Part shown: in pieces, positions 1 through 64,000 of the stretch
Layout: the number at the start of each line of letters is the position of its first letter
Numbering within the stretch: the first letter of the stretch is position 1
Source: a virus
DNA: 64,000 bases
IMG/VR virus record: IMGVR_UViG_3300025655_003289
Coordinates: 1-64,000 of that record
Direction: 5' to 3' (one strand)
Position numbers and translations under genes: made by a program
Notes under the pieces: generated by a model
What the model was told of the DNA's origin: nothing
Seen by the model: the letters and a program-made list of their open reading frames with translations, nothing else
Database searches by the model: none

Positions 1-39
1 ATACACGCCCCCCCCCACCAGGAGGGAAAGTGTAGAAAC

Positions 40-62
40 AAAAAAACCCGCCCAAAGGCAGG
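40..62 (-). terminator. Rho-independent terminator of the leftward array
   Basis: Read on the minus strand, CCTGCC, a TTTG loop and GGCGGG form a 6-bp stem (one G-U pair) followed directly by seven T. It lies 26 bases past the stop of the last leftward gene. A weaker GGCC/GGTC hairpin followed by TTTT sits just upstream, so termination may be doubled. A run of nine C at 8-16 follows; I cannot assign it. Confidence 0.7.
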
Positions 63-87
63 TGTAGTGTAGAAAAGACCGAAGGCC

Positions 88-333
88 CTAGTCATTGACT
101 AAGACCTGTTCAGCTTGTGCCCTAATGTATTTAGGCATGTTGTAAGTCTGAGTGTAGCACTTGTATTTGTGCCAAGAGGGAAGGGACTCTAACCGCTCTT
201 TGTTTAACTCATAGACCTTGTCGTGGTCATACTTCCAAACTTTTCCTGAGTAGTCTGTGAACTCGATTACATTTCCTTTTCCGATTAAGGACTTGCGGAT
301 TACGAACCGCTTTGATTTGATTACATTTGACAT
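88..333 (-). CDS. Hypothetical protein, 81 aa
   Basis: Last gene of the leftward array. It encodes a small basic soluble protein with no motif I recognise, no signal peptide and no membrane segment. Copy 1 of the 33-bp promoter-like element lies 27 bases upstream of the ATG, and terminators follow the stop, so this gene can form its own transcription unit. The leader is AT-rich without a Shine-Dalgarno site. It is probably an early host-interaction protein, by position only. Confidence 0.7.
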   Translation of the reverse strand: MSNVIKSKRFVIRKSLIGKGNVIEFTDYSGKVWKYDHDKVYELNKERLESLPSWHKYKCYTQTYNMPKYIRAQAEQVLVND

Positions 334-359
334 AGTATAGAATTTAATTTGTTACACTT

Positions 360-392
360 TAATTATCAGTCTTGACTCGTAGTGGATTTGCT
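360..392 (-). promoter_or_regulatory. 33-bp promoter-like element, copy 1
   Basis: Minus-strand blocks AGCAAATCC, ACTACGAG, seven variable bases (TCAAGAC), then TGATAATTA. If AAATCC is a -35 and GATAAT a -10, the spacer is 16 bases. It lies upstream of the 81-aa gene and encodes the last eight codons plus the stop of the 54-aa gene. The GTGTAAC following the -10 is also shared with other copies. Confidence 0.75.
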
Positions 393-530
393 CGTCCATA
401 GGTCTATCTTTTCGATATCGTAGTCAAGGTCTTTTTTTATTAACCACCTCGCTTCTTCAGCAAAGGCTTTCGCCTCTTTCCTTGTTTTAAAATCAAACAT
501 TGTTACAATGTAGCTTTTTTCGTATTTCAT
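366..530 (-). CDS. Hypothetical protein, 54 aa
   Basis: A short charged protein beginning MKYEKSYIVTMFDF and ending SKSTTSQD. It starts 16 bases after the stop of the exonuclease gene and has no promoter element of its own, so it is probably co-transcribed with that gene. Its final codons are built from promoter-element copy 1, and its TGA is the first three bases of the TGATAATTA block. Function unknown. Confidence 0.6.
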   Translation of the reverse strand: MKYEKSYIVTMFDFKTRKEAKAFAEEARWLIKKDLDYDIEKIDLWTSKSTTSQD

Positions 531-545
531 ATCTTTGTTTTTAAG

Positions 546-1031
546 TTAGACCATCTTTTGTAAAAGCTGTGCTGTTGCGTAGGCATCGGCTCCCGCTCTG
601 TGAGCGTTGTTTAATTCGATACCGAACTCTTTGCATAACTCGCCTAACTTGTAGGACTTGAGGCCTGGGAATTGCTCCTTTGCCATCTTGAGCGTGCACA
701 TTTTCTTACGTCTGAAGGGTAGACCTGCTCTTTTGAACTCTGCATGTAACATGCGGTAGTCAAAGTCTGCATTGTGGGCAACGAACTGCCTGTTTCTGAA
801 TAACCGCTTTAACTTCGGTGCGATATCTTTGAAGACGGGCGCATCCTTTACCATCTCGTTTGAGATACCTGTTGCCATCTGTATGAACTTAGGACTGTGG
901 CATTCAGGATTGACTAGTGTAGAAAATACTTTGGTGATTTTTTCCCCGTCTACATTATAGAGAGCTATCTCTGTGATACGGTTTTTGATTGGGCTCAGAC
1001 CTGTGGTCTCTACATCGATTACTGTGTACAT
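546..1031 (-). CDS. DEDDh 3'-5' exonuclease (DnaQ/Pol III epsilon-like)
   Basis: A 161-aa single-domain exonuclease. Exo I is VIDVETTGL near the N-terminus (D6, E8), Exo II is HNADFDYRML, and the C-terminal HRAGADAYAT supplies the Exo III His and Asp. This family removes 3' nucleotides by two-metal catalysis, for proofreading or nucleic-acid turnover. No polymerase domain is attached and no polymerase gene is in the window, so it may act with a polymerase in trans or degrade RNA or DNA. Promoter-element copy 2 lies 22 bases upstream of the ATG. Confidence 0.9.
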   Translation of the reverse strand: MYTVIDVETTGLSPIKNRITEIALYNVDGEKITKVFSTLVNPECHSPKFIQMATGISNEMVKDAPVFKDIAPKLKRLFRNRQFVAHNADFDYRMLHAEFKRAGLPFRRKKMCTLKMAKEQFPGLKSYKLGELCKEFGIELNNAHRAGADAYATAQLLQKMV

Positions 1032-1053
1032 AACTTACTATTTAATTTCAATC

Positions 1054-1086
1054 TAATTATCAAACTTTACTCGTAGTGGATTTGCT
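1054..1086 (-). promoter_or_regulatory. 33-bp promoter-like element, copy 2
   Basis: AGCAAATCC, ACTACGAG, variable TAAAGTT, TGATAATTA on the minus strand, with the invariant spacing. It lies directly upstream of the exonuclease. The stop of the 48-aa membrane protein touches the first base of the element. Confidence 0.75.
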
Positions 1087-1232
1087 TAGTCCATGACTAC
1101 ATTAGGCCAGGTGTATATCAACTGCATTATTGCAAGGCATATTGACATGAAGGCGAAGTATCCTAAGATTACTATTGCAACTTTGAGACCTAACTCTAAC
1201 CACGCTTGGCGTGAACTTTTAAACTTAATCAT
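1086..1232 (-). CDS. Small single-pass membrane protein, 48 aa
   Basis: A basic N-terminus (MIKFKSSRQAW) is followed by a hydrophobic segment at about residues 14-40 (VAIVILGYFAFM, then CLAIMQLIY) and a short tail ending VVMD. It is a predicted inner-membrane protein with the positive end inside. Copy 3 of the promoter element lies 25 bases upstream and the stop codon abuts copy 2, so it is a one-gene cassette. Membrane-targeting early proteins often act in host takeover or exclusion, but nothing here shows which. Confidence 0.6.
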   Translation of the reverse strand: MIKFKSSRQAWLELGLKVAIVILGYFAFMSICLAIMQLIYTWPNVVMD

Positions 1233-1257
1233 ATTATTTACTTTACTTGTTACAACC

Positions 1258-1290
1258 TAATTATCAATTTGCTCTCGTAGTGGATTTGCT
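1258..1290 (-). promoter_or_regulatory. 33-bp promoter-like element, copy 3
   Basis: AGCAAATCC, ACTACGAG, variable AGCAAAT, TGATAATTA on the minus strand, followed by GTTGTAAC. It drives the 48-aa membrane protein by position and touches the stop codon of the HAD gene. Confidence 0.75.
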
Positions 1291-1760
1291 TACTCGTTGA
1301 GTATCGCTTCGAGTTTGTTTATTACTTCGGTTAGGTTTCCGTTTCGACACCTGACTCCGATACCTCCTGCGGCTTCCCACTTGTTGAGGTTTTCTTTGAA
1401 GTCATCTATTAAGATGCTTCTGCTGTCGGCGTAATCTTCCTTGCTGTGAGAGAAGATAATCCTTGGGTTACCCTTGAGAAACTTTGCTTTCCAAAGTATC
1501 TTGCCGACTCTACTTGTAGCCTGTGGACTTGGTGTGGTCAGTAGGGTTACATTCTTTTTATGTAGGTAGTCCCACAACATCGGAGCGTTTCTCTCAAACG
1601 GCATCTCAGACCAAAACTTCACGCTGTCGCATTCTTTCCAAAAGGCATCCTGACCGAACGCTTTTATATATTCTTCAGGTTCTATGCCTGCTACTTCTTT
1701 GAACTTGTAGGCGAAGTTGGCTAGAACGCCATCCATATCGCAGTAAATCTTATATCTCAT
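1290..1760 (-). CDS. HAD-superfamily 5'(3')-deoxyribonucleotidase-like protein
   Basis: This 156-aa protein has HAD motif I as CDMDGVLANF (nucleophile D8, acid D10), motif II as LLTTPS, a Lys region in HSKEDYADS, and motif III as LIDDFKENLNKW. The family dephosphorylates nucleoside monophosphates or related phosphates, and phage members are thought to adjust nucleotide pools. It fits with the RNR, ThyX and MazG-like genes on the right arm. It has its own promoter element (copy 4) 19 bases upstream, and its stop overlaps copy 3. A phosphatase of another substrate is possible. Confidence 0.82.
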   Translation of the reverse strand: MRYKIYCDMDGVLANFAYKFKEVAGIEPEEYIKAFGQDAFWKECDSVKFWSEMPFERNAPMLWDYLHKKNVTLLTTPSPQATSRVGKILWKAKFLKGNPRIIFSHSKEDYADSRSILIDDFKENLNKWEAAGGIGVRCRNGNLTEVINKLEAILNE

Positions 1761-1779
1761 ATTCTAACTTATTACACTT

Positions 1780-1812
1780 TAATTATCAATCCGCTCTCGT
1801 AGTGGATTTGCT
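1780..1812 (-). promoter_or_regulatory. 33-bp promoter-like element, copy 4
   Basis: AGCAAATCC, ACTACGAG, variable AGCGGAT, TGATAATTA on the minus strand, followed by AAGTGTAA as at copies 1 and 5. It lies upstream of the HAD gene; the stop of the 52-aa gene is immediately adjacent. Confidence 0.75.
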
Positions 1813-1971
1813 TTAGTCAAACCATGCCTCTTGCACCTCCGCGAAGCTATCGCTGTTGTCTTCGTCTATCTCTCTCATGTGCGCTTCGGCTTCAGCTCTA
1901 TCTCTGTATACACCTACCACTGTTTCCAATCCTTCCCAAGCTGTCCCCATAACTACTACGTAAACTTCCAT
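1813..1971 (-). CDS. Hypothetical acidic protein, 52 aa
   Basis: It begins MEVYVVVMGTAWEGLE and continues with a charged helix (YRDRAEAEAHMREIDEDN). The pattern of a beta hairpin followed by a helix is common in small phage proteins of unknown function. Promoter-element copy 5 lies 24 bases upstream of the ATG. The TAA is followed directly by copy 4. Confidence 0.6.
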   Translation of the reverse strand: MEVYVVVMGTAWEGLETVVGVYRDRAEAEAHMREIDEDNSDSFAEVQEAWFD

Positions 1972-1995
1972 AACTCTAACTTTTAACTTACACTT

Positions 1996-2028
1996 TAATT
2001 ATCAACTCTCGCTCGTAGTGGATTTGCT
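1996..2028 (-). promoter_or_regulatory. 33-bp promoter-like element, copy 5
   Basis: AGCAAATCC, ACTACGAG, variable CGAGAGT, TGATAATTA on the minus strand, followed by AAGTGTAA. It lies upstream of the 52-aa gene. Confidence 0.75.
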
Positions 2029-2081
2029 TTGGCTTTCTTTGCTCTCAGTGGCTTGCCTTGCCTCCCTTGCTACTTACACTA

Positions 2082-2114
2082 TAATTATCAAAATGGGCTC
2101 GTAGTGAATTTGCT
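2082..2114 (-). promoter_or_regulatory. 33-bp promoter-like element, copy 6, the outermost copy
   Basis: AGCAAATTC (one change from the other left copies), ACTACGAG, variable CCCATTT, TGATAATTA. The 53 bases between it and copy 5 contain no open reading frame, so it either reinforces the array or makes a short RNA. It is the most upstream copy of the leftward unit. Confidence 0.7.
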
Positions 2115-2273
2115 CGCGCGGGATCATTAGTTAACCAGTATAAAAAGCTGAAAAACAGCGGCTTACGGGCAAAAACCTAAAAAAATCTACAAAAATATAA
2201 AAAAAACGCACCCCCCTGGGTAAAAATAAAACGTTTTTCCTAACTGGCTGAGTATCAGTATTTTATGTGGCAA

Positions 2274-2385
2274 CCCCATACCTCTATATATCTAATAAAA
2301 GTATTTACACCCCCATACCTCCACATATCTCACAACAATATTTACCCCATACCTCTATGTATCTAACAACAATTTTTCCCACACA
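2274..2385 (+). repeat. Three direct iteron-like repeats, 34-37 bp apart
   Basis: Each unit begins CCCCATACCTC (CCCCATACCTC in units 1 and 3, CCCCATACCTC with a following C-A change in unit 2), then an ATATATCT or similar block, then AACAAT or AAAAGT and a T-rich end. Units start at 2,274, 2,311 and 2,345. The spacing is slightly over three helical turns, as for iterons or operator arrays. Confidence 0.6.
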
Positions 2386-2396
2386 AAAAAACATGA

Positions 2397-2450
2397 CAAT
2401 AGGGCTATATAATATAAATATATGTAGCTATTGGCAGTATTTTATACATG
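2397..2450 (+). repeat. Left copy of a 54-bp inverted element
   Basis: The plus-strand sequence starting CAATAGGG, continuing through a TATATAATATA run to GGCAGTATTTTATAC, closely matches the minus strand of 63,946-64,000 (CAATAGGGGC, ATATAATATATA, GGCAGTGTTTTTTACGATG). Both copies point into the genome towards a long co-oriented gene block, which suggests a shared promoter or operator type. Confidence 0.6.
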
Positions 2451-2509
2451 TTGTTTTATGGTTATTTGCTTGATATTTATATTGCATGTGGTTGTGTAAT
2501 AATATCATT

Positions 2510-2752
2510 ATGAGGAAACAGAAGTTAAGTCCTAAGGCGTCTAGGGATAAGGCGATTAGGGACAAGGAAATAGCTATGACCCCAAGGAGGCGTAAGATGA
2601 AGGCTGAGAATCAGAGGAAGAGGAGAGCTGCTAAGGCTAATGGGCAGAATATAGACGGTAAGGATTATGATCATAATAGCAAGAGGTTTGTATCTGTTAA
2701 AACTAATAGGAGTGGTCATGGCAAGGGAACTAAGAAGTATAATACAAAGTAG
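2510..2752 (+). CDS. Small highly basic protein, 80 aa
   Basis: First gene of the rightward block. It is Lys/Arg-rich throughout (MRKQKLSPKASRDK, then RRRKMKAENQRKRRAAK) and ends in a Gly/Lys tail. I chose the ATG at 2,510 because upstream codons lie in AT-rich leader and the basic domain begins there. It may bind nucleic acid, for example as a packaged or head-associated protein, but no family motif is certain. The next gene starts directly at its stop. Confidence 0.65.
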   Translation: MRKQKLSPKASRDKAIRDKEIAMTPRRRKMKAENQRKRRAAKANGQNIDGKDYDHNSKRFVSVKTNRSGHGKGTKKYNTK

Positions 2753-5092
2753 ATGGCTAGGATAAACACGTATAATTTAGATCAGATAATACGTCCAGAT
2801 GATTTAGTTATTGGTTCCTCTTATGAAGGGGAGGGGATTAACGGGGCTATATACCTGACTCGTAATTATAGGTTATCCAAGCTAGCAGAGTTTTTCATTG
2901 GGTATGATTTCAATGCAGGGTTATCATTAACTACTTTAGAAGGGATAGTTGATCAGGCTGTTTTAGATATATCAAGTCTTGAAACAGACCTTACCGCTTT
3001 AACATCCAGGGTATCTGTAAATGAGTCTGACATTTCACAGAATACAATTGATATAGCTGGGAATGCTTCAGATATAATAGCTTTAACATCGACAGTTCAA
3101 ACCAATACAAATAACATCGGGGTAAATACATCTAGTATTGCTACGATAAACACTAATATAGCTAATAGAGCAAATTGGGATACGGCTTATAACGAAGCTG
3201 TAACGGGGATAGCTGTTACCTCTAATGAGACTGGGAGTGTTAAGACAATAACTTTAACAAGGAGGAACGCTAGTGCTTTATCTGAGGATTTCACAGATAT
3301 ATTTGAGACTGGCTCTGGAGGTATAACTGACACAAACAATTATGTAGATTCAGCATCGTTCAATGCTTCAACTGGGGTGTTAACTTTAGGGAGGCTTGAT
3401 TTAGCAGATTTAACCGTATCGACATTTGATTCAAGGTATTATACGGAAGCTGAGGTGGATACCCTGCTTAATGGTAAGTCTGATACTGGACACACTCATA
3501 CCACATCTGACATCACAAATTTAGAGTCATACACTGGTTTCGATTCAAGGTATATAAACGCTACTGGAGATACGATGACTGGCCCATTATCATTTGGGGA
3601 TAACGTTCAATTGAGGCTTGGTGGAACAAATGATTTTAGGCTTTATCACAACGGAACAGATAATATAATCCATTCAGATAACGGGGATTGGGTTTTCTTT
3701 GACGGGATCACAAATGTAACTAGAATATCAAGAGCTGACGGGAATATAAGTATTGGAGGTAATGCGGTATGGCATGCTGGAAATGATGGTCCTGGGACTG
3801 GATTAGATGCAGATACTGTTGACGGGAAGCAATTAGCCAATATGATTGCTGAAAAAGATGCTTTGCCAGCAGATACATCAATGAAGAGCTCTACATTGCA
3901 AAGTGGAGTTTGCAGAATTAACACATTAACAACAGCAAGTGTCGGTGATGGATTGCAGGTTGTGGACGCTCCAGTTGGGGCAGCCGCATATGGCACTCTT
4001 GTTAATTACAAAAATAGTGCAGATACATTTTATAGGATATATAAGAATTATCAAGGAGGAAGGATGTGGGTTTTCTCTGGGAACACATCTGGGAGTTCGC
4101 AAAGCGGTTGGTTTGAGGTATGGAACTCAGGTAATGACGGAACGGGCACTGGACTTGACGCAGATACTGTAGATGGACTTGAAGCATCTCAATTTTTAAG
4201 GAGTGATGCAAACGATTCAACAACTGGAAGTATTACCATAACAGCAGCTACTCCATTGACATTAAATCCTACTGGAGATGTAGGGATACAAGTAAACTCA
4301 GCTGGACCTGATGACTGGATAATACGTGGAGATTCTAATAATGTTAACATTAGTGGTTTATTTATTAATGGATCTGAAAACGGAACACTATTATTAAGGG
4401 ATTCGGCAGGTACTATTGGAGCCTGGATAAAGGGAGCTGGAGAAAGCACTCTCAATCATCAATTAACTGTTAGTGATGAAATAAGTTGCGGTTCAGTTGT
4501 TTTTTCAGCAATATCAGCCGTGGCAAATGCGAATAATTTTGAGACATTTATGCCTCAGACTAGTAGCATAATGACTCTTAGTCATACAACTGGAGCCACA
4601 AATTATCCTTCTGTAAGCGGACAGACATTGTTAGTTCGGGGGAATAGTGCGGGAAGATCATTCGCTATAGACAGACCAAACAATGGAACATTTCTATCCA
4701 TGGGCACTTGGAATAGTACATCTTGGACTTGGAGTCAAATTGTGGACACTGCAAATAGCGCTGACTTTGGAAGCAATACTTTAACAGCTCAAAACTTTAT
4801 ACTATCATCGGATGCAAGGCTAAAAAGCAATGTTGAAGATATTGCGCCTAGAGCAGACGTTCAATGGAGACAGTTTGAGCTTGGTGGTGATTTAAGATAT
4901 GGTGTTATAGCTCAGGAGGTAGAAGAGATTTATCCAGAGTTTGTACACACCGATGAAAAGGGGTATAAGAGTGTTTCTTACACGGACATTCTTGTAGCTG
5001 AAAATGCAAAGCTAAGGAGTAGGGTTGAAGAGCTTGAGAAAGATGTCAATATAATAAAGGAAATGTTGAAAGATGGCTTTAAGTACAGGTAA
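2753..5092 (+). CDS. Tail fibre/spike protein with C-terminal S74 intramolecular chaperone
   Basis: This 779-aa protein starts with a virion-attachment-like region (about 1-60), followed by heptad-like coiled-coil segments (about 75-135) and a fibre shaft. A TGLDADTVDG motif occurs twice, at about residues 347 and 466. The C-terminus is a Peptidase S74 chaperone: S686-DARLK691 carries the Ser and Lys of the self-cleavage site, then GVIAQEVEEIYPEFV and a final coiled coil (about 745-779). Members trimerise the fibre and then cut themselves off. It is probably receptor-binding and is the first of a run of adhesion genes. Its 3' end overlaps the next gene by 20 bases. Confidence 0.88.
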   Translation: MARINTYNLDQIIRPDDLVIGSSYEGEGINGAIYLTRNYRLSKLAEFFIGYDFNAGLSLTTLEGIVDQAVLDISSLETDLTALTSRVSVNESDISQNTIDIAGNASDIIALTSTVQTNTNNIGVNTSSIATINTNIANRANWDTAYNEAVTGIAVTSNETGSVKTITLTRRNASALSEDFTDIFETGSGGITDTNNYVDSASFNASTGVLTLGRLDLADLTVSTFDSRYYTEAEVDTLLNGKSDTGHTHTTSDITNLESYTGFDSRYINATGDTMTGPLSFGDNVQLRLGGTNDFRLYHNGTDNIIHSDNGDWVFFDGITNVTRISRADGNISIGGNAVWHAGNDGPGTGLDADTVDGKQLANMIAEKDALPADTSMKSSTLQSGVCRINTLTTASVGDGLQVVDAPVGAAAYGTLVNYKNSADTFYRIYKNYQGGRMWVFSGNTSGSSQSGWFEVWNSGNDGTGTGLDADTVDGLEASQFLRSDANDSTTGSITITAATPLTLNPTGDVGIQVNSAGPDDWIIRGDSNNVNISGLFINGSENGTLLLRDSAGTIGAWIKGAGESTLNHQLTVSDEISCGSVVFSAISAVANANNFETFMPQTSSIMTLSHTTGATNYPSVSGQTLLVRGNSAGRSFAIDRPNNGTFLSMGTWNSTSWTWSQIVDTANSADFGSNTLTAQNFILSSDARLKSNVEDIAPRADVQWRQFELGGDLRYGVIAQEVEEIYPEFVHTDEKGYKSVSYTDILVAENAKLRSRVEELEKDVNIIKEMLKDGFKYR

Positions 5093-5543
5093 TATATCCT
5101 TACAAGATGTTGTAACTGAAATTGGGACTACGCCAGATGGAAATGGCGAGTATACTTTGTTTAGATCTTTTGCTGAAGCTCACACATATGGATTCGATCC
5201 TACATATAGAGGCATAATGAATTCTTTGTATAATTTCAAAGGATATGACCATAGTATAGCTGAATCTGTTGTTGTTTCCCCGGCAACATATGATGCCCCT
5301 AATCAAAATGCAGGTTCTTTTACATTAACGATAACATCAAATACATCCTGGACTGTGAATACTAACGAGCCTACCTGGATAAGTTTTGATCAGGCTTCAG
5401 GTTCTTTAAACGACACGATAACTGCATCTTATGCGGATAATCCAGGAACAACTGCGCCAGCTAGATCAGGCAGGGTTACTGTCACTGGCGAGGACGGTGC
5501 TTTAGATTCTTGTTTAATAAATCAACCTGGAGGAACGCAATAA
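5073..5543 (+). CDS. BACON-domain virion/adhesion protein
   Basis: In this 156-aa protein, an N-terminal part (about 1-65) resembles short structural modules of Bacteroidota phages (ISLQDVVTEIG, then YNFKGYDHS). Residues about 66-153 look like a BACON domain: SWTVNTNEPTWISFD, a Gly/Ser turn, a Pro/Ala-rich strand, RSGRVTVTGEDG and a closing INQPGG. BACON domains occur in Bacteroidota surface proteins and in crAss-like phages and are thought to bind mucin or glycans. Its place among fibre genes suggests host-surface contact. There is no signal peptide, as expected of a virion protein. Confidence 0.75.
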   Translation: MALSTGNISLQDVVTEIGTTPDGNGEYTLFRSFAEAHTYGFDPTYRGIMNSLYNFKGYDHSIAESVVVSPATYDAPNQNAGSFTLTITSNTSWTVNTNEPTWISFDQASGSLNDTITASYADNPGTTAPARSGRVTVTGEDGALDSCLINQPGGTQ

Positions 5544-5594
5544 TTAATACATAGGTAAGATAAGTAATAACAATAACATACAAAAAATATAGAA

Positions 5595-5858
5595 ATGAGT
5601 ATAGATTTAACTAGAGCAGCATTTGGATTCTACGGAATGAACGAGATAAGCTCAACGGCTACCGTAGGGGCTTCACTTGCTTATCATTCGCTTCAAGCTC
5701 TTGAGGACGCAACTGTTTCATATACTTCAAACGGAGTATCGGCAAACAATCAGTCTACATTTACATCGATTGTAATTCCTCAAGGGGCTATTATATTCGG
5801 CGACTTCACGGGTGTGTCTGTTTCTGCTGGGAAACTTATTGGGTATTTAAAAGGATAA
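5595..5858 (+). CDS. Small Ser/Thr-rich structural protein, 87 aa
   Basis: It begins MSIDLTRAAFGFYGMNEI and continues with beta-prone Ser/Thr/Gly-rich sequence (ATVSYTSNGVSANN, then VSVSAGKLIGYLKG). It sits between the BACON protein and the first large adhesin, with 1 base before the next start. I infer a virion or fibre accessory role from composition and position only. Confidence 0.6.
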   Translation: MSIDLTRAAFGFYGMNEISSTATVGASLAYHSLQALEDATVSYTSNGVSANNQSTFTSIVIPQGAIIFGDFTGVSVSAGKLIGYLKG

Positions 5859-5859
5859 T

Positions 5860-7740
5860 ATGTTAGGGATCGGTCTTGGACTCAGCAATATAACCGGGGG
5901 GATAGGAAATATCATCTCCAGGATTCTATCTGCTTTAAAGGGTAGGGCCGAATACTTTGAAAATAAAGAGGGAACGGTTGATATTATAAAGCCTTTAAAA
6001 GAAAGAGAGCTTTTAGATAAGGCAAGTATCGTCCTTACCCCAACTGCGTATTCTGACGGGTTTATACACACCGCAGTACCACAGTACAAGGTGCTCCCAA
6101 CGGAATTAGTTACTAATTCAGATTTCAATAGTACAAGTAATTGGACGGCAAGCACAGAGGTATCGTCATTTACAGTTTCGGATGGTATAGCGACTATTCA
6201 AGGAACTGCTAATTCTTTTAATAACCGAATTAGTCAATCAAACATACCTATTGAAGTCGGAAAGAAATACGAAATTAAAATAAGAATTAAATCTAATGAT
6301 GGTGGAAGTTGGCTTTTAAGAACTTTTGATTCTGTTAACTTATACCTTAATATTGCTTTAAGTAACAATACTGAATTTAATACATATACATATTATTATA
6401 CTGCTAAGACAACGATTTTCACTATAAATTTAGCAAGTTACTACACGTCTGGTACTGCTGATATGTCTGTTGATTTTATTTCAATAAAAGAAATACAAGA
6501 AGCAGATTTTGATTTTGTTCGAGCAACAACCGCTACACGAGTAAATGAATTAGGTTTAATAGAAGAAGTAGCAGCAGGTATTCCAAGGATAGATTATAGC
6601 TCAGGTGTTGGTCAATGGTTATTTGAGCCTGCAAGGACTAATTTGCTTAATTATACGGAAGATTTCTCAAATGGCGTTTGGGGGGGTATTGCCAGTTTTG
6701 GCTCTTTAGCCAGCGTAACAACAAATCAATCTATTTCTCCTGATGGTCTTCTTACTGCTGATTTAATAACCGGAACTGGTACTGTTGGCTCACAAAGCAG
6801 AAGGATGAGGGCTTCATCTGTTGTTAGTCCTATTGTGCCTAATGCTTATTATACGTTTTCAGTATTTATTAAAAAATCAGCTACATCAATAATAACATAT
6901 CATTTAGATGCTGCTGGTGCTCTCGCAGACCAACAAGCCAAATGGGGCGTAAATAATATTTATCCAAGTCTTTCATACAATTTCGATACAGATGAGCTTA
7001 CAAATAATACATTAGATGCGGTTGTTTCTAGACAAAAACTAAGTAATGGTTGGGTTAGAGTTTGTATTTCTCTAAAGGCGTTAGCTAATGGAAACAATCA
7101 AGTAATCCCGGGATGGATTGGAAAATCTGGAGATACCCATTATGTATGGGGAGCAAGTTTTGAAGTGGCTTCTTATCCAACATCTTATATACCTAATACG
7201 GGAGCAACTGCTACTAAGACACGAAATGCAGATGTAGCAAACAATAGCGGTAATGCAGACTTATTTAACGATAGTGAAGGCGTGCTTTACGCTGAAATAG
7301 CTGCTTTAGCGAATGATGGGACTTATAGAGAAATTACTATTTCAGACGGTACAAATTCAAATTGGATAGAATTTAGATTTCAAAACGCAAACGTAATTAC
7401 TGGACAAATAAGAAAAGCATCGGTTGATTATGTTACATTAAATTATACTACTACTAATTTATTGAATTTGCATAAAATTGCCTTTAAATATAAGGTAGAT
7501 GATGTTGCTTTGTGGGTTAATGGAATTGAGGTAAGCGCAGATGTTATTGTGCCATCTACTCAATTACCAACTGGATTAAATAAATTAAATTTTGATAGAG
7601 GTGATGGAGGTAATATATTCTACGGCAATACAAAAGAGTTAATGTATTTCCCAGAAGCGTTAACTGATGAAGAACTTGAAACATTATCATCTTGGTCTAC
7701 TTTTGAATTAATGGCAGCAGATCTAGAATACACAATATAA
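5860..7740 (+). CDS. Large adhesin/fibre protein, paralogue A (626 aa)
   Basis: N-terminal hydrophobic Gly-rich stretch (GLGLSNITGGIGNI), then beta-rich modules. A diagnostic stretch, RATTATRVNELGLIEEV, then GIPRIDY, then FEPARTNLLNYTEDFSNG, recurs in the genes at 7,743 and (diverged) 9,614. The C-terminus, with YGNTKELMYFPEALTDEELETL, resembles concanavalin/LamG-like lectin folds. Two such carbohydrate-module segments are visible here (about 80-215 and 250-450). It probably contributes to surface binding; which virion structure carries it is unknown. No signal peptide. Confidence 0.72.
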   Translation: MLGIGLGLSNITGGIGNIISRILSALKGRAEYFENKEGTVDIIKPLKERELLDKASIVLTPTAYSDGFIHTAVPQYKVLPTELVTNSDFNSTSNWTASTEVSSFTVSDGIATIQGTANSFNNRISQSNIPIEVGKKYEIKIRIKSNDGGSWLLRTFDSVNLYLNIALSNNTEFNTYTYYYTAKTTIFTINLASYYTSGTADMSVDFISIKEIQEADFDFVRATTATRVNELGLIEEVAAGIPRIDYSSGVGQWLFEPARTNLLNYTEDFSNGVWGGIASFGSLASVTTNQSISPDGLLTADLITGTGTVGSQSRRMRASSVVSPIVPNAYYTFSVFIKKSATSIITYHLDAAGALADQQAKWGVNNIYPSLSYNFDTDELTNNTLDAVVSRQKLSNGWVRVCISLKALANGNNQVIPGWIGKSGDTHYVWGASFEVASYPTSYIPNTGATATKTRNADVANNSGNADLFNDSEGVLYAEIAALANDGTYREITISDGTNSNWIEFRFQNANVITGQIRKASVDYVTLNYTTTNLLNLHKIAFKYKVDDVALWVNGIEVSADVIVPSTQLPTGLNKLNFDRGDGGNIFYGNTKELMYFPEALTDEELETLSSWSTFELMAADLEYTI

Positions 7741-7742
7741 TT

Positions 7743-8990
7743 ATGGCAAACGAAACATTTAAACTAGGGGCAACAAAATGGGCTTACAAAGAAGGGAGTT
7801 TGCTTGCGTATAATGATGTAAACAATAACTTTAAGCCTTTACCTTTTACTTTTACCCGTGCATCTACTGCGACACGAGTAAACGAAAATGGTTTAATAGA
7901 AGTAGTTAAAAGTGGTATACCAAGGATTGATTATACAGATAATCCAAGCGGTCATTTGTTGCTTGAGCCTGCAAGGACTAATTTAGTTACTTATAGTGAG
8001 GATTTTTCGAATGCTGCTTGGACTAAATCAGCAAGTATATCTTTAACGCCTTTACAATCATCACCTGATGGTGATACAAACGCTTATAAAATAACTGCGA
8101 CATCGCCAAGTAATACTCATTCTATAAATTTTAATTATAATATTTCGTCAACTGGCGATTATACTGCTTCTTTATTTTTAAAATATTCAGATGCTCAATG
8201 GATTCAAATTTATTATGGGTCAACTGCATTTTTAGGTGGACACGCTAATTTTGATGTTCAAAACGGAGCAATAGGAACTGTGGCATCTGGAGTTATCGCA
8301 AAAATAGAGCCTTATTCAAATGGTTGGTATAAGTGTTCAATAACAAAAGAAGCGACATCTACTGGAAGCACATCAACTTGCGCATCAATACCAGTTTCAT
8401 CTGGAACTGCGAATAGATTTGGAAGTGAAGTTTCTGGTTCTTATTATATGTATGGCGCACAACTTGAAGCAGGCTCATACGCTACATCCTACATACCAAC
8501 AAACGGTACAACAGTAACAAGAGCAGCAGAAACTTGTACTGGCGCAGGTAATGCTCAAGTATTTAATGATAGTGAAGGAGTTTTGTTTGCGAATGTTGCT
8601 GCGTTGGCTAATGATGGGACAACAAAAGATATAAAATTGCTTTCAGTAGCGGCTAACTTTGTGGCTTTAAGATTTACAAGTTCTACAAATCAACTTCAAA
8701 ATTATATTTTTGATGGAGCAATAGCATATTCGCAATTCACGACAGCTGATGATTTAACTGCGTTTAACAAAATAGCCTTAAAATATAAAGCTTCAGATTT
8801 TGCCACATTTTTAAATGGGAATAAATCATCATCGAGTTCTTCTGGAGATGGCAATATTTCATCTTTAAGTTTAACATCTTTAAATTTTGATTCTGGAGCA
8901 GGGGGAAATTATTTCTACGGCAAAATAAAACAAATAGGCGTTTACGATACTGCGCTAACAGACGAAGAATTAGAAACATTAACTACATAA
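7743..8990 (+). CDS. Adhesin/fibre protein, paralogue B (415 aa)
   Basis: It shares TFTRASTATRVNENGLIE, GIPRIDYTDN, LEPARTNLVTYSEDFSN, SYATSYIPTNGTTVTRAAE and the C-terminal LTDEELETLTT with paralogue A, and locally the DNA is near identical (the 20 bases ending the EPARTN codons). It lacks the extra N-terminal module of A. It starts 2 bases after A ends and is followed by the 120-aa partner gene, a pairing repeated with paralogue C. Beta-sandwich glycan binding is inferred. Confidence 0.7.
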   Translation: MANETFKLGATKWAYKEGSLLAYNDVNNNFKPLPFTFTRASTATRVNENGLIEVVKSGIPRIDYTDNPSGHLLLEPARTNLVTYSEDFSNAAWTKSASISLTPLQSSPDGDTNAYKITATSPSNTHSINFNYNISSTGDYTASLFLKYSDAQWIQIYYGSTAFLGGHANFDVQNGAIGTVASGVIAKIEPYSNGWYKCSITKEATSTGSTSTCASIPVSSGTANRFGSEVSGSYYMYGAQLEAGSYATSYIPTNGTTVTRAAETCTGAGNAQVFNDSEGVLFANVAALANDGTTKDIKLLSVAANFVALRFTSSTNQLQNYIFDGAIAYSQFTTADDLTAFNKIALKYKASDFATFLNGNKSSSSSSGDGNISSLSLTSLNFDSGAGGNYFYGKIKQIGVYDTALTDEELETLTT

Positions 8991-8994
8991 TAAA

Positions 8995-9357
8995 ATGGCA
9001 AACGAAATATTTAAAAAATATGAATTTGATTCAGAATTAGAAGCTGAAGCAATAATCGCAGGGTTACCGCACGCAACAGACGAAGAAGGTAATACCTATC
9101 CAACGCATAAGCATTCAGTTGTTAGACTTGGTTATTTATGGACTACCGAACCAACATTCGATGAAGAAGGCAACGTAGTAACCGAAGGTGTTCAATCGGA
9201 TAAGTATTCTGTTGATGTTCTTTGGGATGGCGATTCTTTGTTAGTCGATGAAGAAATAGTTTATCCTAACGGATGGGTAGATGCTGAGATTCAATACGAC
9301 CCGTCTTGGCAATCAAAAAACGGAGCCCACACATTCGCAGGATGGTCTTTTAACTAA
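8995..9357 (+). CDS. Adhesin-associated 120-aa protein, copy 1
   Basis: It shares KYEFDSELEAEA, DEEGNTYPTHKHSVVRLG, FDEEGN and YSVDVLWDG with the 120-aa protein at 11,743, although the two have diverged. Both follow a large adhesin paralogue by a few bases, so adhesin plus 120-aa protein is a duplicated cassette. Possible roles are adhesin assembly or capping, or a small fibre subunit. No catalytic motif seen. Confidence 0.68.
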   Translation: MANEIFKKYEFDSELEAEAIIAGLPHATDEEGNTYPTHKHSVVRLGYLWTTEPTFDEEGNVVTEGVQSDKYSVDVLWDGDSLLVDEEIVYPNGWVDAEIQYDPSWQSKNGAHTFAGWSFN

Positions 9358-9372
9358 TAAAAAACATATATC

Positions 9373-9552
9373 ATGCCATTAATAAGGAAAAGAAGATCGA
9401 AATCATCAATTGGAGCTCTAGTAGCAACATCTGCAATATTTAAAGATGCAGGTAGCTTTATAACTCGAGTTGAAGCTGATGGTGGTTATGTAGAGGCGGC
9501 CGCTTGCTTAGGCCTTGCAATTCTTTCATTACCTCCTGCGGCAACCCCGTAA
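9373..9552 (+). CDS. Small hypothetical protein, 59 aa
   Basis: It starts MPLIRKRRSKSSIGALVATS and contains FKDAGSFITRVEADGGYVEAA before a hydrophobic Pro/Ala end. The basic N-terminus plus hydrophobic stretches could be a membrane or virion-anchoring peptide. It lies between the two adhesin cassettes, with an AT-rich leader. A 60-base untranslated gap follows. Confidence 0.55.
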   Translation: MPLIRKRRSKSSIGALVATSAIFKDAGSFITRVEADGGYVEAAACLGLAILSLPPAATP

Positions 9553-9613
9553 TTTTACATGATCATTATTCACAACAAGATTTTCGATCCATTAATGAAG
9601 TAAATAGTTTAAG

Positions 9614-11740
9614 ATGAGTTTATACGATAGTGCCAGCCTGGCAATGATACCTTCTGGAATAAAGGACGGAAAGTTATATTCCGCAAAACCCATTAATGGA
9701 GCAGGTGATTTTACATTTACACGAGGAGCGAATCTTGCTGCCACACGAGTAGATGAGAATGGACTTATAGAGAAAGGTAGAGAGAATCTATTGTTGCACA
9801 GTAATCAGTTTGATACTACTTGGACAAATGTTTCTTCATCTGAAACTGGAGGACAAGCAGGTTATGATGGTTCGACTGATGCTTGGAAACTTGATATTAG
9901 TTCCACTCCTGCATTCATTGCTCAAAGTATATCACTTTCTAATTTGCAAACATTAAGCTTTTATGCTAAAGCAGGTACACTTAATTTTTGTCGCATTTAT
10001 TCTGCTACTGGCCCAAATAGTTATGCTGATTTTGATTTAGTGAATGGAACTGTTGGAACTACTAATCTATGCATTGATACTAATATAGAAAGTATAGGAA
10101 ATGGCTGGTATAGATGTTCAATCACATTTAGTGCAAATACAAGCGCTATTAGAATTTATCCAATTCAAGCCGACAATGATTTAACTGCAACAAGCGGTAA
10201 CATCTACATCCAAGACGCACAATTAGAGGTAGGACTTGTAGCAACAGACTATATACCTTCCTCTAAGAATCTATTGTTGCAGAGTAATAAGTTTAATACT
10301 ACTTGGGCTCCGTCATCAGTAACAGCAACAGGTGGACAAACAGGTTATGATAGCACAAGTGACGCTTGGTTATTAAGTAAAAGCGCATCTGATGGCTATA
10401 TTTATCAAGATATATCTTATAGTGGGGTTCAATCATTAAGTGTTTATGCTAAATCAAATACTCTTGATGGTTTACAAATTTATGTAAATGCTCCTAGTGT
10501 AAGTTATCAAAACTTCAATTTGCAAGATGGAATATTAGCTTCTAATTCAAATGTAATTTCTTCTAATATTCAAAATATTGGGAATGGTTGGTATCGTTGC
10601 TCAATGGTATTTAATAGTTCAATAACAAGAGTTCGTTTGTATCCAGCAACTAAAACTGGAGATAAAAGCGGCACAAGCGGTTCAATCTACATCCAAGATG
10701 CACAACTTGAATTAGGTAGCACAGCTACTACATACGATGAAACTACTACTGGAACATCAAAGGCAGGTATATTAGAAAACCTTCCTAGACTTGATTATAC
10801 TGATTCTTCTTGCCCTAGTTTGTTGCTAGAGCCTACAAGAACAAATATAATAACGCATAGTGAGTATTTCGCAGATTCAAGTTGGAGTAAAAGCATTAAT
10901 CCATCAATCTTTTCAACTTCTGAAGTCTCTCCAGATGGAAGTACTGGAAATGTTTATAGATTTTCCGCATCGAATGCTAATGTTTTTGTATCACCAACGA
11001 CAGGGGTTCAATATACTATTTCTTTTTACGTCAAAAGCAATGGAGCGGGAAAAGATAAATTTAAATTAAGATTAGGAAGTAATGAAAGTTCAGATATTAC
11101 TGCTACTAATGAATGGGTTAGACATAGTTATACTGCAACGGCTGACAGTGCCGTAGCTGGAATAAAAACTGCCTTCTCTCCAGATAATGAAGTTGATATT
11201 CTAATTTACGGAGCGCAACTAGAAGCAGGCTCTTACCCTACATCATACATCCCTACATACGGTACTAGTGTAACAAGAAGTGTTGATTCTTGTTCTGTTT
11301 TGAATGTTGCTTCCTTAATAGGGCAAAGTGAAGGTACAATTTTATTTGATGCTAAATTTCAAGATGCAGATAGAGTAAATTTTTCATTAAGCGATTCAAC
11401 AGCAAACAATCACATAACCATAGATACTTCTAGTTCATATTCTGTTTTCGCACGGATTGTAGCAGGTGGAGTTACACAGGCTGAAATAAGCACTATAACT
11501 TCTTATTTTTCAAATGGAGATACATTAAAATGCGCAGTAGCTTACGCGGCAAATGATTTTGCTTTTTACATCAACGGAACGCAAATAGGCGTAGATGCAT
11601 CGGGAACTATTCCTTTGTGTGATGATATTAAATTTGCAAGATACAATGGTTCAATTAACGCATATCAAAATGTAAATAAAGTTCTCTTATTTAAAAGCAG
11701 ATTATCCAATACAGAATTAATAGCACTCACAACTATATAA
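9614..11740 (+). CDS. Large adhesin/fibre protein, paralogue C with internal duplication (708 aa)
   Basis: Two tandem modules of about 150 residues are obvious: NLLLHSNQFDTTWTN to IYIQDAQLEVG, then NLLLQSNKFNTTWAP to IYIQDAQLELG, each with IGNGWYRCS in the middle. A third, diverged module follows (LLEPTRTNIITHSEYF). The C-terminal part again looks lectin-like, with FYINGTQIGVDASG. N-terminal ANLAATRVDENGLIEKG links it to paralogues A and B. It is probably a multivalent carbohydrate-binding fibre, and recombination between modules could alter host range. Confidence 0.7.
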   Translation: MSLYDSASLAMIPSGIKDGKLYSAKPINGAGDFTFTRGANLAATRVDENGLIEKGRENLLLHSNQFDTTWTNVSSSETGGQAGYDGSTDAWKLDISSTPAFIAQSISLSNLQTLSFYAKAGTLNFCRIYSATGPNSYADFDLVNGTVGTTNLCIDTNIESIGNGWYRCSITFSANTSAIRIYPIQADNDLTATSGNIYIQDAQLEVGLVATDYIPSSKNLLLQSNKFNTTWAPSSVTATGGQTGYDSTSDAWLLSKSASDGYIYQDISYSGVQSLSVYAKSNTLDGLQIYVNAPSVSYQNFNLQDGILASNSNVISSNIQNIGNGWYRCSMVFNSSITRVRLYPATKTGDKSGTSGSIYIQDAQLELGSTATTYDETTTGTSKAGILENLPRLDYTDSSCPSLLLEPTRTNIITHSEYFADSSWSKSINPSIFSTSEVSPDGSTGNVYRFSASNANVFVSPTTGVQYTISFYVKSNGAGKDKFKLRLGSNESSDITATNEWVRHSYTATADSAVAGIKTAFSPDNEVDILIYGAQLEAGSYPTSYIPTYGTSVTRSVDSCSVLNVASLIGQSEGTILFDAKFQDADRVNFSLSDSTANNHITIDTSSSYSVFARIVAGGVTQAEISTITSYFSNGDTLKCAVAYAANDFAFYINGTQIGVDASGTIPLCDDIKFARYNGSINAYQNVNKVLLFKSRLSNTELIALTTI

Positions 11741-11742
11741 CT

Positions 11743-12105
11743 ATGTTTAGAAAATATCAATTTGCAAGCGAATCCGAAGCCGATGCTAAAATTGTAGCAT
11801 TAGGTGTAGATGAAGAGGGGAATCCTTCACACAAGCACGGAATAGTACGTTTAGGAAACCTTATCATTGAGCAAGCGACATACGATGAGGAAGGAAACGA
11901 AATAACACCTCCTGTTCTATCTGATACTTATCACATTGACGTACTATGGGATGGAGAACCTGATGCTTCTTGGAATGCTAATATGGTATGGTGTAAACCT
12001 TTAGGTGTTCACGTTTTCGGTTCTTCAAGTGCCATCCGAGAATGGACAGAGAAATGCAAAGAATTACACCCTGAATATTTCCCAGAACCTGAAGTGATTG
12101 AGTAA
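11743..12105 (+). CDS. Adhesin-associated 120-aa protein, copy 2
   Basis: Paralogue of the protein at 8,995 (FRKYQFASESEADAK, DEEGNPSHKHGIVRLG, YDEEGN, YHIDVLWDGEPDASW). The C-terminal part differs (WCKPLGVHVFGSSS and an acidic Pro/Glu tail), so only the first 80 residues are conserved. It begins 2 bases after paralogue C ends. Confidence 0.68.
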   Translation: MFRKYQFASESEADAKIVALGVDEEGNPSHKHGIVRLGNLIIEQATYDEEGNEITPPVLSDTYHIDVLWDGEPDASWNANMVWCKPLGVHVFGSSSAIREWTEKCKELHPEYFPEPEVIE

Positions 12106-12131
12106 GAAAAATAACTTTAAAATTAAATTAA

Positions 12132-12359
12132 ATGGAAAACAAATTGACAGATGAACAGTTTAGACTATTAAAATCTAAATTACAAGGATTAACCACAATT
12201 CAAGCTGAAATAGGGATGCTTGAAACCAGAAAACATGAATTGCTTCACGATGCGTCTAATGCAAAAGAGAGGCTAAAAGATTACCAGTCCGAATTACAGA
12301 AAGAATATGGAGACATATCAGTAAACATGGAGGACGGAACCTTTACAAAACCAGAGTAA
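12132..12359 (+). CDS. Small coiled-coil protein, 75 aa
   Basis: Almost wholly helical and charged (LTDEQFRLLKSKLQG, then EIGMLETRKHELLHDASNAK), with a predicted coiled coil at about 5-60. The leader AAATTAAATTAAATG is the same AT-rich, Shine-Dalgarno-free type as at groEL. Similar short coiled-coil proteins are common between fibre and chaperone genes, but the role is unknown. Confidence 0.62.
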   Translation: MENKLTDEQFRLLKSKLQGLTTIQAEIGMLETRKHELLHDASNAKERLKDYQSELQKEYGDISVNMEDGTFTKPE

Positions 12360-12377
12360 CAATTAATTTTAACCATT

Positions 12378-12662
12378 ATGACCTATTTTTACCAAACCTT
12401 TACTCGGTCGCAAGGCGACATGGGTATAACCGAAGAAAACAAAGAGTTATGGGAAAAGATAACTCAAAAGAAAAATTGGAGAATTGTAAAACTTCCAAAC
12501 GGATATTACCAATCCGAATACTTCCACGATGAAAAGTGGGTTGACGTAACCAGGAGAGCTACAATGGAATCATGTGAGAAGGCTATTGACGATTCAATAG
12601 AGTACTATAAAAAGAAACTAGAAACACCAAAAGGACCAGTAGTTGTAAAAACTTTTGAATAA
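12378..12662 (+). CDS. Hypothetical protein, 94 aa
   Basis: Aromatic-rich and soluble (MTYFYQTFTRSQGDMG, then WRIVKLPNGYYQSEY and WVDVTRRATMESCEKAID). The pattern of three beta strands then a helix resembles small phage proteins of unknown role. It lies 22 bases before groEL and is probably in the same transcript. Confidence 0.6.
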   Translation: MTYFYQTFTRSQGDMGITEENKELWEKITQKKNWRIVKLPNGYYQSEYFHDEKWVDVTRRATMESCEKAIDDSIEYYKKKLETPKGPVVVKTFE

Positions 12663-12684
12663 CCACTATATCAAATTAAATTAA

Positions 12685-14259
12685 ATGGAGTACAATAATC
12701 CTAGTGAGATAGTTAAGGACTTGACTTTCGGGAAGGAAGCAAGTGATAAGATAATGTCTGGAGTAGAGAAGCTGGCCCAAGCGGTCAGCTCTACTCTCGG
12801 AGCTTCTGGAAAGTGTGTTATATATGAAGACGCTTTAGGAAAGCCAGTAATAACAAAAGATGGTGTTACGGTTGCTGAAAGTGTTGTTCTTATGGATCCT
12901 GTTGAGAACATGGGAGCTACACTTATAAAAGAAGCCGCAAGAAATACAGTTAAGCAAGCCGGAGATGGAACAACTACAGCTACAGTTCTAGCTCACGCTA
13001 TACTGAAAAGTTTAAGGGAAAGTGATATTGACTTTAGGGAGCTTAAAAGCGGTGTTAATAGTGCTCTTGAAAAAGTATTAAAGTACATCGACTCTATAAA
13101 GAAAGATGTTACTGATGAAAATATAGAAGACGTAGCTTCCATATCAACGAATAACGATAGTGATTTAGGGTATACTATAGCTCAAGCATATAGGTTTGTT
13201 GGAAGGAATGGAGTTGTGTTGATGGAAGAGTCTGAGTCTGAAAAGACTTATATAGAATTTGAGAAGGGAGTTAATTTTGATTCAGGATTAAAGTCTCAGC
13301 ACTTTGCTACAAACGAGGAGAATGATAAGTGTGAATTAGATAACCCATATATACTAATATCAAAAACTCCAATTGAAAGCATAAGAAAGATTCAAGCAAT
13401 ACTTGAATTTGTTATTAAAGAAAAAAGAAGTTTACTAATCATCGGAGAGGTAGCACAACAACCAATGTCTGCGTTATTGATGAATAAAGTAAAAGGAAAC
13501 ATAAAGGTAAACGTCGTCGATTTGCCAGGGTTTGGACCAACAAAGATGGATACGCTACAAGATTTAGCAATCTTAACCGGAGCAAAGCTTATAGACGAGT
13601 CTCTTGGAGATGATATGGAACTTATGGATCCAAGCGTTCTCGGAACATCAGCAAAGTCCGTAACCGATAATAAGAATACCGTTTTAAAGATTGATGACGA
13701 TGTTTTCGGTCTAGATGATAGGATTAAATCTGTAGAGGATAAGATGTCCAAGGAAGAGAATCCTTTCATAAAAAAGAAACTAGAACAAAGGCTTGCAATG
13801 CTTACTGGGTCTTTATCCGTTATAAAGGTAGGGGCTCAAAGCAAAGTAGAGTTAAAGGAAAAGAAAGATAGGGTTGAGGATGCAATATATGCTGTAAAGG
13901 CGGCTCTTCAAGAAGGGATTGTTCCTGGTGGAGGTGTAGCATTGGTTGACGCATCATTAAAAGTCAAAACATCGTCTGAGGCTGAAAATGTTTTAATTAA
14001 GGCTATAACTAAACCATTCTTCAAGATACTAGAAAACTCAGGGTTTGATGGAGTCCAAGAAACTATAGAGAATAAGAGAGCGGGAAAAGGAATTGATGTA
14101 ACTACTGGTAAAACAGTAGATATGGTTAAGGTTGGAATCATAGACCCAGCTCTAGTAACTAAAACAGCCTTAAAGAATGCTGTCAGTGTCGCTCTTACTA
14201 TTATGTCTGCGGATTGTGTTATATCTAATAAAAGGATAGGTGATGAAAGCGATAAATGA
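12685..14259 (+). CDS. groEL: Phage-encoded chaperonin GroEL
   Basis: A 524-aa chaperonin close to bacterial GroEL in length. ATP-site motifs are present: ITKDGVTVAESV (D52 equivalent), GDGTTTATVLAHA (D87 equivalent), RVEDAIYAVKAALQEG (D398 equivalent) and VPGGGVAL. The usual C-terminal Gly-Gly-Met repeat is absent; it ends RIGDESDK. The apical domain is diverged from host-type GroEL. It should fold phage proteins, probably capsid or fibre subunits, and the adjacent groES overlaps its end. It is intact, with all nucleotide-contacting residues I can check, so it is likely active rather than a relic. Confidence 0.93.
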   Translation: MEYNNPSEIVKDLTFGKEASDKIMSGVEKLAQAVSSTLGASGKCVIYEDALGKPVITKDGVTVAESVVLMDPVENMGATLIKEAARNTVKQAGDGTTTATVLAHAILKSLRESDIDFRELKSGVNSALEKVLKYIDSIKKDVTDENIEDVASISTNNDSDLGYTIAQAYRFVGRNGVVLMEESESEKTYIEFEKGVNFDSGLKSQHFATNEENDKCELDNPYILISKTPIESIRKIQAILEFVIKEKRSLLIIGEVAQQPMSALLMNKVKGNIKVNVVDLPGFGPTKMDTLQDLAILTGAKLIDESLGDDMELMDPSVLGTSAKSVTDNKNTVLKIDDDVFGLDDRIKSVEDKMSKEENPFIKKKLEQRLAMLTGSLSVIKVGAQSKVELKEKKDRVEDAIYAVKAALQEGIVPGGGVALVDASLKVKTSSEAENVLIKAITKPFFKILENSGFDGVQETIENKRAGKGIDVTTGKTVDMVKVGIIDPALVTKTALKNAVSVALTIMSADCVISNKRIGDESDK

Positions 14260-14503
14260 TTATGTGATTGTTAATCCAATCAAGGAAGAGCCTAAGTCTG
14301 TAGGTGGATTTATTATAACAGAAAACACAACAAAAGACATACGATATTTAAAGGGGTCTATTATAAGTTGTGGCAATTTCACAGAAGGTATAAGTGAGTC
14401 AAATATAATTTATTACGATAAACATGCTGGACATAGCGTCATTGTTGACGGAGCTCAGTATCTTGTTATACGTCAAAGAGATATAGTTTTAGTAGAAAAT
14501 TAA
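14243..14503 (+). CDS. groES: Phage-encoded co-chaperonin GroES
   Basis: An 86-aa cpn10 family protein. The mobile-loop region is SVGGFIITENTTKDIRYL, and the C-terminal half has YYDKHAGHSVIVDGAQYL then RQRDIVLVEN, typical of GroES barrels. It overlaps groEL by 17 bases, with the purine-rich AAAAGGATAGG before the ATG at 14,243; a GTG start one codon earlier is possible. It would cap the phage GroEL or work with host GroEL. Confidence 0.88.
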   Translation: MKAINDYVIVNPIKEEPKSVGGFIITENTTKDIRYLKGSIISCGNFTEGISESNIIYYDKHAGHSVIVDGAQYLVIRQRDIVLVEN

Positions 14504-14521
14504 CAAATTAATATTTAGAAA

Positions 14522-14875
14522 ATGGTAACAAACGTAGAAAGATACTTAATGTTCAGAGTATCAGCAACTTCAGGAAAAACTTTTCCTTTAAGTAGATTAG
14601 AGCAAATTGAGATAGGCTCTGCTACTACAATTTTATTGCAATTCTCAAGAGGATATAATGGGGCTATTTCTGGTTCAAATCTTGTTCAAGACTTTGAGAC
14701 AGTAACCCTAACTGTCCCAAGTGGAACTGATCATTTCTCAGTTATACAAGAAATTCTTGAGTCTGTTGATGATGCTCTTGTAAATTCAACACGTTATAAT
14801 CCATATTCAGTTGTGGCTGATAAGGTTAGTGGAGTTTATCTTGTTCCATCAATAACAGATGTAGCATTCTCATAA
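14522..14875 (+). CDS. Hypothetical protein, 117 aa
   Basis: Begins MVTNVERYLMFRVSAT with beta-rich sequence (IEIGSATTILLQFSRG, then FETVTLTVPSGTDHFSV), an acidic helix and YLVPSITDVAFS at the end. Proteins of this kind recur near chaperone or terminase genes of related phages and may be virion components. No motif gives a reaction. It is followed by a MarR-like gene after 3 bases. Confidence 0.6.
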   Translation: MVTNVERYLMFRVSATSGKTFPLSRLEQIEIGSATTILLQFSRGYNGAISGSNLVQDFETVTLTVPSGTDHFSVIQEILESVDDALVNSTRYNPYSVVADKVSGVYLVPSITDVAFS

Positions 14876-14878
14876 TGA

Positions 14879-15319
14879 ATGAATATTAGTGTTCAAGACC
14901 TTAGAGACATAAAGTTCTTAAAGTATTATCGTTTAGTCCGAAAATGGGCCGCTAAAACAAACGGCATAACTGAAAGCGATCTTGAGATGTTGATATATCT
15001 AGATGCTTTAGAGCGATTTACTATAAATGACTTTAAGGAAGGAACATATATATATACATGGGATAAGCATCGCTGGTCTAGATTAAAGAAAGACGGATGG
15101 GTTGTTGTATGGAGACAGGCGGATAGAAAGGCTGGGAAATACAATATATATGCCGTATCTTTAAAGACTAAGATGTTAATAACCAGGATATATAAAATAT
15201 TACTTGGCCAAGAGGATTTGCCAACATCAAGAGTTAATGCATTCTATAAAAACAAGACATATACCGACAAAGTAATGAATAAAGCTATGGACGATATGTT
15301 AAAAGATAAAGACAGATAA
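14879..15319 (+). CDS. Winged-helix, MarR-like protein (146 aa)
   Basis: Helical N-terminus (about 5-50), with FTINDFKEG and KHRWSRLKKDGWVVVWRQ matching helix-turn-helix and wing positions of MarR-like domains, then a basic helical tail (KTYTDKVMNKAMDD). It lies upstream of the packaging genes and may regulate late genes or act in packaging. The fold is inferred from pattern only. Confidence 0.55.
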   Translation: MNISVQDLRDIKFLKYYRLVRKWAAKTNGITESDLEMLIYLDALERFTINDFKEGTYIYTWDKHRWSRLKKDGWVVVWRQADRKAGKYNIYAVSLKTKMLITRIYKILLGQEDLPTSRVNAFYKNKTYTDKVMNKAMDDMLKDKDR

Positions 15320-15321
15320 TT

Positions 15322-15417
15322 ATGATGTATAAGAAAAGTAAAGAGAAAAGTAAAGCAGGCTCAAAGAAATGCCCTAAGTGTGGTAAAATGATGACTAAAA
15401 ACCACAAGTGTAAGTAA
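15322..15417 (+). CDS. Cys-rich basic microprotein, 31 aa
   Basis: Basic peptide with CPKCGK and a later NHKCK, giving CxxC plus His/Cys, a possible zinc knuckle. Its stop TAA overlaps the next ATG (TAATG), a coupling used repeatedly in this phage, which argues for a real gene. Confidence 0.55.
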   Translation: MMYKKSKEKSKAGSKKCPKCGKMMTKNHKCK

Positions 15418-15716
15418 TGGCTGGCAAAGTAGATAAATCAAAGATGGCTTGCAATAAGCCAAGAGCAAGTACTCGTCCTGGAAAGAAGAAAATGGTTAAG
15501 GCTTGTAGCGGTGGCACTGAAAAGATTATTCATTTCGGAGCCAAGGGCTACGGCCATAATTATTCTGATGCCGCCAGGAAAAGCTTTAAAGCAAGGCATA
15601 ACTGTGCTGAAGCTAAAGATAAACTAACGGCTAGATACTGGGCTTGTAAAAACCTATGGGCTGGAAAAGGAGGCTCTACGCAGTCAAGTCCTAAAACTAG
15701 AAAAGGTAAATACTAA
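15417..15716 (+). CDS. Small basic Cys-containing phage protein (99 aa)
   Basis: Contains KPRASTRPGKKKMVKACSGG, then FGAKGYGHNYSDAARKSFKA, then RHNCAEAKDKLTARYWACK. This pattern (phospho-like RP, ACxxG, Cys-rich helix) recurs in many marine phages, where its function is not established. It is basic, so DNA binding or a virion role is possible. Starts on the stop of the previous gene and ends on the start of the next. Confidence 0.7.
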   Translation: MAGKVDKSKMACNKPRASTRPGKKKMVKACSGGTEKIIHFGAKGYGHNYSDAARKSFKARHNCAEAKDKLTARYWACKNLWAGKGGSTQSSPKTRKGKY

Positions 15717-16174
15717 TGCCAAAGAAAAGATTTAAAGATACTAAGGTTGGCGAATTTCTCACTAAAAATGGCTCTTACATTGTAAGGGCTATTGGTGATT
15801 CAATTCCAGATAAAGGATTGTTAGGATTAGCTAAAAATCTAATTATCGATGATAAAAACATGCATGAATCAGATAGAAACATTGCATTGAATTTATTATC
15901 TCTTGATGAAAAAGAGATGGATGATATCACTGGAAGGTGGGAGGCTGATGCTTCTTCAGACAATAAGTTAGCAAAAATAGCAAGGCCTATTATTGTATTG
16001 TATCTTACATTAATAGTAACTGTATATATAATACTAGACTCAGCCGGAATATTTGTAATGGATAGTAACTGGATAGACCTTATGGAAACTCTTTTGGTTA
16101 CTGTGTATGTTGCTTATTTTGGATCTAGAGGCATTGAAAAGTACACTAAAATAAAATCAAAAGGTGAAAAATGA
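15716..16174 (+). CDS. Holin-like membrane protein (3TM holin type)
   Basis: This 152-aa protein has an N-terminal soluble helical part and a Trp-acid motif, GRWEADASSDNKLAKIARP, followed by a hydrophobic hairpin (about 98-115 and 126-140) and a short basic tail. The W...D..S......RP signature is typical of 3-TM holin-like families. It could time lysis. It lies far from the endolysin at 42,213, so it may instead have a head or membrane role. Confidence 0.55.
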   Translation: MPKKRFKDTKVGEFLTKNGSYIVRAIGDSIPDKGLLGLAKNLIIDDKNMHESDRNIALNLLSLDEKEMDDITGRWEADASSDNKLAKIARPIIVLYLTLIVTVYIILDSAGIFVMDSNWIDLMETLLVTVYVAYFGSRGIEKYTKIKSKGEK

Positions 16175-16389
16175 ATTTAATAAGAAAAATATCAATAGGC
16201 AGAGATTATAAAGACTCAGCCATGCATTATGCGGTGGGCCAGGAGGTGTACGGAGGGCATAAAATATGTGACATCATAGAAGAAGACGATAAGTACAGGG
16301 TGTTTATTAAAAAAGGAAATGATGTATTGCCATGGAAAGATTTCAATAAGAACATGGCTATTAGTGTTGAGTTTAATTTAGAATATTAA
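16171..16389 (+). CDS. Small hypothetical protein, 72 aa
   Basis: Beta-rich: HYAVGQEVYGGHKICDIIEE, then YRVFIKKGNDVLPWK. The sequence recalls small phage proteins seen upstream of terminase genes of crAss-like phages (recalled, unverified). It overlaps its neighbours at both ends by a few bases. Confidence 0.6.
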   Translation: MNLIRKISIGRDYKDSAMHYAVGQEVYGGHKICDIIEEDDKYRVFIKKGNDVLPWKDFNKNMAISVEFNLEY

Positions 16390-16994
16390 TGAGAAGCTTA
16401 TATAGTTTTATAATAAAACCAAAAGACCAAAGATATAATAATAAAAAGAAAGTAGGGGATTCGGAGTTGATATTGAACACTGAAATGCAAAACCACCAAT
16501 ACGTAAGTAGAAATGGTATTGTAGTTCAAACCCCGATAAATGGAAAGACTGGAATATCGATAGGTGATGAGGTAATACTACATCACAATGTATTCAGGAG
16601 GTTCTACGATGTTAGGGGTGAGGAAAAGAACTCATATAGCTTCTTTAATGAAGATGAATATTTTGTAGACCCTGAACAAATATATATGTATAAAAAGAAC
16701 GGGGTATGGAAGCCGGTTGATGGCTACTGTTTTGTTAAACCCTTAATAAATAAAGACGAGTTAAACACATCGTCAAGACAAGACTTAACAGGTGTTGTAA
16801 AATATGTGGATAACACATTGAAAAAGAATGGTATTAAATTAAATGACTTAGTTGGTTTTACTAAAGATAGTGAATACGAGTTTGTTATAGACGGCGATTT
16901 GCTATACAGAGTTCCAACAAGTTCTATATGTATTAAGTATGAATATCAAGGAGACGAAGTCGAGTATAATACAAGCTGGCTACAAGGCAGTTGA
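16389..16994 (+). CDS. GroES-like fold protein with two cpn10-like halves (201 aa)
   Basis: The first half (about 1-95) has SLYSFIIKPKDQRY, a variable loop, VVQTPINGKTGISIGDEV, LHHNVFRRFYDVRG and ends YMYKKNG. The second half restarts with GYCFVKPLIN and continues KNGIKLNDLVGFTKD and LLYRV. KPxxxR at the N-terminus, IGDEVI and the barrel-like pattern resemble GroES/gp31 co-chaperonins. It could be an extra co-chaperonin for capsid folding. Identity is inferred from pattern; a virion structural beta-barrel is the alternative. Confidence 0.5.
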   Translation: MRSLYSFIIKPKDQRYNNKKKVGDSELILNTEMQNHQYVSRNGIVVQTPINGKTGISIGDEVILHHNVFRRFYDVRGEEKNSYSFFNEDEYFVDPEQIYMYKKNGVWKPVDGYCFVKPLINKDELNTSSRQDLTGVVKYVDNTLKKNGIKLNDLVGFTKDSEYEFVIDGDLLYRVPTSSICIKYEYQGDEVEYNTSWLQGS

Positions 16995-17217
16995 AGAACT
17001 AATAAAGGTTGCAGAGGAGAAGATTATAACTAATACTGATGACGATGTTAGTGCAGATAGATTAAAGAATGCTGCTGCAACAAAGAAACTAGCTATCTTC
17101 GATGCTTTCGAGATACTAAATCGCATTGAGGAGGAAAAAGATCGGCTAGAGAACAAACCTAAAGAAATAGACGAGAGCAAGGTGTTTAAAGGCTTTGCAG
17201 AAAGGAGGTCTAAATGA
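16939..17217 (+). CDS. Terminase small-subunit candidate (92 aa)
   Basis: Helical and acidic with ADRLKNAAATKKLAIFDAFE, then EILNRIEEEKDRLENK, immediately before TerL, which it overlaps by 4 bases. It also overlaps the previous gene by 56 bases, unusually long. Small-subunit terminases are variable, so I assign it by place and size; it might be another packaging adaptor. Confidence 0.5.
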   Translation: MNIKETKSSIIQAGYKAVEELIKVAEEKIITNTDDDVSADRLKNAAATKKLAIFDAFEILNRIEEEKDRLENKPKEIDESKVFKGFAERRSK

Positions 17218-19430
17218 CGGAGTATAAACAAACGTTATTCAGCATCGTCGAACCAATACGAACAAACACACTTGTTAGACTAAATAAAAGCAAGTCTTGG
17301 GAGTATGGCTACAACAAGGAGCACGATATAGTTGTTATAAGTAGGACTGGTCAGATAGGCGAAATATACGAAATACAAAATCTCAAAATAGCTCTTCCTC
17401 CAGAGCCCAAAGGATTAAAAAAGGGTGAGGATAGATGGATTGCTTCTGAGTATCCAAAAGAGCTTAGTCAAATAAAAAGTATATTTGAATGGGATACATA
17501 CCCGAAAGAGTTTAAAGAAAAGTGGTATGCATATATTGATACAGAGTTTACCAGGCGCGAAGAAGGTTATTGGTTTTATAATAAAGGCAAAGCTACTTAT
17601 ATTACTGGGACTCATTATATGTATCTTCAGTGGACTAAAATTGACGTAGGAAGACCAGATTTTAGAGAAGCGAATAGATTGTTTTTTATCTTCTGGGAAG
17701 CTTGCAAAGCCGATAGCAGAAGCTACGGGATGTGTTATTTGAAGAATAGACGTTCTGGATTCTCATTTATGTCATCAGCTGAAACAGTCAATTTAGCAAC
17801 CATAAAGTCTGACGCTAGATTTGGTATACTATCTAAATCTGGAGCTGACGCAAAGAAAATGTTTACAGACAAGGTTGTTCCTATATCTATAAACTATCCA
17901 TTCTTCTTTAAGCCGATACAAGATGGTATGGATAGACCTAAAACAGAATTAGCGTATCGAGTGCCGGCATCGAAACTGACAAAGAAGAACATAACGAATG
18001 TCAATGATGTTAAGATGATGGAAGGGCTAGATACAACCATAGACTGGAAGAATACGGGAGACAACTCTTATGATGGTGAAAAGCTAAGTTTATTGGTCCA
18101 CGATGAAGCTGGTAAGTGGCTAAAGCCTGACAACATATTGAATAACTGGAGGGTAACCAAAACAACGTTAAGACTTGGTAGTAGGGTTACTGGAAAGTGT
18201 ATGATGGGATCAACATCTAATGCACTTGATAAAGGAGGTGAGAACTTTAAGAAACTATATTATGACTCCGACGTTACAAAAAGAAATAAGAATGGACAAA
18301 CTCGCAGTGGATTATATAGTTTGTTCATCCCTATGGAATGGAACTACGAAGGATACATTGATTCTTATGGACACCCTGTTTTCCTTACGCCAGAAGAACC
18401 TACTTATGGACCACTTGGGGATAACATCGAAATAGGAGTTATAGAGCATTGGGAGAATGAAGCAGAAGGATTAAGAGATGATCAAGACGCGTTAAACGAA
18501 TTTTATAGGCAATTCCCTAGAAGTGAGCAACATGCGTTTAGAGATGAAACAAAAAGTAGTATATTTAACTTAGCTAAGATATACGAACAAATAGATTACA
18601 ACGAAGGAATAGGTTACTCCAATGTTATAACAAAGGGTAATTTCCAATGGGAGAATGGAGTAAAAGATACAAGAGTTATGTTTGTTCCTGATAGCGGAGG
18701 AAGGTTTAAGGTGTCATGGATACCAAGTATAAACCTTCAAAACCGTGTAATAGAAAAAAATGGAATGAAATATCCAGGTAACGAACACATTGGCGCTTTT
18801 GGATGCGATAGTTACGATATATCTGGAACTGTAGACAAGAGAAGTTCTAAAGGAGCTTTACATGGACTTACTAAATTCAATATGGATGAGGCTCCAAGCA
18901 ACACTTTCTTTTTAGAATATGTAGCAAGGCCTCAAACAGCAGAAATATTTTTTGAAGATGTATTAATGGCACTTATCTTTTATGGTATGCCAATACTTGC
19001 CGAAAATAACAAACCAAGACTTTTGTATTATATTAAACGTAGAGGATACAGGGGGTTCTCAATGAATAGACCCGACAAGACCTTTACCAAATTATCTCCA
19101 GCTGAAAAAGAGATAGGGGGAATACCTAACTCTGGAGAAGATATAAAGCAAGCTCATGCTGCGGCAATCGAAAGTTATATAGATAAATATGTTGGACACA
19201 TCGGAGACGGTAATTATGGAACAATGTATTTTGACAGAACACTTCAAGATTGGTCTGGTTTCGACATCAACAATAGAACTAAATTTGATGCAGCCATCAG
19301 TTCTGGGTTAGCAATTATGGCTTGTAATAGGAATCTATACAAACCAACAGAGGATAAGAAAGTTAAGAAACTTGACTTTGGCTTCAAGAAATATAATAAC
19401 TCAGGAGCTGTTTCAAAAATACTAGAATAA
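17214..19430 (+). CDS. terL: Terminase large subunit (TerL)
   Basis: This 738-aa packaging ATPase/nuclease has an atypical P-loop at KNRRSGFSF (177-185). Walker B is LLVHDEAGKW (D297, E298), followed by GKCMMGSTSNALDKGG, the coupling region. The RNase H-like nuclease begins FGCDSYDISGTVDK (D532). It is longer than most TerL (about 500-600 aa) because of an N-terminal extension of about 150 residues. Sequence style recalls crAss-like TerL. It should load DNA through the portal at 19,431. Confidence 0.9.
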   Translation: MTEYKQTLFSIVEPIRTNTLVRLNKSKSWEYGYNKEHDIVVISRTGQIGEIYEIQNLKIALPPEPKGLKKGEDRWIASEYPKELSQIKSIFEWDTYPKEFKEKWYAYIDTEFTRREEGYWFYNKGKATYITGTHYMYLQWTKIDVGRPDFREANRLFFIFWEACKADSRSYGMCYLKNRRSGFSFMSSAETVNLATIKSDARFGILSKSGADAKKMFTDKVVPISINYPFFFKPIQDGMDRPKTELAYRVPASKLTKKNITNVNDVKMMEGLDTTIDWKNTGDNSYDGEKLSLLVHDEAGKWLKPDNILNNWRVTKTTLRLGSRVTGKCMMGSTSNALDKGGENFKKLYYDSDVTKRNKNGQTRSGLYSLFIPMEWNYEGYIDSYGHPVFLTPEEPTYGPLGDNIEIGVIEHWENEAEGLRDDQDALNEFYRQFPRSEQHAFRDETKSSIFNLAKIYEQIDYNEGIGYSNVITKGNFQWENGVKDTRVMFVPDSGGRFKVSWIPSINLQNRVIEKNGMKYPGNEHIGAFGCDSYDISGTVDKRSSKGALHGLTKFNMDEAPSNTFFLEYVARPQTAEIFFEDVLMALIFYGMPILAENNKPRLLYYIKRRGYRGFSMNRPDKTFTKLSPAEKEIGGIPNSGEDIKQAHAAAIESYIDKYVGHIGDGNYGTMYFDRTLQDWSGFDINNRTKFDAAISSGLAIMACNRNLYKPTEDKKVKKLDFGFKKYNNSGAVSKILE

Positions 19431-21848
19431 ATGCAAAAAACGTTACCAAAGGGTGTATTTCCTTCTCAAGCAGTAAGCGACGCGGAGAAATCGAGTGAAC
19501 AGTATGGGCTTGAGGTGGCTAAGGCTATCGAGGGAGAATGGTTCAAGAAAGAAGGCGGTGCAATCAGGTACTATGCTAATAGAGATAACTTTCATAGGTT
19601 AAGGCTATATGCCAGGGGAGAGCAATCAGTTCAAAAATATAAAGACGAATTATCTATAAATGGTGATTTATCTTATTTGAATTTAGACTGGAAGCCAGTT
19701 CCGATCATCCCTAAGTTTGTAGATATTGTTGTTAATGGGATAAATGACAGACCTTATGAAATAAAGGCTTACTCACAAGACCCAGCATCGATAAAAGAAA
19801 AAACAGAGTATCTTGATAAATTGATTTCAGACATGCAAAACAGACAGTTATTAGAAGCTGTTGAGCAGGAGTTTGGAATCAATATGTTTAAGACTGACCC
19901 TTATAAGCTTCCAGAAACAAATGAAGAGTTGCAATTACACATGCAACTTGATTATAAGCAGTCAATAGAGATTGCTCAAGAGGAAGCTATATCAAATGTA
20001 TTTGACCATAACAAGTACGATTTACTACAGAGTAGATTGGCTTATGACATGGTTACTTTAGGAATAGCAGCACATCGTAATTCCTTTAACACAGCTGAAG
20101 GAATAAAATTAGAGTATGTTGATCCTGCGGATTTAGTTTACTCTTATACTGAATCTCCTCATTTCGATGATTTATATTATGTAGGAGAGGTTAGAAGAAC
20201 TACTATTACAGAATTAAAAAAGCAATTCCCAGATCTTACTACTCAGGATATTGAAGAGATAGAAGGCCTTAATTCTAACGCAGCTAACTTTAATAGATTC
20301 TATTCGTATTACGAGACAGAGGACACTAATAATGTACATGTTCTTTATTTTGAATACAAGACTTTTAAGAACCAGGTTTACAAGTTAAAAGAAACTGCTA
20401 CTGGAGCTGATAAAATAATACAAAAGGACGATACGTTTAATCCTCCTAAAGATAAGAGAGCTAGATTTGAAAAAGTTCAACGCTCTATAGAGGTTATTTA
20501 TTCTGGAGTTAAAGTCGTTGGCCTTAATAAAGTTCTAAAATGGGAGATGGCTGAGAATATGGTTCGTCCTAAATCAGACACCACTAAAGTCCAGATGTCT
20601 TACAATATTGTCGCCCCAAGAATGTACAAGGGTCGCATAGAGTCTCTTGTCAGTAGAATGACCACATTCGCTGATATGATTCAATTGACTCACTTAAAAA
20701 TACAGCAGGTGTTATCTAGAATGGTTCCAGATGGAGTGTATCTAGACGCTGATGGTATTGCTGAGATAGATTTAGGCAATGGAACGTATTATAGCCCTCA
20801 AGAGGCTTTAAATATGTATTTCCAGACTGGTTCTGTTATCGGTAGGTCAATGACCAGTGACGGTGAGTTTAATCACTCTAGAGTTCCAATTCAAGAATTA
20901 CAAACATCGTCAGGGGGAAATAAAATACAAAGCCTTATAGCGTCCTACAATTACTACCTAAATATGATTAGGGACGTAACTGGATTGAACGAAGCTAGAG
21001 ACGGATCTACTCCTGACAAAGATGCATTGGTTGGACTGCAAAAGCTTGCTGCTGCAAATTCAAACACAGCCACAAGACATGTAGTGCAAGCTATATTATA
21101 TTTAGCTTTAAAAGCCGCTGAATCATCTTGCTTGAGAATGTCCGATGTGTTAGAATATGGAAACACAACCGCATCCTTTATCTCTGGAATAGGGAAACTA
21201 AATGTTGGAACCATAAAGGACATACAGAACTTACATCTTCATGATTTTGGAATATTCTTGGAATTAGCTCCAGATGAGGATGAGAAGCAAATGCTTGAAA
21301 ACAACATACAAATAGCTTTACAGAGAGACCAGATATACCTTGAGGATGCTATTGATGTTAGGGAAATAAAGAACTTGAAGCTTGCAAATCAGTTATTAAA
21401 GCTTAGGAGAAAGAAAAAGCAAGAGGAAGATAGAGTTAGGCAATTGGAGAATATGCAAGCTCAAACACAATCCAATATTCAATCCTCGCAAGCTGCCGCA
21501 GAAGCTGATATGCAGAAGAAACAGGCTTTATCTCAGATGGAGGCTCAACTGGAACAAGTAAAGGCTCAATTAGAGATGCAGAAGCTTGAAAGAGAGGCTC
21601 AATTGAAGAAAGAGCTAATGATGCATGAGTTTGAGCTTAACATGAGGCTTAAACAAGCTGAGATGCAGGTAATTAATGAAAGAGATAGCTATAAGGAAGA
21701 TCGCAAAGATAAGCGTACTAAAATACAAGCTACTCAACAGTCAGAACTTATAGACCAAAGAAAAACCAATAAGCCTCCAAAAGATTTTGAATCAGCTGGG
21801 TTTGATACAATGGGAGGTTTTGGATTAGAACAATTTGAACCCAGATAA
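19431..21848 (+). CDS. Portal protein
   Basis: This 805-aa protein immediately follows TerL with no spacer. The body contains VPIIPKFVDIVVNGINDRPY, typical of a portal clip or wing region, YVDPADLVYSYTE, and a long helical C-terminus. Residues about 655-770 are a Gln/Glu/Lys coiled coil (KKQEEDRVRQLENMQ, then LKKELMMHEFELNM). Portals form the dodecameric channel at one capsid vertex. The length and coiled-coil tail resemble crAss-like portals of about 800 residues. Confidence 0.85.
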   Translation: MQKTLPKGVFPSQAVSDAEKSSEQYGLEVAKAIEGEWFKKEGGAIRYYANRDNFHRLRLYARGEQSVQKYKDELSINGDLSYLNLDWKPVPIIPKFVDIVVNGINDRPYEIKAYSQDPASIKEKTEYLDKLISDMQNRQLLEAVEQEFGINMFKTDPYKLPETNEELQLHMQLDYKQSIEIAQEEAISNVFDHNKYDLLQSRLAYDMVTLGIAAHRNSFNTAEGIKLEYVDPADLVYSYTESPHFDDLYYVGEVRRTTITELKKQFPDLTTQDIEEIEGLNSNAANFNRFYSYYETEDTNNVHVLYFEYKTFKNQVYKLKETATGADKIIQKDDTFNPPKDKRARFEKVQRSIEVIYSGVKVVGLNKVLKWEMAENMVRPKSDTTKVQMSYNIVAPRMYKGRIESLVSRMTTFADMIQLTHLKIQQVLSRMVPDGVYLDADGIAEIDLGNGTYYSPQEALNMYFQTGSVIGRSMTSDGEFNHSRVPIQELQTSSGGNKIQSLIASYNYYLNMIRDVTGLNEARDGSTPDKDALVGLQKLAAANSNTATRHVVQAILYLALKAAESSCLRMSDVLEYGNTTASFISGIGKLNVGTIKDIQNLHLHDFGIFLELAPDEDEKQMLENNIQIALQRDQIYLEDAIDVREIKNLKLANQLLKLRRKKKQEEDRVRQLENMQAQTQSNIQSSQAAAEADMQKKQALSQMEAQLEQVKAQLEMQKLEREAQLKKELMMHEFELNMRLKQAEMQVINERDSYKEDRKDKRTKIQATQQSELIDQRKTNKPPKDFESAGFDTMGGFGLEQFEPR

Positions 21849-21862
21849 AATTATATCATATT

Positions 21863-23050
21863 ATGTCAGAAGTACAAGAACAATTACAGAAAGAACAAGA
21901 AGGCTCCATTAAAGAGAAAGAAACTAAGGTTTTAGAAAAGGCTGGAGTAAAGTTCGAAGATAACACTTATAAAATAGATTTAAGAGATGCCGTTCAAGAG
22001 CAAAGCGCAGATGAAGTACCTGTTCGCAACGAATCCGAAGTTAGCGAAAAAGTGGAAGAACAAGTACGGAGTACCCAAGAACCTTCCAAAGAAGAAGGGC
22101 AAGTCTTAGAGCTAATAACAGAAGACAATGCACAAGAACAACAAAAAGAAACCTTGCGGGTGCAAGAAGGCGATGAGAAACAAGCCCCTAGCCAGCAGGT
22201 TAATGAAGAAAAACAAAAAGTAGACCTCCCTGACAACATCCAAAAGGTTGTTGATTTCATGAATGAGACTGGAGGAACTCTTGAAGATTATGTACGTCTC
22301 AATGCTGATTATTCTAAAGTCGATGAAAAGACATTATTAAAAGAGTATTATAAGCAAACAAAACCGCATCTAGACGGAGAAGAGATTGATTTCTTGCTAG
22401 AAGATAAGTTCTCTTACGATGAAGATTTAGATGATAATACAGATATTAAAAGAAAGAAATTAGCTTACAAAGAAGAGATTACTCAGGCTAGAAAATTCCT
22501 CAACAATCTGAAGGATAAATATTACGATGAGGTTAAGTTGACTTCTCGTTTGAATCCTGAACAAGCAGAAGCTATTGAATTTTACAATCAATATAAACAA
22601 CAGCAGAATGAACTAACTGCTGTGCAGCAGAAACAGTCAGAACAGTTTACTAAATTAACTGAACAAGTTTTCAACGAAGATTTCAAAGGTTTTGATTTCA
22701 AGGTAGGAGAGAATAAGTACAGATTTAAAGTAAATGATGTTCAACAAACTAAGAAAGTTCAAAGTGATATTATAGAGTCGTTTAGGATGTTCCTAGGCGA
22801 AGATAACTCACTAAAAGACGCTCAAGGTTACCACAAGGCTTTATTTGCTGCTAGAAACGCTGACACGATAGCCAGTCATTTCTACGAACAAGGGAAGGCT
22901 GATGCAATTAGACAGCTAGAAGCTGAATCTAAAAACATCAATATGGATCCAAGGAGAACATCTCAAGGGATTATAGAAACCTCAGGAGTAAAAGTAAGGG
23001 CCGTATCAGGGGAAGACAGTTCAAAATTAAGAATAAAAATAGGAAAATAA
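21863..23050 (+). CDS. Scaffold-like head assembly protein
   Basis: The 395-aa product is highly charged with an extended Gln/Glu-rich N-terminus (about 1-125) and helical middle, then a conserved-looking C-terminal basic end (DSSKLRIKIGK). It lies between portal and major capsid, where scaffolds usually sit. No protease domain is visible, so a separate or no maturation protease is used. Confidence 0.72.
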   Translation: MSEVQEQLQKEQEGSIKEKETKVLEKAGVKFEDNTYKIDLRDAVQEQSADEVPVRNESEVSEKVEEQVRSTQEPSKEEGQVLELITEDNAQEQQKETLRVQEGDEKQAPSQQVNEEKQKVDLPDNIQKVVDFMNETGGTLEDYVRLNADYSKVDEKTLLKEYYKQTKPHLDGEEIDFLLEDKFSYDEDLDDNTDIKRKKLAYKEEITQARKFLNNLKDKYYDEVKLTSRLNPEQAEAIEFYNQYKQQQNELTAVQQKQSEQFTKLTEQVFNEDFKGFDFKVGENKYRFKVNDVQQTKKVQSDIIESFRMFLGEDNSLKDAQGYHKALFAARNADTIASHFYEQGKADAIRQLEAESKNINMDPRRTSQGIIETSGVKVRAVSGEDSSKLRIKIGK

Positions 23051-23063
23051 AAAATAAGAAAAA

Positions 23064-24497
23064 ATGGCAATTACCGCAGGTGGAAACCTAATATTAGCAA
23101 ATGCTTCGCCAGTAAAACAGACTCTGGCGAGCAATTACATTGATTTTACCGCATCCGGAACCGCTGGATGGGCACAACAATACTTACCAGACCTTTATGA
23201 GGCTGAAGTAGAGCGTTATGGAGATCGGACTTTATCTGGCTTTTTAAGAGCCACTAGCTCCGAAATGCCTATGTCTTCTGACCAAGTTATTTGGACGGAG
23301 CAAGGTCGTCTTCATATTTCATACACTAACGCATCAAATAGCACTGTCGTGGCTACTGCTGCTTCAAACACAATCACCCTTCCTGCTAATCATGCTGTTC
23401 GCGTTGGGCAAACAATTATAATTAAAGGAAAAGCAACAGGCCGTACAGGGATTACTAAAGCTTATGTTAGCAATGTATCTGGAGCGACAGTGACTGCGCT
23501 TCCTTATGACGCAGCTAGTTTAGATGTGCCTTATAATTCTGGAGACGCTATTGATTTATTTGTTTTTGGTTCTGAGTTTGGAAAAGGAACCCTTGGAATG
23601 AGTGAAGCTGTTACGCCTCAGCATATCTCATTAACCAATAAACCAATCATCCTTAAAGACAAGTATGAAATCTCTGGTTCTGACGCATCTCAAATTGGAT
23701 GGGTTGAAGTGACTGGAGAGTCTGGTCAAACTGGATACTTATGGTACATCAAGGCTGAAGGTGATACTCGCTCTCGTTTTGAGGACTACATGGAAATGTC
23801 TATGGTTGAAGCTGAAAAATCTCTTTTAGACGCAGACCCAGGCACAGGAGGAAACCAAAATGCAGCAGCTTATGCAGCTGGTGTATTTGGTACAGAAGGA
23901 TTCTTTTCCGCTATAGAAAGCCGTGGACACGTAACTGATGAAGTTACTGGCTCAAATGCGTCTAATGATTTAGCTTCTTTCGATGCTATCTTAAAACTAT
24001 TAGACAAAGAGGGGGCAATCGAGGAAAACATGCTTTTCTTGAATCGGGATGTGTCTCTTGGCATCGACGACATGCTTGCCGCTCAAAACTCTTATGGTGG
24101 TGGTGGTACTTCTTTTGGAGTGTTTAATAACTCTGAGGATATGGCATTGAATCTTGGATTCTCTGGATTCCGTAGAGGTTCTTACGATTTCTATAAGACT
24201 GATTGGAAGTATCTTAACGATGCTACAACTCGTGGTCTTGTAGGTGGTGTTCGTGGAGCTCTTGTTCCTGCTGGTACTTCAACTGTTTATGACCAAATTC
24301 TTGGTAAAAACTTGAAGCGTCCATTCCTTCACGTTCGTTATCGTGCTTCTGAAGCTGATGACCGTAGAATGAAGACTTGGATCACTGGTTCAGTAGGTGG
24401 AGCTTCTACATCTGATTTAGATGCAATGCAAGTACACTATCTATCTGAAAGATGTTTGATTGTACAAGGCGCTAACAACTTTATGTTATTCGCATAA
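23064..24497 (+). CDS. Major capsid protein
   Basis: The 477-aa protein has the expected position and composition: N-arm (about 1-50), LPDLYEAEVERYGDRTLSGF, an inserted beta domain (about 90-160), FVFGSEFGKGTLGMSEAV, and an A-domain rich in Gly/Ser (YGGGGTSFGVFN). HK97 fold is inferred. Codon choice shifts to more C-ending codons than its neighbours (cgt, ctt, tct with many -ac/-tc), consistent with very high expression. A strong terminator follows. Confidence 0.85.
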   Translation: MAITAGGNLILANASPVKQTLASNYIDFTASGTAGWAQQYLPDLYEAEVERYGDRTLSGFLRATSSEMPMSSDQVIWTEQGRLHISYTNASNSTVVATAASNTITLPANHAVRVGQTIIIKGKATGRTGITKAYVSNVSGATVTALPYDAASLDVPYNSGDAIDLFVFGSEFGKGTLGMSEAVTPQHISLTNKPIILKDKYEISGSDASQIGWVEVTGESGQTGYLWYIKAEGDTRSRFEDYMEMSMVEAEKSLLDADPGTGGNQNAAAYAAGVFGTEGFFSAIESRGHVTDEVTGSNASNDLASFDAILKLLDKEGAIEENMLFLNRDVSLGIDDMLAAQNSYGGGGTSFGVFNNSEDMALNLGFSGFRRGSYDFYKTDWKYLNDATTRGLVGGVRGALVPAGTSTVYDQILGKNLKRPFLHVRYRASEADDRRMKTWITGSVGGASTSDLDAMQVHYLSERCLIVQGANNFMLFA

Positions 24498-24515
24498 ACA
24501 TTAATTTAGGTTGGT

Positions 24516-24553
24516 TGGGGGTCGCTTAATGCGGCCTCCATCTTACCTTTTTA
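24516..24553 (+). terminator. Rho-independent terminator after the capsid gene
   Basis: A 10-bp stem (two G-U pairs) with a TTAAT loop spans 24,516-24,540, followed after a short gap by a T-rich run. It lies 19 bases past the capsid stop and would partly separate capsid expression from downstream genes. Confidence 0.75.
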
Positions 24554-24574
24554 TTTATTTAATATTATTATATC

Positions 24575-25312
24575 ATGGCTACAAATAAAGAAAATTGGAT
24601 TCCAAAAGATAGAGTATATGTTTTAAAAGGAAATAAAACACCGCTAACATATATGATTAGATCTAGAGACATATATTACTATGACGAAGAGTTGGGGTAC
24701 GAAAGAGAGTTAAAACATACTGCCAATCAAAAAACTCCTTTTGTTGACGAATTTAAAGGCGAATCTAGGCTAGACCACATTATTTTTAGGGATGGAGTCT
24801 TAAATGTTCCAAAAGAAAAACAAGCATTACAGAAATTATTATCTCTGTATCATCCAGATTTAAATCAAAAATATTACGAATTTGATCCACAAGCAGAAGC
24901 TATAGATGAAGTTTCTATTATAGAATTGGAAATTGAAGCCCTCAATACTGCTAAAAACATGGATATAACAGCTGCGGAAGCTATTGTTCGTGTTAATGTT
25001 GGGTCTGAGGTAAGTAAAATGACATCTCAAGAAGTTAAGCGAGATTTGCTTATATTTGCTAAAAACGATCCACAAGGATTCCTTGAATTAGCTAACGATG
25101 AAAACGTAGCTGTACGAAACATCGGATTAAAAGCAGTAGAACAAGGAATTATAAAATTATCAGATGACCAGAGAACATTTAAGTGGTCGTCTAATGGAAG
25201 GAATCTGATGACGGTTCCTTTTGATGAAAATCCTTATTCCGCATTAGCCGCATGGTTTAAAACGGATGAAGGTGTTGAGGTTTACTCAGCGATAGAGAAA
25301 AAATTGAAATAA
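24575..25312 (+). CDS. Putative head-associated protein (245 aa)
   Basis: N-terminal third is basic with aromatic residues (RVYVLKGNKTPLTYMI, then SRDIYYYDEELGYE), the middle carries a long helix (VSIIELEIEALNTAKNM), and the C-terminal part is mixed. It sits between capsid and connector genes, bracketed by two terminators, the position where auxiliary capsid proteins occur in crAss-like phages. Head decoration or internal head role inferred only. Confidence 0.6.
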   Translation: MATNKENWIPKDRVYVLKGNKTPLTYMIRSRDIYYYDEELGYERELKHTANQKTPFVDEFKGESRLDHIIFRDGVLNVPKEKQALQKLLSLYHPDLNQKYYEFDPQAEAIDEVSIIELEIEALNTAKNMDITAAEAIVRVNVGSEVSKMTSQEVKRDLLIFAKNDPQGFLELANDENVAVRNIGLKAVEQGIIKLSDDQRTFKWSSNGRNLMTVPFDENPYSALAAWFKTDEGVEVYSAIEKKLK

Positions 25313-25315
25313 CCG

Positions 25316-25340
25316 ATGGGGCTTCGGCCCCATTTTATTT
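25316..25340 (+). terminator. Rho-independent terminator with UUCG loop
   Basis: ATGGGG, CTTCGG, CCCCAT forms a perfect 6-bp stem closed by a stable C(UUCG)G tetraloop and followed by TTTTATTT. It lies 4 bases past the previous stop. Confidence 0.85.
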
Positions 25341-25347
25341 ATAAAGC

Positions 25348-26046
25348 ATGGCTATTAATGTAAATAAGGTTTATAGGGTTGTATTAGCAATCTTAAATAA
25401 AGAACAAAGGGGTTATTTAACCCCAGACCAATTTAATCGCATTGCTAGGCAGGCTCAACTAGATTTATTCGATAAGGCATTTTACGACTACAATAGAGCC
25501 TTACGTAAGCAAGCTAATGGGGACTTCAGGGAGTTTGCTGATATTGCTTCAAAGATAAAAGAGAAGATTGACATATTCTACACATCGTCAACAGTAAGTC
25601 ATACGGCAGGAACTGCGACAGCTCCAGCTAATATTTATATGCTTACTGGAGTTTATTCTACAGATAGGCTAAAAGAGTTTGAGGAAGTCAAGAAAGAAGA
25701 GATTCCATATCTAACAAGCTCTAAATTAAATCAACCAACGTCTACATATCCAGTATATTATAGTGAAGGGACATCTATAAAGATATTACCTACTACTTAT
25801 GCTGGAAGTATTTTGGTTGATTATGTTACAATGCCTTCAGATCCTATATGGGGATATACTGGTGGCGGAGCTAGCGCTTATGTATATAGCTCTGGGGCAT
25901 CGACAGATTTTGAAATACATGAATCTGACGAGGTTGATTTGGTTACAAAAATATTAGCCTATTCAGGTGTAATAATAAAAGATCCTACTGTAATTCAAGT
26001 TGCAGCTCAGAAAGAAGGTAATGATTTTAACCAAGATAACATATAA
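25348..26046 (+). CDS. Head-tail connector/ring protein candidate (232 aa)
   Basis: Begins KVYRVVLAILNKEQRGYL, with RALRKQANGDFREFADI, followed by beta segments (ILPTTYAGSILVDYV). This order (helical N-terminus, beta-rich C-terminus) fits a head-completion or ring protein below the portal. Start overlaps the end of a terminator region; its stop overlaps the next ATG. Assigned mainly by order. Confidence 0.62.
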   Translation: MAINVNKVYRVVLAILNKEQRGYLTPDQFNRIARQAQLDLFDKAFYDYNRALRKQANGDFREFADIASKIKEKIDIFYTSSTVSHTAGTATAPANIYMLTGVYSTDRLKEFEEVKKEEIPYLTSSKLNQPTSTYPVYYSEGTSIKILPTTYAGSILVDYVTMPSDPIWGYTGGGASAYVYSSGASTDFEIHESDEVDLVTKILAYSGVIIKDPTVIQVAAQKEGNDFNQDNI

Positions 26047-26945
26047 TGGGGTTAATAACAGATAATCAAGAAACATATTACACTGGCTCAGATTTCGGAG
26101 GTTACAGATATATCCCACTAGAGGATGTTGTAAATAACTTCATGTTCTCTTATGTTGGTGAAGGAAAGATAATTGGTAGGGCAAGTAGAAGAGACGTTGT
26201 GTTTCATGTTAAGAGAGCTATGCAAGAGTTTGCTTATGATGTAACAAAGGTTGAGAAGATACAGGAATTTGATGTTCCTGTAACGCTGTCTATACCAATG
26301 CCTCAAGACTATGTTAATTATGTTTCAATATCTTACGTTGATAATGCTGGGGTTGAGCATCCAATACCAAGGGCTAGGATAACATCCGCTCCGTCAGAGG
26401 CTATTGTTCAGGATAGTGATGGAAACTATACTTACGATGGAAGTGGTAATTTAGTTACTGCAACTCCAGAAACTATAACAAGATTCAATGCATCTCAAGT
26501 AAACGCATTGGCAAGCTCTCAAACTAATGATGATTATTTCTATAACACAAACTTCTCCGATGAGACCATGATTGGAACTGGAGGACGCTATGGAATTGAT
26601 CCAGAATTAGCTAACAGGAATGGACTATTTATTATAGACGAGCTTAACGGAAAGATAAACTTCAGTAGTAACCTAGTTAATACAACTGTTACTATAAAGT
26701 ATATATCTGATAGTCTTGGTGATGATAGTGAAATGAGGGTTCATAAGTTTGCAGAAGAAGCCATTTACAAGCACGTAGCTTACGCTATTTTGTCTTCAAT
26801 GTCTAACATACCAGAGTATGTTGTAAATCGCTTTAAAAGGGAGCGTAGAGGTGCTATGAGGCAGGCTAAGTTAAGACTATATGACTTAAAGATGGCTGAG
26901 ATGACAAACTTAATGAGGAATAAGTCTAAGCAAATTAAACATTAA
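26046..26945 (+). CDS. Tail connector/ring protein candidate (299 aa)
   Basis: Contains YIPLEDVVNNFMFSYVG, RRDVVFHVKRAMQEFAYDV and VTLSIPMPQDYVNYVSISYV, a pattern seen in P22 gp4-like and other connector proteins of podovirus-like phages. Ends with a basic helix (RRGAMRQAKLRLYDLKMAEM). Overlaps the previous gene by 1 base, so the two probably act together under the portal. Confidence 0.66.
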   Translation: MGLITDNQETYYTGSDFGGYRYIPLEDVVNNFMFSYVGEGKIIGRASRRDVVFHVKRAMQEFAYDVTKVEKIQEFDVPVTLSIPMPQDYVNYVSISYVDNAGVEHPIPRARITSAPSEAIVQDSDGNYTYDGSGNLVTATPETITRFNASQVNALASSQTNDDYFYNTNFSDETMIGTGGRYGIDPELANRNGLFIIDELNGKINFSSNLVNTTVTIKYISDSLGDDSEMRVHKFAEEAIYKHVAYAILSSMSNIPEYVVNRFKRERRGAMRQAKLRLYDLKMAEMTNLMRNKSKQIKH

Positions 26946-26949
26946 TTAA

Positions 26950-29835
26950 ATGCCAGAGATTAAGAATACTTTCCTTGCTGGTAAGATGAATAAGGATAGG
27001 GATTTGAGATTAGTTCCTGAAGGGGAATATCTTGAAGCCCTTAATATTCAAATAACCAAGTCTGAAGCAAACGATGTTGGAGTTATACAGAACATAGTTG
27101 GTAATCAATTGGCTCACACGTCATTAGGGTTAGCCTCTGGTTATGAAGTTATAGGGTCTTTCTTTGACGAAAGAAATAATAGAATTTTTTGGTTTGTAAC
27201 AAACGACACAAATAATTATATATACCTATGGAATGTTGGAGGAGCTAATGCTACCGCTATAGTATCTGGAATATTCCTTAACTTTAATAAAAATAATAAA
27301 ATAACAGGCGTTAATCTTCTTGAGGATTTATTATTTTGGACTGATAATAGAAATCAACCTAGGAGGATAAATGTAGTTACAGCTATAGGAAACAATAGTT
27401 ATTATAATTCTGAAGCTAAAATTAGCGTGGCTAGAATAGCCCCTTGGAAAGCTCCGACAATTATAAATACATATCACGATACTTCTATTCAGTCTAGGTT
27501 GATGGAGGAAGAGTTTGTAAGATTTGCTTATAGATATAAATTTTCAAACAACGAATATTCTATTATATCTCCATTTTCTCAAATTGTTTTTGAATTAGGA
27601 AATGAATCAACATCAACAAATGTAATAAGTCAATCAGATGAAAATAGAATATTTCAATCTTCTGAAAACTTTAAATTTATAAATAGAATAAATAAAGTAG
27701 ATCTTGGAATACACGTTTTTTCTCAAAACCCAATCTCAGATTACGAAATAGTATCAGTAGAAATATTATACAAAGAATCCGATTCAACAGCTGTTAGAGT
27801 TGTTGACACTGTAAAACTTACAGATGGATTGTCTTCTGATACGTATACATATACGTACAGATCTACACCTCCAAAATCAACGCTCCCTGAAGATCAAATA
27901 ACTAGAGCTTTTGACAATGTGCCTATTAAGGCATTAGCTCAGGAGGTAGCTGGTAATAGAGTTATTTATGGCAACTTTACTCAAAATTATGAAGTTCCAA
28001 CTTTATTTTATTCAGTTTATTCATCTATAAAAAATGATTCAAAATATCCTCATCATTCTGTTAAACAAAGAAGAGATTATGAGGTTGGGATTGTTTTAGC
28101 TGATAAATACGGAAGAACATCTCCTGTTATATTATCTAATTCATCTAGGGTAACTTCAGTCGCAAAGAATGAAAATTTTGATTCATTATCATGGCCTGGA
28201 GATAGCTTAAAGATAATATTCACAGCTAATGCTGTTGGAGGTGATTTATATAATCCTAATAGCGCAACAGATGATTTAGGATGGTATTCTTATCGCGTTG
28301 TTGTTAAACAAGTGGAACAGGAATACTATAACGTATATAATCCAGGAATAACAAGAGGGTATTTAACAATATATAATGATAATATAAATAAAGTACCTAG
28401 AAACACAAGTGACTCAATAGACTCTGACGATTTATATCCAACAGATGTTAGATTATATCCTAAGCTTATAAATTATTCAAGCGGAAGTATTGCTCAGGCT
28501 ATATTACAAAAAAATTCAAATGAAGGTTTGTATAATATAGAATCAATAGGGACTGCAGATGCATTTGACTTGTATGATGCTGATACAGTTGATAAATCGC
28601 TTGGTTTTTATGAACAAAGAAAATTTCACTTACTTGGAAAGCTAGAAGAAGGTATAATTGGTAATAATCAAAATACTCCATTCAATGGCGTATTATCTGT
28701 TTTTGAAACAGAACCATTTAGATCTACTTTAGATATATACTATGAAACATCAACAAGTGGGTTGATTCATGAGTTAAATGCCTCTCAAAATATAAACATA
28801 TCAAACGTACTTGTTGAGCCAGAGGGTTATGGTTCTGGTGTAGAAGGAGCTTTAACTGTAAAAGAATCTACACCAATAGGAAGCTACATTGCTAGATTAA
28901 GAGGAATAGATCAAAGTTCAGGATTAGATGTTGATGGAACTACTTTTGCATTAACAAGTTCTACAGGTCAATTCGCTATAGAAAAAGACCCTTTAGATGG
29001 CTATTACAAGATAAAAACATTGGTTTCATTCGTTGCTGGACTAAGCGGACCATACAATCTTAACATAACCCCTTCGTTTGGAGGCTCTAGTTTTCAACAA
29101 GACACAAGTACCGTCACTATAACCCATTCAACTCCGACGATAACTCAAATGGGGTCCATTTCGATAGCTAAAGATTTTTACTCCGTTAGCACTGCCCCAC
29201 ACACAGTATTTACATTGAGTGTAACAAATGGATCTTCTACAACTGGAATAAATAGATATTTCGGAATAAGTTCTTCAGATATAACATATCAAGAGTATCA
29301 CGATGGAGTTCTTCAGACATCTGCATTTATTTTTGGATATACATATTCTAATGGTCAAGTATTTTTAAATGCTGTATCAGGAACTACAACACATTCCGGA
29401 AAATACATAACCGTAAAATTAACATTAACAAATGGAGGTTTAACAACAACTTCTGAAGGGATAATATATATAAGTAACACTACTGGTGGAGGAAGTGGAT
29501 TAACCGCAATAAATATGAAATACGACCTAAATGCGTCAGAGTACCTATATGCAAATACCCCGTCCGGGGGAGACTCCACTAGAGCAGCTTGTCCTAATTT
29601 ATCCCTATTCCCTTATCAGGGTGACCTTTACGTTGACGCAGGAGTAGCAATAACAAGCGGACCACAATTATATGGAACTTCAGACGGAAAAAAGCTCGCC
29701 TCAAGCGGCTGGTATATAGAATCTAATGGTAATACAGCTGGCAAATGGCTTAAAGTTCAATCCGGAACAGATGCTGATGGAAAAATAACTTATATAGGAT
29801 ATTGGGATATTTTACCAACTACTTGTACTACATAA
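26950..29835 (+). CDS. Tail stabilisation/muzzle-like protein, N-terminal part with Ig-like insert (961 aa)
   Basis: The first 560 residues begin NTFLAGKMNKDRDLRLVP and EGEYLEALNIQ, a signature of P22 gp10-like stabilisation or crAss muzzle proteins, with beta-propeller-like blades (WFVTNDTNNYIYLWNV). After FETEPFRSTLDIYYETSTSG (about 585-605) the sequence changes to cadherin/Ig-like strands (about 610-860) and a small Cys-containing C-terminal domain. The next gene starts one base after the stop and resembles the missing C-terminal propeller, so the two may be a split form of one protein. Confidence 0.72.
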   Translation: MPEIKNTFLAGKMNKDRDLRLVPEGEYLEALNIQITKSEANDVGVIQNIVGNQLAHTSLGLASGYEVIGSFFDERNNRIFWFVTNDTNNYIYLWNVGGANATAIVSGIFLNFNKNNKITGVNLLEDLLFWTDNRNQPRRINVVTAIGNNSYYNSEAKISVARIAPWKAPTIINTYHDTSIQSRLMEEEFVRFAYRYKFSNNEYSIISPFSQIVFELGNESTSTNVISQSDENRIFQSSENFKFINRINKVDLGIHVFSQNPISDYEIVSVEILYKESDSTAVRVVDTVKLTDGLSSDTYTYTYRSTPPKSTLPEDQITRAFDNVPIKALAQEVAGNRVIYGNFTQNYEVPTLFYSVYSSIKNDSKYPHHSVKQRRDYEVGIVLADKYGRTSPVILSNSSRVTSVAKNENFDSLSWPGDSLKIIFTANAVGGDLYNPNSATDDLGWYSYRVVVKQVEQEYYNVYNPGITRGYLTIYNDNINKVPRNTSDSIDSDDLYPTDVRLYPKLINYSSGSIAQAILQKNSNEGLYNIESIGTADAFDLYDADTVDKSLGFYEQRKFHLLGKLEEGIIGNNQNTPFNGVLSVFETEPFRSTLDIYYETSTSGLIHELNASQNINISNVLVEPEGYGSGVEGALTVKESTPIGSYIARLRGIDQSSGLDVDGTTFALTSSTGQFAIEKDPLDGYYKIKTLVSFVAGLSGPYNLNITPSFGGSSFQQDTSTVTITHSTPTITQMGSISIAKDFYSVSTAPHTVFTLSVTNGSSTTGINRYFGISSSDITYQEYHDGVLQTSAFIFGYTYSNGQVFLNAVSGTTTHSGKYITVKLTLTNGGLTTTSEGIIYISNTTGGGSGLTAINMKYDLNASEYLYANTPSGGDSTRAACPNLSLFPYQGDLYVDAGVAITSGPQLYGTSDGKKLASSGWYIESNGNTAGKWLKVQSGTDADGKITYIGYWDILPTTCTT

Positions 29836-29836
29836 T

Positions 29837-31057
29837 ATGGCAAAGATAATTCAAGTACAATACTACAATACAATCATAGTCAAGCCAGACGGAACGAATG
29901 GTAATTGGCATATAGAAGAGTCTAGGATTAAAGGGGCTTATAACGCTAAATCTATGGATTATGGCGTTAGGGCTCATATTGTAGATGAAAATTACGATGT
30001 TCAAAATAGGACGAATAGCCTTATATACTCAGGTATATACAACAACAGAACTGGAGTAAACAATACAAATCAATTCCCAATAGACAAGCCTATAACGCTG
30101 TCTGTAGATATACAGCAAGGATCCATACAAAAATTATTCGCTGAAGATCAGATACTTAATATATTCCAAGAGGAGAAAGTTAGATATGTTCCAATTGATA
30201 AGGATATAATATATACAGCCGAAGGAGTTCCAATATCAACATCAACAAACGTATTTTTAGGCGATATAGTATCTTATGGAACTAACTATGGAATTGGAAA
30301 GAATCCAGAGAGCTTTAGTTATTATGCTGGAAGAAAATATTTCGTAGACAAACCAAAAGGGGCTGTATTGAGGTTATCTAGAGATGGCATAACTGAAATA
30401 TCAAACTACGGGATGCGTAGCTTCTTTAGAGACAACCTATCTGGTTCAAGTGAAATACATACTGCATGGGACGTACACAACAAAGAATTGGTTTTAACAT
30501 GCATAAAGCCATCTGACAGCTTCACCATTTCATTTGATGAGTCTGTTAATGGATGGGTTTCATTCTACAGCTATATACCACAAGGATTCTCTGGAAGTTT
30601 AGATGGTAATTTCTATACATTCAAAAACAACAATATATACGAGCATTATTCAAATCCAGAAAGCTACAATAATTTCTACGGAACCTCTTATAGTTCTGTA
30701 GTTGATTTTGTATTTAACAGCCAGCCTTCAGTAAATAAAAACTTTTATACTATAAATTATGAAGGAACAGATTCGTGGAATATAACTAATATAATAACGG
30801 ATTCAGATTCAGCTGAGAATATACCGGCTTATAATATAAGTAACCAAGACTTAATAATATCTGGATTCCAAAAAATACATAATAAATACTATTCCAACAT
30901 AATGAACTCTACAACGTCTAATCCAAATGAGGTTGTATTTGGAGCTGAGATGTCTGGAATAAAAGGATTCTTTGCATCAATGAAGATACAAACATCGTCC
31001 ACATCCTACAAAGAATTATTTTCAGTATCAACAAATTACAATATAAATACTTACTAA
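29837..31057 (+). CDS. Tail stabilisation/muzzle-like protein, C-terminal part (406 aa)
   Basis: Starts with a mixed strand region (YNTIIVKPDGTNGNWHIEE, then MDYGVRAHIVDENYDV) and LIYSGIYNNRTGVNNTNQFP, then IFQEEKVRYVPIDKDIIYT and VLRLSRDGITEISNYGM. In similar proteins these follow the ETSTSG region of the preceding protein. It is beta-rich and probably forms the distal tail ring or plug. No signal peptide or enzyme motif. Confidence 0.66.
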   Translation: MAKIIQVQYYNTIIVKPDGTNGNWHIEESRIKGAYNAKSMDYGVRAHIVDENYDVQNRTNSLIYSGIYNNRTGVNNTNQFPIDKPITLSVDIQQGSIQKLFAEDQILNIFQEEKVRYVPIDKDIIYTAEGVPISTSTNVFLGDIVSYGTNYGIGKNPESFSYYAGRKYFVDKPKGAVLRLSRDGITEISNYGMRSFFRDNLSGSSEIHTAWDVHNKELVLTCIKPSDSFTISFDESVNGWVSFYSYIPQGFSGSLDGNFYTFKNNNIYEHYSNPESYNNFYGTSYSSVVDFVFNSQPSVNKNFYTINYEGTDSWNITNIITDSDSAENIPAYNISNQDLIISGFQKIHNKYYSNIMNSTTSNPNEVVFGAEMSGIKGFFASMKIQTSSTSYKELFSVSTNYNINTY

Positions 31058-31058
31058 T

Positions 31059-31997
31059 ATGAACGAGGCAATAATAGAGTTTCTGTTTGGCTCTGGAGAG
31101 TATCAAAAAGCCATAGCTCCATTAGTAGTCGCTGGTATAGCCCAGGGAGTTTCTAGCCTTATAGGTGCTTTTAGTGCTGGGAAGCAAAAGAGAGAAGCTA
31201 GAAGAGCCGCTAGGCAATATGAGGCTGACTTAAAAAGACTTGAGGCTAATAGGCAAGAGATAATAGATCCATACGCTGGAGTAACTGATTTAAGCTCCAT
31301 GATAAGGAATCCGTATGCAAATCTTCAAGTGGCAACTCAAGCAGCTCAAATGCAAGCCGAACAAACAGATATTGGGTTAGCATCGACATTAGATGTTCTA
31401 AGAGCTACTGGAACTGGGGCGGGAGGAGCTACAGCTCTTGCGAGGGAAGCTGCCGCTAGCAAGCAAGGAATATCTGCAAGCATAGAGGCTCAAGAGGTTA
31501 AAAATGCTCAATTAAGGGCTCAAGGAGAGCAAGCAATGCAACAAGCTAGGATGTCTGAGGCTATACGACAACAGCAAGCCGATGTTTCTGGCCAAATGTT
31601 TGTTTACGGACAAAGAGAGCAAAGGGAATTGGCTCAATTAGAGAGAACCGCATCCCTGGGAGAGCAATATAGAGCTCAGGAGGCTCAAGCAAGAACTCAA
31701 CAGAACCAAGCGTTAGGACAATTAATAGGAACAGCAGCCAGTTTTGGAGCTCAGGCTCTAGGAGGCGCGTTTAAGGGTTCTGCTGTATCGCAAACATCTG
31801 GAGGATCTTTAGGTTATTCTCCTTCATATCAAAATGCGCTTTCAAATCCATCAGCAACACTTGGAAATTTCTCAAGCATTACAGATATGCAAATTCCTTA
31901 TTCTACTCAATTTGGAATAAATAATTTCACAAGTAAATATTCCAACCCATTAAGCGCATTCGGAGCTTCATCTCAGTTTTTAAATACAGTTGATTAG
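31059..31997 (+). CDS. Internal virion protein (gp14-like), 312 aa
   Basis: Hydrophobic N-terminus (about 18-40: APLVVAGIAQGVSSLIGAF), then a long Ala/Gln-rich helix (about 45-240: QAAQMQAEQTDIG, then QRELAQLERTASLGEQ) and a Gly/Ser tail. This is the look of podovirus internal-core or ejected proteins, which insert in the membrane at infection. Follows the muzzle-like pair. Confidence 0.68.
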   Translation: MNEAIIEFLFGSGEYQKAIAPLVVAGIAQGVSSLIGAFSAGKQKREARRAARQYEADLKRLEANRQEIIDPYAGVTDLSSMIRNPYANLQVATQAAQMQAEQTDIGLASTLDVLRATGTGAGGATALAREAAASKQGISASIEAQEVKNAQLRAQGEQAMQQARMSEAIRQQQADVSGQMFVYGQREQRELAQLERTASLGEQYRAQEAQARTQQNQALGQLIGTAASFGAQALGGAFKGSAVSQTSGGSLGYSPSYQNALSNPSATLGNFSSITDMQIPYSTQFGINNFTSKYSNPLSAFGASSQFLNTVD

Positions 31998-31999
31998 AC

Positions 32000-33385
32000 A
32001 TGAGTTATACGAATCCACAAATATTTACATCGGACCCAACCGCATTCTCTAAAGGGTTTGAGGCTTCATTTCAAAAGTTTCAAGACGCATTCGAAGCCGA
32101 AAGAAAAGAGAAAGAGAGAATAGCTAAAGAGAAAGATGAGGCTCTAGCGCAAGCATACAATGCATCAGATATAAGTGATGTAGTAGGCCTAGATACAAGG
32201 ATAATGGATGGTATCCAAAAATCTATGGACGCTATTATAGATAGAGGAGATTTTGCCAACGCAAGCGCTTCAGAACAAGCTAAAATGTTGAGAAAGGTCT
32301 CTTCTATAAAAAATACCGTGTCTAGACTTGGTGATTTGGCGTCTATAGACCCAAATGATTGGGATTCCAGGAACTCCGATAAACTAACAGAGCTAAAAAA
32401 CGCAATGCTTAAAGGAGATAAAAGCATTCGTATAGAAGGAACTGGTTTGGACTTGAAAATAGTTGGTGACTTTGGAGAGGTGTCTTTAGACGAGTTGTCA
32501 TCGGCAAAATTCATGAAGAAAAGTGATTATTCTCCTGATTATGACGCTATAAATTCTCAATTTAGGAAAAATGCAGACGAATATCTTAAGCTAGCTGTTC
32601 AAACTGGAACATCTTTGGAGGATGTAAAATCAGCGTTAAAAATGCAATTCACTGGATTACTGCAAAATGAAAGTGACCCAGAGTTGTTAAGCTATCTTTT
32701 TAGCAACAATCTATCAAACGACACAAAGCTATTGGCAAAAGGGAGGTATTATGGAGATCCTGAGGTAACTAAAAATATGTCTTCAAAAGAAGCTTCTGAA
32801 TTTTACAACAGGCAATTTACGTTAATGGCAGACGAATTAGCGGACAAAGCAATTAAGTCTGTATTTGACTACTCTCCATTTGCGAAATACTATCAAGATC
32901 AAATCAATATTAAAGAGCAAGAATTAGCGCTAGAGCAATACAAGGCCACTACTCAAAGAATGTCAGCCTCAAAAGAAAATCAAAAAAGCGTTACCGAGAG
33001 AAACTGGCAAATAACCAGGGACTCTTCAGAAAAAGCATTGTCAATGACAGATCAAGTTCAATGGTTCAGAGACTTGTCTTCTATGGCTTTAGATAAAAAA
33101 ACAAGTCCATCATCAGATACTGAATTATTTAGGCTGCTGCAAGTAGCAAATTATAGTATAGAGTCGCCTATAAAAGATGAAGAGACTGGAAATATAATAG
33201 GATATACTATAACTCCAAAAGCAGGAGCTTTAGGAAAGAAAGAATCCCTCATACTTGGAAGGGGTGAATCTTCATTAAGAGCAACATTAAAAAATCTATT
33301 CCAGTCAAACATAAACAGCGCTATATCCTTTTCAAGAGATGTTAATACTCCTTCAACTGGAACTGGAGAACTAGATGGTTTATAA
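32000..33385 (+). CDS. Internal/ejected virion protein candidate (461 aa)
   Basis: Mostly helical and charged, beginning NPQIFTSDPTAFSKGFEASF with a Lys/Glu helix (about 35-55). No enzyme motif is visible. It lies between the gp14-like protein and the giant protein; such proteins are packaged and delivered with DNA in podoviruses. Cargo or core role inferred from position. Confidence 0.6.
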   Translation: MSYTNPQIFTSDPTAFSKGFEASFQKFQDAFEAERKEKERIAKEKDEALAQAYNASDISDVVGLDTRIMDGIQKSMDAIIDRGDFANASASEQAKMLRKVSSIKNTVSRLGDLASIDPNDWDSRNSDKLTELKNAMLKGDKSIRIEGTGLDLKIVGDFGEVSLDELSSAKFMKKSDYSPDYDAINSQFRKNADEYLKLAVQTGTSLEDVKSALKMQFTGLLQNESDPELLSYLFSNNLSNDTKLLAKGRYYGDPEVTKNMSSKEASEFYNRQFTLMADELADKAIKSVFDYSPFAKYYQDQINIKEQELALEQYKATTQRMSASKENQKSVTERNWQITRDSSEKALSMTDQVQWFRDLSSMALDKKTSPSSDTELFRLLQVANYSIESPIKDEETGNIIGYTITPKAGALGKKESLILGRGESSLRATLKNLFQSNINSAISFSRDVNTPSTGTGELDGL

Positions 33386-33407
33386 ACAAAACTATATTTA
33401 ACTGATA

Positions 33408-36400
33408 ATGGAAAAATTATATCAAGCTCTCTACTCTAGTGGAAAGTATACAAAATCATTTGATGAATTTAAGACTCAGTTCGGAACTGAAGAAGGAGCC
33501 AAAAAATTATATTCAGCACTAAACTCAAAAGGCTCATATACAAAATCATTTGATGATTTTAAAACTCAATTTGGATTTGAATTTAAAGGAGCATTAGTTG
33601 ATCAAGAACCTACAGCTGCAGAATCAAAAACTGAACAACCTTCTTTTGAAGATCAGTATGCTGCAATGTCAGAGGAAATGATGAAACAATATACGCCTCA
33701 ACAAGCAAAGACAGAGCCACAGGATGCGGGTGCGACTGTGGAAGAGGGTGTAGCACCCGGTACGGAATTATCATCGGGAGATGGTTCTTCGGATTCTCAA
33801 GAGGAATACGTTGATTCCGACACAGCTATAGCTGATTTTTATATAAAAGACGGGAAGAAAATACCATTAACAGCTGAAGAGTATAAAGATATTAGTTTTA
33901 TTAGCAAGGACTTTGATTACACTCTTGGTGATTCCTATATAATAAAAGGTCCTGGTCTAGGTGAAAATGGAGTTTCGTATAATAAGAAGGAGATTATTGA
34001 GGCGGCTAATCAGTACAATATGTCTCCATCAGCTTATTTACAAAGCTTTATTAATAACCCGAAGTATGGCGTCAGTGTAAAACAAGGTGGTCAGACGGGT
34101 GGATTAGAAGTTCCAGAGACTGTCATAAGTGCAAAAGCTCCAGAGATTACTAGATCCGAGACATACACAGAGTATGTGGACACCCCGAAAGGAACAATCC
34201 CAGTAGAAAGAACGAAGACTGTATCTGTAAATGATGAGGTTGAAAAATACAAGAACGATGTATTAGACCCAATTGATAATGAAATAAGAAGGAAGCAGGA
34301 CGAGATAAACTCACTGCTCACTGATGCTTATGAATCTCAAAACGAGTCTGAATCTAAAAAAATACAAGGAAAGATAGATGAGCTATATGTCGAAAAAGAA
34401 TCTCTAAATCAAAAGAGAGAAAAAGAGATTGGATATTTCATGAGGAATTATAGCGAGGTTGAGCAAAAAGTTGTAAGCAATCTCCTTATGTCTGATACTC
34501 AATCCAACATCGACAAAGCTCTTGGATTAAAATCTAAGTTAGACTTAAAAAGAAAGGCGTTAAGCGACTTTAGAGATGACAATAATATAGAGTTGCTCGT
34601 TGGACAACTTAAAGGTTTTGACAGTCAACTTCTTGATATAGAGAAAAAAATAAAGTCAGCAACAAGCGAGTCTGAAGCTAGAGTTTTGCTTGGTGAGTTT
34701 ATGGATATATACAAGTCCCCAGCTTACGAAAATCTATATAACAAGCTTAGCACAATAGGCAGGGTAAGGGATGAGTTGATAAAAGACAACACGGAGTTAA
34801 TGTCTATGACTGACGATGTTAATCTTGAAGAAAACATCAAAAAAGCTGCTGCTACAGATTATAAAAAGTCATCAATGGCACTTAGAGATGTTGATAGGTT
34901 TCTAGGAAAAACTATGATTGGCTTGTCTGTTATAACGCCTTTTGTTAGTACAGAAGAAAAGGATAAATTAGAAGCTGAAATAACAGCTGCATTCGACGAG
35001 AGATGGAAGAATGTGGCTCAACCATTAAACCTAGATGATTTTAAGTCTGGGAAGGTGTCTTTTGGAGATTATATTGGAGAGGTTCTCGCTTCTAACGCCG
35101 CATCTACTGTAGGTAGTGTCATGATGTACGCTTTACCAGGCGGTCAGGTTATAGCCCCAACTATATTCGGGTTATCACAGGCTGGTCAAAAGAAATCAGA
35201 CTTAAAGTACTACAACAGAATGATAGATGCTCAAATGGAGCAACTAAAAAAGTCTCTAGAAAATCCAGACAACAAAGATAATCAAGATGAAATAATATCT
35301 GAAATAGATAAGCTAGAGCAGTTGAAATACACGGATAACGACATATTCTATTCTGCTGTAATGAGTGGCGTTATTGAGGGTGGGATAACTAGACTTGCTG
35401 GAGCTTTAGGTACTGGGCAGTTAAAAATCCCTGGAGCAGGTAGGCTATTCGAGGGAACTAAAATAGGGAAGGCGTTTTATGACCCCAGTAAATTAAAGCT
35501 TCTTAAAAAGGGTGGTGGAATGACTCTTGGAGAGCTTTCTGAAGAATACCCAATTGCATATCTAGACAAGACTCTTGTGGATAATTTGTGGCTGGGTCAA
35601 GGAAGGAGTGCTAGTAAAATATGGCAAGATATATCAGACATAACCACATGGGATATGACTGCCAATATATTGATAAACTCAGGAGGAAGCGGTCTTGCTT
35701 TTGGTTCTATATCAGCAATGTCTCCATTGGTTAATAACGCCAGAGAGAACGCAAGGAGAAGAGAGCAGTTTGGTAAGTTAATGAACTATAAGAATATCTT
35801 AAATGATAGAAGCTTAGATTATGGTCAAAGGATGGAGGCGGATAAGGAGTACAAAAAACTACTTGCCGAGATTTCCATAAACGAACAAAATGCATGGGCT
35901 AGAATGCTTTCTTTAAGTAGTGAGGAGTTTCAAGAAGTTTATGATTTGACTTACAAAAAAGCTCAAGTAAAAAACAAAGTAGCTGAGTTAACAAGAAAGC
36001 AGATAACGCAAGGGGACAAGGTTCAAAATAAAAATGTACAGTCAATATTAACTGACTTAGATAATGAGTATAGGGGATATGATGATAGGATAAGTGAATT
36101 AATTGACCAAAAAGATGGGGATCTAAAGGCAAAGGATTTCCTCTATATGGCTAATTATCAAGCTGCTTTAGGTGTTTCAAAGGCAAAGTCCGGCAGAAAT
36201 TTCTTCAAAATGGGGGACGCATACATGGATCTTGTTAATGCAGCAAATGATGTTCAGTTAAAAATTGAGAGAGGTGAGCAAGTCGATCAAAATGAAATAA
36301 ATAATATTGCTGAGCAACTCGCATCTAGATTAGAGAATGACAATATGTTTATGAATGTCCCTGAAAAATCCAGGATAAATTTCATAGAGAGCATAAGAAA

Positions 36401-39400
36401 AAGTCCACGAACAGCGTTTGAGGTGTTAACTGCGAATGCTAATGCTAACCACGGAATTACATTTGTCAATGATTCAAAGATAAAGAGCGTCATAAAAGAC
36501 GAAAAACTTAGTGAATTTGACAAAACAATGGCTGCAATCGCTCCAAAGCACGAGGTTGGACACCATTATATGACGGTGAAGAACATAGAAAATATGGACG
36601 AGTCGATCATAGATAGAGCTTACGAGGATTTAAAAAATAAGATAAATCGCAAGATATATAAAAATAGAAATCGTGCATTAAGCAATGAGGTTGAAGAAAG
36701 AATAAAGACGTATGAAGCGATAGCAGGAGGAAATAAAAAGTTGAAGTTTGAGGAGCTGATGAATTTATACTCTGACTTAAACTCTATAGGCTTCATCAAT
36801 GACTCCGATATAGATTCTTCTTTTAGATTTAAAGATTTATTTAGGATTGGACAGAAAGATTTATTTGGCGAGTTAGATTCTGCTGCTGAATCTTCAGACA
36901 TAAACTCTTCAATAATGAACCACTTGAGGTCATTTGAAGGTTTCTGGAAGAGTAAAAATAATCTTAGCGGTGGTTTGTCCAGAGGTAATGGAAGTCTGCT
37001 TAGTGTAGGGGAAAAGAGAGCTATGTACGATAAGATGTTTCGTAGTGGCGAAATAGACATGGACCAATATACAGATGCAATAATGAAGATTGCTGATGAG
37101 CAAGAAAAGAGTCCTAGTTCATGGAAGTCTGTGTTTAATGAAGCTCAAGAAACAATGGACCTCAACAATAAGACGGAGATACTTAACAGGCCAAAAGTAA
37201 GGAAAGCTTTAAAACAGCTCATCGAATATAACGCTAAAGACGTTATTGGCGCTGCTAAAATATCTGAATATGAAAAAGAGTCTTTTATCGATGATGTTAT
37301 AGATGGTTGGGGAGGAAAAACAGGACTTGCTCACAGATTAAAAACATACGATCCTTCTCTTAAAAAATTAAACGGATACTTAACTGACAAGGTTAGGCAA
37401 GAAGCTCTAAACTTAGCTAATAGCACAAAGTACAAGAAAGAGCAGTACGACGTTAGAACTGATGACTACGAAGCTGGATATGACATCGCTTATCAAGATA
37501 ACTTTGACGAGGCATTTGACCATCGTATTTTTGACGAAGGAGATGTTTTAATAGATCCTATATCTATATTTAAGGATAAGGCTTTTGAATCAAAGGCGTC
37601 GGCAGAGGTAAGATCTAAATTTAATACTAGCGAGAAAGCCAAAATGTTTTTTGGAGACACTAGTAATTTAGTAACGGAATCTTTATCTGAGAAATTTCAA
37701 ATACGAGAAGAGAGATTCTTAAAAGAAACTGGACAATTAAATGCTGATGAATTAAACTCTTCAGCAAAAATAATATTCGACGCTGCTGAGGATATATATA
37801 ATATATTACCTGATGCAAACTACGTTCTAGATCCAGCTTCGGCGGAAGGTAGAGGTATTAGCGTAAACATGAAGAGATTACTTCTTGATAACTTCTATGA
37901 GGTTGATTTAACAAGGCCAGAAGTCAATCCTAATACCGGTCGACTTAAAAGGGAATTTGAAGAGGGTGTAGCTAAGACTGGTAAAAAAGTTACTGGAGCT
38001 AGCTCAGGAGTCGTTAAGTTCAAGAAACAGTTCAATAAAGGAGAGTTTTTGTCGATGCTTGGTATTAATGAAGATGGCACAAATAACTCATTTAGAGGTA
38101 AAAGTGATGAAGCTAATTTAAGACTTGCTGTTTTAAGGCAGATTGGTAAATTAATAACCAATACCGAAGGGAGAAAAATAATGGAAGAGATGGGTGTTCC
38201 AACTCAAATGATAGTTGATTTCGGGGCCGGAAGGAGTAGTAGCATGCTTTCTGCTGGGAAAGCATTTACAAGGTCTAAGTTTAAATTTGTAGATTCAGAA
38301 TTAAACATAACAGAAGAAAATATTAGAGAGACAATAGAGTCTTTAGATAGCGACGAGGATTTGTATAGATATGGAAACTATATGATGTCTCAGATGATGA
38401 ATGACGAGAAGTTGTCTGATATGTTCTTCAAGATGGTTTTAAAGCTATATGAGTTAAAAGCTACAAGGTCTAAAGCGCAAACATTATTGACGATGCACCC
38501 TGGCATCAAAGGAATTTTCAATAAGAAGGGTGTTGATGCTAAATCGGTACTTATAGGGTTAGCTGAGATATATAATAATAAAAAGGATTCTAGAATATTA
38601 TCCGAGTACTCTCAGAAAGCTTACAATGTAATATCAAACTTAATAAACGATACTGGCCTTAGTATAGACATAGCTAAATACATATTCCACTTCGATGCGG
38701 AAAATAAATCTAGTGTTGGCTCTGGAAAATTTGACGTTTCAGAGAAAACCAGTAAATACGCCGAAAAAACAAAGGAGGAGTTTAATAAGTTTAGGGAGGA
38801 AGGTATTGACAACAAGCTTTTCTTCTCGAATAAATTGAGTTCTGAGATCAATAAATATTTAAGGGAAACAGTTGGTCAAGATAACGAAACAAGGCTAAAG
38901 CATGTCGAAGGTCTTATAGAAAAAGCAAAAAAATACAATAGCTTAAAGCTTAACATAAGAAACACTGTTATCTCTGGATTGCACGACATGTTGTCTGATC
39001 CAAATCTAACTCCAGAACAATACACTGAAGCTGTTGCATACGCAACTTATGCATTAATCAACACTGGGTCTGGAACTAAAAACTTAGTGGAGATAAGCAA
39101 AGATCACAGTATGATAAGTGAGAATACTTTGATTAGAGGTGACAAGTCTACTCTTTCGGTTATAGAAAAGAAAAAACAAAATCCAAAAGTAAAGCATCAA
39201 CCTTATGTTCAAATAGAGCACGCTGTAACTACATCAAGTTATGACGTTCAAGCAGCTATGTCCGCCATCACTGGTAAAATACCTTCGAACAACTATAGAT
39301 ATAGAGGAGGTGTTGTCGATGCCTCATACTCGAGAAATGTAGATTCAAGAGGTATTAGACTAATAATGAATGGGGTAAACAAAATAGATGTTGACTACAG

Positions 39401-41627
39401 GACTCACTTAACAGGAAGAAGGTATAATGAGCTTAGGACTTTAGCGGAAAAAGACGGAGCTAGGATATTTAGCACATCTAAAGCATTCACTGAGCAAAAC
39501 GGACTTGGAAGTAATCCTGAATCTAAAACAGACAGAGACAATCTTGAGTATGTTACTGCAAATATAATTAAGAAAGCGACGGGTATAAATGTAGACGAGC
39601 AGATATCAGAGTCTACGGCTAGGCTTAATTCTGACAGAAGGAAGAAAGAGTTTAGATTTATGGCTCCTTCAGCTGATGATTTTACTGGTTTTTGGTATTC
39701 ACTACTTGGTAAAGGTAAAGAGGGTGATGCTCAGAAAGCTTTCTTCAACAAGTATTTAACAGATCCGTTGAATCGCGCTTATGTGGCTATGACTCACGCT
39801 AGACAAAAGATAACAAGGGACTTTAAGGACTTGAACAAAGAATATGAAGATGTAAAGGTTTCTATGTCTAAGGGGTCTGGCTATTTAAAATACACAAATG
39901 ACCAGGCGCTTAGAGCATACTTATATTTGAAGTCTGGAAACTCAACATCGACATTAGGAATAAGTGAAGCTGACGCTAAGGCATTAGGTGATATTGTGAT
40001 GTCTAACCCAAGAATGATGGAGTACGCAACTTATCTGCAGGAATTGACAGGGACTACTGAATCATGGGTTAATCCAAAATCTAATTGGACGTTTGGCTCC
40101 ATATTTGAAGACGTTGAGAGAATTATTGATGACGTAAAGAGAGCTGAGTATCTTGCTGAGTGGAAACAGAACGCAGATGCTATTTTCTCTCCGAACAACT
40201 TAAATAAGATAGAATCTCATTACGGGACAGACTTCAGGAATGCACTAGAAGATATGCTATACAGAATAGAAAAGGGGAAAGCTATACCTGAGAAGACAAC
40301 TAAAGAGATGTCTGAGTTTCAGAAGTGGCTTACTGGTTCCGTTGCTGTTACGATGTTCTTTAATGCTAAATCAGCAGTACTTCAGTTAATGTCTATGACA
40401 AACTACATCAACTGGTCTGACAATAACCCTATACAAGCTGCTAAAGCATTCGCTAATATACCTCAGTTTGCTAAAGATGTAGTAAGAATATTCAATTCAG
40501 ACTATCTCAAAGAAAGAAGGGGAGGGTTGAAAACGGAAGTTGAGGCCGCTGTATTAGCTAACGAACTCAGAAAGGGTGGGGTTGAAGGTTATAGAGGTTT
40601 TGTAAATAAATTGTTGCAGAAGGGATTCACTTTCACACAAATAGGCGATAGTTTGGCTATATCTTTTGGTGGTGCTAGCTTTTATAGAAACAGGAAGAAG
40701 TCTTATATGAAAAAAGGAATGAATGAACAACAGGCTCATGATCAAGCTTGGTTGGATTTCATTGAGGCTACTGAGCAATCTCAACAATCAGCCAGACCAG
40801 ATAAATTATCAATGCAACAAACAACTAATGTTGGTCGTGTTTTCTTAGCTTTCCAAAACACGCCTATGCAATACTATAGGCTTACCACTAGAGCTGCTCA
40901 AGATTTAGCCGCTGGAAGGGGTGATAAAAGAGAGCATATAAGTAAGATAGCTTATTATTCATTTGTTCAGTCTGCAATTTTTTCTGGATTACAACAGTCG
41001 CTATTTGCATTTATGGGAGACGCTCCAGAGGATGAAGATGACAAGGAAAAATACGACGCAGAAAAAGAGAAGAGAGTAATAAGAACTATAAATAGTGTTT
41101 TAGACACCATGTTAAGAGGGAGCGGTTTAAGAGGAGCTTATGTTGCCACAGTTAAAAATGCAATGTTAGAATTTGTTGCTCAAGAGAAAAAAGGCTATAA
41201 AGCTGATCACGCTAGGACACTTATAGAAGCATTGAACCTATCAGCTCCAATAGGCATTAAAGCTAGGACATTGTATCAGGGCGCTTACATGAACTACAAA
41301 TACAACAAAGATATTGTAGAGGATATGGGCTTTGATATTGATAACCCAGCATATGATATCGTAGGAAGTTTACTATCGGCTGGCGTTAATATTCCCATGG
41401 ATAAAGTAATAAACGATATAAGACAATTGAAAGAAGCAGCTGATTCTGACAATGACGCATGGCAAAGAGTTGCATTACTTTTAGGATGGAGCACTTGGAA
41501 TCTTGGAATGGAAAATGAAAAGATTGAAAAATTAAAAGAGCAAAAGACGAAAGAGAAAAAAGAGGAAGCCAAAAAGAAGCGCCAAAGTAGATCTGGATGG
41601 GGTAAAAAATCAAAAAGTGGCTGGTAA
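33408..41627 (+). CDS. Giant internal virion protein with HExxH motif (2,739 aa)
   Basis: The largest gene. Residues 3-26 and 33-56 are a tandem repeat, KLY-AL-S-G-YTKSFD-FKTQFG. A disordered acidic stretch follows (about 60-140), then long helical regions. A zincin-like site is H1048-EVGHH with NEVEE about 45 residues later as a possible third ligand. A C-terminal region with NIPMDKVINDIRQLKEA and RVALLLGWSTWNLGM resembles large polyvalent phage proteins, and the end is very basic. No DxDGD polymerase motif was seen, so I do not call it a virion RNA polymerase. Probably ejected at infection, with possible peptidase and membrane-channel roles. Confidence 0.75.
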   Translation: MEKLYQALYSSGKYTKSFDEFKTQFGTEEGAKKLYSALNSKGSYTKSFDDFKTQFGFEFKGALVDQEPTAAESKTEQPSFEDQYAAMSEEMMKQYTPQQAKTEPQDAGATVEEGVAPGTELSSGDGSSDSQEEYVDSDTAIADFYIKDGKKIPLTAEEYKDISFISKDFDYTLGDSYIIKGPGLGENGVSYNKKEIIEAANQYNMSPSAYLQSFINNPKYGVSVKQGGQTGGLEVPETVISAKAPEITRSETYTEYVDTPKGTIPVERTKTVSVNDEVEKYKNDVLDPIDNEIRRKQDEINSLLTDAYESQNESESKKIQGKIDELYVEKESLNQKREKEIGYFMRNYSEVEQKVVSNLLMSDTQSNIDKALGLKSKLDLKRKALSDFRDDNNIELLVGQLKGFDSQLLDIEKKIKSATSESEARVLLGEFMDIYKSPAYENLYNKLSTIGRVRDELIKDNTELMSMTDDVNLEENIKKAAATDYKKSSMALRDVDRFLGKTMIGLSVITPFVSTEEKDKLEAEITAAFDERWKNVAQPLNLDDFKSGKVSFGDYIGEVLASNAASTVGSVMMYALPGGQVIAPTIFGLSQAGQKKSDLKYYNRMIDAQMEQLKKSLENPDNKDNQDEIISEIDKLEQLKYTDNDIFYSAVMSGVIEGGITRLAGALGTGQLKIPGAGRLFEGTKIGKAFYDPSKLKLLKKGGGMTLGELSEEYPIAYLDKTLVDNLWLGQGRSASKIWQDISDITTWDMTANILINSGGSGLAFGSISAMSPLVNNARENARRREQFGKLMNYKNILNDRSLDYGQRMEADKEYKKLLAEISINEQNAWARMLSLSSEEFQEVYDLTYKKAQVKNKVAELTRKQITQGDKVQNKNVQSILTDLDNEYRGYDDRISELIDQKDGDLKAKDFLYMANYQAALGVSKAKSGRNFFKMGDAYMDLVNAANDVQLKIERGEQVDQNEINNIAEQLASRLENDNMFMNVPEKSRINFIESIRKSPRTAFEVLTANANANHGITFVNDSKIKSVIKDEKLSEFDKTMAAIAPKHEVGHHYMTVKNIENMDESIIDRAYEDLKNKINRKIYKNRNRALSNEVEERIKTYEAIAGGNKKLKFEELMNLYSDLNSIGFINDSDIDSSFRFKDLFRIGQKDLFGELDSAAESSDINSSIMNHLRSFEGFWKSKNNLSGGLSRGNGSLLSVGEKRAMYDKMFRSGEIDMDQYTDAIMKIADEQEKSPSSWKSVFNEAQETMDLNNKTEILNRPKVRKALKQLIEYNAKDVIGAAKISEYEKESFIDDVIDGWGGKTGLAHRLKTYDPSLKKLNGYLTDKVRQEALNLANSTKYKKEQYDVRTDDYEAGYDIAYQDNFDEAFDHRIFDEGDVLIDPISIFKDKAFESKASAEVRSKFNTSEKAKMFFGDTSNLVTESLSEKFQIREERFLKETGQLNADELNSSAKIIFDAAEDIYNILPDANYVLDPASAEGRGISVNMKRLLLDNFYEVDLTRPEVNPNTGRLKREFEEGVAKTGKKVTGASSGVVKFKKQFNKGEFLSMLGINEDGTNNSFRGKSDEANLRLAVLRQIGKLITNTEGRKIMEEMGVPTQMIVDFGAGRSSSMLSAGKAFTRSKFKFVDSELNITEENIRETIESLDSDEDLYRYGNYMMSQMMNDEKLSDMFFKMVLKLYELKATRSKAQTLLTMHPGIKGIFNKKGVDAKSVLIGLAEIYNNKKDSRILSEYSQKAYNVISNLINDTGLSIDIAKYIFHFDAENKSSVGSGKFDVSEKTSKYAEKTKEEFNKFREEGIDNKLFFSNKLSSEINKYLRETVGQDNETRLKHVEGLIEKAKKYNSLKLNIRNTVISGLHDMLSDPNLTPEQYTEAVAYATYALINTGSGTKNLVEISKDHSMISENTLIRGDKSTLSVIEKKKQNPKVKHQPYVQIEHAVTTSSYDVQAAMSAITGKIPSNNYRYRGGVVDASYSRNVDSRGIRLIMNGVNKIDVDYRTHLTGRRYNELRTLAEKDGARIFSTSKAFTEQNGLGSNPESKTDRDNLEYVTANIIKKATGINVDEQISESTARLNSDRRKKEFRFMAPSADDFTGFWYSLLGKGKEGDAQKAFFNKYLTDPLNRAYVAMTHARQKITRDFKDLNKEYEDVKVSMSKGSGYLKYTNDQALRAYLYLKSGNSTSTLGISEADAKALGDIVMSNPRMMEYATYLQELTGTTESWVNPKSNWTFGSIFEDVERIIDDVKRAEYLAEWKQNADAIFSPNNLNKIESHYGTDFRNALEDMLYRIEKGKAIPEKTTKEMSEFQKWLTGSVAVTMFFNAKSAVLQLMSMTNYINWSDNNPIQAAKAFANIPQFAKDVVRIFNSDYLKERRGGLKTEVEAAVLANELRKGGVEGYRGFVNKLLQKGFTFTQIGDSLAISFGGASFYRNRKKSYMKKGMNEQQAHDQAWLDFIEATEQSQQSARPDKLSMQQTTNVGRVFLAFQNTPMQYYRLTTRAAQDLAAGRGDKREHISKIAYYSFVQSAIFSGLQQSLFAFMGDAPEDEDDKEKYDAEKEKRVIRTINSVLDTMLRGSGLRGAYVATVKNAMLEFVAQEKKGYKADHARTLIEALNLSAPIGIKARTLYQGAYMNYKYNKDIVEDMGFDIDNPAYDIVGSLLSAGVNIPMDKVINDIRQLKEAADSDNDAWQRVALLLGWSTWNLGMENEKIEKLKEQKTKEKKEEAKKKRQSRSGWGKKSKSGW

Positions 41628-41637
41628 ATAAATAAAT

Positions 41638-41775
41638 ATGGCTAAGAAAGATGCTTGCTACAGCAAAGTAAAAAGAAGATATAAAGTATTTCCATCGGCT
41701 TATGCTTCAGGTGCAATAGCTAAATGCCGTAAGGTTGGAGCTAGTAACTGGGGTAATAAATCTAAAAAGAAATAA
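41638..41775 (+). CDS. Small basic protein of the DUF5872-like type, 45 aa
   Basis: Core CYSKVKRRYKVFPSAYASGA, then IAKCRKVGA, a motif recurring in many marine phages and large viruses with unknown role. Very basic C-terminus (NKSKKK). The stop TAA overlaps the start of the next gene (TAATG). Perhaps a nucleic-acid-binding or virion protein. Confidence 0.68.
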   Translation: MAKKDACYSKVKRRYKVFPSAYASGAIAKCRKVGASNWGNKSKKK

Positions 41776-42050
41776 TGGCTGTACGCAAGACTGAAAAAGG
41801 ATTAGATCTTAAACGCTGGTTCAAAGAAGAATGGACAGATGTTAGAACTGGTAAGGCTTGTGGTAGGTCTGAAGGAGAAAAAAGAGGAACTCCGTATTGC
41901 AGACCTAAAAAGAGAGTGTCTAAAGATACGCCTAAGACAGTAGGTGAAATGTCTGCATCGGAAAAGAGATCAAGAATAAATCAAAAAAAGAGATTAGGGC
42001 AACCTGCCGGAAAACCGAGGCGGGTAAAATCATTAAAAAGAAAGAAATGA
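41775..42050 (+). CDS. Small basic DUF5872-like protein, 91 aa
   Basis: Contains WFKEEWTDVRTGKACGRSEG and GTPYCRPKKRVS, then KTVGEMSASEKRSRI and a basic tail, the wider family of the gene upstream. Residue pattern (Trp-x3-Trp-x-Asp, two Cys) is conserved in such viral proteins. Function unknown. Its stop overlaps the next ATG (ATGA). Confidence 0.7.
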   Translation: MAVRKTEKGLDLKRWFKEEWTDVRTGKACGRSEGEKRGTPYCRPKKRVSKDTPKTVGEMSASEKRSRINQKKRLGQPAGKPRRVKSLKRKK

Positions 42051-42223
42051 CAAATATACAAGATATAAAAATACTTGCTCTAAATGCGGCTACTTTTCTT
42101 TTATCTTTTTCAAATATCGAGACAGTATTGAAGATAATGCTATTACTTATATCAATAGGGTATACCGCTACGAAGTGGTATGAATTATATCGTAATAAAA
42201 AAAAATCTGAGGATGAGGTTTAG
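42047..42223 (+). CDS. Small membrane protein, holin candidate (58 aa)
   Basis: Hydrophobic from about 9-45 (LALNAATFLLSFSN, then IMLLLISIGYTATKW) with charged ends (ELYRNKKKSEDEV): one or two membrane segments and a basic/acidic tail, the style of a class II holin. It overlaps the endolysin start by 11 bases, the usual pairing in lysis cassettes. Confidence 0.62.
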   Translation: MTNIQDIKILALNAATFLLSFSNIETVLKIMLLLISIGYTATKWYELYRNKKKSEDEV

Positions 42224-42581
42224 GTATTTTAAATACAGTGAATTTGATTCCCCTGATGAACCTGGAAGCGGGGAGAAATATATGTCGAATAAACTAATCA
42301 TGATGCTTGATTTAGTCAGGAAAGATTATGGAAGACCAATTAGAATTAACTCAGGATACAGGACTGAGGCTCATAATGCAAAGGTTGGAGGTGTAGCAGA
42401 TTCTCCACATTTGTCAGGAGTGGCTGTAGACATAAAAGTAAATAACAGCCGGGAGAGATATGAATTATTGGCATCATTATTAAAACATAATTTCCATCGC
42501 ATCGGCATAGGAAATACGTTCATACATGTTGATATTGATGAAACTAAAGACCCAGATGTTATCTGGTTATATAATGAATAA
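42213..42581 (+). CDS. Endolysin, M15-type D-Ala-D-Ala peptidase
   Basis: The 122-aa protein from the ATG at 42,213 has GYRTEAHNAKVGG, S64-P-H66-LSGVAVD73 (zinc ligands H66 and D73) and FIHVD (H105 and D107). These are the Peptidase_M15_3 hallmarks; the enzyme cuts peptide cross-links in peptidoglycan for lysis. I chose the start overlapping the holin-like gene because upstream residues are hydrophobic, low-complexity and in the holin frame's tail. There is no signal peptide, so it needs a holin. It is the last plus-strand gene before the terminator. Confidence 0.85.
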   Translation: MRFRYFKYSEFDSPDEPGSGEKYMSNKLIMMLDLVRKDYGRPIRINSGYRTEAHNAKVGGVADSPHLSGVAVDIKVNNSRERYELLASLLKHNFHRIGIGNTFIHVDIDETKDPDVIWLYNE

Positions 42582-42583
42582 AA

Positions 42584-42609
42584 AAAGGGAGCCCGTCAAG
42601 GCCCCCTTT
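42584..42609. terminator. Bidirectional terminator between convergent blocks
   Basis: AAAGGG, one mismatch, GCC paired with GGC, mismatch, CCCTTT around a short CGTCAA loop, with A-run before and T-rich sequence after. It lies between the endolysin (plus) and the TonB-dependent receptor (minus). Confidence 0.75.
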
Positions 42610-42626
42610 CTTCATTTTAATACCTA

Positions 42627-45173
42627 CTAGAACGTATATTTCAAAGATGCGTTCCAAGTGCGACCGAATCCAAACCATACTGAATTGCGAACATCAACAC
42701 CTTTCCAGGTCATCGCATTGCCATCAGCGTGAATATTTGTTTCAGATTCAGAGATGTATACTGTGTTAAACAAGTTGTTAATATTAACACGAGCTGTAAC
42801 TTTGTTTCCAAATAGAGTATATCTAGATGTAAATCCTAAATCAGCTAAACCATATGAAGGAAGCTTAACAGCTCCAGCGTTATCAGGTTTAGTAAATACA
42901 GCATCAGTAGGAGCATAATCAGCGTAAAGATTACCAGCTGTACGATAACTAGCATCTACAGTAACCTTTCCAATTCCTATGTCGCCTAAGTAATAATCCG
43001 CACCAAAGTAAGTAGTGAACTGAGCCGCATCACCTACTTTAGCGTCTTTCAAATAAAGAACTCCTTCACCAATCTCTTGTTGATTTGCATCAAACAAAGT
43101 GGCTTTAAAGTCCTTGGTGTATCTCCAATCTCCAACAGAAATACTACCTTGTAGTTTTAGTTTAGATACTGGGCGATACGTACCTTCAATTTCAATTCCC
43201 TTGTGATTCTCACTTACATCTTTAAATTGGGCAGTTCCTTGGTCTCCTTGGGCATTAAACAATGAACGACTAACAAATCTGTTACCCCAAGACGTAGCAT
43301 AAGCATTTACATTAACACTTAGCTTGTCAGTCTTGTATCCATATCCAACTTCAAAAGAACGAATCTTCTCATTGCGCAAATCAGGGTTAACCTCATTTGC
43401 ATAATTAGGGAATACAGCGTCAAACTGAGGCTGACGATTAATTAATCCAGTGTTGAAAAATACATTTGATTTATCATTAATATTGTAATTAGCACCAGTT
43501 TTTAAATAACCACCACCTTGATTTGCTTTGTCAGAAACTGGATTTCCAGGTTGGTCAAAGTAATCCTCACGTTTGAAAGATTGATTTGATTTACCAAACT
43601 GCAACACAGCGTTTACTCTATTGTCTTCACTAGTATGTTCAACCATACCGTTAACACCTTGCCATCCAACAATTCCTATGTTATAATAATCAATCATAGG
43701 ACCTTTAAGCCCTGTATTTTTAAACGGGGAAGCCTCAACAGTAGCTTCAACAATCTGACCAGCGGAGTTTTTGTTTCCAGTCGAGTAATAGCCATCAAGA
43801 CCAAGAAGGTCGTTAAGAACACGATAGTGGTAACCTTTATAAGAACGTAAATCAATCCCGATAGAAGCACGAAATCCATCTCCTAAATCTTTTTCTAAAT
43901 TAGAAATAGCACCAACCCAGTCATGAGAGTTCATTGAAGCCCTACGAACAAGTACGGCACGATTAACACCATCATCCCTATAACCATTTGAACCAATCAA
44001 CATACCTCCAAACTTAGATATAGATCCACTGTAGGGATTTGTTGTAGATTGATTAACCTCAACTGCTTTGTCAAAATTAATAAATCCATTTCTGTCACGA
44101 GTACCACGGCCATTCGCTAAATACTGCTCGGTCAAATCCTTGTTGAAAGGATAATAATCAATCTCTGCATTTCTAAAGTTACCACCACGAGGGCCAGTAC
44201 CTCCTCCGCGTCCAGCAGAGCCGTACAGAGACGTGTTAAGACTTGTGGTGGAGTTGATGTCCCAATCCCAGTTTAACGTAGCTAGTGGCTTATTATAAAA
44301 ATTCCTACGCATATTGTACTCCTCGCCATTCAGGAAACCAGCATCGGTGTTCCATCTTTGGTCAATCTTTCCTGGAGTTCCAAAATTAATGTAATCACGT
44401 ATTGAAACCCAAGAGCTACGTTGGTGATGCCATTGTCCTGCACCCAAGATAGATAGATTCAAGGAGTGATTAGAGTCCTTAGGAGCATACCCTAACGCAA
44501 AGAAATACGTTAAGCCTTCTCCCGATGTTCCGTAAACATAACCGTCTCCAGCCCATTTACTCAACAACACTGAGGATGCCCATCCAGAGTCGCTCAGACC
44601 TGTGTTGTACACTGCGGATGTTTTTGTGTATCCATCATTTCCAAACGTTTGAGAGAACGAACCTCCCTCTGACAAATCAGCTGTTTTAGTTAAGATGGAT
44701 ACCGTACCACCTACAGATGGAACAGCTAATCTAGATGCTCCAAGGCCACGTTGAATCTGAATACCAGAAGCAACATCGGTAAGTCCCTGCCAGTTAGACC
44801 AATACACCCATCCATTCTCCATATCATTGACTGGTTGTCCGTTGATAAGAAATGATGTGTTGCGTTGGTCGAAACCGCGTAATGTGATTCGGGAATCTCC
44901 ATAACCACCACCTTGCTTTGTGGCGTAAACACTTGGAGTACTTTTCATAATTTCAGGAAACTCTTGATTCCCTACTTTTAATGAAATCTCATTCGAAGAG
45001 ATTGTCGACACCGCAACGGGGGTTGCCCGTTCTTTTGCGATGTCAATAATCCTAGAGGATACTGTAACCTCATTTAGTTTCTCTACCAAGATAATCGTTG
45101 AGTCTTGGTCTTTTTCTTGAGCGGTTATTGAAGCCGTCCAGATTAATGATAAAATAAACAAAAGTTTCTTCAT
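42627..45173 (-). CDS. TonB-dependent outer-membrane receptor (phage-borne)
   Basis: This intact 848-aa protein has a signal peptide (MKKLLFILSLIWTASITA, cut before QEKD), a TonB-box-like NEVTVSSR at about 34-41, and a plug domain (about 45-165) with ITLRGFDQRNTSFLINGQ, SNWQGLTDVA and GIQIQRGLGASRLAVP. A 22-strand barrel follows, and the last residue is Phe (NASLKYTF), the barrel-assembly signal. The Bacteroidota N-terminal carboxypeptidase-like domain is absent. Such receptors import siderophores, vitamins or glycans. It lies 37 bases after nrdA in the same orientation and before a terminator, so it is probably expressed with the nucleotide genes during infection. Phage function is unknown: receptor decoy, superinfection exclusion or nutrient uptake are possible. 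Confidence 0.92.
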   Translation of the reverse strand: MKKLLFILSLIWTASITAQEKDQDSTIILVEKLNEVTVSSRIIDIAKERATPVAVSTISSNEISLKVGNQEFPEIMKSTPSVYATKQGGGYGDSRITLRGFDQRNTSFLINGQPVNDMENGWVYWSNWQGLTDVASGIQIQRGLGASRLAVPSVGGTVSILTKTADLSEGGSFSQTFGNDGYTKTSAVYNTGLSDSGWASSVLLSKWAGDGYVYGTSGEGLTYFFALGYAPKDSNHSLNLSILGAGQWHHQRSSWVSIRDYINFGTPGKIDQRWNTDAGFLNGEEYNMRRNFYNKPLATLNWDWDINSTTSLNTSLYGSAGRGGGTGPRGGNFRNAEIDYYPFNKDLTEQYLANGRGTRDRNGFINFDKAVEVNQSTTNPYSGSISKFGGMLIGSNGYRDDGVNRAVLVRRASMNSHDWVGAISNLEKDLGDGFRASIGIDLRSYKGYHYRVLNDLLGLDGYYSTGNKNSAGQIVEATVEASPFKNTGLKGPMIDYYNIGIVGWQGVNGMVEHTSEDNRVNAVLQFGKSNQSFKREDYFDQPGNPVSDKANQGGGYLKTGANYNINDKSNVFFNTGLINRQPQFDAVFPNYANEVNPDLRNEKIRSFEVGYGYKTDKLSVNVNAYATSWGNRFVSRSLFNAQGDQGTAQFKDVSENHKGIEIEGTYRPVSKLKLQGSISVGDWRYTKDFKATLFDANQQEIGEGVLYLKDAKVGDAAQFTTYFGADYYLGDIGIGKVTVDASYRTAGNLYADYAPTDAVFTKPDNAGAVKLPSYGLADLGFTSRYTLFGNKVTARVNINNLFNTVYISESETNIHADGNAMTWKGVDVRNSVWFGFGRTWNASLKYTF

Positions 45174-45210
45174 AAGAATATATAATGGTTAATAATTAAA
45201 TAAAACAATA

Positions 45211-46995
45211 CTACCCGTCACAAGACAAGCAATCTGGATTCATTGCCTTCATTGCAATATCACCCCTTAAAACTGATTCTGTACGCATATAATATAACGT
45301 CTTAACGCCTTTCTTCCAAGCGTCTAAATGAACTTGGTTAATCCATTTAGGAGTTGCTTCTGAAGGGAACGCAAGATTTAGAGATACGGATTGGTCGATG
45401 TACTGTTGGCGTATTCCAGCTTGATTAACTAACTCAAGTTGATTAATCTCTTTGAATGTCTTAAATACGTCTTTAACAGCTTCGAATCCTTCAAGCTTAA
45501 TCTTTTCAAGTGTACTCTCTTGGATATCAGCAATAGACTGCAATCCACGAGGAGTAAAAACATAATCATCTAGCTCTTTTATTCCTTGAACAGAACCCTT
45601 GTCTTCTAATATTTTATCCCATATGGCTTTCGTATTTAAACCAATATCATCTAAAACCTTTTCAAGCTCTGGGTTCTTTCGAATAAACGTTCCCTTAGCA
45701 GATTGTTCCGTAAATAGATTAGCGGCCCAAGGCTCAATACCCGGAGAAACATTACCCGAAAGCTTTGAGTTTGATACTGTAGGAGCGATTGCTCGTAAGT
45801 GAGTATTTCTAAATCCTGTATCTCTACACCATAGCGGCTCTCCATAAATCTTCGCAAGGTCTCTTGAGGCTCGTTCCGATTCAATCTTAATCTGGCTGAA
45901 AATCTTTCTTGTTTCGAACTGCGCTCGAAGACCCTCAAAAGGTATTCCCCTTTGTTGTAGATAAGTATGCCATCCCAAAACTCCAAGCCCCAAAGCTCTC
46001 CCTTTTTCCGCGCTGCGGACACTATTCTCAAAACCTTTAAGCCCTTTCGCCCTCTGAATAAATTCTTCAAGTACACCATCCAAAAACCAAATAGAGTGGT
46101 ATACCAAGTCAGTGTCTTTCCATTCATTATATTTAGCTAAATTTACTGAACTAAGGCAACACACAAAACTATGGGTTTCATCCGTATGTAGTGTTATCTC
46201 GGAACAGATGTTAGTCATGTGTACTTTTAATCCGTTTGTTCTATATGCTTCTGGATTCGCTTTGTTAGTGTTTCCTTTAAAAAGGATATATGGTTCTCCA
46301 GTTGCTTTACGCTTTTGGAGAAGCTTACCCCATTTCCTTCTCGCATCGATATCTCCTCCTTCAAGTCTTCGCATAAACTTATCTCCGATAACAACACATT
46401 GGTGAAGGTTGAGAGATTGTCTATTGACATCCCCTTTTGGCTCTCTGATTTCAAGAAAGCTTTCAAAGTCGTCGTGGTCAATGTTGAGATTAACTGACGC
46501 AGCCCCTCGTCTGACAGACCCTTGTGAGGTTGCAAGTATTGTTGAATCATATATCTTACAAAATGGAACAACACCATCTGATGTTCCGTTATTAGTTATT
46601 TTAGCTCCCGCAGGACGTATCATATTAATACCTACGCCAACACCGCCTCCGTGTTTGGCAAGTATCATCATCTCCAGATTCTTAGATCCAATCTCTTGGA
46701 TACTATCTCCGACATCTATTCCGAAACAAGATATAGGAAGACCTCTGTCTGTTCCTGTGTTAGATAATACTGGAGAGGCTAGATTTAACCAGCCTTTCCA
46801 GATATAATCAAAGAAGATAGAAGCCATCTCAGGCTTATATAATCTCTTAGCTACAGTAGTGGCAACTCTCTCATACGCATCCTTAGGAGTCTCCCACGGC
46901 AGAAGATACCCACCAATTATTGTTTTCTTGTACACTTCAGTGTCTCCCCATTCAGGATAGTCAATCCCAACCTTCCAGTTCTCGTTCCAAGTCAT
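45211..46995 (-). CDS. nrdA: Ribonucleotide reductase class I alpha subunit
   Basis: 594 aa, compact (bacterial NrdA about 760), lacking an N-terminal ATP cone. Redox Cys C90 is in LPISCFG. The thiyl-radical site is N262-I-C264-S-E266, matching the N-x-C-x-E triad, with the partner Cys at C279/C280 in SFVCCLSS. The C-terminal shuttle pair is CLSCDG at the very end. Reduces NDP to dNDP with NrdB at 47,753. No glutaredoxin or thioredoxin gene is seen in the window, so host reductants are probably used. Confidence 0.92.
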   Translation of the reverse strand: MTWNENWKVGIDYPEWGDTEVYKKTIIGGYLLPWETPKDAYERVATTVAKRLYKPEMASIFFDYIWKGWLNLASPVLSNTGTDRGLPISCFGIDVGDSIQEIGSKNLEMMILAKHGGGVGVGINMIRPAGAKITNNGTSDGVVPFCKIYDSTILATSQGSVRRGAASVNLNIDHDDFESFLEIREPKGDVNRQSLNLHQCVVIGDKFMRRLEGGDIDARRKWGKLLQKRKATGEPYILFKGNTNKANPEAYRTNGLKVHMTNICSEITLHTDETHSFVCCLSSVNLAKYNEWKDTDLVYHSIWFLDGVLEEFIQRAKGLKGFENSVRSAEKGRALGLGVLGWHTYLQQRGIPFEGLRAQFETRKIFSQIKIESERASRDLAKIYGEPLWCRDTGFRNTHLRAIAPTVSNSKLSGNVSPGIEPWAANLFTEQSAKGTFIRKNPELEKVLDDIGLNTKAIWDKILEDKGSVQGIKELDDYVFTPRGLQSIADIQESTLEKIKLEGFEAVKDVFKTFKEINQLELVNQAGIRQQYIDQSVSLNLAFPSEATPKWINQVHLDAWKKGVKTLYYMRTESVLRGDIAMKAMNPDCLSCDG

Positions 46996-47137
46996 ATTTT
47001 TTTGTTATATTAGGTTCTACTATTTCGTATCTATGTCCATCCTTGTACCACTGTGTACTCTTATCGTCGAGTCTCCTCCATTTCCAGTTAGGCACTTTTT
47101 TACAAAGCACCCATAATAATTCCTCGTTATTTTCCAT
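46961..47137 (-). CDS. Hypothetical protein between nrdA and thyX, 58 aa
   Basis: Trp-rich and charged (MENNEELLWVLCKKVPNWKW, then WYKDGHRYEIVEP). Start placed at the ATG at 47,137, which overlaps the thyX stop by 11 bases; its end overlaps nrdA by 35 bases. Tight packing in the nucleotide operon argues that it is translated. Function unknown. Confidence 0.58.
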   Translation of the reverse strand: MENNEELLWVLCKKVPNWKWRRLDDKSTQWYKDGHRYEIVEPNITKKYDLERELEGWD

Positions 47138-47771
47138 ATAATTCAAATGCTCTTAACGTATATCGAAACGGATTTCCTTCAATATTCTTAACAAGGGATA
47201 ACATCTCTTGCGCAATTTCTCTAATCTCTTTTTGAGCGTGTTCACTATTTCTAAGTTTTAAAAAGTTTGCAAAGCTTCTCATATTAAACATAACATCGGA
47301 CTGAATCTGAGAGTTGTAAGCTTTGAAAAACCTAGCAGACTCTTTAGCCCTTTTCCTGCCCAATGGACCAGATAACTCATTCAGACATTCGTGATACAAC
47401 TTATTACTAAGCTGACTAAATGTGTCAAGCCTCTCTATCCAATCATCTGGCCAGTCTTCCGGAATATAAGATTTATCTTCCTTCAATTCCTTATATCTAG
47501 CTGATTCGGCATTTAGAGAAGATATGCGGTGCTTTAATAGATGTATATGACTGGCAATATCACAATCAACAAGAAAGTGCACTGTACCTTTCTCAAATGG
47601 CGTCTCGTGACCATGAGACCACAACATATCTATCAATGCAGGGATACGCTCCCTTTTTTCATCTGTCAAATCTCTTGATGTCGATGTCCAAGCACTACAA
47701 GCTATAACCTCGTCACTGCCATAATAACCTAATAATTCAACTTTATTTTCTCCTACCATAGTTCTTCCCAA
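47127..47771 (-). CDS. thyX: FAD-dependent thymidylate synthase
   Basis: The 214-aa protein has the ThyX motif KHRISSLNAESARY at 80-93 (canonical RHRxxSxNxxSxR with K for the first R), an N-terminal WSHGHETPFEKG before it, and a helical C-terminus. It makes dTMP from dUMP using methylene-THF and FAD/NADPH, a common phage replacement for host ThyA. Starts inside the end of nrdB (19-base overlap). Confidence 0.92.
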   Translation of the reverse strand: MGRTMVGENKVELLGYYGSDEVIACSAWTSTSRDLTDEKRERIPALIDMLWSHGHETPFEKGTVHFLVDCDIASHIHLLKHRISSLNAESARYKELKEDKSYIPEDWPDDWIERLDTFSQLSNKLYHECLNELSGPLGRKRAKESARFFKAYNSQIQSDVMFNMRSFANFLKLRNSEHAQKEIREIAQEMLSLVKNIEGNPFRYTLRAFELYGK

Positions 47772-48721
47772 TCCTCTTTTTCGTTAGCTTTAGAATAATC
47801 TGTTGGTCTTATTGCAAAGAAATCTGTATGCGTAACACCTCCAGTTAAGTGGTAGAACCAATCCAACTCGCTAGCGCTATCGCTGTCAAATTTAAAATAA
47901 TTAGCATGGTCATTATATCCCAGTTCGACAATTTTTTCATTAATTCTTTTACGTATAAAATTCTTTAAGTCTTTAGCTTTGAGATTTTCAATATCCCCCT
48001 GCTCAAACATCTTGTCAATGTATTTCTCTTCAAGAGTAAGCATTACTGCCGCAGCCTCCAAAACATCACTACGAACATCGTCCTTCAGTCCTGGTATCTC
48101 ATCGCATATATGCCTAAACAACTGACAACCCATCTTACTGTGTAACGATTCATCACGTACACTCCATTTCATTTGTTGCCCAATCCCTTTGAGCATATTT
48201 CGCAATTGGAAGCTGTACAATACAGCAAATGCGCTGTAAAGAGAAACGCCTTCTGCGAACGCAGAAAATATTGCCAAAGATCTAGCAATACCTTTTGGAT
48301 CTTTACCATCATAACTGACTAAATTATCAAACCTTGCAGCAGTTGTTGGCTCGTGCAAGAAAGCCTCAAAATCTTCAAGACCTAGTGTTTCGTTTAAATA
48401 AGAATAAGCTACTGCGTGTATTGTTTCCTGAGAACCAAACATCATAGCCATTTGTTGTATCTCGTGCTTAGGGAACCATCCGACTACCTTTTGAGTCCAA
48501 TAATCAGATACTGCGCATTCAGTCTGCGCAAAACCAAGTAGTATATTTCCGACTAAGTTCTTTTCAGATTCAGTAAGTTTCTCATTCCAATCTTTTACAT
48601 CTCCAGACATAGGAATCTCTGTGTGTAGCCAAAATGCTTGAGCCTGTGGAAGCCAACCTTCAGTATAATATACTGGGTATTCAAATGGTTTGTAAGGTAT
48701 TCTTTCGTCAAATAATCCCAT
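47753..48721 (-). CDS. nrdB: Ribonucleotide reductase class I beta subunit
   Basis: 322 aa. Metal ligands by pattern: E68 in FAQTECAVS, E99 and H102 in QETIHAVAY, E157 in FAEGVSLY, E191 and H194 in RDESLHSKMG. The radical Tyr is Y106, four residues after H102, as in standard R2. So this is a tyrosyl-radical, not a Phe-type, subunit. First gene of the nrdB-thyX-nrdA-TBDR group, just after a terminator, so it should have its own promoter in 48,722-48,785 (not seen clearly). Confidence 0.93.
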   Translation of the reverse strand: MGLFDERIPYKPFEYPVYYTEGWLPQAQAFWLHTEIPMSGDVKDWNEKLTESEKNLVGNILLGFAQTECAVSDYWTQKVVGWFPKHEIQQMAMMFGSQETIHAVAYSYLNETLGLEDFEAFLHEPTTAARFDNLVSYDGKDPKGIARSLAIFSAFAEGVSLYSAFAVLYSFQLRNMLKGIGQQMKWSVRDESLHSKMGCQLFRHICDEIPGLKDDVRSDVLEAAAVMLTLEEKYIDKMFEQGDIENLKAKDLKNFIRKRINEKIVELGYNDHANYFKFDSDSASELDWFYHLTGGVTHTDFFAIRPTDYSKANEKEDWEELW

Positions 48722-48732
48722 AAAATTTTAGA

Positions 48733-48767
48733 TAAAAATACCCGCCCAACCGAAGCAGAGCGGGTAT
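48733..48767 (-). terminator. Rho-independent terminator upstream of nrdB
   Basis: Minus strand: ATACCCGC, 14-base loop, GCGGGTAT, then TTTTT. The stem is a perfect 8 bp. It lies just after the gene at 48,786 and separates the replication/small-gene transcript from the nrd-thyX-TBDR group. Confidence 0.85.
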
Positions 48768-48785
48768 AAATTAATAAATACTATC

Positions 48786-49052
48786 TTATTTTAAGCCTAC
48801 TTTAGCTTTAAGGCGACCATATACAGCAATGGCTTGTCCTACGAAGAACATAACTCCAGCTACAATATTATCAGCGCTATTAGCCAATTCATCAGCTCCA
48901 GTCATAGCTGTATCAACAGCGCCCTGAACATCTACTTTACCGCTAGTCAAAGCAAATACAACCCCAGAAATAGAGGATATTGCAAGGCCGATAATTGTTT
49001 TAGACTTATACCAAGCCTTAAAGTTTTGAACGATTTCTGTTCCTTTTCCCAT
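48786..49052 (-). CDS. Small membrane protein (holin-like), 88 aa
   Basis: NFKAWYKSKTIIGLAISSIS precedes a hydrophobic segment (about 20-37) and a second (about 62-80: IVAGVMFFVGQAIAVYG), a two-TM arrangement with a basic end. The WY-SKTI-G pattern occurs in phage holins. It lies far from the endolysin, so it could be an antiholin or have another membrane role. Confidence 0.55.
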   Translation of the reverse strand: MGKGTEIVQNFKAWYKSKTIIGLAISSISGVVFALTSGKVDVQGAVDTAMTGADELANSADNIVAGVMFFVGQAIAVYGRLKAKVGLK

Positions 49053-49076
49053 AATATAAATTGTTAAAATTAATAA

Positions 49077-49403
49077 TTACTCTACGTTATTTGAGGGGGT
49101 GACCTCAGCCGTCAAAGAATCAACAGCGTTGATTAAATCTTCCATTGTTACTTTTGCAGGCTCAATAACTGGCTCTACTGGTTTCGGAGCCACCAAAACC
49201 AATACTTCATTCTTTAACTGCTCTAAGTAATCCGCTGATTTAGAAGCAGTTACGAAGCTAGTGATGTTGTCCATTAGACAATCATAATCATTAATAGATA
49301 AACAAGCCATCGCCTTATCGTAAAGAGCGACGGAGTTTTTTCTTACTCGAGAAATCTCGGCATCCATTAGACCCGTGAATAAGTCAATCTTTTTTTGTTC
49401 CAT
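49077..49403 (-). CDS. Hypothetical protein, 108 aa
   Basis: Mostly helical (FTGLMDAEISRVRKNSVA, then MDNITSFVTASKSADYL), with a Pro/Val-rich linker and an acidic helical tail. No motif recognised. It is separated from the gene before by 24 bases and sits in the small-gene region of the replication block. Confidence 0.6.
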   Translation of the reverse strand: MEQKKIDLFTGLMDAEISRVRKNSVALYDKAMACLSINDYDCLMDNITSFVTASKSADYLEQLKNEVLVLVAPKPVEPVIEPAKVTMEDLINAVDSLTAEVTPSNNVE

Positions 49404-49417
49404 TTTTTTGTGTATGT

Positions 49418-49567
49418 TTAGTTTTCTATTGCAATTGCAAAATCAACAAACGGCAAATAAAATACATAAGTTGTTACATTCTCAGTATAATATGTGCGAG
49501 CCCCAATCAATATCCCGGGATACAATCCAAATGATAACTCCCAAGCCTTTTCATCTTTTTCTTCCAT
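49418..49567 (-). CDS. Hypothetical protein, 49 aa
   Basis: It starts MEEKDEKAWELSFG and continues LIGARTYYTENVTTY to AIAIEN. The acidic start and alternating aromatic strands suggest a small beta protein. The ATG at 49,567 lies 3 bases after the stop of the next upstream gene (49,571-49,729). Function unknown. Confidence 0.55.
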   Translation of the reverse strand: MEEKDEKAWELSFGLYPGILIGARTYYTENVTTYVFYLPFVDFAIAIEN

Positions 49568-49570
49568 GTA

Positions 49571-49729
49571 TTAATAAACCTTAACATTATAATAGTCCTG
49601 AATCTCCACTAACTCTCTGTATTTTAGAAATCCTTTTTGCTTAAGAGACCACTTGACAAACTTATCAATCTGTCTCTTGCTGTATTGATTTCTAGATACA
49701 TGCTTTTCATTCTTGCTTAGGTGTCTCAT
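49571..49729 (-). CDS. Hypothetical basic protein, 52 aa
   Basis: MRHLSKNEKHVSRN, then RQIDKFVKWSLKQKGF: basic and helical. Its start ATG overlaps the stop of the gene upstream (49,726-49,872) as ATGA. Possible nucleic-acid contact, by charge only. Confidence 0.55.
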   Translation of the reverse strand: MRHLSKNEKHVSRNQYSKRQIDKFVKWSLKQKGFLKYRELVEIQDYYNVKVY

Positions 49730-49872
49730 CTTCCTTGTCCTCTGTATTTCTTTTTGTAATTCTTAGAGCTCTTTAGATTTGACGTTTTTGTCTTAGCGTG
49801 AACCCCAGGCCTAGAGACCTTGACCTTGACCTTCTTATTAATATCGCTTGATTGCTTCTTAATTTTAGCCAT
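49726..49872 (-). CDS. Small basic protein, 48 aa
   Basis: Contains KVKVSRPGVHAKTKTS, then KSSKNYKKKYRGQGR. RPGVHAKTKTS with a basic SKNYKKxYRGQGR tail recurs in many phage and bacterial small proteins of unknown role. It shares TAATG with the PD-(D/E)XK gene upstream and ATGA with the gene downstream. Confidence 0.7.
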   Translation of the reverse strand: MAKIKKQSSDINKKVKVKVSRPGVHAKTKTSNLKSSKNYKKKYRGQGR

Positions 49873-50330
49873 TAATTCTTAAATTTATTATTATTTTCCA
49901 ATATCAAAGATATAACTTTGTCGCACTCGATTTTAGTCTGAGGTTTGTACAATGTTATGCCGCTCATGTTGTCTTCGACGTATTTCTTAAACAACTTCCA
50001 TCTCATTGGAAACGACTCATTGCTTCTGCCTTTACACTCAATAATAAAACCTTGTCCGACAAAGTCAGGTGTATACTTTATAGGCAATATCTTTTTATTC
50101 CCTCTGTTTATAAACTCTCCTTTCCCATTAGACTGCCTTTCGTAAACTTCAGTCGTGAAATCAAATCCATCAATCAAAGTGAAAACATCCCCTTCATATA
50201 TTGCTTTTATCCCAGCTTTTTTAAGAGCCATATACATATATCTTTCAAGACCAGAAGCAAAATTAATACCATCGTACTTTATTTTATTCGCCTGTACTGG
50301 ACCCTTCTTTTTTGATTTTCTCATCTGCAT
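49872..50330 (-). CDS. PD-(D/E)XK endonuclease, DUF1064/T7 endonuclease I-like (152 aa)
   Basis: GLERYMYMALKKAGIKAIYE, YTPDFVGQGFIIECKGRSNE and then FPMRWKLFKKYVED form the core: E (34), D in YTPDF and E-x-K in IECKGR. This family includes Holliday-junction resolvases and structure-specific nucleases. It likely resolves replication or recombination branches before packaging, next to the primase-helicase and SSB. Confidence 0.78.
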   Translation of the reverse strand: MQMRKSKKKGPVQANKIKYDGINFASGLERYMYMALKKAGIKAIYEGDVFTLIDGFDFTTEVYERQSNGKGEFINRGNKKILPIKYTPDFVGQGFIIECKGRSNESFPMRWKLFKKYVEDNMSGITLYKPQTKIECDKVISLILENNNKFKN

Positions 50331-50541
50331 TTATTTGCTTTAAAACATTCCTTGTCTTTTCGATATACAGCAAGGCATCCATTAACTCTTCTTGAATATG
50401 ATTCATCCAGTAATCTACTGATCCATCATTTTCTTCTAATGTAGTCCCATACTTTTTATATCCGACGTTAGATCTATCCGCAAACTTCCTAGCTACAGAC
50501 TCGACAATCGGGTCAACAAACACAATACTAACTCTCTTCAT
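50284..50541 (-). CDS. MazG-like NTP pyrophosphohydrolase-related protein (85 aa)
   Basis: KKYGTTLEENDGSVDYW, then HIQEELMDALLYIEKTRN: the EE..D helix is typical of the small all-alpha MazG-like/phage dUTPase-like family (KYGTTL signature). I start at 50,541 because the open frame upstream is low-complexity and inside the next gene. Adjusts nucleotide pools or hydrolyses alarmone-type NTPs; substrate not known. Confidence 0.62.
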   Translation of the reverse strand: MKRVSIVFVDPIVESVARKFADRSNVGYKKYGTTLEENDGSVDYWMNHIQEELMDALLYIEKTRNVLKQINADEKIKKEGSSTGE

Positions 50542-50797
50542 TCTTATTTTTATTATAATAATACCTATAATACTCAAAGACCTTAGCCGTGACCTCTCCT
50601 TTTCCGTAGGTCTCTGGAGATTTATGTAGCTTTCTTCCAAGCTTTATAAACACATGCCACGGCCCTTCGACTTTAACCTCCTCATAAACAACTATGCCAT
50701 TATTTATGCACCATGTGTAGGCTGTGTAGTCTTCTCTGGTCTTTTCGTACTCTCCATAATCAAGCAATCCGTTTGGATTTAATTTAAACTTTCTCAT
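50528..50797 (-). CDS. Hypothetical protein, 89 aa
   Basis: Begins MRKFKLNPNGLLDYGEYEKT and continues VYEEVKVEGPWHVFIKLGRK, beta-rich with a basic, Tyr-rich end. Its ATG (50,797) overlaps the stop of the primase-helicase (TGATG), so it is translationally coupled to it. Role unknown. Confidence 0.58.
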   Translation of the reverse strand: MRKFKLNPNGLLDYGEYEKTREDYTAYTWCINNGIVVYEEVKVEGPWHVFIKLGRKLHKSPETYGKGEVTAKVFEYYRYYYNKNKNEES

Positions 50798-52506
50798 CAC
50801 CAAGGCAAAGGATGTTCATCTGGAGTTTCTATCGGAATGAAACTACCAGATTTTGATTCCCATTTAAAGTGAGCCTCCGCACCATTCTCTCCGAGATTTT
50901 GAAACTTAACCTTCAATACTTTAGCTTTAACAGTTTTACGATTGTAATCTCTATGAACCAATATACCATGATAACTAGCATCATACCATTCGCCACCACC
51001 CTTAATGTTATACATAGTAGGCTCTTCAATATTTCCATCTTTGTCCTTATACATCTTTGTAGGGTGAGCCACAATTATAACAAGAACATCGTATTTCTTG
51101 CAGAAGATATCAATCTTCTCAAGATACTCAAGAGTGTACTTATTCACATCATCAGTTGAAGAACTAAGATTGCGAACCTTATTAAATGGGTCAAGAACAA
51201 GACATTTTATACCCTTGCGCTTAACAAGTTCGGCGCCCTTACGCAATGCATCGTCAAGAGTATACCTATCCATCTCGATAAAAAAGAAATTGTCATTGAT
51301 ATGGTCAGTGACTTTATTCCACTGCTCACTACCAATATCTTCTTTAGACGGCATAACTTGCCAAAGCTTACGCATCAACTTATGGGCATGCAAGAATGTA
51401 GGTTTATTCTCAGGTGATGCATAAGCAATCTTCCATCCGTAATTAAGGTTATACCCAACAGTCATCTGGTCTACAAAGTCAGATTTACCAGAAGAGGGTA
51501 TGCCTGTTACAGTAATAAACTGACTTGTGTATGTTGAAAATATAGCGTCAAAGTTTGGAAGACCTACTTGGTAGCCAGGTTTAAAACCATTGAGTACAAA
51601 GTCTTCAACGTCCTTCTCAATTTCTTTAAACGTAACGACATTTTCGAGCGGGATTGCTTTGGCGGAATATACACGCTTCGCCAATTCTTCTGATCCATAC
51701 TTTTGTAGGTATTCATTTGCATCTTTACAATCTTTATAATCAAGGGTATAACACAGTTCAGCACCAAGTCTTCTTATCAATTCTTGCTGCAATGCTTTTC
51801 CGGCTTCATCTGAATCAACAGCGATGATTACTTTTTCCTTATCTGAAAAATAATCTATACAGTTATCAAGATATTGAAGGTTGTTGTTGTTGAGCGTAGC
51901 TCCATTCGGTACAGATATAACGTTCTTAATTCCGGCTTCGTGGAAAGATAATACATCCATTTCGCCCTCAACAATAATAACAGAATCATAGCCATTACTA
52001 GCATCGATATTGTAAAATACCTTTTCCGCTCCTTTATATAGTTTGAAATTCTTTTTACCATCTCTATACTTTATATTTACTAACTCACCTCCGATATAAT
52101 AATTGAACTGAACTGTGTTTTCCTTCTTATTGGTCTGAGGCATGTACTCCATACCTTCAGTGACCTTCAAATCAATTATAGTTTGTTTAGATATACCCCT
52201 CTGTTCAAACCATTTCTGTAATTTATCACTGACGCTTATTGAATCAGCTATAGGCTCTGGCCTGATATAATCTTTATCTACCTCACCTTTGCGTTTAAAT
52301 GTATGCATTTGAAATGTTTGATTACAGTTGTGACAAGTACCAATACCTCTCTTCCAGTCATAAGAAGCGCATTTAAGACTCTGATGACCCTTTTTACGAT
52401 TGTTACTACACAGAGGACATATACCTTGAGTTTTGCCAACGTCTAACTTATACTGGTTAAAGTCTTCAATCTCAAAACCATTTATCTCGTGCGTCTCAAC
52501 TTGCAT
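50797..52506 (-). CDS. Primase-helicase (T7 gp4-like, DnaG-DnaB fusion)
   Basis: 569 aa. Zinc-binding domain: C30, C33, C58 and C61. TOPRIM primase: VEGEMD at 179-184 and DSDEAG at 231-236. Helicase: Walker A GIPSSGKS at 335-342, then an LDPFNK Walker B and RecA core. It makes RNA primers and unwinds the fork. This is the T7-type fusion, typical of podoviruses. SSB lies upstream, and no polymerase gene is in the window. Confidence 0.93.
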   Translation of the reverse strand: MQVETHEINGFEIEDFNQYKLDVGKTQGICPLCSNNRKKGHQSLKCASYDWKRGIGTCHNCNQTFQMHTFKRKGEVDKDYIRPEPIADSISVSDKLQKWFEQRGISKQTIIDLKVTEGMEYMPQTNKKENTVQFNYYIGGELVNIKYRDGKKNFKLYKGAEKVFYNIDASNGYDSVIIVEGEMDVLSFHEAGIKNVISVPNGATLNNNNLQYLDNCIDYFSDKEKVIIAVDSDEAGKALQQELIRRLGAELCYTLDYKDCKDANEYLQKYGSEELAKRVYSAKAIPLENVVTFKEIEKDVEDFVLNGFKPGYQVGLPNFDAIFSTYTSQFITVTGIPSSGKSDFVDQMTVGYNLNYGWKIAYASPENKPTFLHAHKLMRKLWQVMPSKEDIGSEQWNKVTDHINDNFFFIEMDRYTLDDALRKGAELVKRKGIKCLVLDPFNKVRNLSSSTDDVNKYTLEYLEKIDIFCKKYDVLVIIVAHPTKMYKDKDGNIEEPTMYNIKGGGEWYDASYHGILVHRDYNRKTVKAKVLKVKFQNLGENGAEAHFKWESKSGSFIPIETPDEHPLPW

Positions 52507-52523
52507 TGGTTAAGTTTAAATTA

Positions 52524-52592
52524 TTAATCCTCTATACAGGTAACGTCACCATTACCATTGGTCCTTACATATACGTAGTCCTCCTCTAGCAT
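52524..52592 (-). CDS. Possible microprotein, 22 aa
   Basis: An ATG overlapping the SSB stop (TAATG) opens a 22-codon acidic frame, MLEEDYVYVRTNG to CIED. The overlap matches the packing of other genes here, which is the only support. Confidence 0.35.
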   Translation of the reverse strand: MLEEDYVYVRTNGNGDVTCIED

Positions 52593-52906
52593 TAGAAAGG
52601 TAGATCGTCGTCTTCTTGTACGGATTGATTTTTTGCTTTAGGAGCAGGTGCTCCATCTCTAGGTGGTACTTGAGGAACAACACCGTCGGTCCATATAAGT
52701 TTACAGTTTCCTAGATAAACTTTAGGAGCCTTAGCCTCACGCTCTTCTTTTGTTTGAGAAAGGACTATACTAGCATTGTTTCCAAATTTGTCTGGTTCAT
52801 TGTTAACAGAGATAGTAAGCCCAGCATACTTACCATTCTTTCCTTTGATAATTTTGTCTTGAGGTATATCTGTCAACTTGATACTACCTGATAAAATAAA
52901 AGCCAT
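52592..52906 (-). CDS. ssb: Single-stranded DNA-binding protein
   Basis: The 104-aa protein is a short OB-fold-like domain (MAFILSGSIKLTDIP, then GLTISVNNEPDKFG, then VYLGNCKLIWTDG) with a Pro-rich linker and the acidic tip DDDLPF, the classic SSB protein-interaction tail. It binds exposed ssDNA and may load partner enzymes. The leader AAAATTTTATTATATG is the AT-rich type. Confidence 0.8.
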   Translation of the reverse strand: MAFILSGSIKLTDIPQDKIIKGKNGKYAGLTISVNNEPDKFGNNASIVLSQTKEEREAKAPKVYLGNCKLIWTDGVVPQVPPRDGAPAPKAKNQSVQEDDDLPF

Positions 52907-52917
52907 ATAATAAAATT

Positions 52918-53019
52918 TTAGGGTTTAATAAATAAAATAAATAAATAACAAATATAAAAAACAAATAACGATGTTGCCATTATAAGCACAAATGCGTCAT
53001 TAGAGTTGTCTTCTTCCAT
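52918..53019 (-). CDS. Small membrane peptide, 33 aa
   Basis: MEEDNSNDAFVLIM is followed by a hydrophobic run (FVFYICYLFILFI) and ends KP: a single-TM microprotein. Its ATG lies 2 bases after the stop of the nuclease gene upstream. Role unknown. Confidence 0.5.
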   Translation of the reverse strand: MEEDNSNDAFVLIMATSLFVFYICYLFILFIKP

Positions 53020-53021
53020 AA

Positions 53022-53363
53022 CTATTTCTCATAAGGAACTGCGTGTCCTTCTCGTAACATTAATTCACTTAGGTTCTCACCATCTACATATATTTCTCCA
53101 AGGCTTCTTCCAAAACTATCAAGTTCAGAAGAATGAACAACCATATATGCATCTCTATTATCATCCATGTATATCCTCAAAAAATCTTTAGCTTCTAAGC
53201 CTCTTTCTTTCTCCTCTAAATCTTTAGTTCTCGTCTCTGGAGAGTTTATACCAAGCAACCTTATAGTTATATTGTGGAATATACTAAAGCCAAGATCTAC
53301 TGTTGCTTCTATTGTGTCTCCATCTACAACTCGACGAACTTTTGTAATTTCGTATGTGTACAT
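53022..53363 (-). CDS. Staphylococcal-nuclease-like (SNase) protein, 113 aa
   Basis: VVDGDTIEATVDLG at about 12-25, IRLLGINSPETR with R35 and E43, and HSSELDSFGRSLGE near the end. SNase residue D40 is N40 here, as seen in some nuclease relatives; the other catalytic residues are kept. No signal peptide, so it works inside the cell on DNA or RNA, perhaps host DNA degradation or nucleotide recycling. Confidence 0.8.
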   Translation of the reverse strand: MYTYEITKVRRVVDGDTIEATVDLGFSIFHNITIRLLGINSPETRTKDLEEKERGLEAKDFLRIYMDDNRDAYMVVHSSELDSFGRSLGEIYVDGENLSELMLREGHAVPYEK

Positions 53364-53364
53364 A

Positions 53365-53505
53365 TCACTTCAAAGATAGGCAAATTTCCCAATTCATCCA
53401 ACCAAATATAAGCTCTATATTCCCATTTAATATTTTAGAGTAGGTCGTCTTTATAAATGGCAGAAAATAAAATTGACAAGATATTGTGTTAAACTCTATT
53501 CTCAT
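53365..53505 (-). CDS. Hypothetical protein, 46 aa
   Basis: It starts MRIEFNTISCQFYFLPF and ends NWEICLSLK, a hydrophobic, aromatic-rich peptide. The ATG overlaps the upstream stop (ATGA), as in coupled neighbours. Possibly membrane-associated; function unknown. Confidence 0.5.
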   Translation of the reverse strand: MRIEFNTISCQFYFLPFIKTTYSKILNGNIELIFGWMNWEICLSLK

Positions 53506-54251
53506 ACTATTTTTGTTTCTATATATTCCTTAGGGTTAAATCCTTCAGTCTTGTAATACAAGTCATACATTCCGTTAGCGCGGAAAACCTTATCGCTTCC
53601 GTTCTCTAATGTCTCATCAGATACCTCAAATATATTTATTACATGCGTATTTTTGTCGATTACAATAAATATGAGTTCATATCCAAACATTCTTGAATAA
53701 AGATAGGCTTGACTGTCGTAATTATAGTCGCGAACAGACCACTTAAAACGTTCGATGTCGCTAGATGTCTTGATGTCTATAACTAATTTCTCATCGTGAT
53801 TTAGAACATCGGCCTTTCCCTTCCAAAGGTTCCCATTAAAATCCAAAATACCAGGAACTTCATGCTCAACTTTAGAGTGCGCTCCAGTTCCAAGTATTAA
53901 GTCAGATATAATTTTATTGGACAACAAAACATTAGACAACTCATGAGCCTTGTCTGCCTCGTGCTCTAACAAGCATATCTCACCGTGGGATGCCACTTCT
54001 TCCTTGTACGCTTTATAATTCCTGTTTGGGTAATCAAGAATCTTGAATGATGTCAATTTGTCAGGCTGTAATATTAGCGTGTGTAAATAGCTGCCAAACA
54101 GCAAGTTAACATTCTTCTCAGTCTCCTTGTGTAGGTTTAAGGGGTTACTAAGAAGAGTTTTGATGTCAGAATTGCTGAGAAACTTTTTCCCAAAATCTCC
54201 ATAATAATTATTGTCATCTCTAAGCTTCTCTATAATTTCTGATCTATCCAT
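53502..54251 (-). CDS. RecE-like PD-(D/E)XK exonuclease (249 aa)
   Basis: NPLNLHKETEKNVNLLFGSY, LWKGKADVLN then LVIDIKTSSDIE (D-x(n)-DIK), and YDSQAYLYSRM (RecE/Exo VIII QxxxY motif) define the YqaJ/RecE C-terminal family. It degrades one strand at dsDNA ends for recombination. Immediately upstream is a candidate annealing protein (54,252), forming an Exo-plus-annealing pair. Confidence 0.8.
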   Translation of the reverse strand: MDRSEIIEKLRDDNNYYGDFGKKFLSNSDIKTLLSNPLNLHKETEKNVNLLFGSYLHTLILQPDKLTSFKILDYPNRNYKAYKEEVASHGEICLLEHEADKAHELSNVLLSNKIISDLILGTGAHSKVEHEVPGILDFNGNLWKGKADVLNHDEKLVIDIKTSSDIERFKWSVRDYNYDSQAYLYSRMFGYELIFIVIDKNTHVINIFEVSDETLENGSDKVFRANGMYDLYYKTEGFNPKEYIETKIV

Positions 54252-54671
54252 TTACACTGTCTTTTTAAGTTGATATTTACTTGCATCTACAAAATCCTCT
54301 GATTCGTCTTGACCAAACACGCCAAGAGCATAAAAACCAGTAAGCTTTAAAACAATACGCGACATCGCACGTTTCTCGGCCATAGCCAATACATAAGATT
54401 GACGGCAGTTCTTAGGCGATGCCTCTCCAAATGTAGTTAGTTTGCGGTTGTTCCATTCGGCGGTAGCCTTAACAGCAGCAGATTCGCCAGGTGTATACTC
54501 AACAACATCGTACTCGATATCTATATCTGACTCGGCTTGAATCTTGTCGATACCAGATCTAGTAATAATTGTCCATCCCTGTGGGCTCTTAAACGCATCT
54601 TCCTTGTGAAGTCCGTACTTTACGAACAATTCACGAAGCATCTCTGATTTTGTTAATGTAGTGCTACTCAT
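54252..54671 (-). CDS. Recombination-associated annealing protein candidate (139 aa)
   Basis: Contains FKSPQGWTIITRSGIDKI, EWNNRKLTTFGEASPKNC, then YVLAMAEKRAMSRIVLKL and GFYALGVFGQDESED. The AEKRAxSRIVLKL helix with a beta hairpin is typical of phage ssDNA-annealing proteins (Erf/Rad52-like group) of Bacteroidota phages. Adjacent to the RecE-like nuclease. Exact family uncertain. Confidence 0.6.
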   Translation of the reverse strand: MSSTTLTKSEMLRELFVKYGLHKEDAFKSPQGWTIITRSGIDKIQAESDIDIEYDVVEYTPGESAAVKATAEWNNRKLTTFGEASPKNCRQSYVLAMAEKRAMSRIVLKLTGFYALGVFGQDESEDFVDASKYQLKKTV

Positions 54672-54981
54672 TGTCTTTTATAAATATACCGTTTTTAGTT
54701 TCTCCAGTTCTTGATTTTATTTCTTCATACGCAACACCAAGACAAACCTCAGGGTGAAGCCCTAGCTGTGCAGAAAGTATTATAAGAGTTACAAAACTAT
54801 CCCCAATGCCATCAAGTATCTTTGGATAATTATTCTTTAAAATAGCCGCAGATAACTCCCCAACTTCCTCGTACACCTTTATAAGTTGTCGGTCTACGTT
54901 TTGTTTGTCAATCAACTTCCTATCCTCGGCCCAGTTAACAATCAATCTAATTAACTCATCAAATGTTCTTTCTTGTTCCAT
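54664..54981 (-). CDS. MazG-like nucleotide pyrophosphohydrolase, 105 aa
   Basis: VYEEVGELSAAILKN (E38, E39, E42) and LDGIGDSFVTLIIL (D57, D61) match the EExxE...ExxD-type metal site of MazG. Converts (d)NTP to (d)NMP plus PPi, or lowers alarmone/dUTP levels. Overlaps the next gene by 8 bases. Confidence 0.8.
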   Translation of the reverse strand: MEQERTFDELIRLIVNWAEDRKLIDKQNVDRQLIKVYEEVGELSAAILKNNYPKILDGIGDSFVTLIILSAQLGLHPEVCLGVAYEEIKSRTGETKNGIFIKDNE

Positions 54982-54986
54982 ATAAT

Positions 54987-55748
54987 TTAATTTAAAAAAT
55001 CCAACACCTCATTTGGTTCAACAGCATCGATAAGTTTATCTATCGCATCCCTCTTTATTTGAGATACACGGACAAAATCAGCTGTTCCTTTAATCTCCAA
55101 TAGCTCTGCTATTTTTTTAGCTGGTAACTTATCGCAATCAAGCCCATAACTAAATCTAAGTACATTGTATTCCCTATCCGTCAAATGTTTTCTCATAAGG
55201 GACAATACGTACTTATTAAGTAAAACTATATTGTACGGCTCATTCTTATCTTCTACCTCAAAAGTAGAATCTCCGTCGTCATCAATCTTGTCGTCAATAC
55301 TAAGGAACACGGAATTAAAGAACATCTCAACAAGTGCGTGGTCTTTACCATTATCCTTTCGTATTTCTGTAAGCTTATACTCTGGTATTCTTATGTCTCC
55401 ACGATAAGAGTCTATCGCCCTGCGAATACCACCTCTAATTCGTTTAGATATAAACCCTTTAATCTGCTTCTCGATGTCATCTTCTAGGTTCATCTTGCCG
55501 AAGTCGAGTCTGTGTATAGCAAAAGTTAAACTAGCATTTGCTTCTTGTATTAAATCTTCATAGTTAATAATTCCAGACGTCGTGTCTGATGTAGAAAAAC
55601 TTCTAGCAATCTCCTCTGCGTATGGCATAAACTTAATGATGAGTTGTTCTTTTGTATACTCATCAAAAAACTTACCCTCCATATTGGCTAGGGACGTGTT
55701 CAAATCTTGCTTATACCTTGCGTAATTTGCTTTGTTGTAATACTTCAT
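54987..55748 (-). CDS. Phage RNA polymerase sigma factor (sigma-70 family)
   Basis: 253 aa. Region 2: INYEDLIQEANASLTFAIHR at 61-80, then KGFISKRIRGGIRRAIDSYR at 97-116 (region 2.3/2.4) and GDIRIPEYK. Region 4 at about 190-247: HLTDREYNVLRFSYGL, then LPAKKIAELLEI and SQIKRDAIDKL. No region 1.1. It would redirect host RNA polymerase; its likely targets are the nine 33-bp elements (360-63,768) with -10-like TGATAATTA. This link is inferred. Confidence 0.88.
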   Translation of the reverse strand: MKYYNKANYARYKQDLNTSLANMEGKFFDEYTKEQLIIKFMPYAEEIARSFSTSDTTSGIINYEDLIQEANASLTFAIHRLDFGKMNLEDDIEKQIKGFISKRIRGGIRRAIDSYRGDIRIPEYKLTEIRKDNGKDHALVEMFFNSVFLSIDDKIDDDGDSTFEVEDKNEPYNIVLLNKYVLSLMRKHLTDREYNVLRFSYGLDCDKLPAKKIAELLEIKGTADFVRVSQIKRDAIDKLIDAVEPNEVLDFLN

Positions 55749-56361
55749 TTAATATTCTTTTTTCATTCTTCAAATCTTCATCCATTATTCTGTATATTGT
55801 TCTAACAGAAACACCCAGAGATTCTGATATAGCTTTAACTGTTATCTTCTTTTTCTGGTCGTGAAGATACAACATTGCATCGTAAATATCAACATTATTA
55901 GCACATTTATTTCTGCCAATAATACTGCCTACGATTCTTAATTTTTCGACTGAGGTAAGGCCAGTCCCGTCCTTAAAAATAATCTTCCTAAACTTTGTGT
56001 TAGGAGGAACACGAAATTCGATATCTAATACCTCTGCAAGAATATTGTGCAAAAGGCTACTATCGATGCTAAAAGTGATAAATCCATTGTTCTGATCTAC
56101 GATATATTCTGCCAAAGAGTAGAATGCTTGCGGGTCGATGTCCTGGTTAAGATATCTTAAAACAATCAGGTGCCATTTAAGACTCCTGAATGAGTTAATC
56201 TTAACCTTGGTATTGAATAAAGAATAATATTCACTGGTGCCATTCTCATAATACCAACCCCAATCGTAAACCTCTGTAGGAACATCGCTAACAGGCAATC
56301 TTTTGTAGATGATACGGTTATCGTGAATAAAATCCATATTTCTTTGTGACATTAGCCCCAT
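55711..56361 (-). CDS. HTH-domain replication/regulation protein (216 aa)
   Basis: N-terminal mixed region (VYDWGWYYENGTSEYY) and helical middle. C-terminal HTH: KKITVKAISESLGVSV then RTIYRIMDEDLKNEK. It overlaps the sigma gene by 38 bases and precedes it, so the pair could control transcription or replication initiation. Confidence 0.62.
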   Translation of the reverse strand: MGLMSQRNMDFIHDNRIIYKRLPVSDVPTEVYDWGWYYENGTSEYYSLFNTKVKINSFRSLKWHLIVLRYLNQDIDPQAFYSLAEYIVDQNNGFITFSIDSSLLHNILAEVLDIEFRVPPNTKFRKIIFKDGTGLTSVEKLRIVGSIIGRNKCANNVDIYDAMLYLHDQKKKITVKAISESLGVSVRTIYRIMDEDLKNEKRILNEVLQQSKLRKV

Positions 56362-56405
56362 ATAATATAATTATTATACCCTATTGTCAGTGTTATTAAA
56401 TAGTT

Positions 56406-56654
56406 TTATTCTTCTGGTTCTTTAAGTATTCCGGCTTGTTTAAGTTCGTCTTTGATTTTATCAAGACGCATCTTAACTTCATAAGCCTTGGCATACTCTT
56501 CGCTCTGCTCAAGAATTGAAAGCATTGTTTCTAGCTTAGCCATCTCTCCGATTTTCTCGGTAGACCGCTCGGCTTCCTCTTCTAATTGCATTTGCTTCTC
56601 CCAGAGTTTATCAGCTACAAGGTTTGCAAGTTCTTCAATCTGTTCTTTTGTCAT
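56406..56654 (-). CDS. Coiled-coil protein, 82 aa
   Basis: Acidic helices, IEELANLVADKLWEKQMQLE, then MAKLETMLSILEQSEEYAKA, make a predicted coiled coil of about 65 residues. Leader TTAATTTTATTATATG is typical here. Function unknown; an oligomerising or scaffold-like role is possible. Confidence 0.62.
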   Translation of the reverse strand: MTKEQIEELANLVADKLWEKQMQLEEEAERSTEKIGEMAKLETMLSILEQSEEYAKAYEVKMRLDKIKDELKQAGILKEPEE

Positions 56655-56668
56655 ATAATAAAATTAAG

Positions 56669-57133
56669 TTATTTATACCAAACAGGTACGTTACGCTTCT
56701 TCCAGTTAACAATATCTTTTTTCTCGAGTATATAATACTTACGATACGCATCGACAGCATTGTCCGACTTGCAATAGTCAGGCATTGCTTGTGCGAACGA
56801 GGTTAGGCCAACGTCAGGAATGTTAGGAGTTGGAAGGGACTCTATAACATCATAAGACTTATGATTCTTGACGTGGCCATACCTATATTTATATTCCTCG
56901 TTCAGACAAAAAGACAACTTTTTTAGCCACATCCAATTGGATAATGACTTCCTTGCCCATATAGTACAAGGATGATTGCGGTGAGTTATCTTATACCCTA
57001 ACTCACACTCGTTAGCAATGCGAACGTTAGTACTTAGAATTTGTGCGTACTCTAATATCATCTTTACTACATGCTTATCGCAATGGTATTCTGCACACTT
57101 TTGGTGGTCGTTATCGAGTACAAATATATTCAT
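56669..57133 (-). CDS. Conserved phage protein of the HVVKM family (154 aa)
   Basis: MNIFVLDNDHQKCAEYHCDK, HVVKMILEYAQILST and HRNHPCTIWARKS, with a C-terminal YRKYYILEKKDIVNWKKR, are a recurring phage family. Some members are annotated as DNA-glycosylase-like; I do not trust that here. Its His/Lys and Cys motif could bind metal or nucleotide. Function unassigned. Confidence 0.7.
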   Translation of the reverse strand: MNIFVLDNDHQKCAEYHCDKHVVKMILEYAQILSTNVRIANECELGYKITHRNHPCTIWARKSLSNWMWLKKLSFCLNEEYKYRYGHVKNHKSYDVIESLPTPNIPDVGLTSFAQAMPDYCKSDNAVDAYRKYYILEKKDIVNWKKRNVPVWYK

Positions 57134-57136
57134 ATA

Positions 57137-57703
57137 CTATTTAGTTAACATTGTTGGCATTACAATTCCAAATTGATGACCTGACTCTATTCCGTAACCA
57201 AACTCAGGTATTGATACAGCAATAGCTGCACTCTCAGATATAAAATCTAACTTAAATATAGTTGTATCTAGAGCTTGATGTAGGTTGTACATCAATTTAG
57301 GATTGACGCCTATTCTTGGAATAGATGCAAACCTTTCGCTAGATGGAACAACAGCTTGCCAATTAGGGTATGGGCCTATATCTTTAACGTCAATAGGTTT
57401 GACGTGAGCTGGACTCTTGCGAGGGAAATGTGCAACAATAAAATCACCATCATACTCAATGTAATTAGCTGTAATTAGCTTACGCCAGTCGTTAGCATTT
57501 ACATACATACCTTCGTCTGGGATGTTAGTCATTGACTTCTCGTCAGAGAACACATCGGATGTAGGTACAACAGCCATGATATGTGCGTCAGTAGCAATAC
57601 AGAATTGCTTAGTTACAAACACATTAGTCATCGCAGGTCGCAACTCATCTTTGCCGCACGCCATGTGCAGTTTGAAATTCATTTTGTCGTCTTTTTGTCT
57701 CAT
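57137..57703 (-). CDS. Sliding-clamp-like (DnaN-fold) protein, 188 aa
   Basis: FKLHMACGKDELRPAMTNVF, FCIATDAHIMAVVPT, HFPRKSPAHVKPID and LHQALDTTIFKLDF resemble one domain of DnaN-type clamps (helix-beta pattern with ATDxHxxA). Half the size of a clamp protomer, so an oligomer or clamp-loader interaction is implied. A start at 57,682 (Met8) is possible. Identity moderate. Confidence 0.5.
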   Translation of the reverse strand: MRQKDDKMNFKLHMACGKDELRPAMTNVFVTKQFCIATDAHIMAVVPTSDVFSDEKSMTNIPDEGMYVNANDWRKLITANYIEYDGDFIVAHFPRKSPAHVKPIDVKDIGPYPNWQAVVPSSERFASIPRIGVNPKLMYNLHQALDTTIFKLDFISESAAIAVSIPEFGYGIESGHQFGIVMPTMLTK

Positions 57704-57728
57704 AGTTATATGGGTAAATTAAATTTAG

Positions 57729-58322
57729 TTATACTTCTACTTTTTTAAACTTTTCAACTAGATAGTCTATGTCCTCTTCTCTCATGTACGATATATCGTC
57801 AATAAGCTCTGCTTCATCCTTGTACCATCCGTCGCTTATGTGTTGAACAATCTCATCAACTGCGTAATCTCTATCCACTTCTAGATATTGAAACTCGTTA
57901 TATTTATAATCGTCTTCTCTAGTAGGATTACCATCCACGTATGTGTATATACCGGCAAAATCCATGCCAGGCTCACTAAACTCAATGCGAACTTCGCAAT
58001 CAAATAATTTAGATATGAGTTCAGCTAGTCCTAATGGAGGAGACCACGCTGAATCTCCAAATACATCTATAGTTCCATCAAATGAACCAAGGTGTGATTG
58101 AGTTGCCTCAACTTCAAAGTCCCACCATCTTGTTCCATACTTGTAAACAACGTCATGCTTGTTGTCATTAGAGTAATCTTGTGGGTGATCGTGGATTAGT
58201 GTATCGCACCAGTCAGTAAAGTAATCATAATTTTTGTACTTTCCAAAGAACTCAACTAAAGCATCAAAGTCTTTTTGGTTCTCGGTATCAATGGTCATGT
58301 GGTTGTAACAGTAGTTTGGCAT
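57729..58322 (-). CDS. YubB/DUF1281-like ferredoxin-fold protein (197 aa)
   Basis: MPNYCYNHMTIDTENQKDF, then WWDFEVEATQSHLG, DSAWSPPLGLAELISKLF and FSEPGMDFAGIY match the Api92/YubB ferredoxin-like pattern. Acidic. Function of the family in phages is not established. Followed by other small acidic genes. Confidence 0.65.
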   Translation of the reverse strand: MPNYCYNHMTIDTENQKDFDALVEFFGKYKNYDYFTDWCDTLIHDHPQDYSNDNKHDVVYKYGTRWWDFEVEATQSHLGSFDGTIDVFGDSAWSPPLGLAELISKLFDCEVRIEFSEPGMDFAGIYTYVDGNPTREDDYKYNEFQYLEVDRDYAVDEIVQHISDGWYKDEAELIDDISYMREEDIDYLVEKFKKVEV

Positions 58323-58324
58323 AT

Positions 58325-58609
58325 CTAAAATCTTTGTATAATTATTCCTTCTTCAAATTCTATAACGTATGTGTTGTCATACAAATCATCCATCGATTTA
58401 ATGGAGTTGTATTCTGATTTAATCTCTTCAAGATTCTTGTATTCAGTAAAGTCGCAACGAATAGCGATAGGGTCATACTCCATCTCGTATCCAGAATCTT
58501 CCTCCATTTGCTCTAGATACTCGAACAAAGCTATCCTGCCATGATAAGAGAAGTTGTCTTTTAAAGACTCGTCATCTAAAAAATCATATAATGTAACTGT
58601 TTTCTTCAT
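58325..58609 (-). CDS. Acidic hypothetical protein, 94 aa
   Basis: KKTVTLYDFLDDESLKDNF, then YLEQMEEDSGYEMEYDPI: strongly acidic. Such DNA-mimic-like acidic proteins can inhibit restriction or other host DNA-binding proteins, but no specific motif supports this. Stop near the YubB-like start; its ATG overlaps the upstream gene's stop. Confidence 0.58.
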   Translation of the reverse strand: MKKTVTLYDFLDDESLKDNFSYHGRIALFEYLEQMEEDSGYEMEYDPIAIRCDFTEYKNLEEIKSEYNSIKSMDDLYDNTYVIEFEEGIIIQRF

Positions 58610-58977
58610 GCTAATGTATCTGTTATATATTTTTTATCTACCGCCCATACATAAAAGTTCTCCCAAAAATCATCAGGATAAGTACCAGTATCCATGTCAA
58701 GCCACATAGCTAAATGGTCGTCAATACATATCTTATCTCCATCCATTAGTATGTCTCTTATGGAGTCTATTAAAGTATATTGACTATTGAATATGTCAGT
58801 CATTATCTGAACATCCTTACCAGCTTCTTTAAGAACATAAAGAATATACCCATCAGCCGATTCAGATTGATAAGCCACATAGTCGATATCTTTTCCCCTA
58901 TAAGAAAATACATCGGCTATATAACACTCAAATCCAAATGCACGTTTCAATTCATCAAAATATTTGTTTCCTTCCAT
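58606..58977 (-). CDS. Acidic hypothetical protein, 123 aa
   Basis: FGFECYIADVFSYRGKDIDY, then IDDHLAMWLDMDTGTYPDD and FYVWAVDKKYITDT. Acidic mixed alpha/beta protein without a recognised motif. Overlaps the 41-aa gene upstream by 23 bases and the 94-aa gene downstream by 4. Confidence 0.58.
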   Translation of the reverse strand: MEGNKYFDELKRAFGFECYIADVFSYRGKDIDYVAYQSESADGYILYVLKEAGKDVQIMTDIFNSQYTLIDSIRDILMDGDKICIDDHLAMWLDMDTGTYPDDFWENFYVWAVDKKYITDTLA

Positions 58978-59080
58978 CTTTGTGTTTATCTTTTCTATAA
59001 TATTTTTTCTTATTTCTAAAAGGAGGCGGAACTCTTGTCGCCATCCTTCTTTCTTCTAGTGTAACTGTAATCGTTTTCAT
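58955..59080 (-). CDS. Basic microprotein downstream of promoter copy 7, 41 aa
   Basis: MKTITVTLEERRMATRV, then basic residues (KKKYYRKDKHKDGRKQ). The ATG lies only about ten bases after the -10-like block of promoter copy 7, so a very short or leaderless transcript is implied. It overlaps the next gene by 23 bases. Moderate support. Confidence 0.42.
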   Translation of the reverse strand: MKTITVTLEERRMATRVPPPFRNKKKYYRKDKHKDGRKQIF

Positions 59081-59087
59081 AACAATA

Positions 59088-59120
59088 TAATTATCAATTA
59101 CTACTCGTATTGGATTTGCT
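59088..59120 (-). promoter_or_regulatory. 33-bp promoter-like element, copy 7
   Basis: AGCAAATCC, AATACGAG (right-arm variant with A for C), variable TAGTAAT, TGATAATTA. The stop TGA of the phosphatase gene is the first part of the last block. It is followed by TATTGTTATG. Confidence 0.75.
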
Positions 59121-59837
59121 CGAGAAAAGATCTACATAGGTTATATCAGACCCATCAATCTCTACATACTTGCCATCCCATAACACGTCCGTACAAACGT
59201 ACATCCAATCAGTGTAATTAGCATACTTTACACTTTCTAGGCTTTGAGTATGTCCAAATACTTGAACAAAGTCAGACAACCAACTATCTTTATTAGCGTC
59301 TACCAAAGCATCAGGGCGAATCCATGTAGGACCTTGCAATGGGTGATTACCAACCCACGACCCATCACCAGGATGGAAAGCAAAAGCATATAGGTTTATG
59401 TTCAATCGACTATTAACATAGTCAATAGCATCATCAATATTCTCACTATCAAATCCGTAGTACTTCAGATACTTACTAGACAGTCCGGCGTGAGAGAAAA
59501 TAAAATCCCCTTCGCGATGAATCATCTTAAACTTATCTAAGTTATCACGATAGATTGAGTGAAACAACTTATACTTGTTCCAACTAAAACCACTACACTC
59601 AAGATTATCATTGACGTAGTGCATGTCATGATTACCAAGCAATAGGACTACCTTATCTGGATTGTCGTCTTTGAACTGGATAATGTCTAGTAAATTCTGA
59701 CGTTGAAGCTGATTGATAGCGTGATAACTATCAACATAATCTCCGATGAAGATAATTTTGTCTAACTCATCTATGTCTTTAGTTATGTGCCGCCAAGTTT
59801 CTAATCCGTGGATATCTCCTATTACTGCTATTTTCAT
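59094..59837 (-). CDS. Calcineurin-like metallophosphatase (247 aa)
   Basis: GDIHG (7-11), GDYVDSY (32-38), LLGNHDMHY (66-74) and a later FSHAGLSSKYL are the metal-binding motifs of PPP/MPE-type phosphatases. Phage members can be protein phosphatases or hydrolyse cyclic or signalling nucleotides. It has no signal peptide. Its last codons and stop lie inside promoter copy 7. Substrate unknown. Confidence 0.85.
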   Translation of the reverse strand: MKIAVIGDIHGLETWRHITKDIDELDKIIFIGDYVDSYHAINQLQRQNLLDIIQFKDDNPDKVVLLLGNHDMHYVNDNLECSGFSWNKYKLFHSIYRDNLDKFKMIHREGDFIFSHAGLSSKYLKYYGFDSENIDDAIDYVNSRLNINLYAFAFHPGDGSWVGNHPLQGPTWIRPDALVDANKDSWLSDFVQVFGHTQSLESVKYANYTDWMYVCTDVLWDGKYVEIDGSDITYVDLFSSKSNTSSN

Positions 59838-59838
59838 G

Positions 59839-60063
59839 TCAGTTGTTGTCTTTTATTATAGTGTATTGATATGGTTTTAGTCCGGCAAAACTAGCCAGGA
59901 GTTCGAGGTCAGCTATCTCGTCCTCTTCTGTTTCATACAATGGACTCTCTACTATTATATCCTTGCCTGATATATCAGAAGAATAAAGAGTGTTATGGTC
60001 ATTAAAGTTAAGCTCATAAGCATATTGAATGATGTCTACCTGGCTAATTAGTCTGTACCCCAT
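59839..60063 (-). CDS. Hypothetical protein, 74 aa
   Basis: MGYRLISQVDIIQYAYELNF, then ETEEDEIADLELLASFAG. Acidic, with Tyr-rich strands. Ends 1 base before the phosphatase start, suggesting co-transcription. Function unknown. Confidence 0.58.
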   Translation of the reverse strand: MGYRLISQVDIIQYAYELNFNDHNTLYSSDISGKDIIVESPLYETEEDEIADLELLASFAGLKPYQYTIIKDNN

Positions 60064-60074
60064 GTCTATTTGTT

Positions 60075-60206
60075 TTAATCGTTATAGTAAGCTATCTTAC
60101 AGTTTATGTCGCAGAACCCATTACTAGTAAAATGTATTGGCTCTCCACAATATTTACAAGTCTTATCGTAATCTAGTTGGTCATCACCAACGGTTAAGTG
60201 ATTCAT
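60075..60206 (-). CDS. Zinc-ribbon-like microprotein, 43 aa
   Basis: CKYCGEPIHFTSNGFCDINC shows CxxC then CDxxC, a likely zinc-binding site. Overlaps the upstream gene by 23 bases. Could be an RNA polymerase- or RNA-binding modulator, though nothing else shows which. Confidence 0.6.
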   Translation of the reverse strand: MNHLTVGDDQLDYDKTCKYCGEPIHFTSNGFCDINCKIAYYND

Positions 60207-60543
60207 ATTGTTGAATTGTTTTAAGTAATTCGTCTATGTGAATATCTGATGTTTGCGGAATCTGGAACGTACACTCATTTGTATCAATAGTTTTATAGAA
60301 TGTATATGCAAAATACCTGCTATCGATAACTCCATTTAAAGTTACATACCAATGAAAGTTATCGTCTTCACTAAAGTATGGGTAAAACGAATCTGTTTTA
60401 TCCAGCTTATGCTTTCTATATTCAAGCATCTTTGTTATGCGTTGAGATAACTCAAACACCCTCTCTAAGCTATCAAATCCGTATTCCGATGCTCTAGCAA
60501 TACTCGCATCAAGTTCTAGTAATATTTCTTTTGCCGTTCTCAT
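60184..60543 (-). CDS. Hypothetical protein, 119 aa
   Basis: Helical N-terminus (KEILLELDASIARASEYG, then VFELSQRITKMLEYRKH) and a middle YFSEDDNFHWYVTLNGVIDS. No recognised motif. Starts overlapping the previous stop (ATGA). Small-gene operon member. Confidence 0.58.
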   Translation of the reverse strand: MRTAKEILLELDASIARASEYGFDSLERVFELSQRITKMLEYRKHKLDKTDSFYPYFSEDDNFHWYVTLNGVIDSRYFAYTFYKTIDTNECTFQIPQTSDIHIDELLKTIQQYESLNRW

Positions 60544-60767
60544 TTATATAGGTCTATGTTATGTTCTCTTAATATATAATTAAATCTATCTCTAACTTCT
60601 TGATATGCTTTTATAGTGTCATGGCTCTTACTGTCGATATTGTATTTCAATTCAGCTCTAAGCCATTGCTCCATCTCCCACAAGCAAGAATGCATATCTC
60701 CAGATTTGACTGCATAGTCAAACTCTATATTATCCTCCGGTAAATTAAATTCTAATACTGCTTTCAT
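60540..60767 (-). CDS. Hypothetical protein, 75 aa
   Basis: Helical: LEFNLPEDNIEFDYAVKSGD, then LWEMEQWLRAELKYN and TIKAYQEVRDRFNYIL. Acidic/Trp-rich, like small phage proteins that bind host targets. ATGA overlaps with neighbours. Confidence 0.58.
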   Translation of the reverse strand: MKAVLEFNLPEDNIEFDYAVKSGDMHSCLWEMEQWLRAELKYNIDSKSHDTIKAYQEVRDRFNYILREHNIDLYK

Positions 60768-61057
60768 TTCTCCTTGTTTTTAGTTGGTTCCTCTAAGTCT
60801 TCTGATAATCTTTTGTGAAAAGATTCTTCGTTGTCATCGCCAGACAATAACCAGTCAATTCTATGTGCGTATATCTGTGCCAGTTTAAGGAACGTCAAAG
60901 CAATTTTAAATTCATCTATTGTTCCCTTACTAAACTTTTCCGACTGGAACTGCTCGTTGCCACTGTATTCCTTTTCGTTGTTAATAATAGCCTGCTCAAT
61001 AGAGTCTATAATTGATTGAATCCTGTACTGTGCGTAATCAAAGTGCCCTCCTGACAT
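60764..61057 (-). CDS. Conserved small phage protein (MSGGHFDY type), 97 aa
   Basis: MSGGHFDYAQYRIQSIIDSI, then FKIALTFLKLAQIYAHRID. MSGGHFDY proteins are frequent in phage genomes; function unknown. Helical, acidic C-terminus. Overlaps neighbours by 4 and 1 bases. Confidence 0.65.
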   Translation of the reverse strand: MSGGHFDYAQYRIQSIIDSIEQAIINNEKEYSGNEQFQSEKFSKGTIDEFKIALTFLKLAQIYAHRIDWLLSGDDNEESFHKRLSEDLEEPTKNKEK

Positions 61058-61293
61058 TATCTATATTTCCTTATTATATTAAACGTTCTCTTTAAATCTG
61101 AATCTAAATGTGGTTCGCTACCCAGTCTAACTGGATACCAAGCTACTGTGTATCCGTAATCTCCACTATAATCTTCTCGCTTTACTAAATTTCCATTTAC
61201 TTTGTATAAGTAAATCCAAGGTATGTTAGCCACTAACTCAAGCTTTATACCTATCTTGTTTAATCTCTCTACAAATATATCAATCTCGTTCAT
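61057..61293 (-). CDS. Hypothetical protein, 78 aa
   Basis: MNEIDIFVERLNKIGIKLEL, then YKVNGNLVKREDYSGDYG and WYPVRLGSE. I use the Met at 61,293 because the sequence before it lies in the gene upstream. Beta-rich; role unknown. Confidence 0.55.
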   Translation of the reverse strand: MNEIDIFVERLNKIGIKLELVANIPWIYLYKVNGNLVKREDYSGDYGYTVAWYPVRLGSEPHLDSDLKRTFNIIRKYR

Positions 61294-61426
61294 ATCTATC
61301 AATAAATTCTTTACACTCAGGAATAAAAGAAGATCTATACAACTCTTTCCCTCCATCAAAAACAGCCCATGTATAATCCTTGTGTGGTAAATACAGCCAC
61401 AGTTTAACAATCCTTAATCCCGTCAT
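61280..61426 (-). CDS. Hypothetical protein, 48 aa
   Basis: MTGLRIVKLWLYLPHKDYTW, then FDGGKELYRSSFIPEC. Short beta/helix protein. The ATG overlaps the stop of the upstream zinc-knuckle gene (TAATG) and its stop overlaps the next gene by 14 bases. Confidence 0.52.
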   Translation of the reverse strand: MTGLRIVKLWLYLPHKDYTWAVFDGGKELYRSSFIPECKEFIDRYERD

Positions 61427-61581
61427 TATCTATACTTATTTAGTTCATTATCAGTTCTTTCAATCTCCTTATTGACAGAGTATAATCTATTACCTCTGCA
61501 ATAGCTACACGAGCCATGACATCTGCACGTCTTGTCAAATCTCTTACTCTTTGTGTAAGGTCTTTTATACGTCCTACTCAT
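61426..61581 (-). CDS. Basic Cys-rich microprotein, 51 aa
   Basis: CRCHGSCSYCRGNRLYS shows a CxCxxxCxxC zinc-binding pattern in a basic protein. It starts 15 bases after the tRNA-Arg 3' end, so it is probably translated from the tRNA transcript region. Could bind RNA. Confidence 0.6.
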   Translation of the reverse strand: MSRTYKRPYTKSKRFDKTCRCHGSCSYCRGNRLYSVNKEIERTDNELNKYR

Positions 61582-61595
61582 AACAATTACTTTAG

Positions 61596-61667
61596 TACCC
61601 TCACCTAGAATCGAACTAGGAATCCAAGCTTAGAAGGCTAGTGTTATATCCGTTTAACTATAAGGGC
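61596..61667 (-). tRNA. tRNA-Arg (TCT)
   Basis: Cloverleaf fits: acceptor GCCCTTA with TGAGGGT plus A, D stem GTTA/TAAC, anticodon loop CTTCTAA (TCT), T stem CCTAG/CTAGG with TTCGATT loop. Anticodon stem CTAGC/GCTTG has one T-T mismatch. 72 bases. No encoded CCA. Confidence 0.85.
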
Positions 61668-61672
61668 ATTTG

Positions 61673-61744
61673 TAGCGGAGATGGGAATCGAACCCACTAC
61701 CTCTGGGTTATGAGCCCAGTATGCAACCGATACACTTCTCCGCA
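61673..61744 (-). tRNA. tRNA-Met (CAT), initiator-like
   Basis: Anticodon loop CTCATAA, anticodon stem CTGGG/CCCAG with the three consecutive G-C pairs of initiators. Position 1 (T) cannot pair with position 72 (T), also an initiator feature. D-stem pair 11-24 is T-A, an elongator trait. T loop TTCGATT. No encoded CCA. Confidence 0.8.
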
Positions 61745-61750
61745 ATATAG

Positions 61751-61823
61751 AGCCTCCCACAGGAATCGAACCCGCAACCTACTGAGTACAAATCAGTTGC
61801 TCTACCAATTGAGCTAGAGAGGC
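61751..61823 (-). tRNA. tRNA-Thr (TGT)
   Basis: Acceptor GCCTCTC with GGGAGGC plus T, D stem GCTC/GAGC, anticodon stem ACTGA/TCAGT with loop TTTGTAC (TGT), T stem GCGGG/CCTGT and loop TTCGATT. 73 bases. Confidence 0.9.
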
Positions 61824-61828
61824 AATTC

Positions 61829-61946
61829 AAGATAGGCTTCGGGTCTTTCAGGGTTTCTGGTTAATGGTTTGTTTACGCTCGGATTACTACAAACCCTTTT
61901 TCATCCTTTTAACACCACCATTAACTACAGCTTCACTGCCTATCTT
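61829..61946 (-). ncRNA. Structured non-tRNA element within the tRNA cluster, about 118 nt
   Basis: Bounded by the perfect 9-bp pair AAGATAGGC (61,829-61,837) and GCCTATCTT (61,938-61,946). Inside, GTTAATGG (61,860-61,867) pairs with CCATTAAC (61,918-61,925). AGGGTTT (61,850-61,856) can pair with AAACCCT (61,891-61,897), crossing the previous stem like a pseudoknot, and GGTTTGT (61,866-61,872) can alternatively pair with ACAAACC (61,889-61,895). No T-loop, no anticodon stem, and it occupies a slot 6 and 4 bases from the flanking tRNAs, so it should be processed with them. Confidence 0.55.
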
Positions 61947-61949
61947 TTG

Positions 61950-62023
61950 TAACCCCGGTAGGATTCGAACCTACGACCCCCTCATTAAAAGTGAGGTGCT
62001 CTAACCAACTGAGCTACGAAGTT
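61950..62023 (-). tRNA. tRNA-Lys (TTT)
   Basis: Acceptor AACTTCG with CGGGGTT plus A, D stem GCTC/GAGC, anticodon stem CCTCA/TGAGG with loop CTTTTAA (TTT), T stem GTAGG/CCTAC with TTCGAAT. 74 bases. Confidence 0.9.
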
Positions 62024-62072
62024 AATTGCAGGCCTTGCACCTGCCCGGGGACATATATCCTCCCAAAGTAAG
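62024..62072 (-). other. tRNA-like hairpin region between tRNA-Lys and tRNA-Pro
   Basis: Minus strand contains GCAGG, TGCAAGG, CCTGC, shaped like a T arm, and GGGA/TCCC as a second hairpin. It has no anticodon arm and no acceptor pairing I can find. It may be a tRNA remnant or a spacer hairpin. Confidence 0.3.
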
Positions 62073-62146
62073 TCTAGATGGAAGGATTCGAACCTCCGAC
62101 CCCACGCTTCCAAAGCGTATGCGCTACCTGACTGCGCTACATCTAG
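62073..62146 (-). tRNA. tRNA-Pro (TGG)
   Basis: Acceptor CTAGATG with CATCTAG plus A, D stem GCGC/GCGC, anticodon stem TACGC/GCGTG with loop TTTGGAA (TGG), T stem GGAGG/CCTTC with TTCGAAT. 74 bases. Confidence 0.9.
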
Positions 62147-62149
62147 ATA

Positions 62150-62223
62150 AAGATAAGATAGACGGCTACCCTTATGAGCTTACAGTTACGGCCATTCTAA
62201 TTTTTTCTCCGTTATCTTATCTT
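62150..62223 (-). ncRNA. Structured non-tRNA element within the tRNA cluster, 74 nt
   Basis: An 11-bp perfect stem pairs 62,150-62,160 (AAGATAAGATA) with 62,213-62,223, extended by 4 bp (ACGG with CCGT) after a bulge. It is exactly tRNA-sized and tRNA-spaced (3 and 5 bases from neighbours), but lacks a T loop and anticodon stem. Either a degenerate tRNA or a small structured RNA. Confidence 0.5.
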
Positions 62224-62228
62224 AGATG

Positions 62229-62299
62229 ATACTCGACTAGGACTTGAACCTAGAATACTTGAATCAAAATCAAGTGTGTTACCATTACACCATCGAGTA
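62229..62299 (-). tRNA. tRNA-Gln (TTG)
   Basis: Acceptor TACTCGA with TCGAGTA plus T, D stem GTGT/ACAC, anticodon stem CTTGA/TCAAG with loop TTTTGAT (TTG), T stem CTAGG/CCTAG with TTCAAGT. First tRNA of the cluster in transcription order. Confidence 0.9.
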
Positions 62300-62313
62300 G
62301 TGTGGTGGTATAA

Positions 62314-62688
62314 CTAAGATACCACCTCGACATCGGCTTCGATAGCTTCAATCTCTGCAATCTCAACCTCTTCTGCCTCAGCTTTAGCAGCCGCTTCTGC
62401 GTCTATCTTACTAACAGCATCACTAACCGCATCAGCCATAGCAATATCGAATCCTGCTTTAGTTAAGAACACAGTACGTCCTTCTTTCTCAACCTTAGAT
62501 ACAACTAGGTTTTTCTTAGTTAAAGAACCTAACGCACCCGCTAAGCTACGCGACCTGTTTGTTGCAGACCAAGACCAGATAGGCACTCCTACCATGTCCT
62601 CTCCAGATACCGCCATGAATTCACTGTTGACGATGTTCTGTAATACTTGTTTTTCTTTCTCTGTTACTTTAATAGTTGCTTCTTTCAT
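62314..62688 (-). CDS. Winged-helix-like protein with acidic tail, 124 aa
   Basis: ATIKVTEKEKQVLQNIV, then SLAGALGSLTKKNLVVSKVE and KEGRTVFLTKAGFDIAMAD match an HTH-wing (LSxLxKKGLV...GRTVxLTxxG) pattern; the last 35 residues are Ala/Glu-rich. Possible transcriptional regulator. It starts within the stop of the 79-aa gene. Confidence 0.6.
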   Translation of the reverse strand: MKEATIKVTEKEKQVLQNIVNSEFMAVSGEDMVGVPIWSWSATNRSRSLAGALGSLTKKNLVVSKVEKEGRTVFLTKAGFDIAMADAVSDAVSKIDAEAAAKAEAEEVEIAEIEAIEADVEVVS

Positions 62689-62924
62689 TTTAAATTTAAT
62701 TTACTTTTAGTTAATACTCTTGTTACTCCGTAGCTATTGATTGTACTTACATCATACCCTCTTCTCATTATCGCATCCATTACTTCATGTCGATAATTCC
62801 AAACGTCCTTATCCCATCCGTAACTAAAAGCATCACATGTGTCAAAGTGGGATGTGCCGTACTCATCTGCATACTTGCATTCAATATCTACTATTTGATT
62901 TAATTTTTCTTCAATCTTACTCAT
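62685..62924 (-). CDS. Hypothetical protein, 79 aa
   Basis: MSKIEEKLNQIVDIECKYAD, then HFDTCDAFSYGWDKDVW, with a basic end. Promoter copy 8 lies 25 bases upstream. It leads the transcript that runs through the tRNA cluster. Confidence 0.58.
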   Translation of the reverse strand: MSKIEEKLNQIVDIECKYADEYGTSHFDTCDAFSYGWDKDVWNYRHEVMDAIMRRGYDVSTINSYGVTRVLTKSKLNLK

Positions 62925-62949
62925 GGTTGTCGCTGTATCAGTTACACAA

Positions 62950-62982
62950 TAATTATCAAATTCTGCTCGTATTCGATTTGCT
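62950..62982 (-). promoter_or_regulatory. 33-bp promoter-like element, copy 8
   Basis: AGCAAATCG, AATACGAG, variable CAGAATT, TGATAATTA; followed by TTGTGTAAC. The stop of the 80-aa gene overlaps its first base. It is upstream of the tRNA-cluster transcript. Confidence 0.75.
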
Positions 62983-63224
62983 CAGTGATTTAAAGAATGC
63001 ACATTCAAGATATGAATCAAATCCTCTAACCCTTGACGGTCATAGACCCTTAACGTTTCTGAATTAAACATCTCCACAAACCATCCTATATCACCAACCT
63101 CACTCTGACAATGCGTGATTAAAGTAATATCCCCGATATCTAAGTTGTAGTAGTGATCTACATCGCCATAATCCTCTATATCAACCCTATTGAATCCTAA
63201 GTCAATTAAATCCTGCTCTCTCAT
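62982..63224 (-). CDS. Hypothetical protein, 80 aa
   Basis: MREQDLIDLGFNRVDIEDYG, then YYNLDIGDITLITHCQ and FVEMFNSETLRVYD. This helix-then-beta pattern recurs in phage small proteins (LIDLGFxxxD). Its stop overlaps promoter copy 8. Confidence 0.58.
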   Translation of the reverse strand: MREQDLIDLGFNRVDIEDYGDVDHYYNLDIGDITLITHCQSEVGDIGWFVEMFNSETLRVYDRQGLEDLIHILNVHSLNH

Positions 63225-63376
63225 GATTTATCTTTTAACTCTTCCTCTAACAATTCAATATACCTCATCATTGCATTGATGTAGTGACCATCGTCAGCCT
63301 TTAACTCGAATATCCTCCATGAAAAATACTCGAACGCTTCATTTACTGTTTCTAACAATACTCTATTATTATTCAT
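63221..63376 (-). CDS. Hypothetical protein, 51 aa
   Basis: MNNNRVLLETVNEAFEYFSW, then IELLEEELKDKS: helical. ATG overlaps the upstream stop; its TGA overlaps the next ATG. Confidence 0.5.
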   Translation of the reverse strand: MNNNRVLLETVNEAFEYFSWRIFELKADDGHYINAMMRYIELLEEELKDKS

Positions 63377-63459
63377 TTATCTACGTTATCTTCGTTAAAC
63401 ATCCAACTTAATAATCCCGCTATAAAAAACATAACTATTATAAATATACCTCCACTCAT
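63373..63459 (-). CDS. Small membrane peptide, 28 aa
   Basis: MSGGIFIIVMFFIAGLLSW and a hydrophilic MFNEDNVDK end, one membrane segment. It starts 1 base after the 82-aa gene's stop. Likely a membrane-acting early peptide. Confidence 0.5.
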   Translation of the reverse strand: MSGGIFIIVMFFIAGLLSWMFNEDNVDK

Positions 63460-63460
63460 G

Positions 63461-63709
63461 TCAATATTTTTTATCTAATGCCAAATTCAAATCACTACCC
63501 TTGATACAAGAAGACTCTATGAAGATATACCCCTTGTAACTAAACCAACTGTACGCCACCTTGTCTGAGTTATCATTGAACCTACGAGGAACCCTACCAA
63601 CACGGAATCCATAGTACTTGTTACTACCCAAAATCATCGTAGGAACATTAGTGTATCTATCCACTCTTACCTTAGTCTTATTGTATCCATCTAATACTGT
63701 GTTGCTCAT
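63461..63709 (-). CDS. Hypothetical protein, 82 aa
   Basis: MSNTVLDGYNKTKVRVDRYT, YYGFRVGRVPRRFNDNSD and YSWFSYKGYIFIESS. Basic, beta-rich. It has promoter copy 9 26 bases upstream, so it leads the right-arm leftward transcript. Confidence 0.62.
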   Translation of the reverse strand: MSNTVLDGYNKTKVRVDRYTNVPTMILGSNKYYGFRVGRVPRRFNDNSDKVAYSWFSYKGYIFIESSCIKGSDLNLALDKKY

Positions 63710-63735
63710 AATCTATTGGTTTATCGGTTACAACA

Positions 63736-63768
63736 TAATTATCAAATACCACTCGTATTGGATTTGCT
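63736..63768 (-). promoter_or_regulatory. 33-bp promoter-like element, copy 9
   Basis: AGCAAATCC, AATACGAG, variable TGGTATT, TGATAATTA; followed by TGTTGTAAC. Outermost copy of the right arm; it drives the 82-aa gene by position. Confidence 0.75.
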
Positions 63769-64000
63769 CGAGAAATATAAAGTAAAAATAAATGAGCAAT
63801 CCAAACACTAATCTCGCTACGCTCAATTCGATACCGGAATTTGCCTGGAAATATAAAATAAACAAATAATAGCATCGTAAAGGGGATTGTTCATTTTTAG
63901 TTTTAAAAAAGAAGAGGGGTGTAAACTCATATATCCTACTATTAGCATCGTAAAAAACACTGCCATTAGGGCTATATATATATATTATATGCCCCTATTG
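63769..64000. other. Non-coding right edge with inverted-element copy
   Basis: No gene is supportable here. It holds two copies of AGCATCGTAAA (about 63,873 and 63,944) and, at 63,946-64,000, the minus-strand match to 2,397-2,450 (CAATAGGGGC, AT-run, GGCAGTG, TTTACGATG). The window ends at the CAATAG of that match, so the element may continue beyond. Confidence 0.6.

Follow-up and report, generated by a model that had tools for sequence, protein, structure and literature searches.

A TonB-dependent receptor gene in the ribonucleotide reductase operon of a marine phage, and its possible role in the uptake of nucleic-acid breakdown products

Phages carry auxiliary uptake and salvage genes, such as pstS in cyanophages and nrdAB/thyX, which are host-derived and raise the supply of a limiting nutrient. 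Such genes are usually seen as retuning the interior of the cell. The NAD salvage pathway of Vibrio phage KVP40 (cited in PMC9723777) is, like these, a host-derived supply system, and the gene described here may be another; an outer-membrane active transporter accompanied by secreted nucleases would differ from all of them in extending the strategy outside the cell. TonB-dependent receptors (TBDRs) have been noted in the megaphages Mar_Mega_1 and LR745206, where they were termed SusC and proposed to serve auxiliary carbohydrate uptake (PMC9723777). The likeness to the present case is that a phage genome encodes a TBDR. However, the LR745206 receptor belongs to another TBDR family, aligning with a quarter of the query at approximately 36% identity. 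PnuC and NadR come after it and no nuclease linkage was seen, unlike in the family described here. Its neighbours argue for NAD precursors as substrate rather than the carbohydrates proposed. The initial annotation of the locus knew of no well-characterised phage example. The open-access literature searched bears this out: it yielded the one megaphage paper, on the other type of receptor, and no description of the present TBDR family or its nuclease cassette in phages, which is weak evidence.

The window (the whole stretch of 64,000 nucleotides analysed) is nearly all of a 64,742-bp IMG/VR virus record, which is podovirus-like. Terminase, portal and virion proteins are present, confirming the phage setting. 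The terminase and capsid are nearest to those of a Manatee Spring podovirus genome, Maribacter phage Panino, elemo-type Flavobacterium phages and Cellulophaga phages, and nrdA is 60% identical to that of Flavobacterium phage immuto. The window virus infects marine Bacteroidota. The features around the receptor gene are listed in Table 1. The operon has the order nrdB-thyX-small ORF-nrdA-TBDR, with the TBDR as its last gene, 37 bp 3' of nrdA. There is no S1/P1 or NS secreted nuclease in the window, the sole nuclease gene of this kind seen being an SNase homologue without an obvious signal peptide.

Table 1. Features of the receptor locus, with positions in the window.
Feature	Position	Strand or location	Evidence
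nrdB, ribonucleotide reductase small subunit	47753..48721	(-)	phrog_86, E 1e-66
thyX-type thymidylate synthase	47127..47771	(-)	phrog_85, E 5e-34
Small ORF, 61 aa, between thyX and nrdA	46961..47146	(-)	ORF list, without annotation
nrdA, ribonucleotide reductase large subunit	45211..46995	(-)	phrog_84, E 1e-153
TonB-dependent receptor (TBDR)	42627..45173	(-)	Pfam, AF2, Foldseek, alignment
Likely shared bidirectional terminator hairpin, G+C-rich, AAAAAAAGGGAGCC-CGTCAA-GGCCCCCTTTCTTC	~42583..42612	between endolysin and TBDR	spotted by eye; absent from output of hairpin scan
Endolysin-type peptidase, convergent, outside uptake operon	42180..42581	(+)	phrog_894, E 1e-29

The receptor was not found in the cultured relatives (elemo-type Flavobacterium phages, Cellulophaga phages and Maribacter phage Panino); Panino has ribonucleotide reductase (RNR) genes with no TBDR annotated beside them. 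It is, though, present in L051, L052 and L054, three contigs of other metagenomes that come from relatives of the window phage (nrdA 84% and nrdB 88% identical), and there too it adjoins nrdA at the corresponding site. Misassembly, which the initial annotation had named as a way in which the finding could fall, is in practice ruled out by this synteny in independent contigs. The same holds for host contamination, given that the gene families flanking viral TBDRs are nearly disjoint from those around the cellular homologues.

According to the ORF list, the window TBDR has 848 residues, an ATG start, a signal-like N terminus (MKKLLFILSLIWTASITA) and the C-terminal end SLKYTF. By eye from the alignment, the signal peptide covers approximately residues 1-18 and the TonB box, LNEVTVSS, approximately residues 33-40. 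Pfam finds a Plug domain (PF07715, E 9e-12, residues 48-156) and a barrel (PF00593, E 4.5e-12, residues 302-801), each of which passes its curated cut-off. The barrel is of the 22-strand type (the exact strand count was not taken) and the C-terminal residue is Phe. The AF2 model, built from 90 relatives, has a mean pLDDT of 85.9 and a pTM of 0.84, and in Foldseek its nearest folds are FhuA (E 1.4e-47), PqqU and YncD. The plug, barrel fold, TonB box, signal peptide and C-terminal aromatic residue expected of a TBDT are thus all present, and Pfam, AF2, Foldseek and the terminase, portal and virion genes agree with the initial description of a complete TBDR in a phage operon with nrdA. It is almost certain that the gene is a phage-borne, selected TBDR that is competent for active transport, with transport being a prediction.

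A SusC-like TBDT was rejected since the window copy has no N-terminal extension and no SusD-like gene adjoins it, and the BtuB and haem-transferrin receptor families were rejected on NCBIfam scores (TIGR01786, 53.6 bits against a cut-off of 323.75; no match to TIGR01779). The initial annotation had noted the missing N-terminal domain and a locally raised GC content, and had taken both to fit acquisition from a host. The extension (CarboxypepD_reg/STN type) is indeed missing. Its absence is uninformative on origin, because forms of approximately 840 and 900 residues are both common in this family, in phages and hosts alike. The GC content is 0.400, against 0.372 +/- 0.031 for the window genes and 0.404 for the adjoining nrdA, so that it does not stand above its neighbour. 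GC3 is average (0.304 against a mean of 0.312) and codon use resembles the phage's own, which rules out the argument from GC for recent acquisition.

A scan of IMG/VR with the window TBDR gave 444 relatives, the best 80 of the 444 being 64-75% identical. Close relatives (64-80% identity, with phage flanks) were found on at least 97 distinct IMG/VR contigs, a count that combines the first scan with two further queries and was tallied by hand. The flanks include T4-type clamp, clamp loader subunits, family B DNA polymerase, GroEL/GroES, thioredoxin, RNR and IMPDH. Most IMG/VR contigs are fragments; T4-type Gp23 and terminase are present on TBDR contigs of 191, 252 and 297 kb. It is concluded that the TBDR is a genuine, long-established phage gene with a wide distribution. 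As expected of a viral auxiliary metabolic gene, it is a host-derived homologue on bona fide viral contigs and is kept by selection.

In 16 of the 80 first-scan loci, an S1-P1_nuclease gene (PF02265, E 3.5e-61) lies 3' of the TBDR on the same strand, usually 50-400 bp away, and in four of the 80 an Endonuclease_NS gene (PF01223) is directly 5'. Over all scans, S1/P1 is found 3' of the TBDR in approximately 25 phage contigs, NS 5' in nine, and both in five. The cassettes usually include a nucleos(t)ide kinase, and the order NS-TBDR-S1/P1-kinase is found in five contigs (L076, L178/L365, L351, L359 and L373). When the S1/P1 nuclease was itself used as query, 13 phage loci came up; 12 of them extend far enough upstream to be judged, and a TBDR lies upstream in every one. 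This query retrieves close relatives only, and the loci are not fully independent. Ten of these receptors belong to the same family and two are BtuB-like (L166 and L168), which indicates that the receptor family can switch while the pairing of nuclease and receptor persists. Endonuclease_NS is not a TBDR-specific marker, most phage NS loci being without a TBDR. Contigs L031, L061 and L065 have nrdB-nrdA-(Trx)-TBDR-S1/P1-kinase, an order that ties the nrd-TBDR arrangement of the window to the nuclease arrangement.

In a Pfam tally of the two genes on each side of 46 dereplicated phage TBDRs, the nearest neighbours (124) include AAA_28 (9), IMPDH (8), S1/P1 (8), RNR large subunit (5), phosphoribosyltransferase (5), NS (4) and GTP cyclohydrolase I (FolE; 3). 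In an equal-size sample of genes 6-10 positions away, AAA_28 occurs four times and thymidylate synthase twice; among the 25 families listed for that sample, none of the other near-neighbour families occurs. A sharper statistic, 57/244 against 6/373 (p 8e-19), rests on families chosen after looking and is to be weighed accordingly. Linkage to nuclease, kinase and RNR genes is established.

The conserved Trp of S1/P1 nucleases must be the mature N terminus. In the phage S1/P1 proteins, the zinc-ligand motifs are kept and this Trp comes after the signal peptide. They share both features, the motifs and the Trp-first mature form, with the known enzymes (bacterial 8qjl, P1, S1 and the plant endonucleases), and match 8qjl at E 3e-29; unlike the known enzymes, the present one is phage-encoded and directly downstream of a TBDR. 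It has no match among 50,697 INPHARED phage records. The cassette kinase matches AAA_28 in Pfam and a PHROG named thymidylate kinase, and aligns to NadR. The closest matches to the AF2 model of this kinase are NadR, thymidylate kinase and deoxyadenosine kinase, such that the enzyme is as close to NadR as to the deoxynucleoside and thymidylate kinases. Between nuclease and kinase sits a small membrane protein with no convincing Pfam match, save a YgjV-like one in L065. PnuC was considered for this protein and rejected, there being no match.

Host homologues are up to 72% identical to the window protein. They are uncommon (at 60% identity or more, the family is found in 6 of 296 sampled cellular genomes), and occur in Balneolota besides Bacteroidota. 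The TBDR of Ca. Arcticimaribacter, 66% identical, has an S1/P1 nuclease after it; beyond this lie a NupC-type nucleoside transporter in convergent orientation (PF07662, E 3e-66) and, further along, an NS endonuclease. An S1/P1 or NS-type nuclease is present within approximately 7 kb in 2 of 25 further cell loci. Of the 80 first-scan cell loci, 9 have an EEP nuclease; almost all of these are one conserved pgi locus, and the EEP linkage there is one inherited arrangement. At this Flavobacteriaceae locus (DUF3108-M23 peptidase-pgi-TBDR, gene names by eye) the receptor is a direct homologue of the window protein, 60-72% identical in approximately 16 loci, compared to approximately 43-46% in other host loci; unlike the window gene, it is chromosomal and lies outside a nucleotide operon. 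The remaining neighbours of the host homologues are diverse, and most of the homologues are not nuclease-linked; host gene context is mostly uninformative on substrate.

Phage and host copies are intermingled in a 45-sequence tree. The AU test rejects the grouping of all phage copies in one clade (p 2.7e-37), which rules out a single phage origin, and at least 9-11 changes between phage and host are required, in a direction that the tree does not give. Large phage-only clades also exist, and the history is therefore more than one of recent capture. The phylogenetic check against host receptors that was suggested initially thus came out in favour of a phage gene, with plausible phage-borne clades and, ultimately, exchange with hosts; repeated exchange of this kind is established. 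Early trees placed the window TBDR apart from the copies in L051, L052 and L054. An in-situ swap of the receptor between these phages was considered and dropped, because one clade is compatible with the AU test (p 0.7), and descent within that phage lineage may thus have been vertical.

Pairwise dN/dS among phage copies is approximately 0.02-0.25 for pairs with usable divergence, indicating purifying selection. Conservation scores across 41 phage sequences are 0.93 for the plug, 0.84 for the long loops (classed by length alone) and 0.83 for the strands, and the phage copies retain the TonB-box region. In sequence terms, this is the pattern that would be expected of a transporter with a fixed substrate, and it argues against a decoy drifting away from adsorption proteins. 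The gene, its fold, its phage location, its wide distribution in phages and the purifying selection on it are thus established.

The most likely single function, although we regard the matter as evenly balanced, is that the phage TBDR imports nucleic-acid breakdown products or nucleosides for phage DNA synthesis. In this proposal, expression, TonB-driven transport, substrate and benefit are inferred. The TBDR is probably made in infection along with nrdB, thyX and nrdA, and would sit in the host outer membrane, drawing its energy from the host TonB-ExbB-ExbD. It would import oligonucleotides, nucleotides or nucleosides from the breakdown of extracellular DNA and RNA, so that the infected cell might gain phosphorus, nitrogen and bases from outside, for example from lysed neighbours, while the phage genome is copied. 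Many relatives appear to carry the whole pathway, namely secreted endonuclease, receptor, secreted S1/P1, small membrane protein and nucleos(t)ide kinase. For the window TBDR the likely substrate is read across from these relatives, because its own phage is without a secreted S1/P1 or NS nuclease; there, the nuclease and inner-membrane steps would be supplied by the host. A wider claim may also hold, and we make it a little more tentatively: that many marine Bacteroidota phages, several of them unrelated, encode a pathway for feeding on exogenous nucleic acid, often co-operonic with RNR, to which TBDR-PnuC-NadR in huge phages is a parallel.

If this is correct, infection turns the cell into a scavenger of DNA and RNA from its surroundings, to the benefit of phage replication, and a TBDR that dozens of unrelated phages carry, paired with secreted nucleases, means that some phages also alter what an infected cell takes up. 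Should the substrate be nucleic-acid debris, lysis would feed further viral replication, short-circuiting marine phosphorus and nitrogen cycling, and there would be a substrate lead for a widespread host receptor family.

It is unlikely, but deserves weighing, that the TBDR imports some other nutrient (ferric siderophore, haem, cobalamin or a glycan), its nucleotide neighbours being merely the phage metabolic gene region. TBDRs as a class import such ligands, and the nearest folds are FhuA, PqqU and YncD. Class I RNR needs iron, a demand that such a receptor could serve. Further points on this side are the weak NCBIfam matches to haem/transferrin receptors, the BtuB-like TBDR that occupies the same slot in L166, and the cellular orthologues, which are mostly not nuclease-linked. 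The NCBIfam scores are, however, far below the cut-offs, no siderophore, haem, B12 or SusD/glycan gene was noticed adjoining the TBDR, and the recurrent pairing with secreted nucleases is left unexplained. Of the three roles suggested initially, import is the best fit; iron, cobalamin and glycans, its suggested cargoes, give way to nucleic-acid products or nucleosides, since it is these that the neighbours indicate.

Import of nicotinamide riboside, NMN or a similar nucleoside cofactor, with phosphorylation by the NadR-like kinase, is a rather improbable reading; it would refill NAD in infection or against NAD-depleting defences. PnuC (PF04973, E 7e-48) and NadR come directly after TBDRs of another type in huge phages of 634-735 kb; one of these phages also has NadE and NAPRTase nearby, and Lak-A1 has a TBDR with NadR approximately 5 kb further on. 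This arrangement supports phage TBDRs as import devices generally, and because of the parallel, uptake of NAD precursors is kept as a rival. The kinase adjoining the present family is itself NadR-like, NadE is near the TBDR in L030, L038, L043 and L058, and the NAD salvage pathway of phage KVP40 is a further point in favour. On the other hand, the fullest cassettes have a secreted nuclease on each side of the receptor, the neighbours examined (the small membrane protein included) yielded no PnuC, and the window operon is devoted to deoxynucleotide synthesis and has no NAD gene.

TBDRs are common phage receptors. The TBDR might therefore replace or titrate the receptor of competing phages, while the secreted nucleases cut incoming phage DNA in the periplasm; we consider this doubtful. 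FhuA-T5 complexes are among the Foldseek matches of the model, docking has been used to study a TBDR as phage receptor (PMC10569736), periplasmic nucleases could cut injected DNA, and TBDR alleles have moved repeatedly between phages and hosts. Against this, the long loops are as conserved as the strands, dN/dS is low, and the plug and TonB box are retained though a decoy needs neither. The gene is co-operonic with RNR, ThyX and kinases, host receptors already in place would stay, and searches of Pfam, PHROG and NCBIfam gave no match to known exclusion-protein families. Receptor replacement and a decoy for virions, the other two roles suggested initially, thus gained no positive support.

That the TBDR is a host gene on chimaeric contigs or a neutral hitch-hiker is hardly credible: most IMG/VR contigs are fragmentary and host homologues reach 72% identity, but this reading is in the main refuted by synteny (the same locus in independent assemblies, with phage flanks and phage-only clades) and by selection (dN/dS far below 1), and codon use is phage-like.

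A more distant receptor is also found next to a nuclease: two fecal contigs deposited as phage, which are possibly host DNA, carry a TBDR of 33% identity with NS after it (E 1e-40 or better), and one of the two has an EEP nuclease as well.

The slot that follows pgi in Flavobacteriaceae chromosomes is occupied by a TonB-dependent receptor (TBDR) type that is either 60–72% or 43–46% identical, as seen in L086, L088, L092, L095 and L104 and in outgroup loci L138–L159. Because two TBDR types share this slot, allelic replacement at a single chromosomal locus is suggested. In Ca. Arcticimaribacter, a TBDR, an S1/P1 nuclease, a NupC-type transporter and an NS endonuclease occur together, a candidate host locus for nucleic-acid utilisation. 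A phage contig close in kinship to the window phage and carrying the TBDR, L096 (NZGF01000066.1), was binned in a Crocinitomicaceae genome, which is a possible hint of its host.

The slot upstream of the S1/P1–kinase block is filled by a BtuB-like TBDR in two phage contigs, and a single T4-like jumbo phage of 252 kb (IMGVR_UViG_3300020810_001156) encodes two TBDRs of different families (L037 and L299), the BtuB-like one lying two genes downstream of Endonuclease_NS. A conserved membrane protein of 72–82 aa is found between TBDR or nuclease and kinase in four phage loci.

In the window phage, the 2739-aa ORF upstream of the lysis gene has no PHROG match and is probably a giant virion protein. 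The SNase-fold nuclease homologue (E 4e-12) has no obvious signal peptide. GroEL-like (524 aa) and GroES-like (87 aa) genes are present, as they are in many T4-like contigs with a TBDR.

TBDRs of another type are encoded by huge phages of 541–735 kb. In three of these the TBDR is followed by PnuC and NadR, apparently forming NAD-precursor uptake operons, and in one, NadE, NAPRTase and an isochorismatase-family gene lie near the TBDR.

Positions of the features discussed
Feature	Sequence	Positions
Ca. Arcticimaribacter locus	L297 (G002:C170)	14016-19999
BtuB-like TBDR	L166	892-2868
BtuB-like TBDR	L168/L300	
72-82-aa membrane protein	L025	12478-12723
72-82-aa membrane protein	L029	12442-12687
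72-82-aa membrane protein	L076	5277-5501
72-82-aa membrane protein	L178	10250-10468
GroEL-like, GroES-like	window	12685-14503
2739-aa ORF	window	33408-41627
SNase-fold homologue	window	53022-53363
Cluster of six tRNA genes (Arg, Met, Thr, Lys, Pro, Gln)	window	61595-62299
Huge-phage TBDR locus	L303	7917-11433
Huge-phage TBDR locus	L304	8001-11577
Huge-phage TBDR locus	L305	5049-13522
Huge-phage TBDR locus	L306	7989-16292
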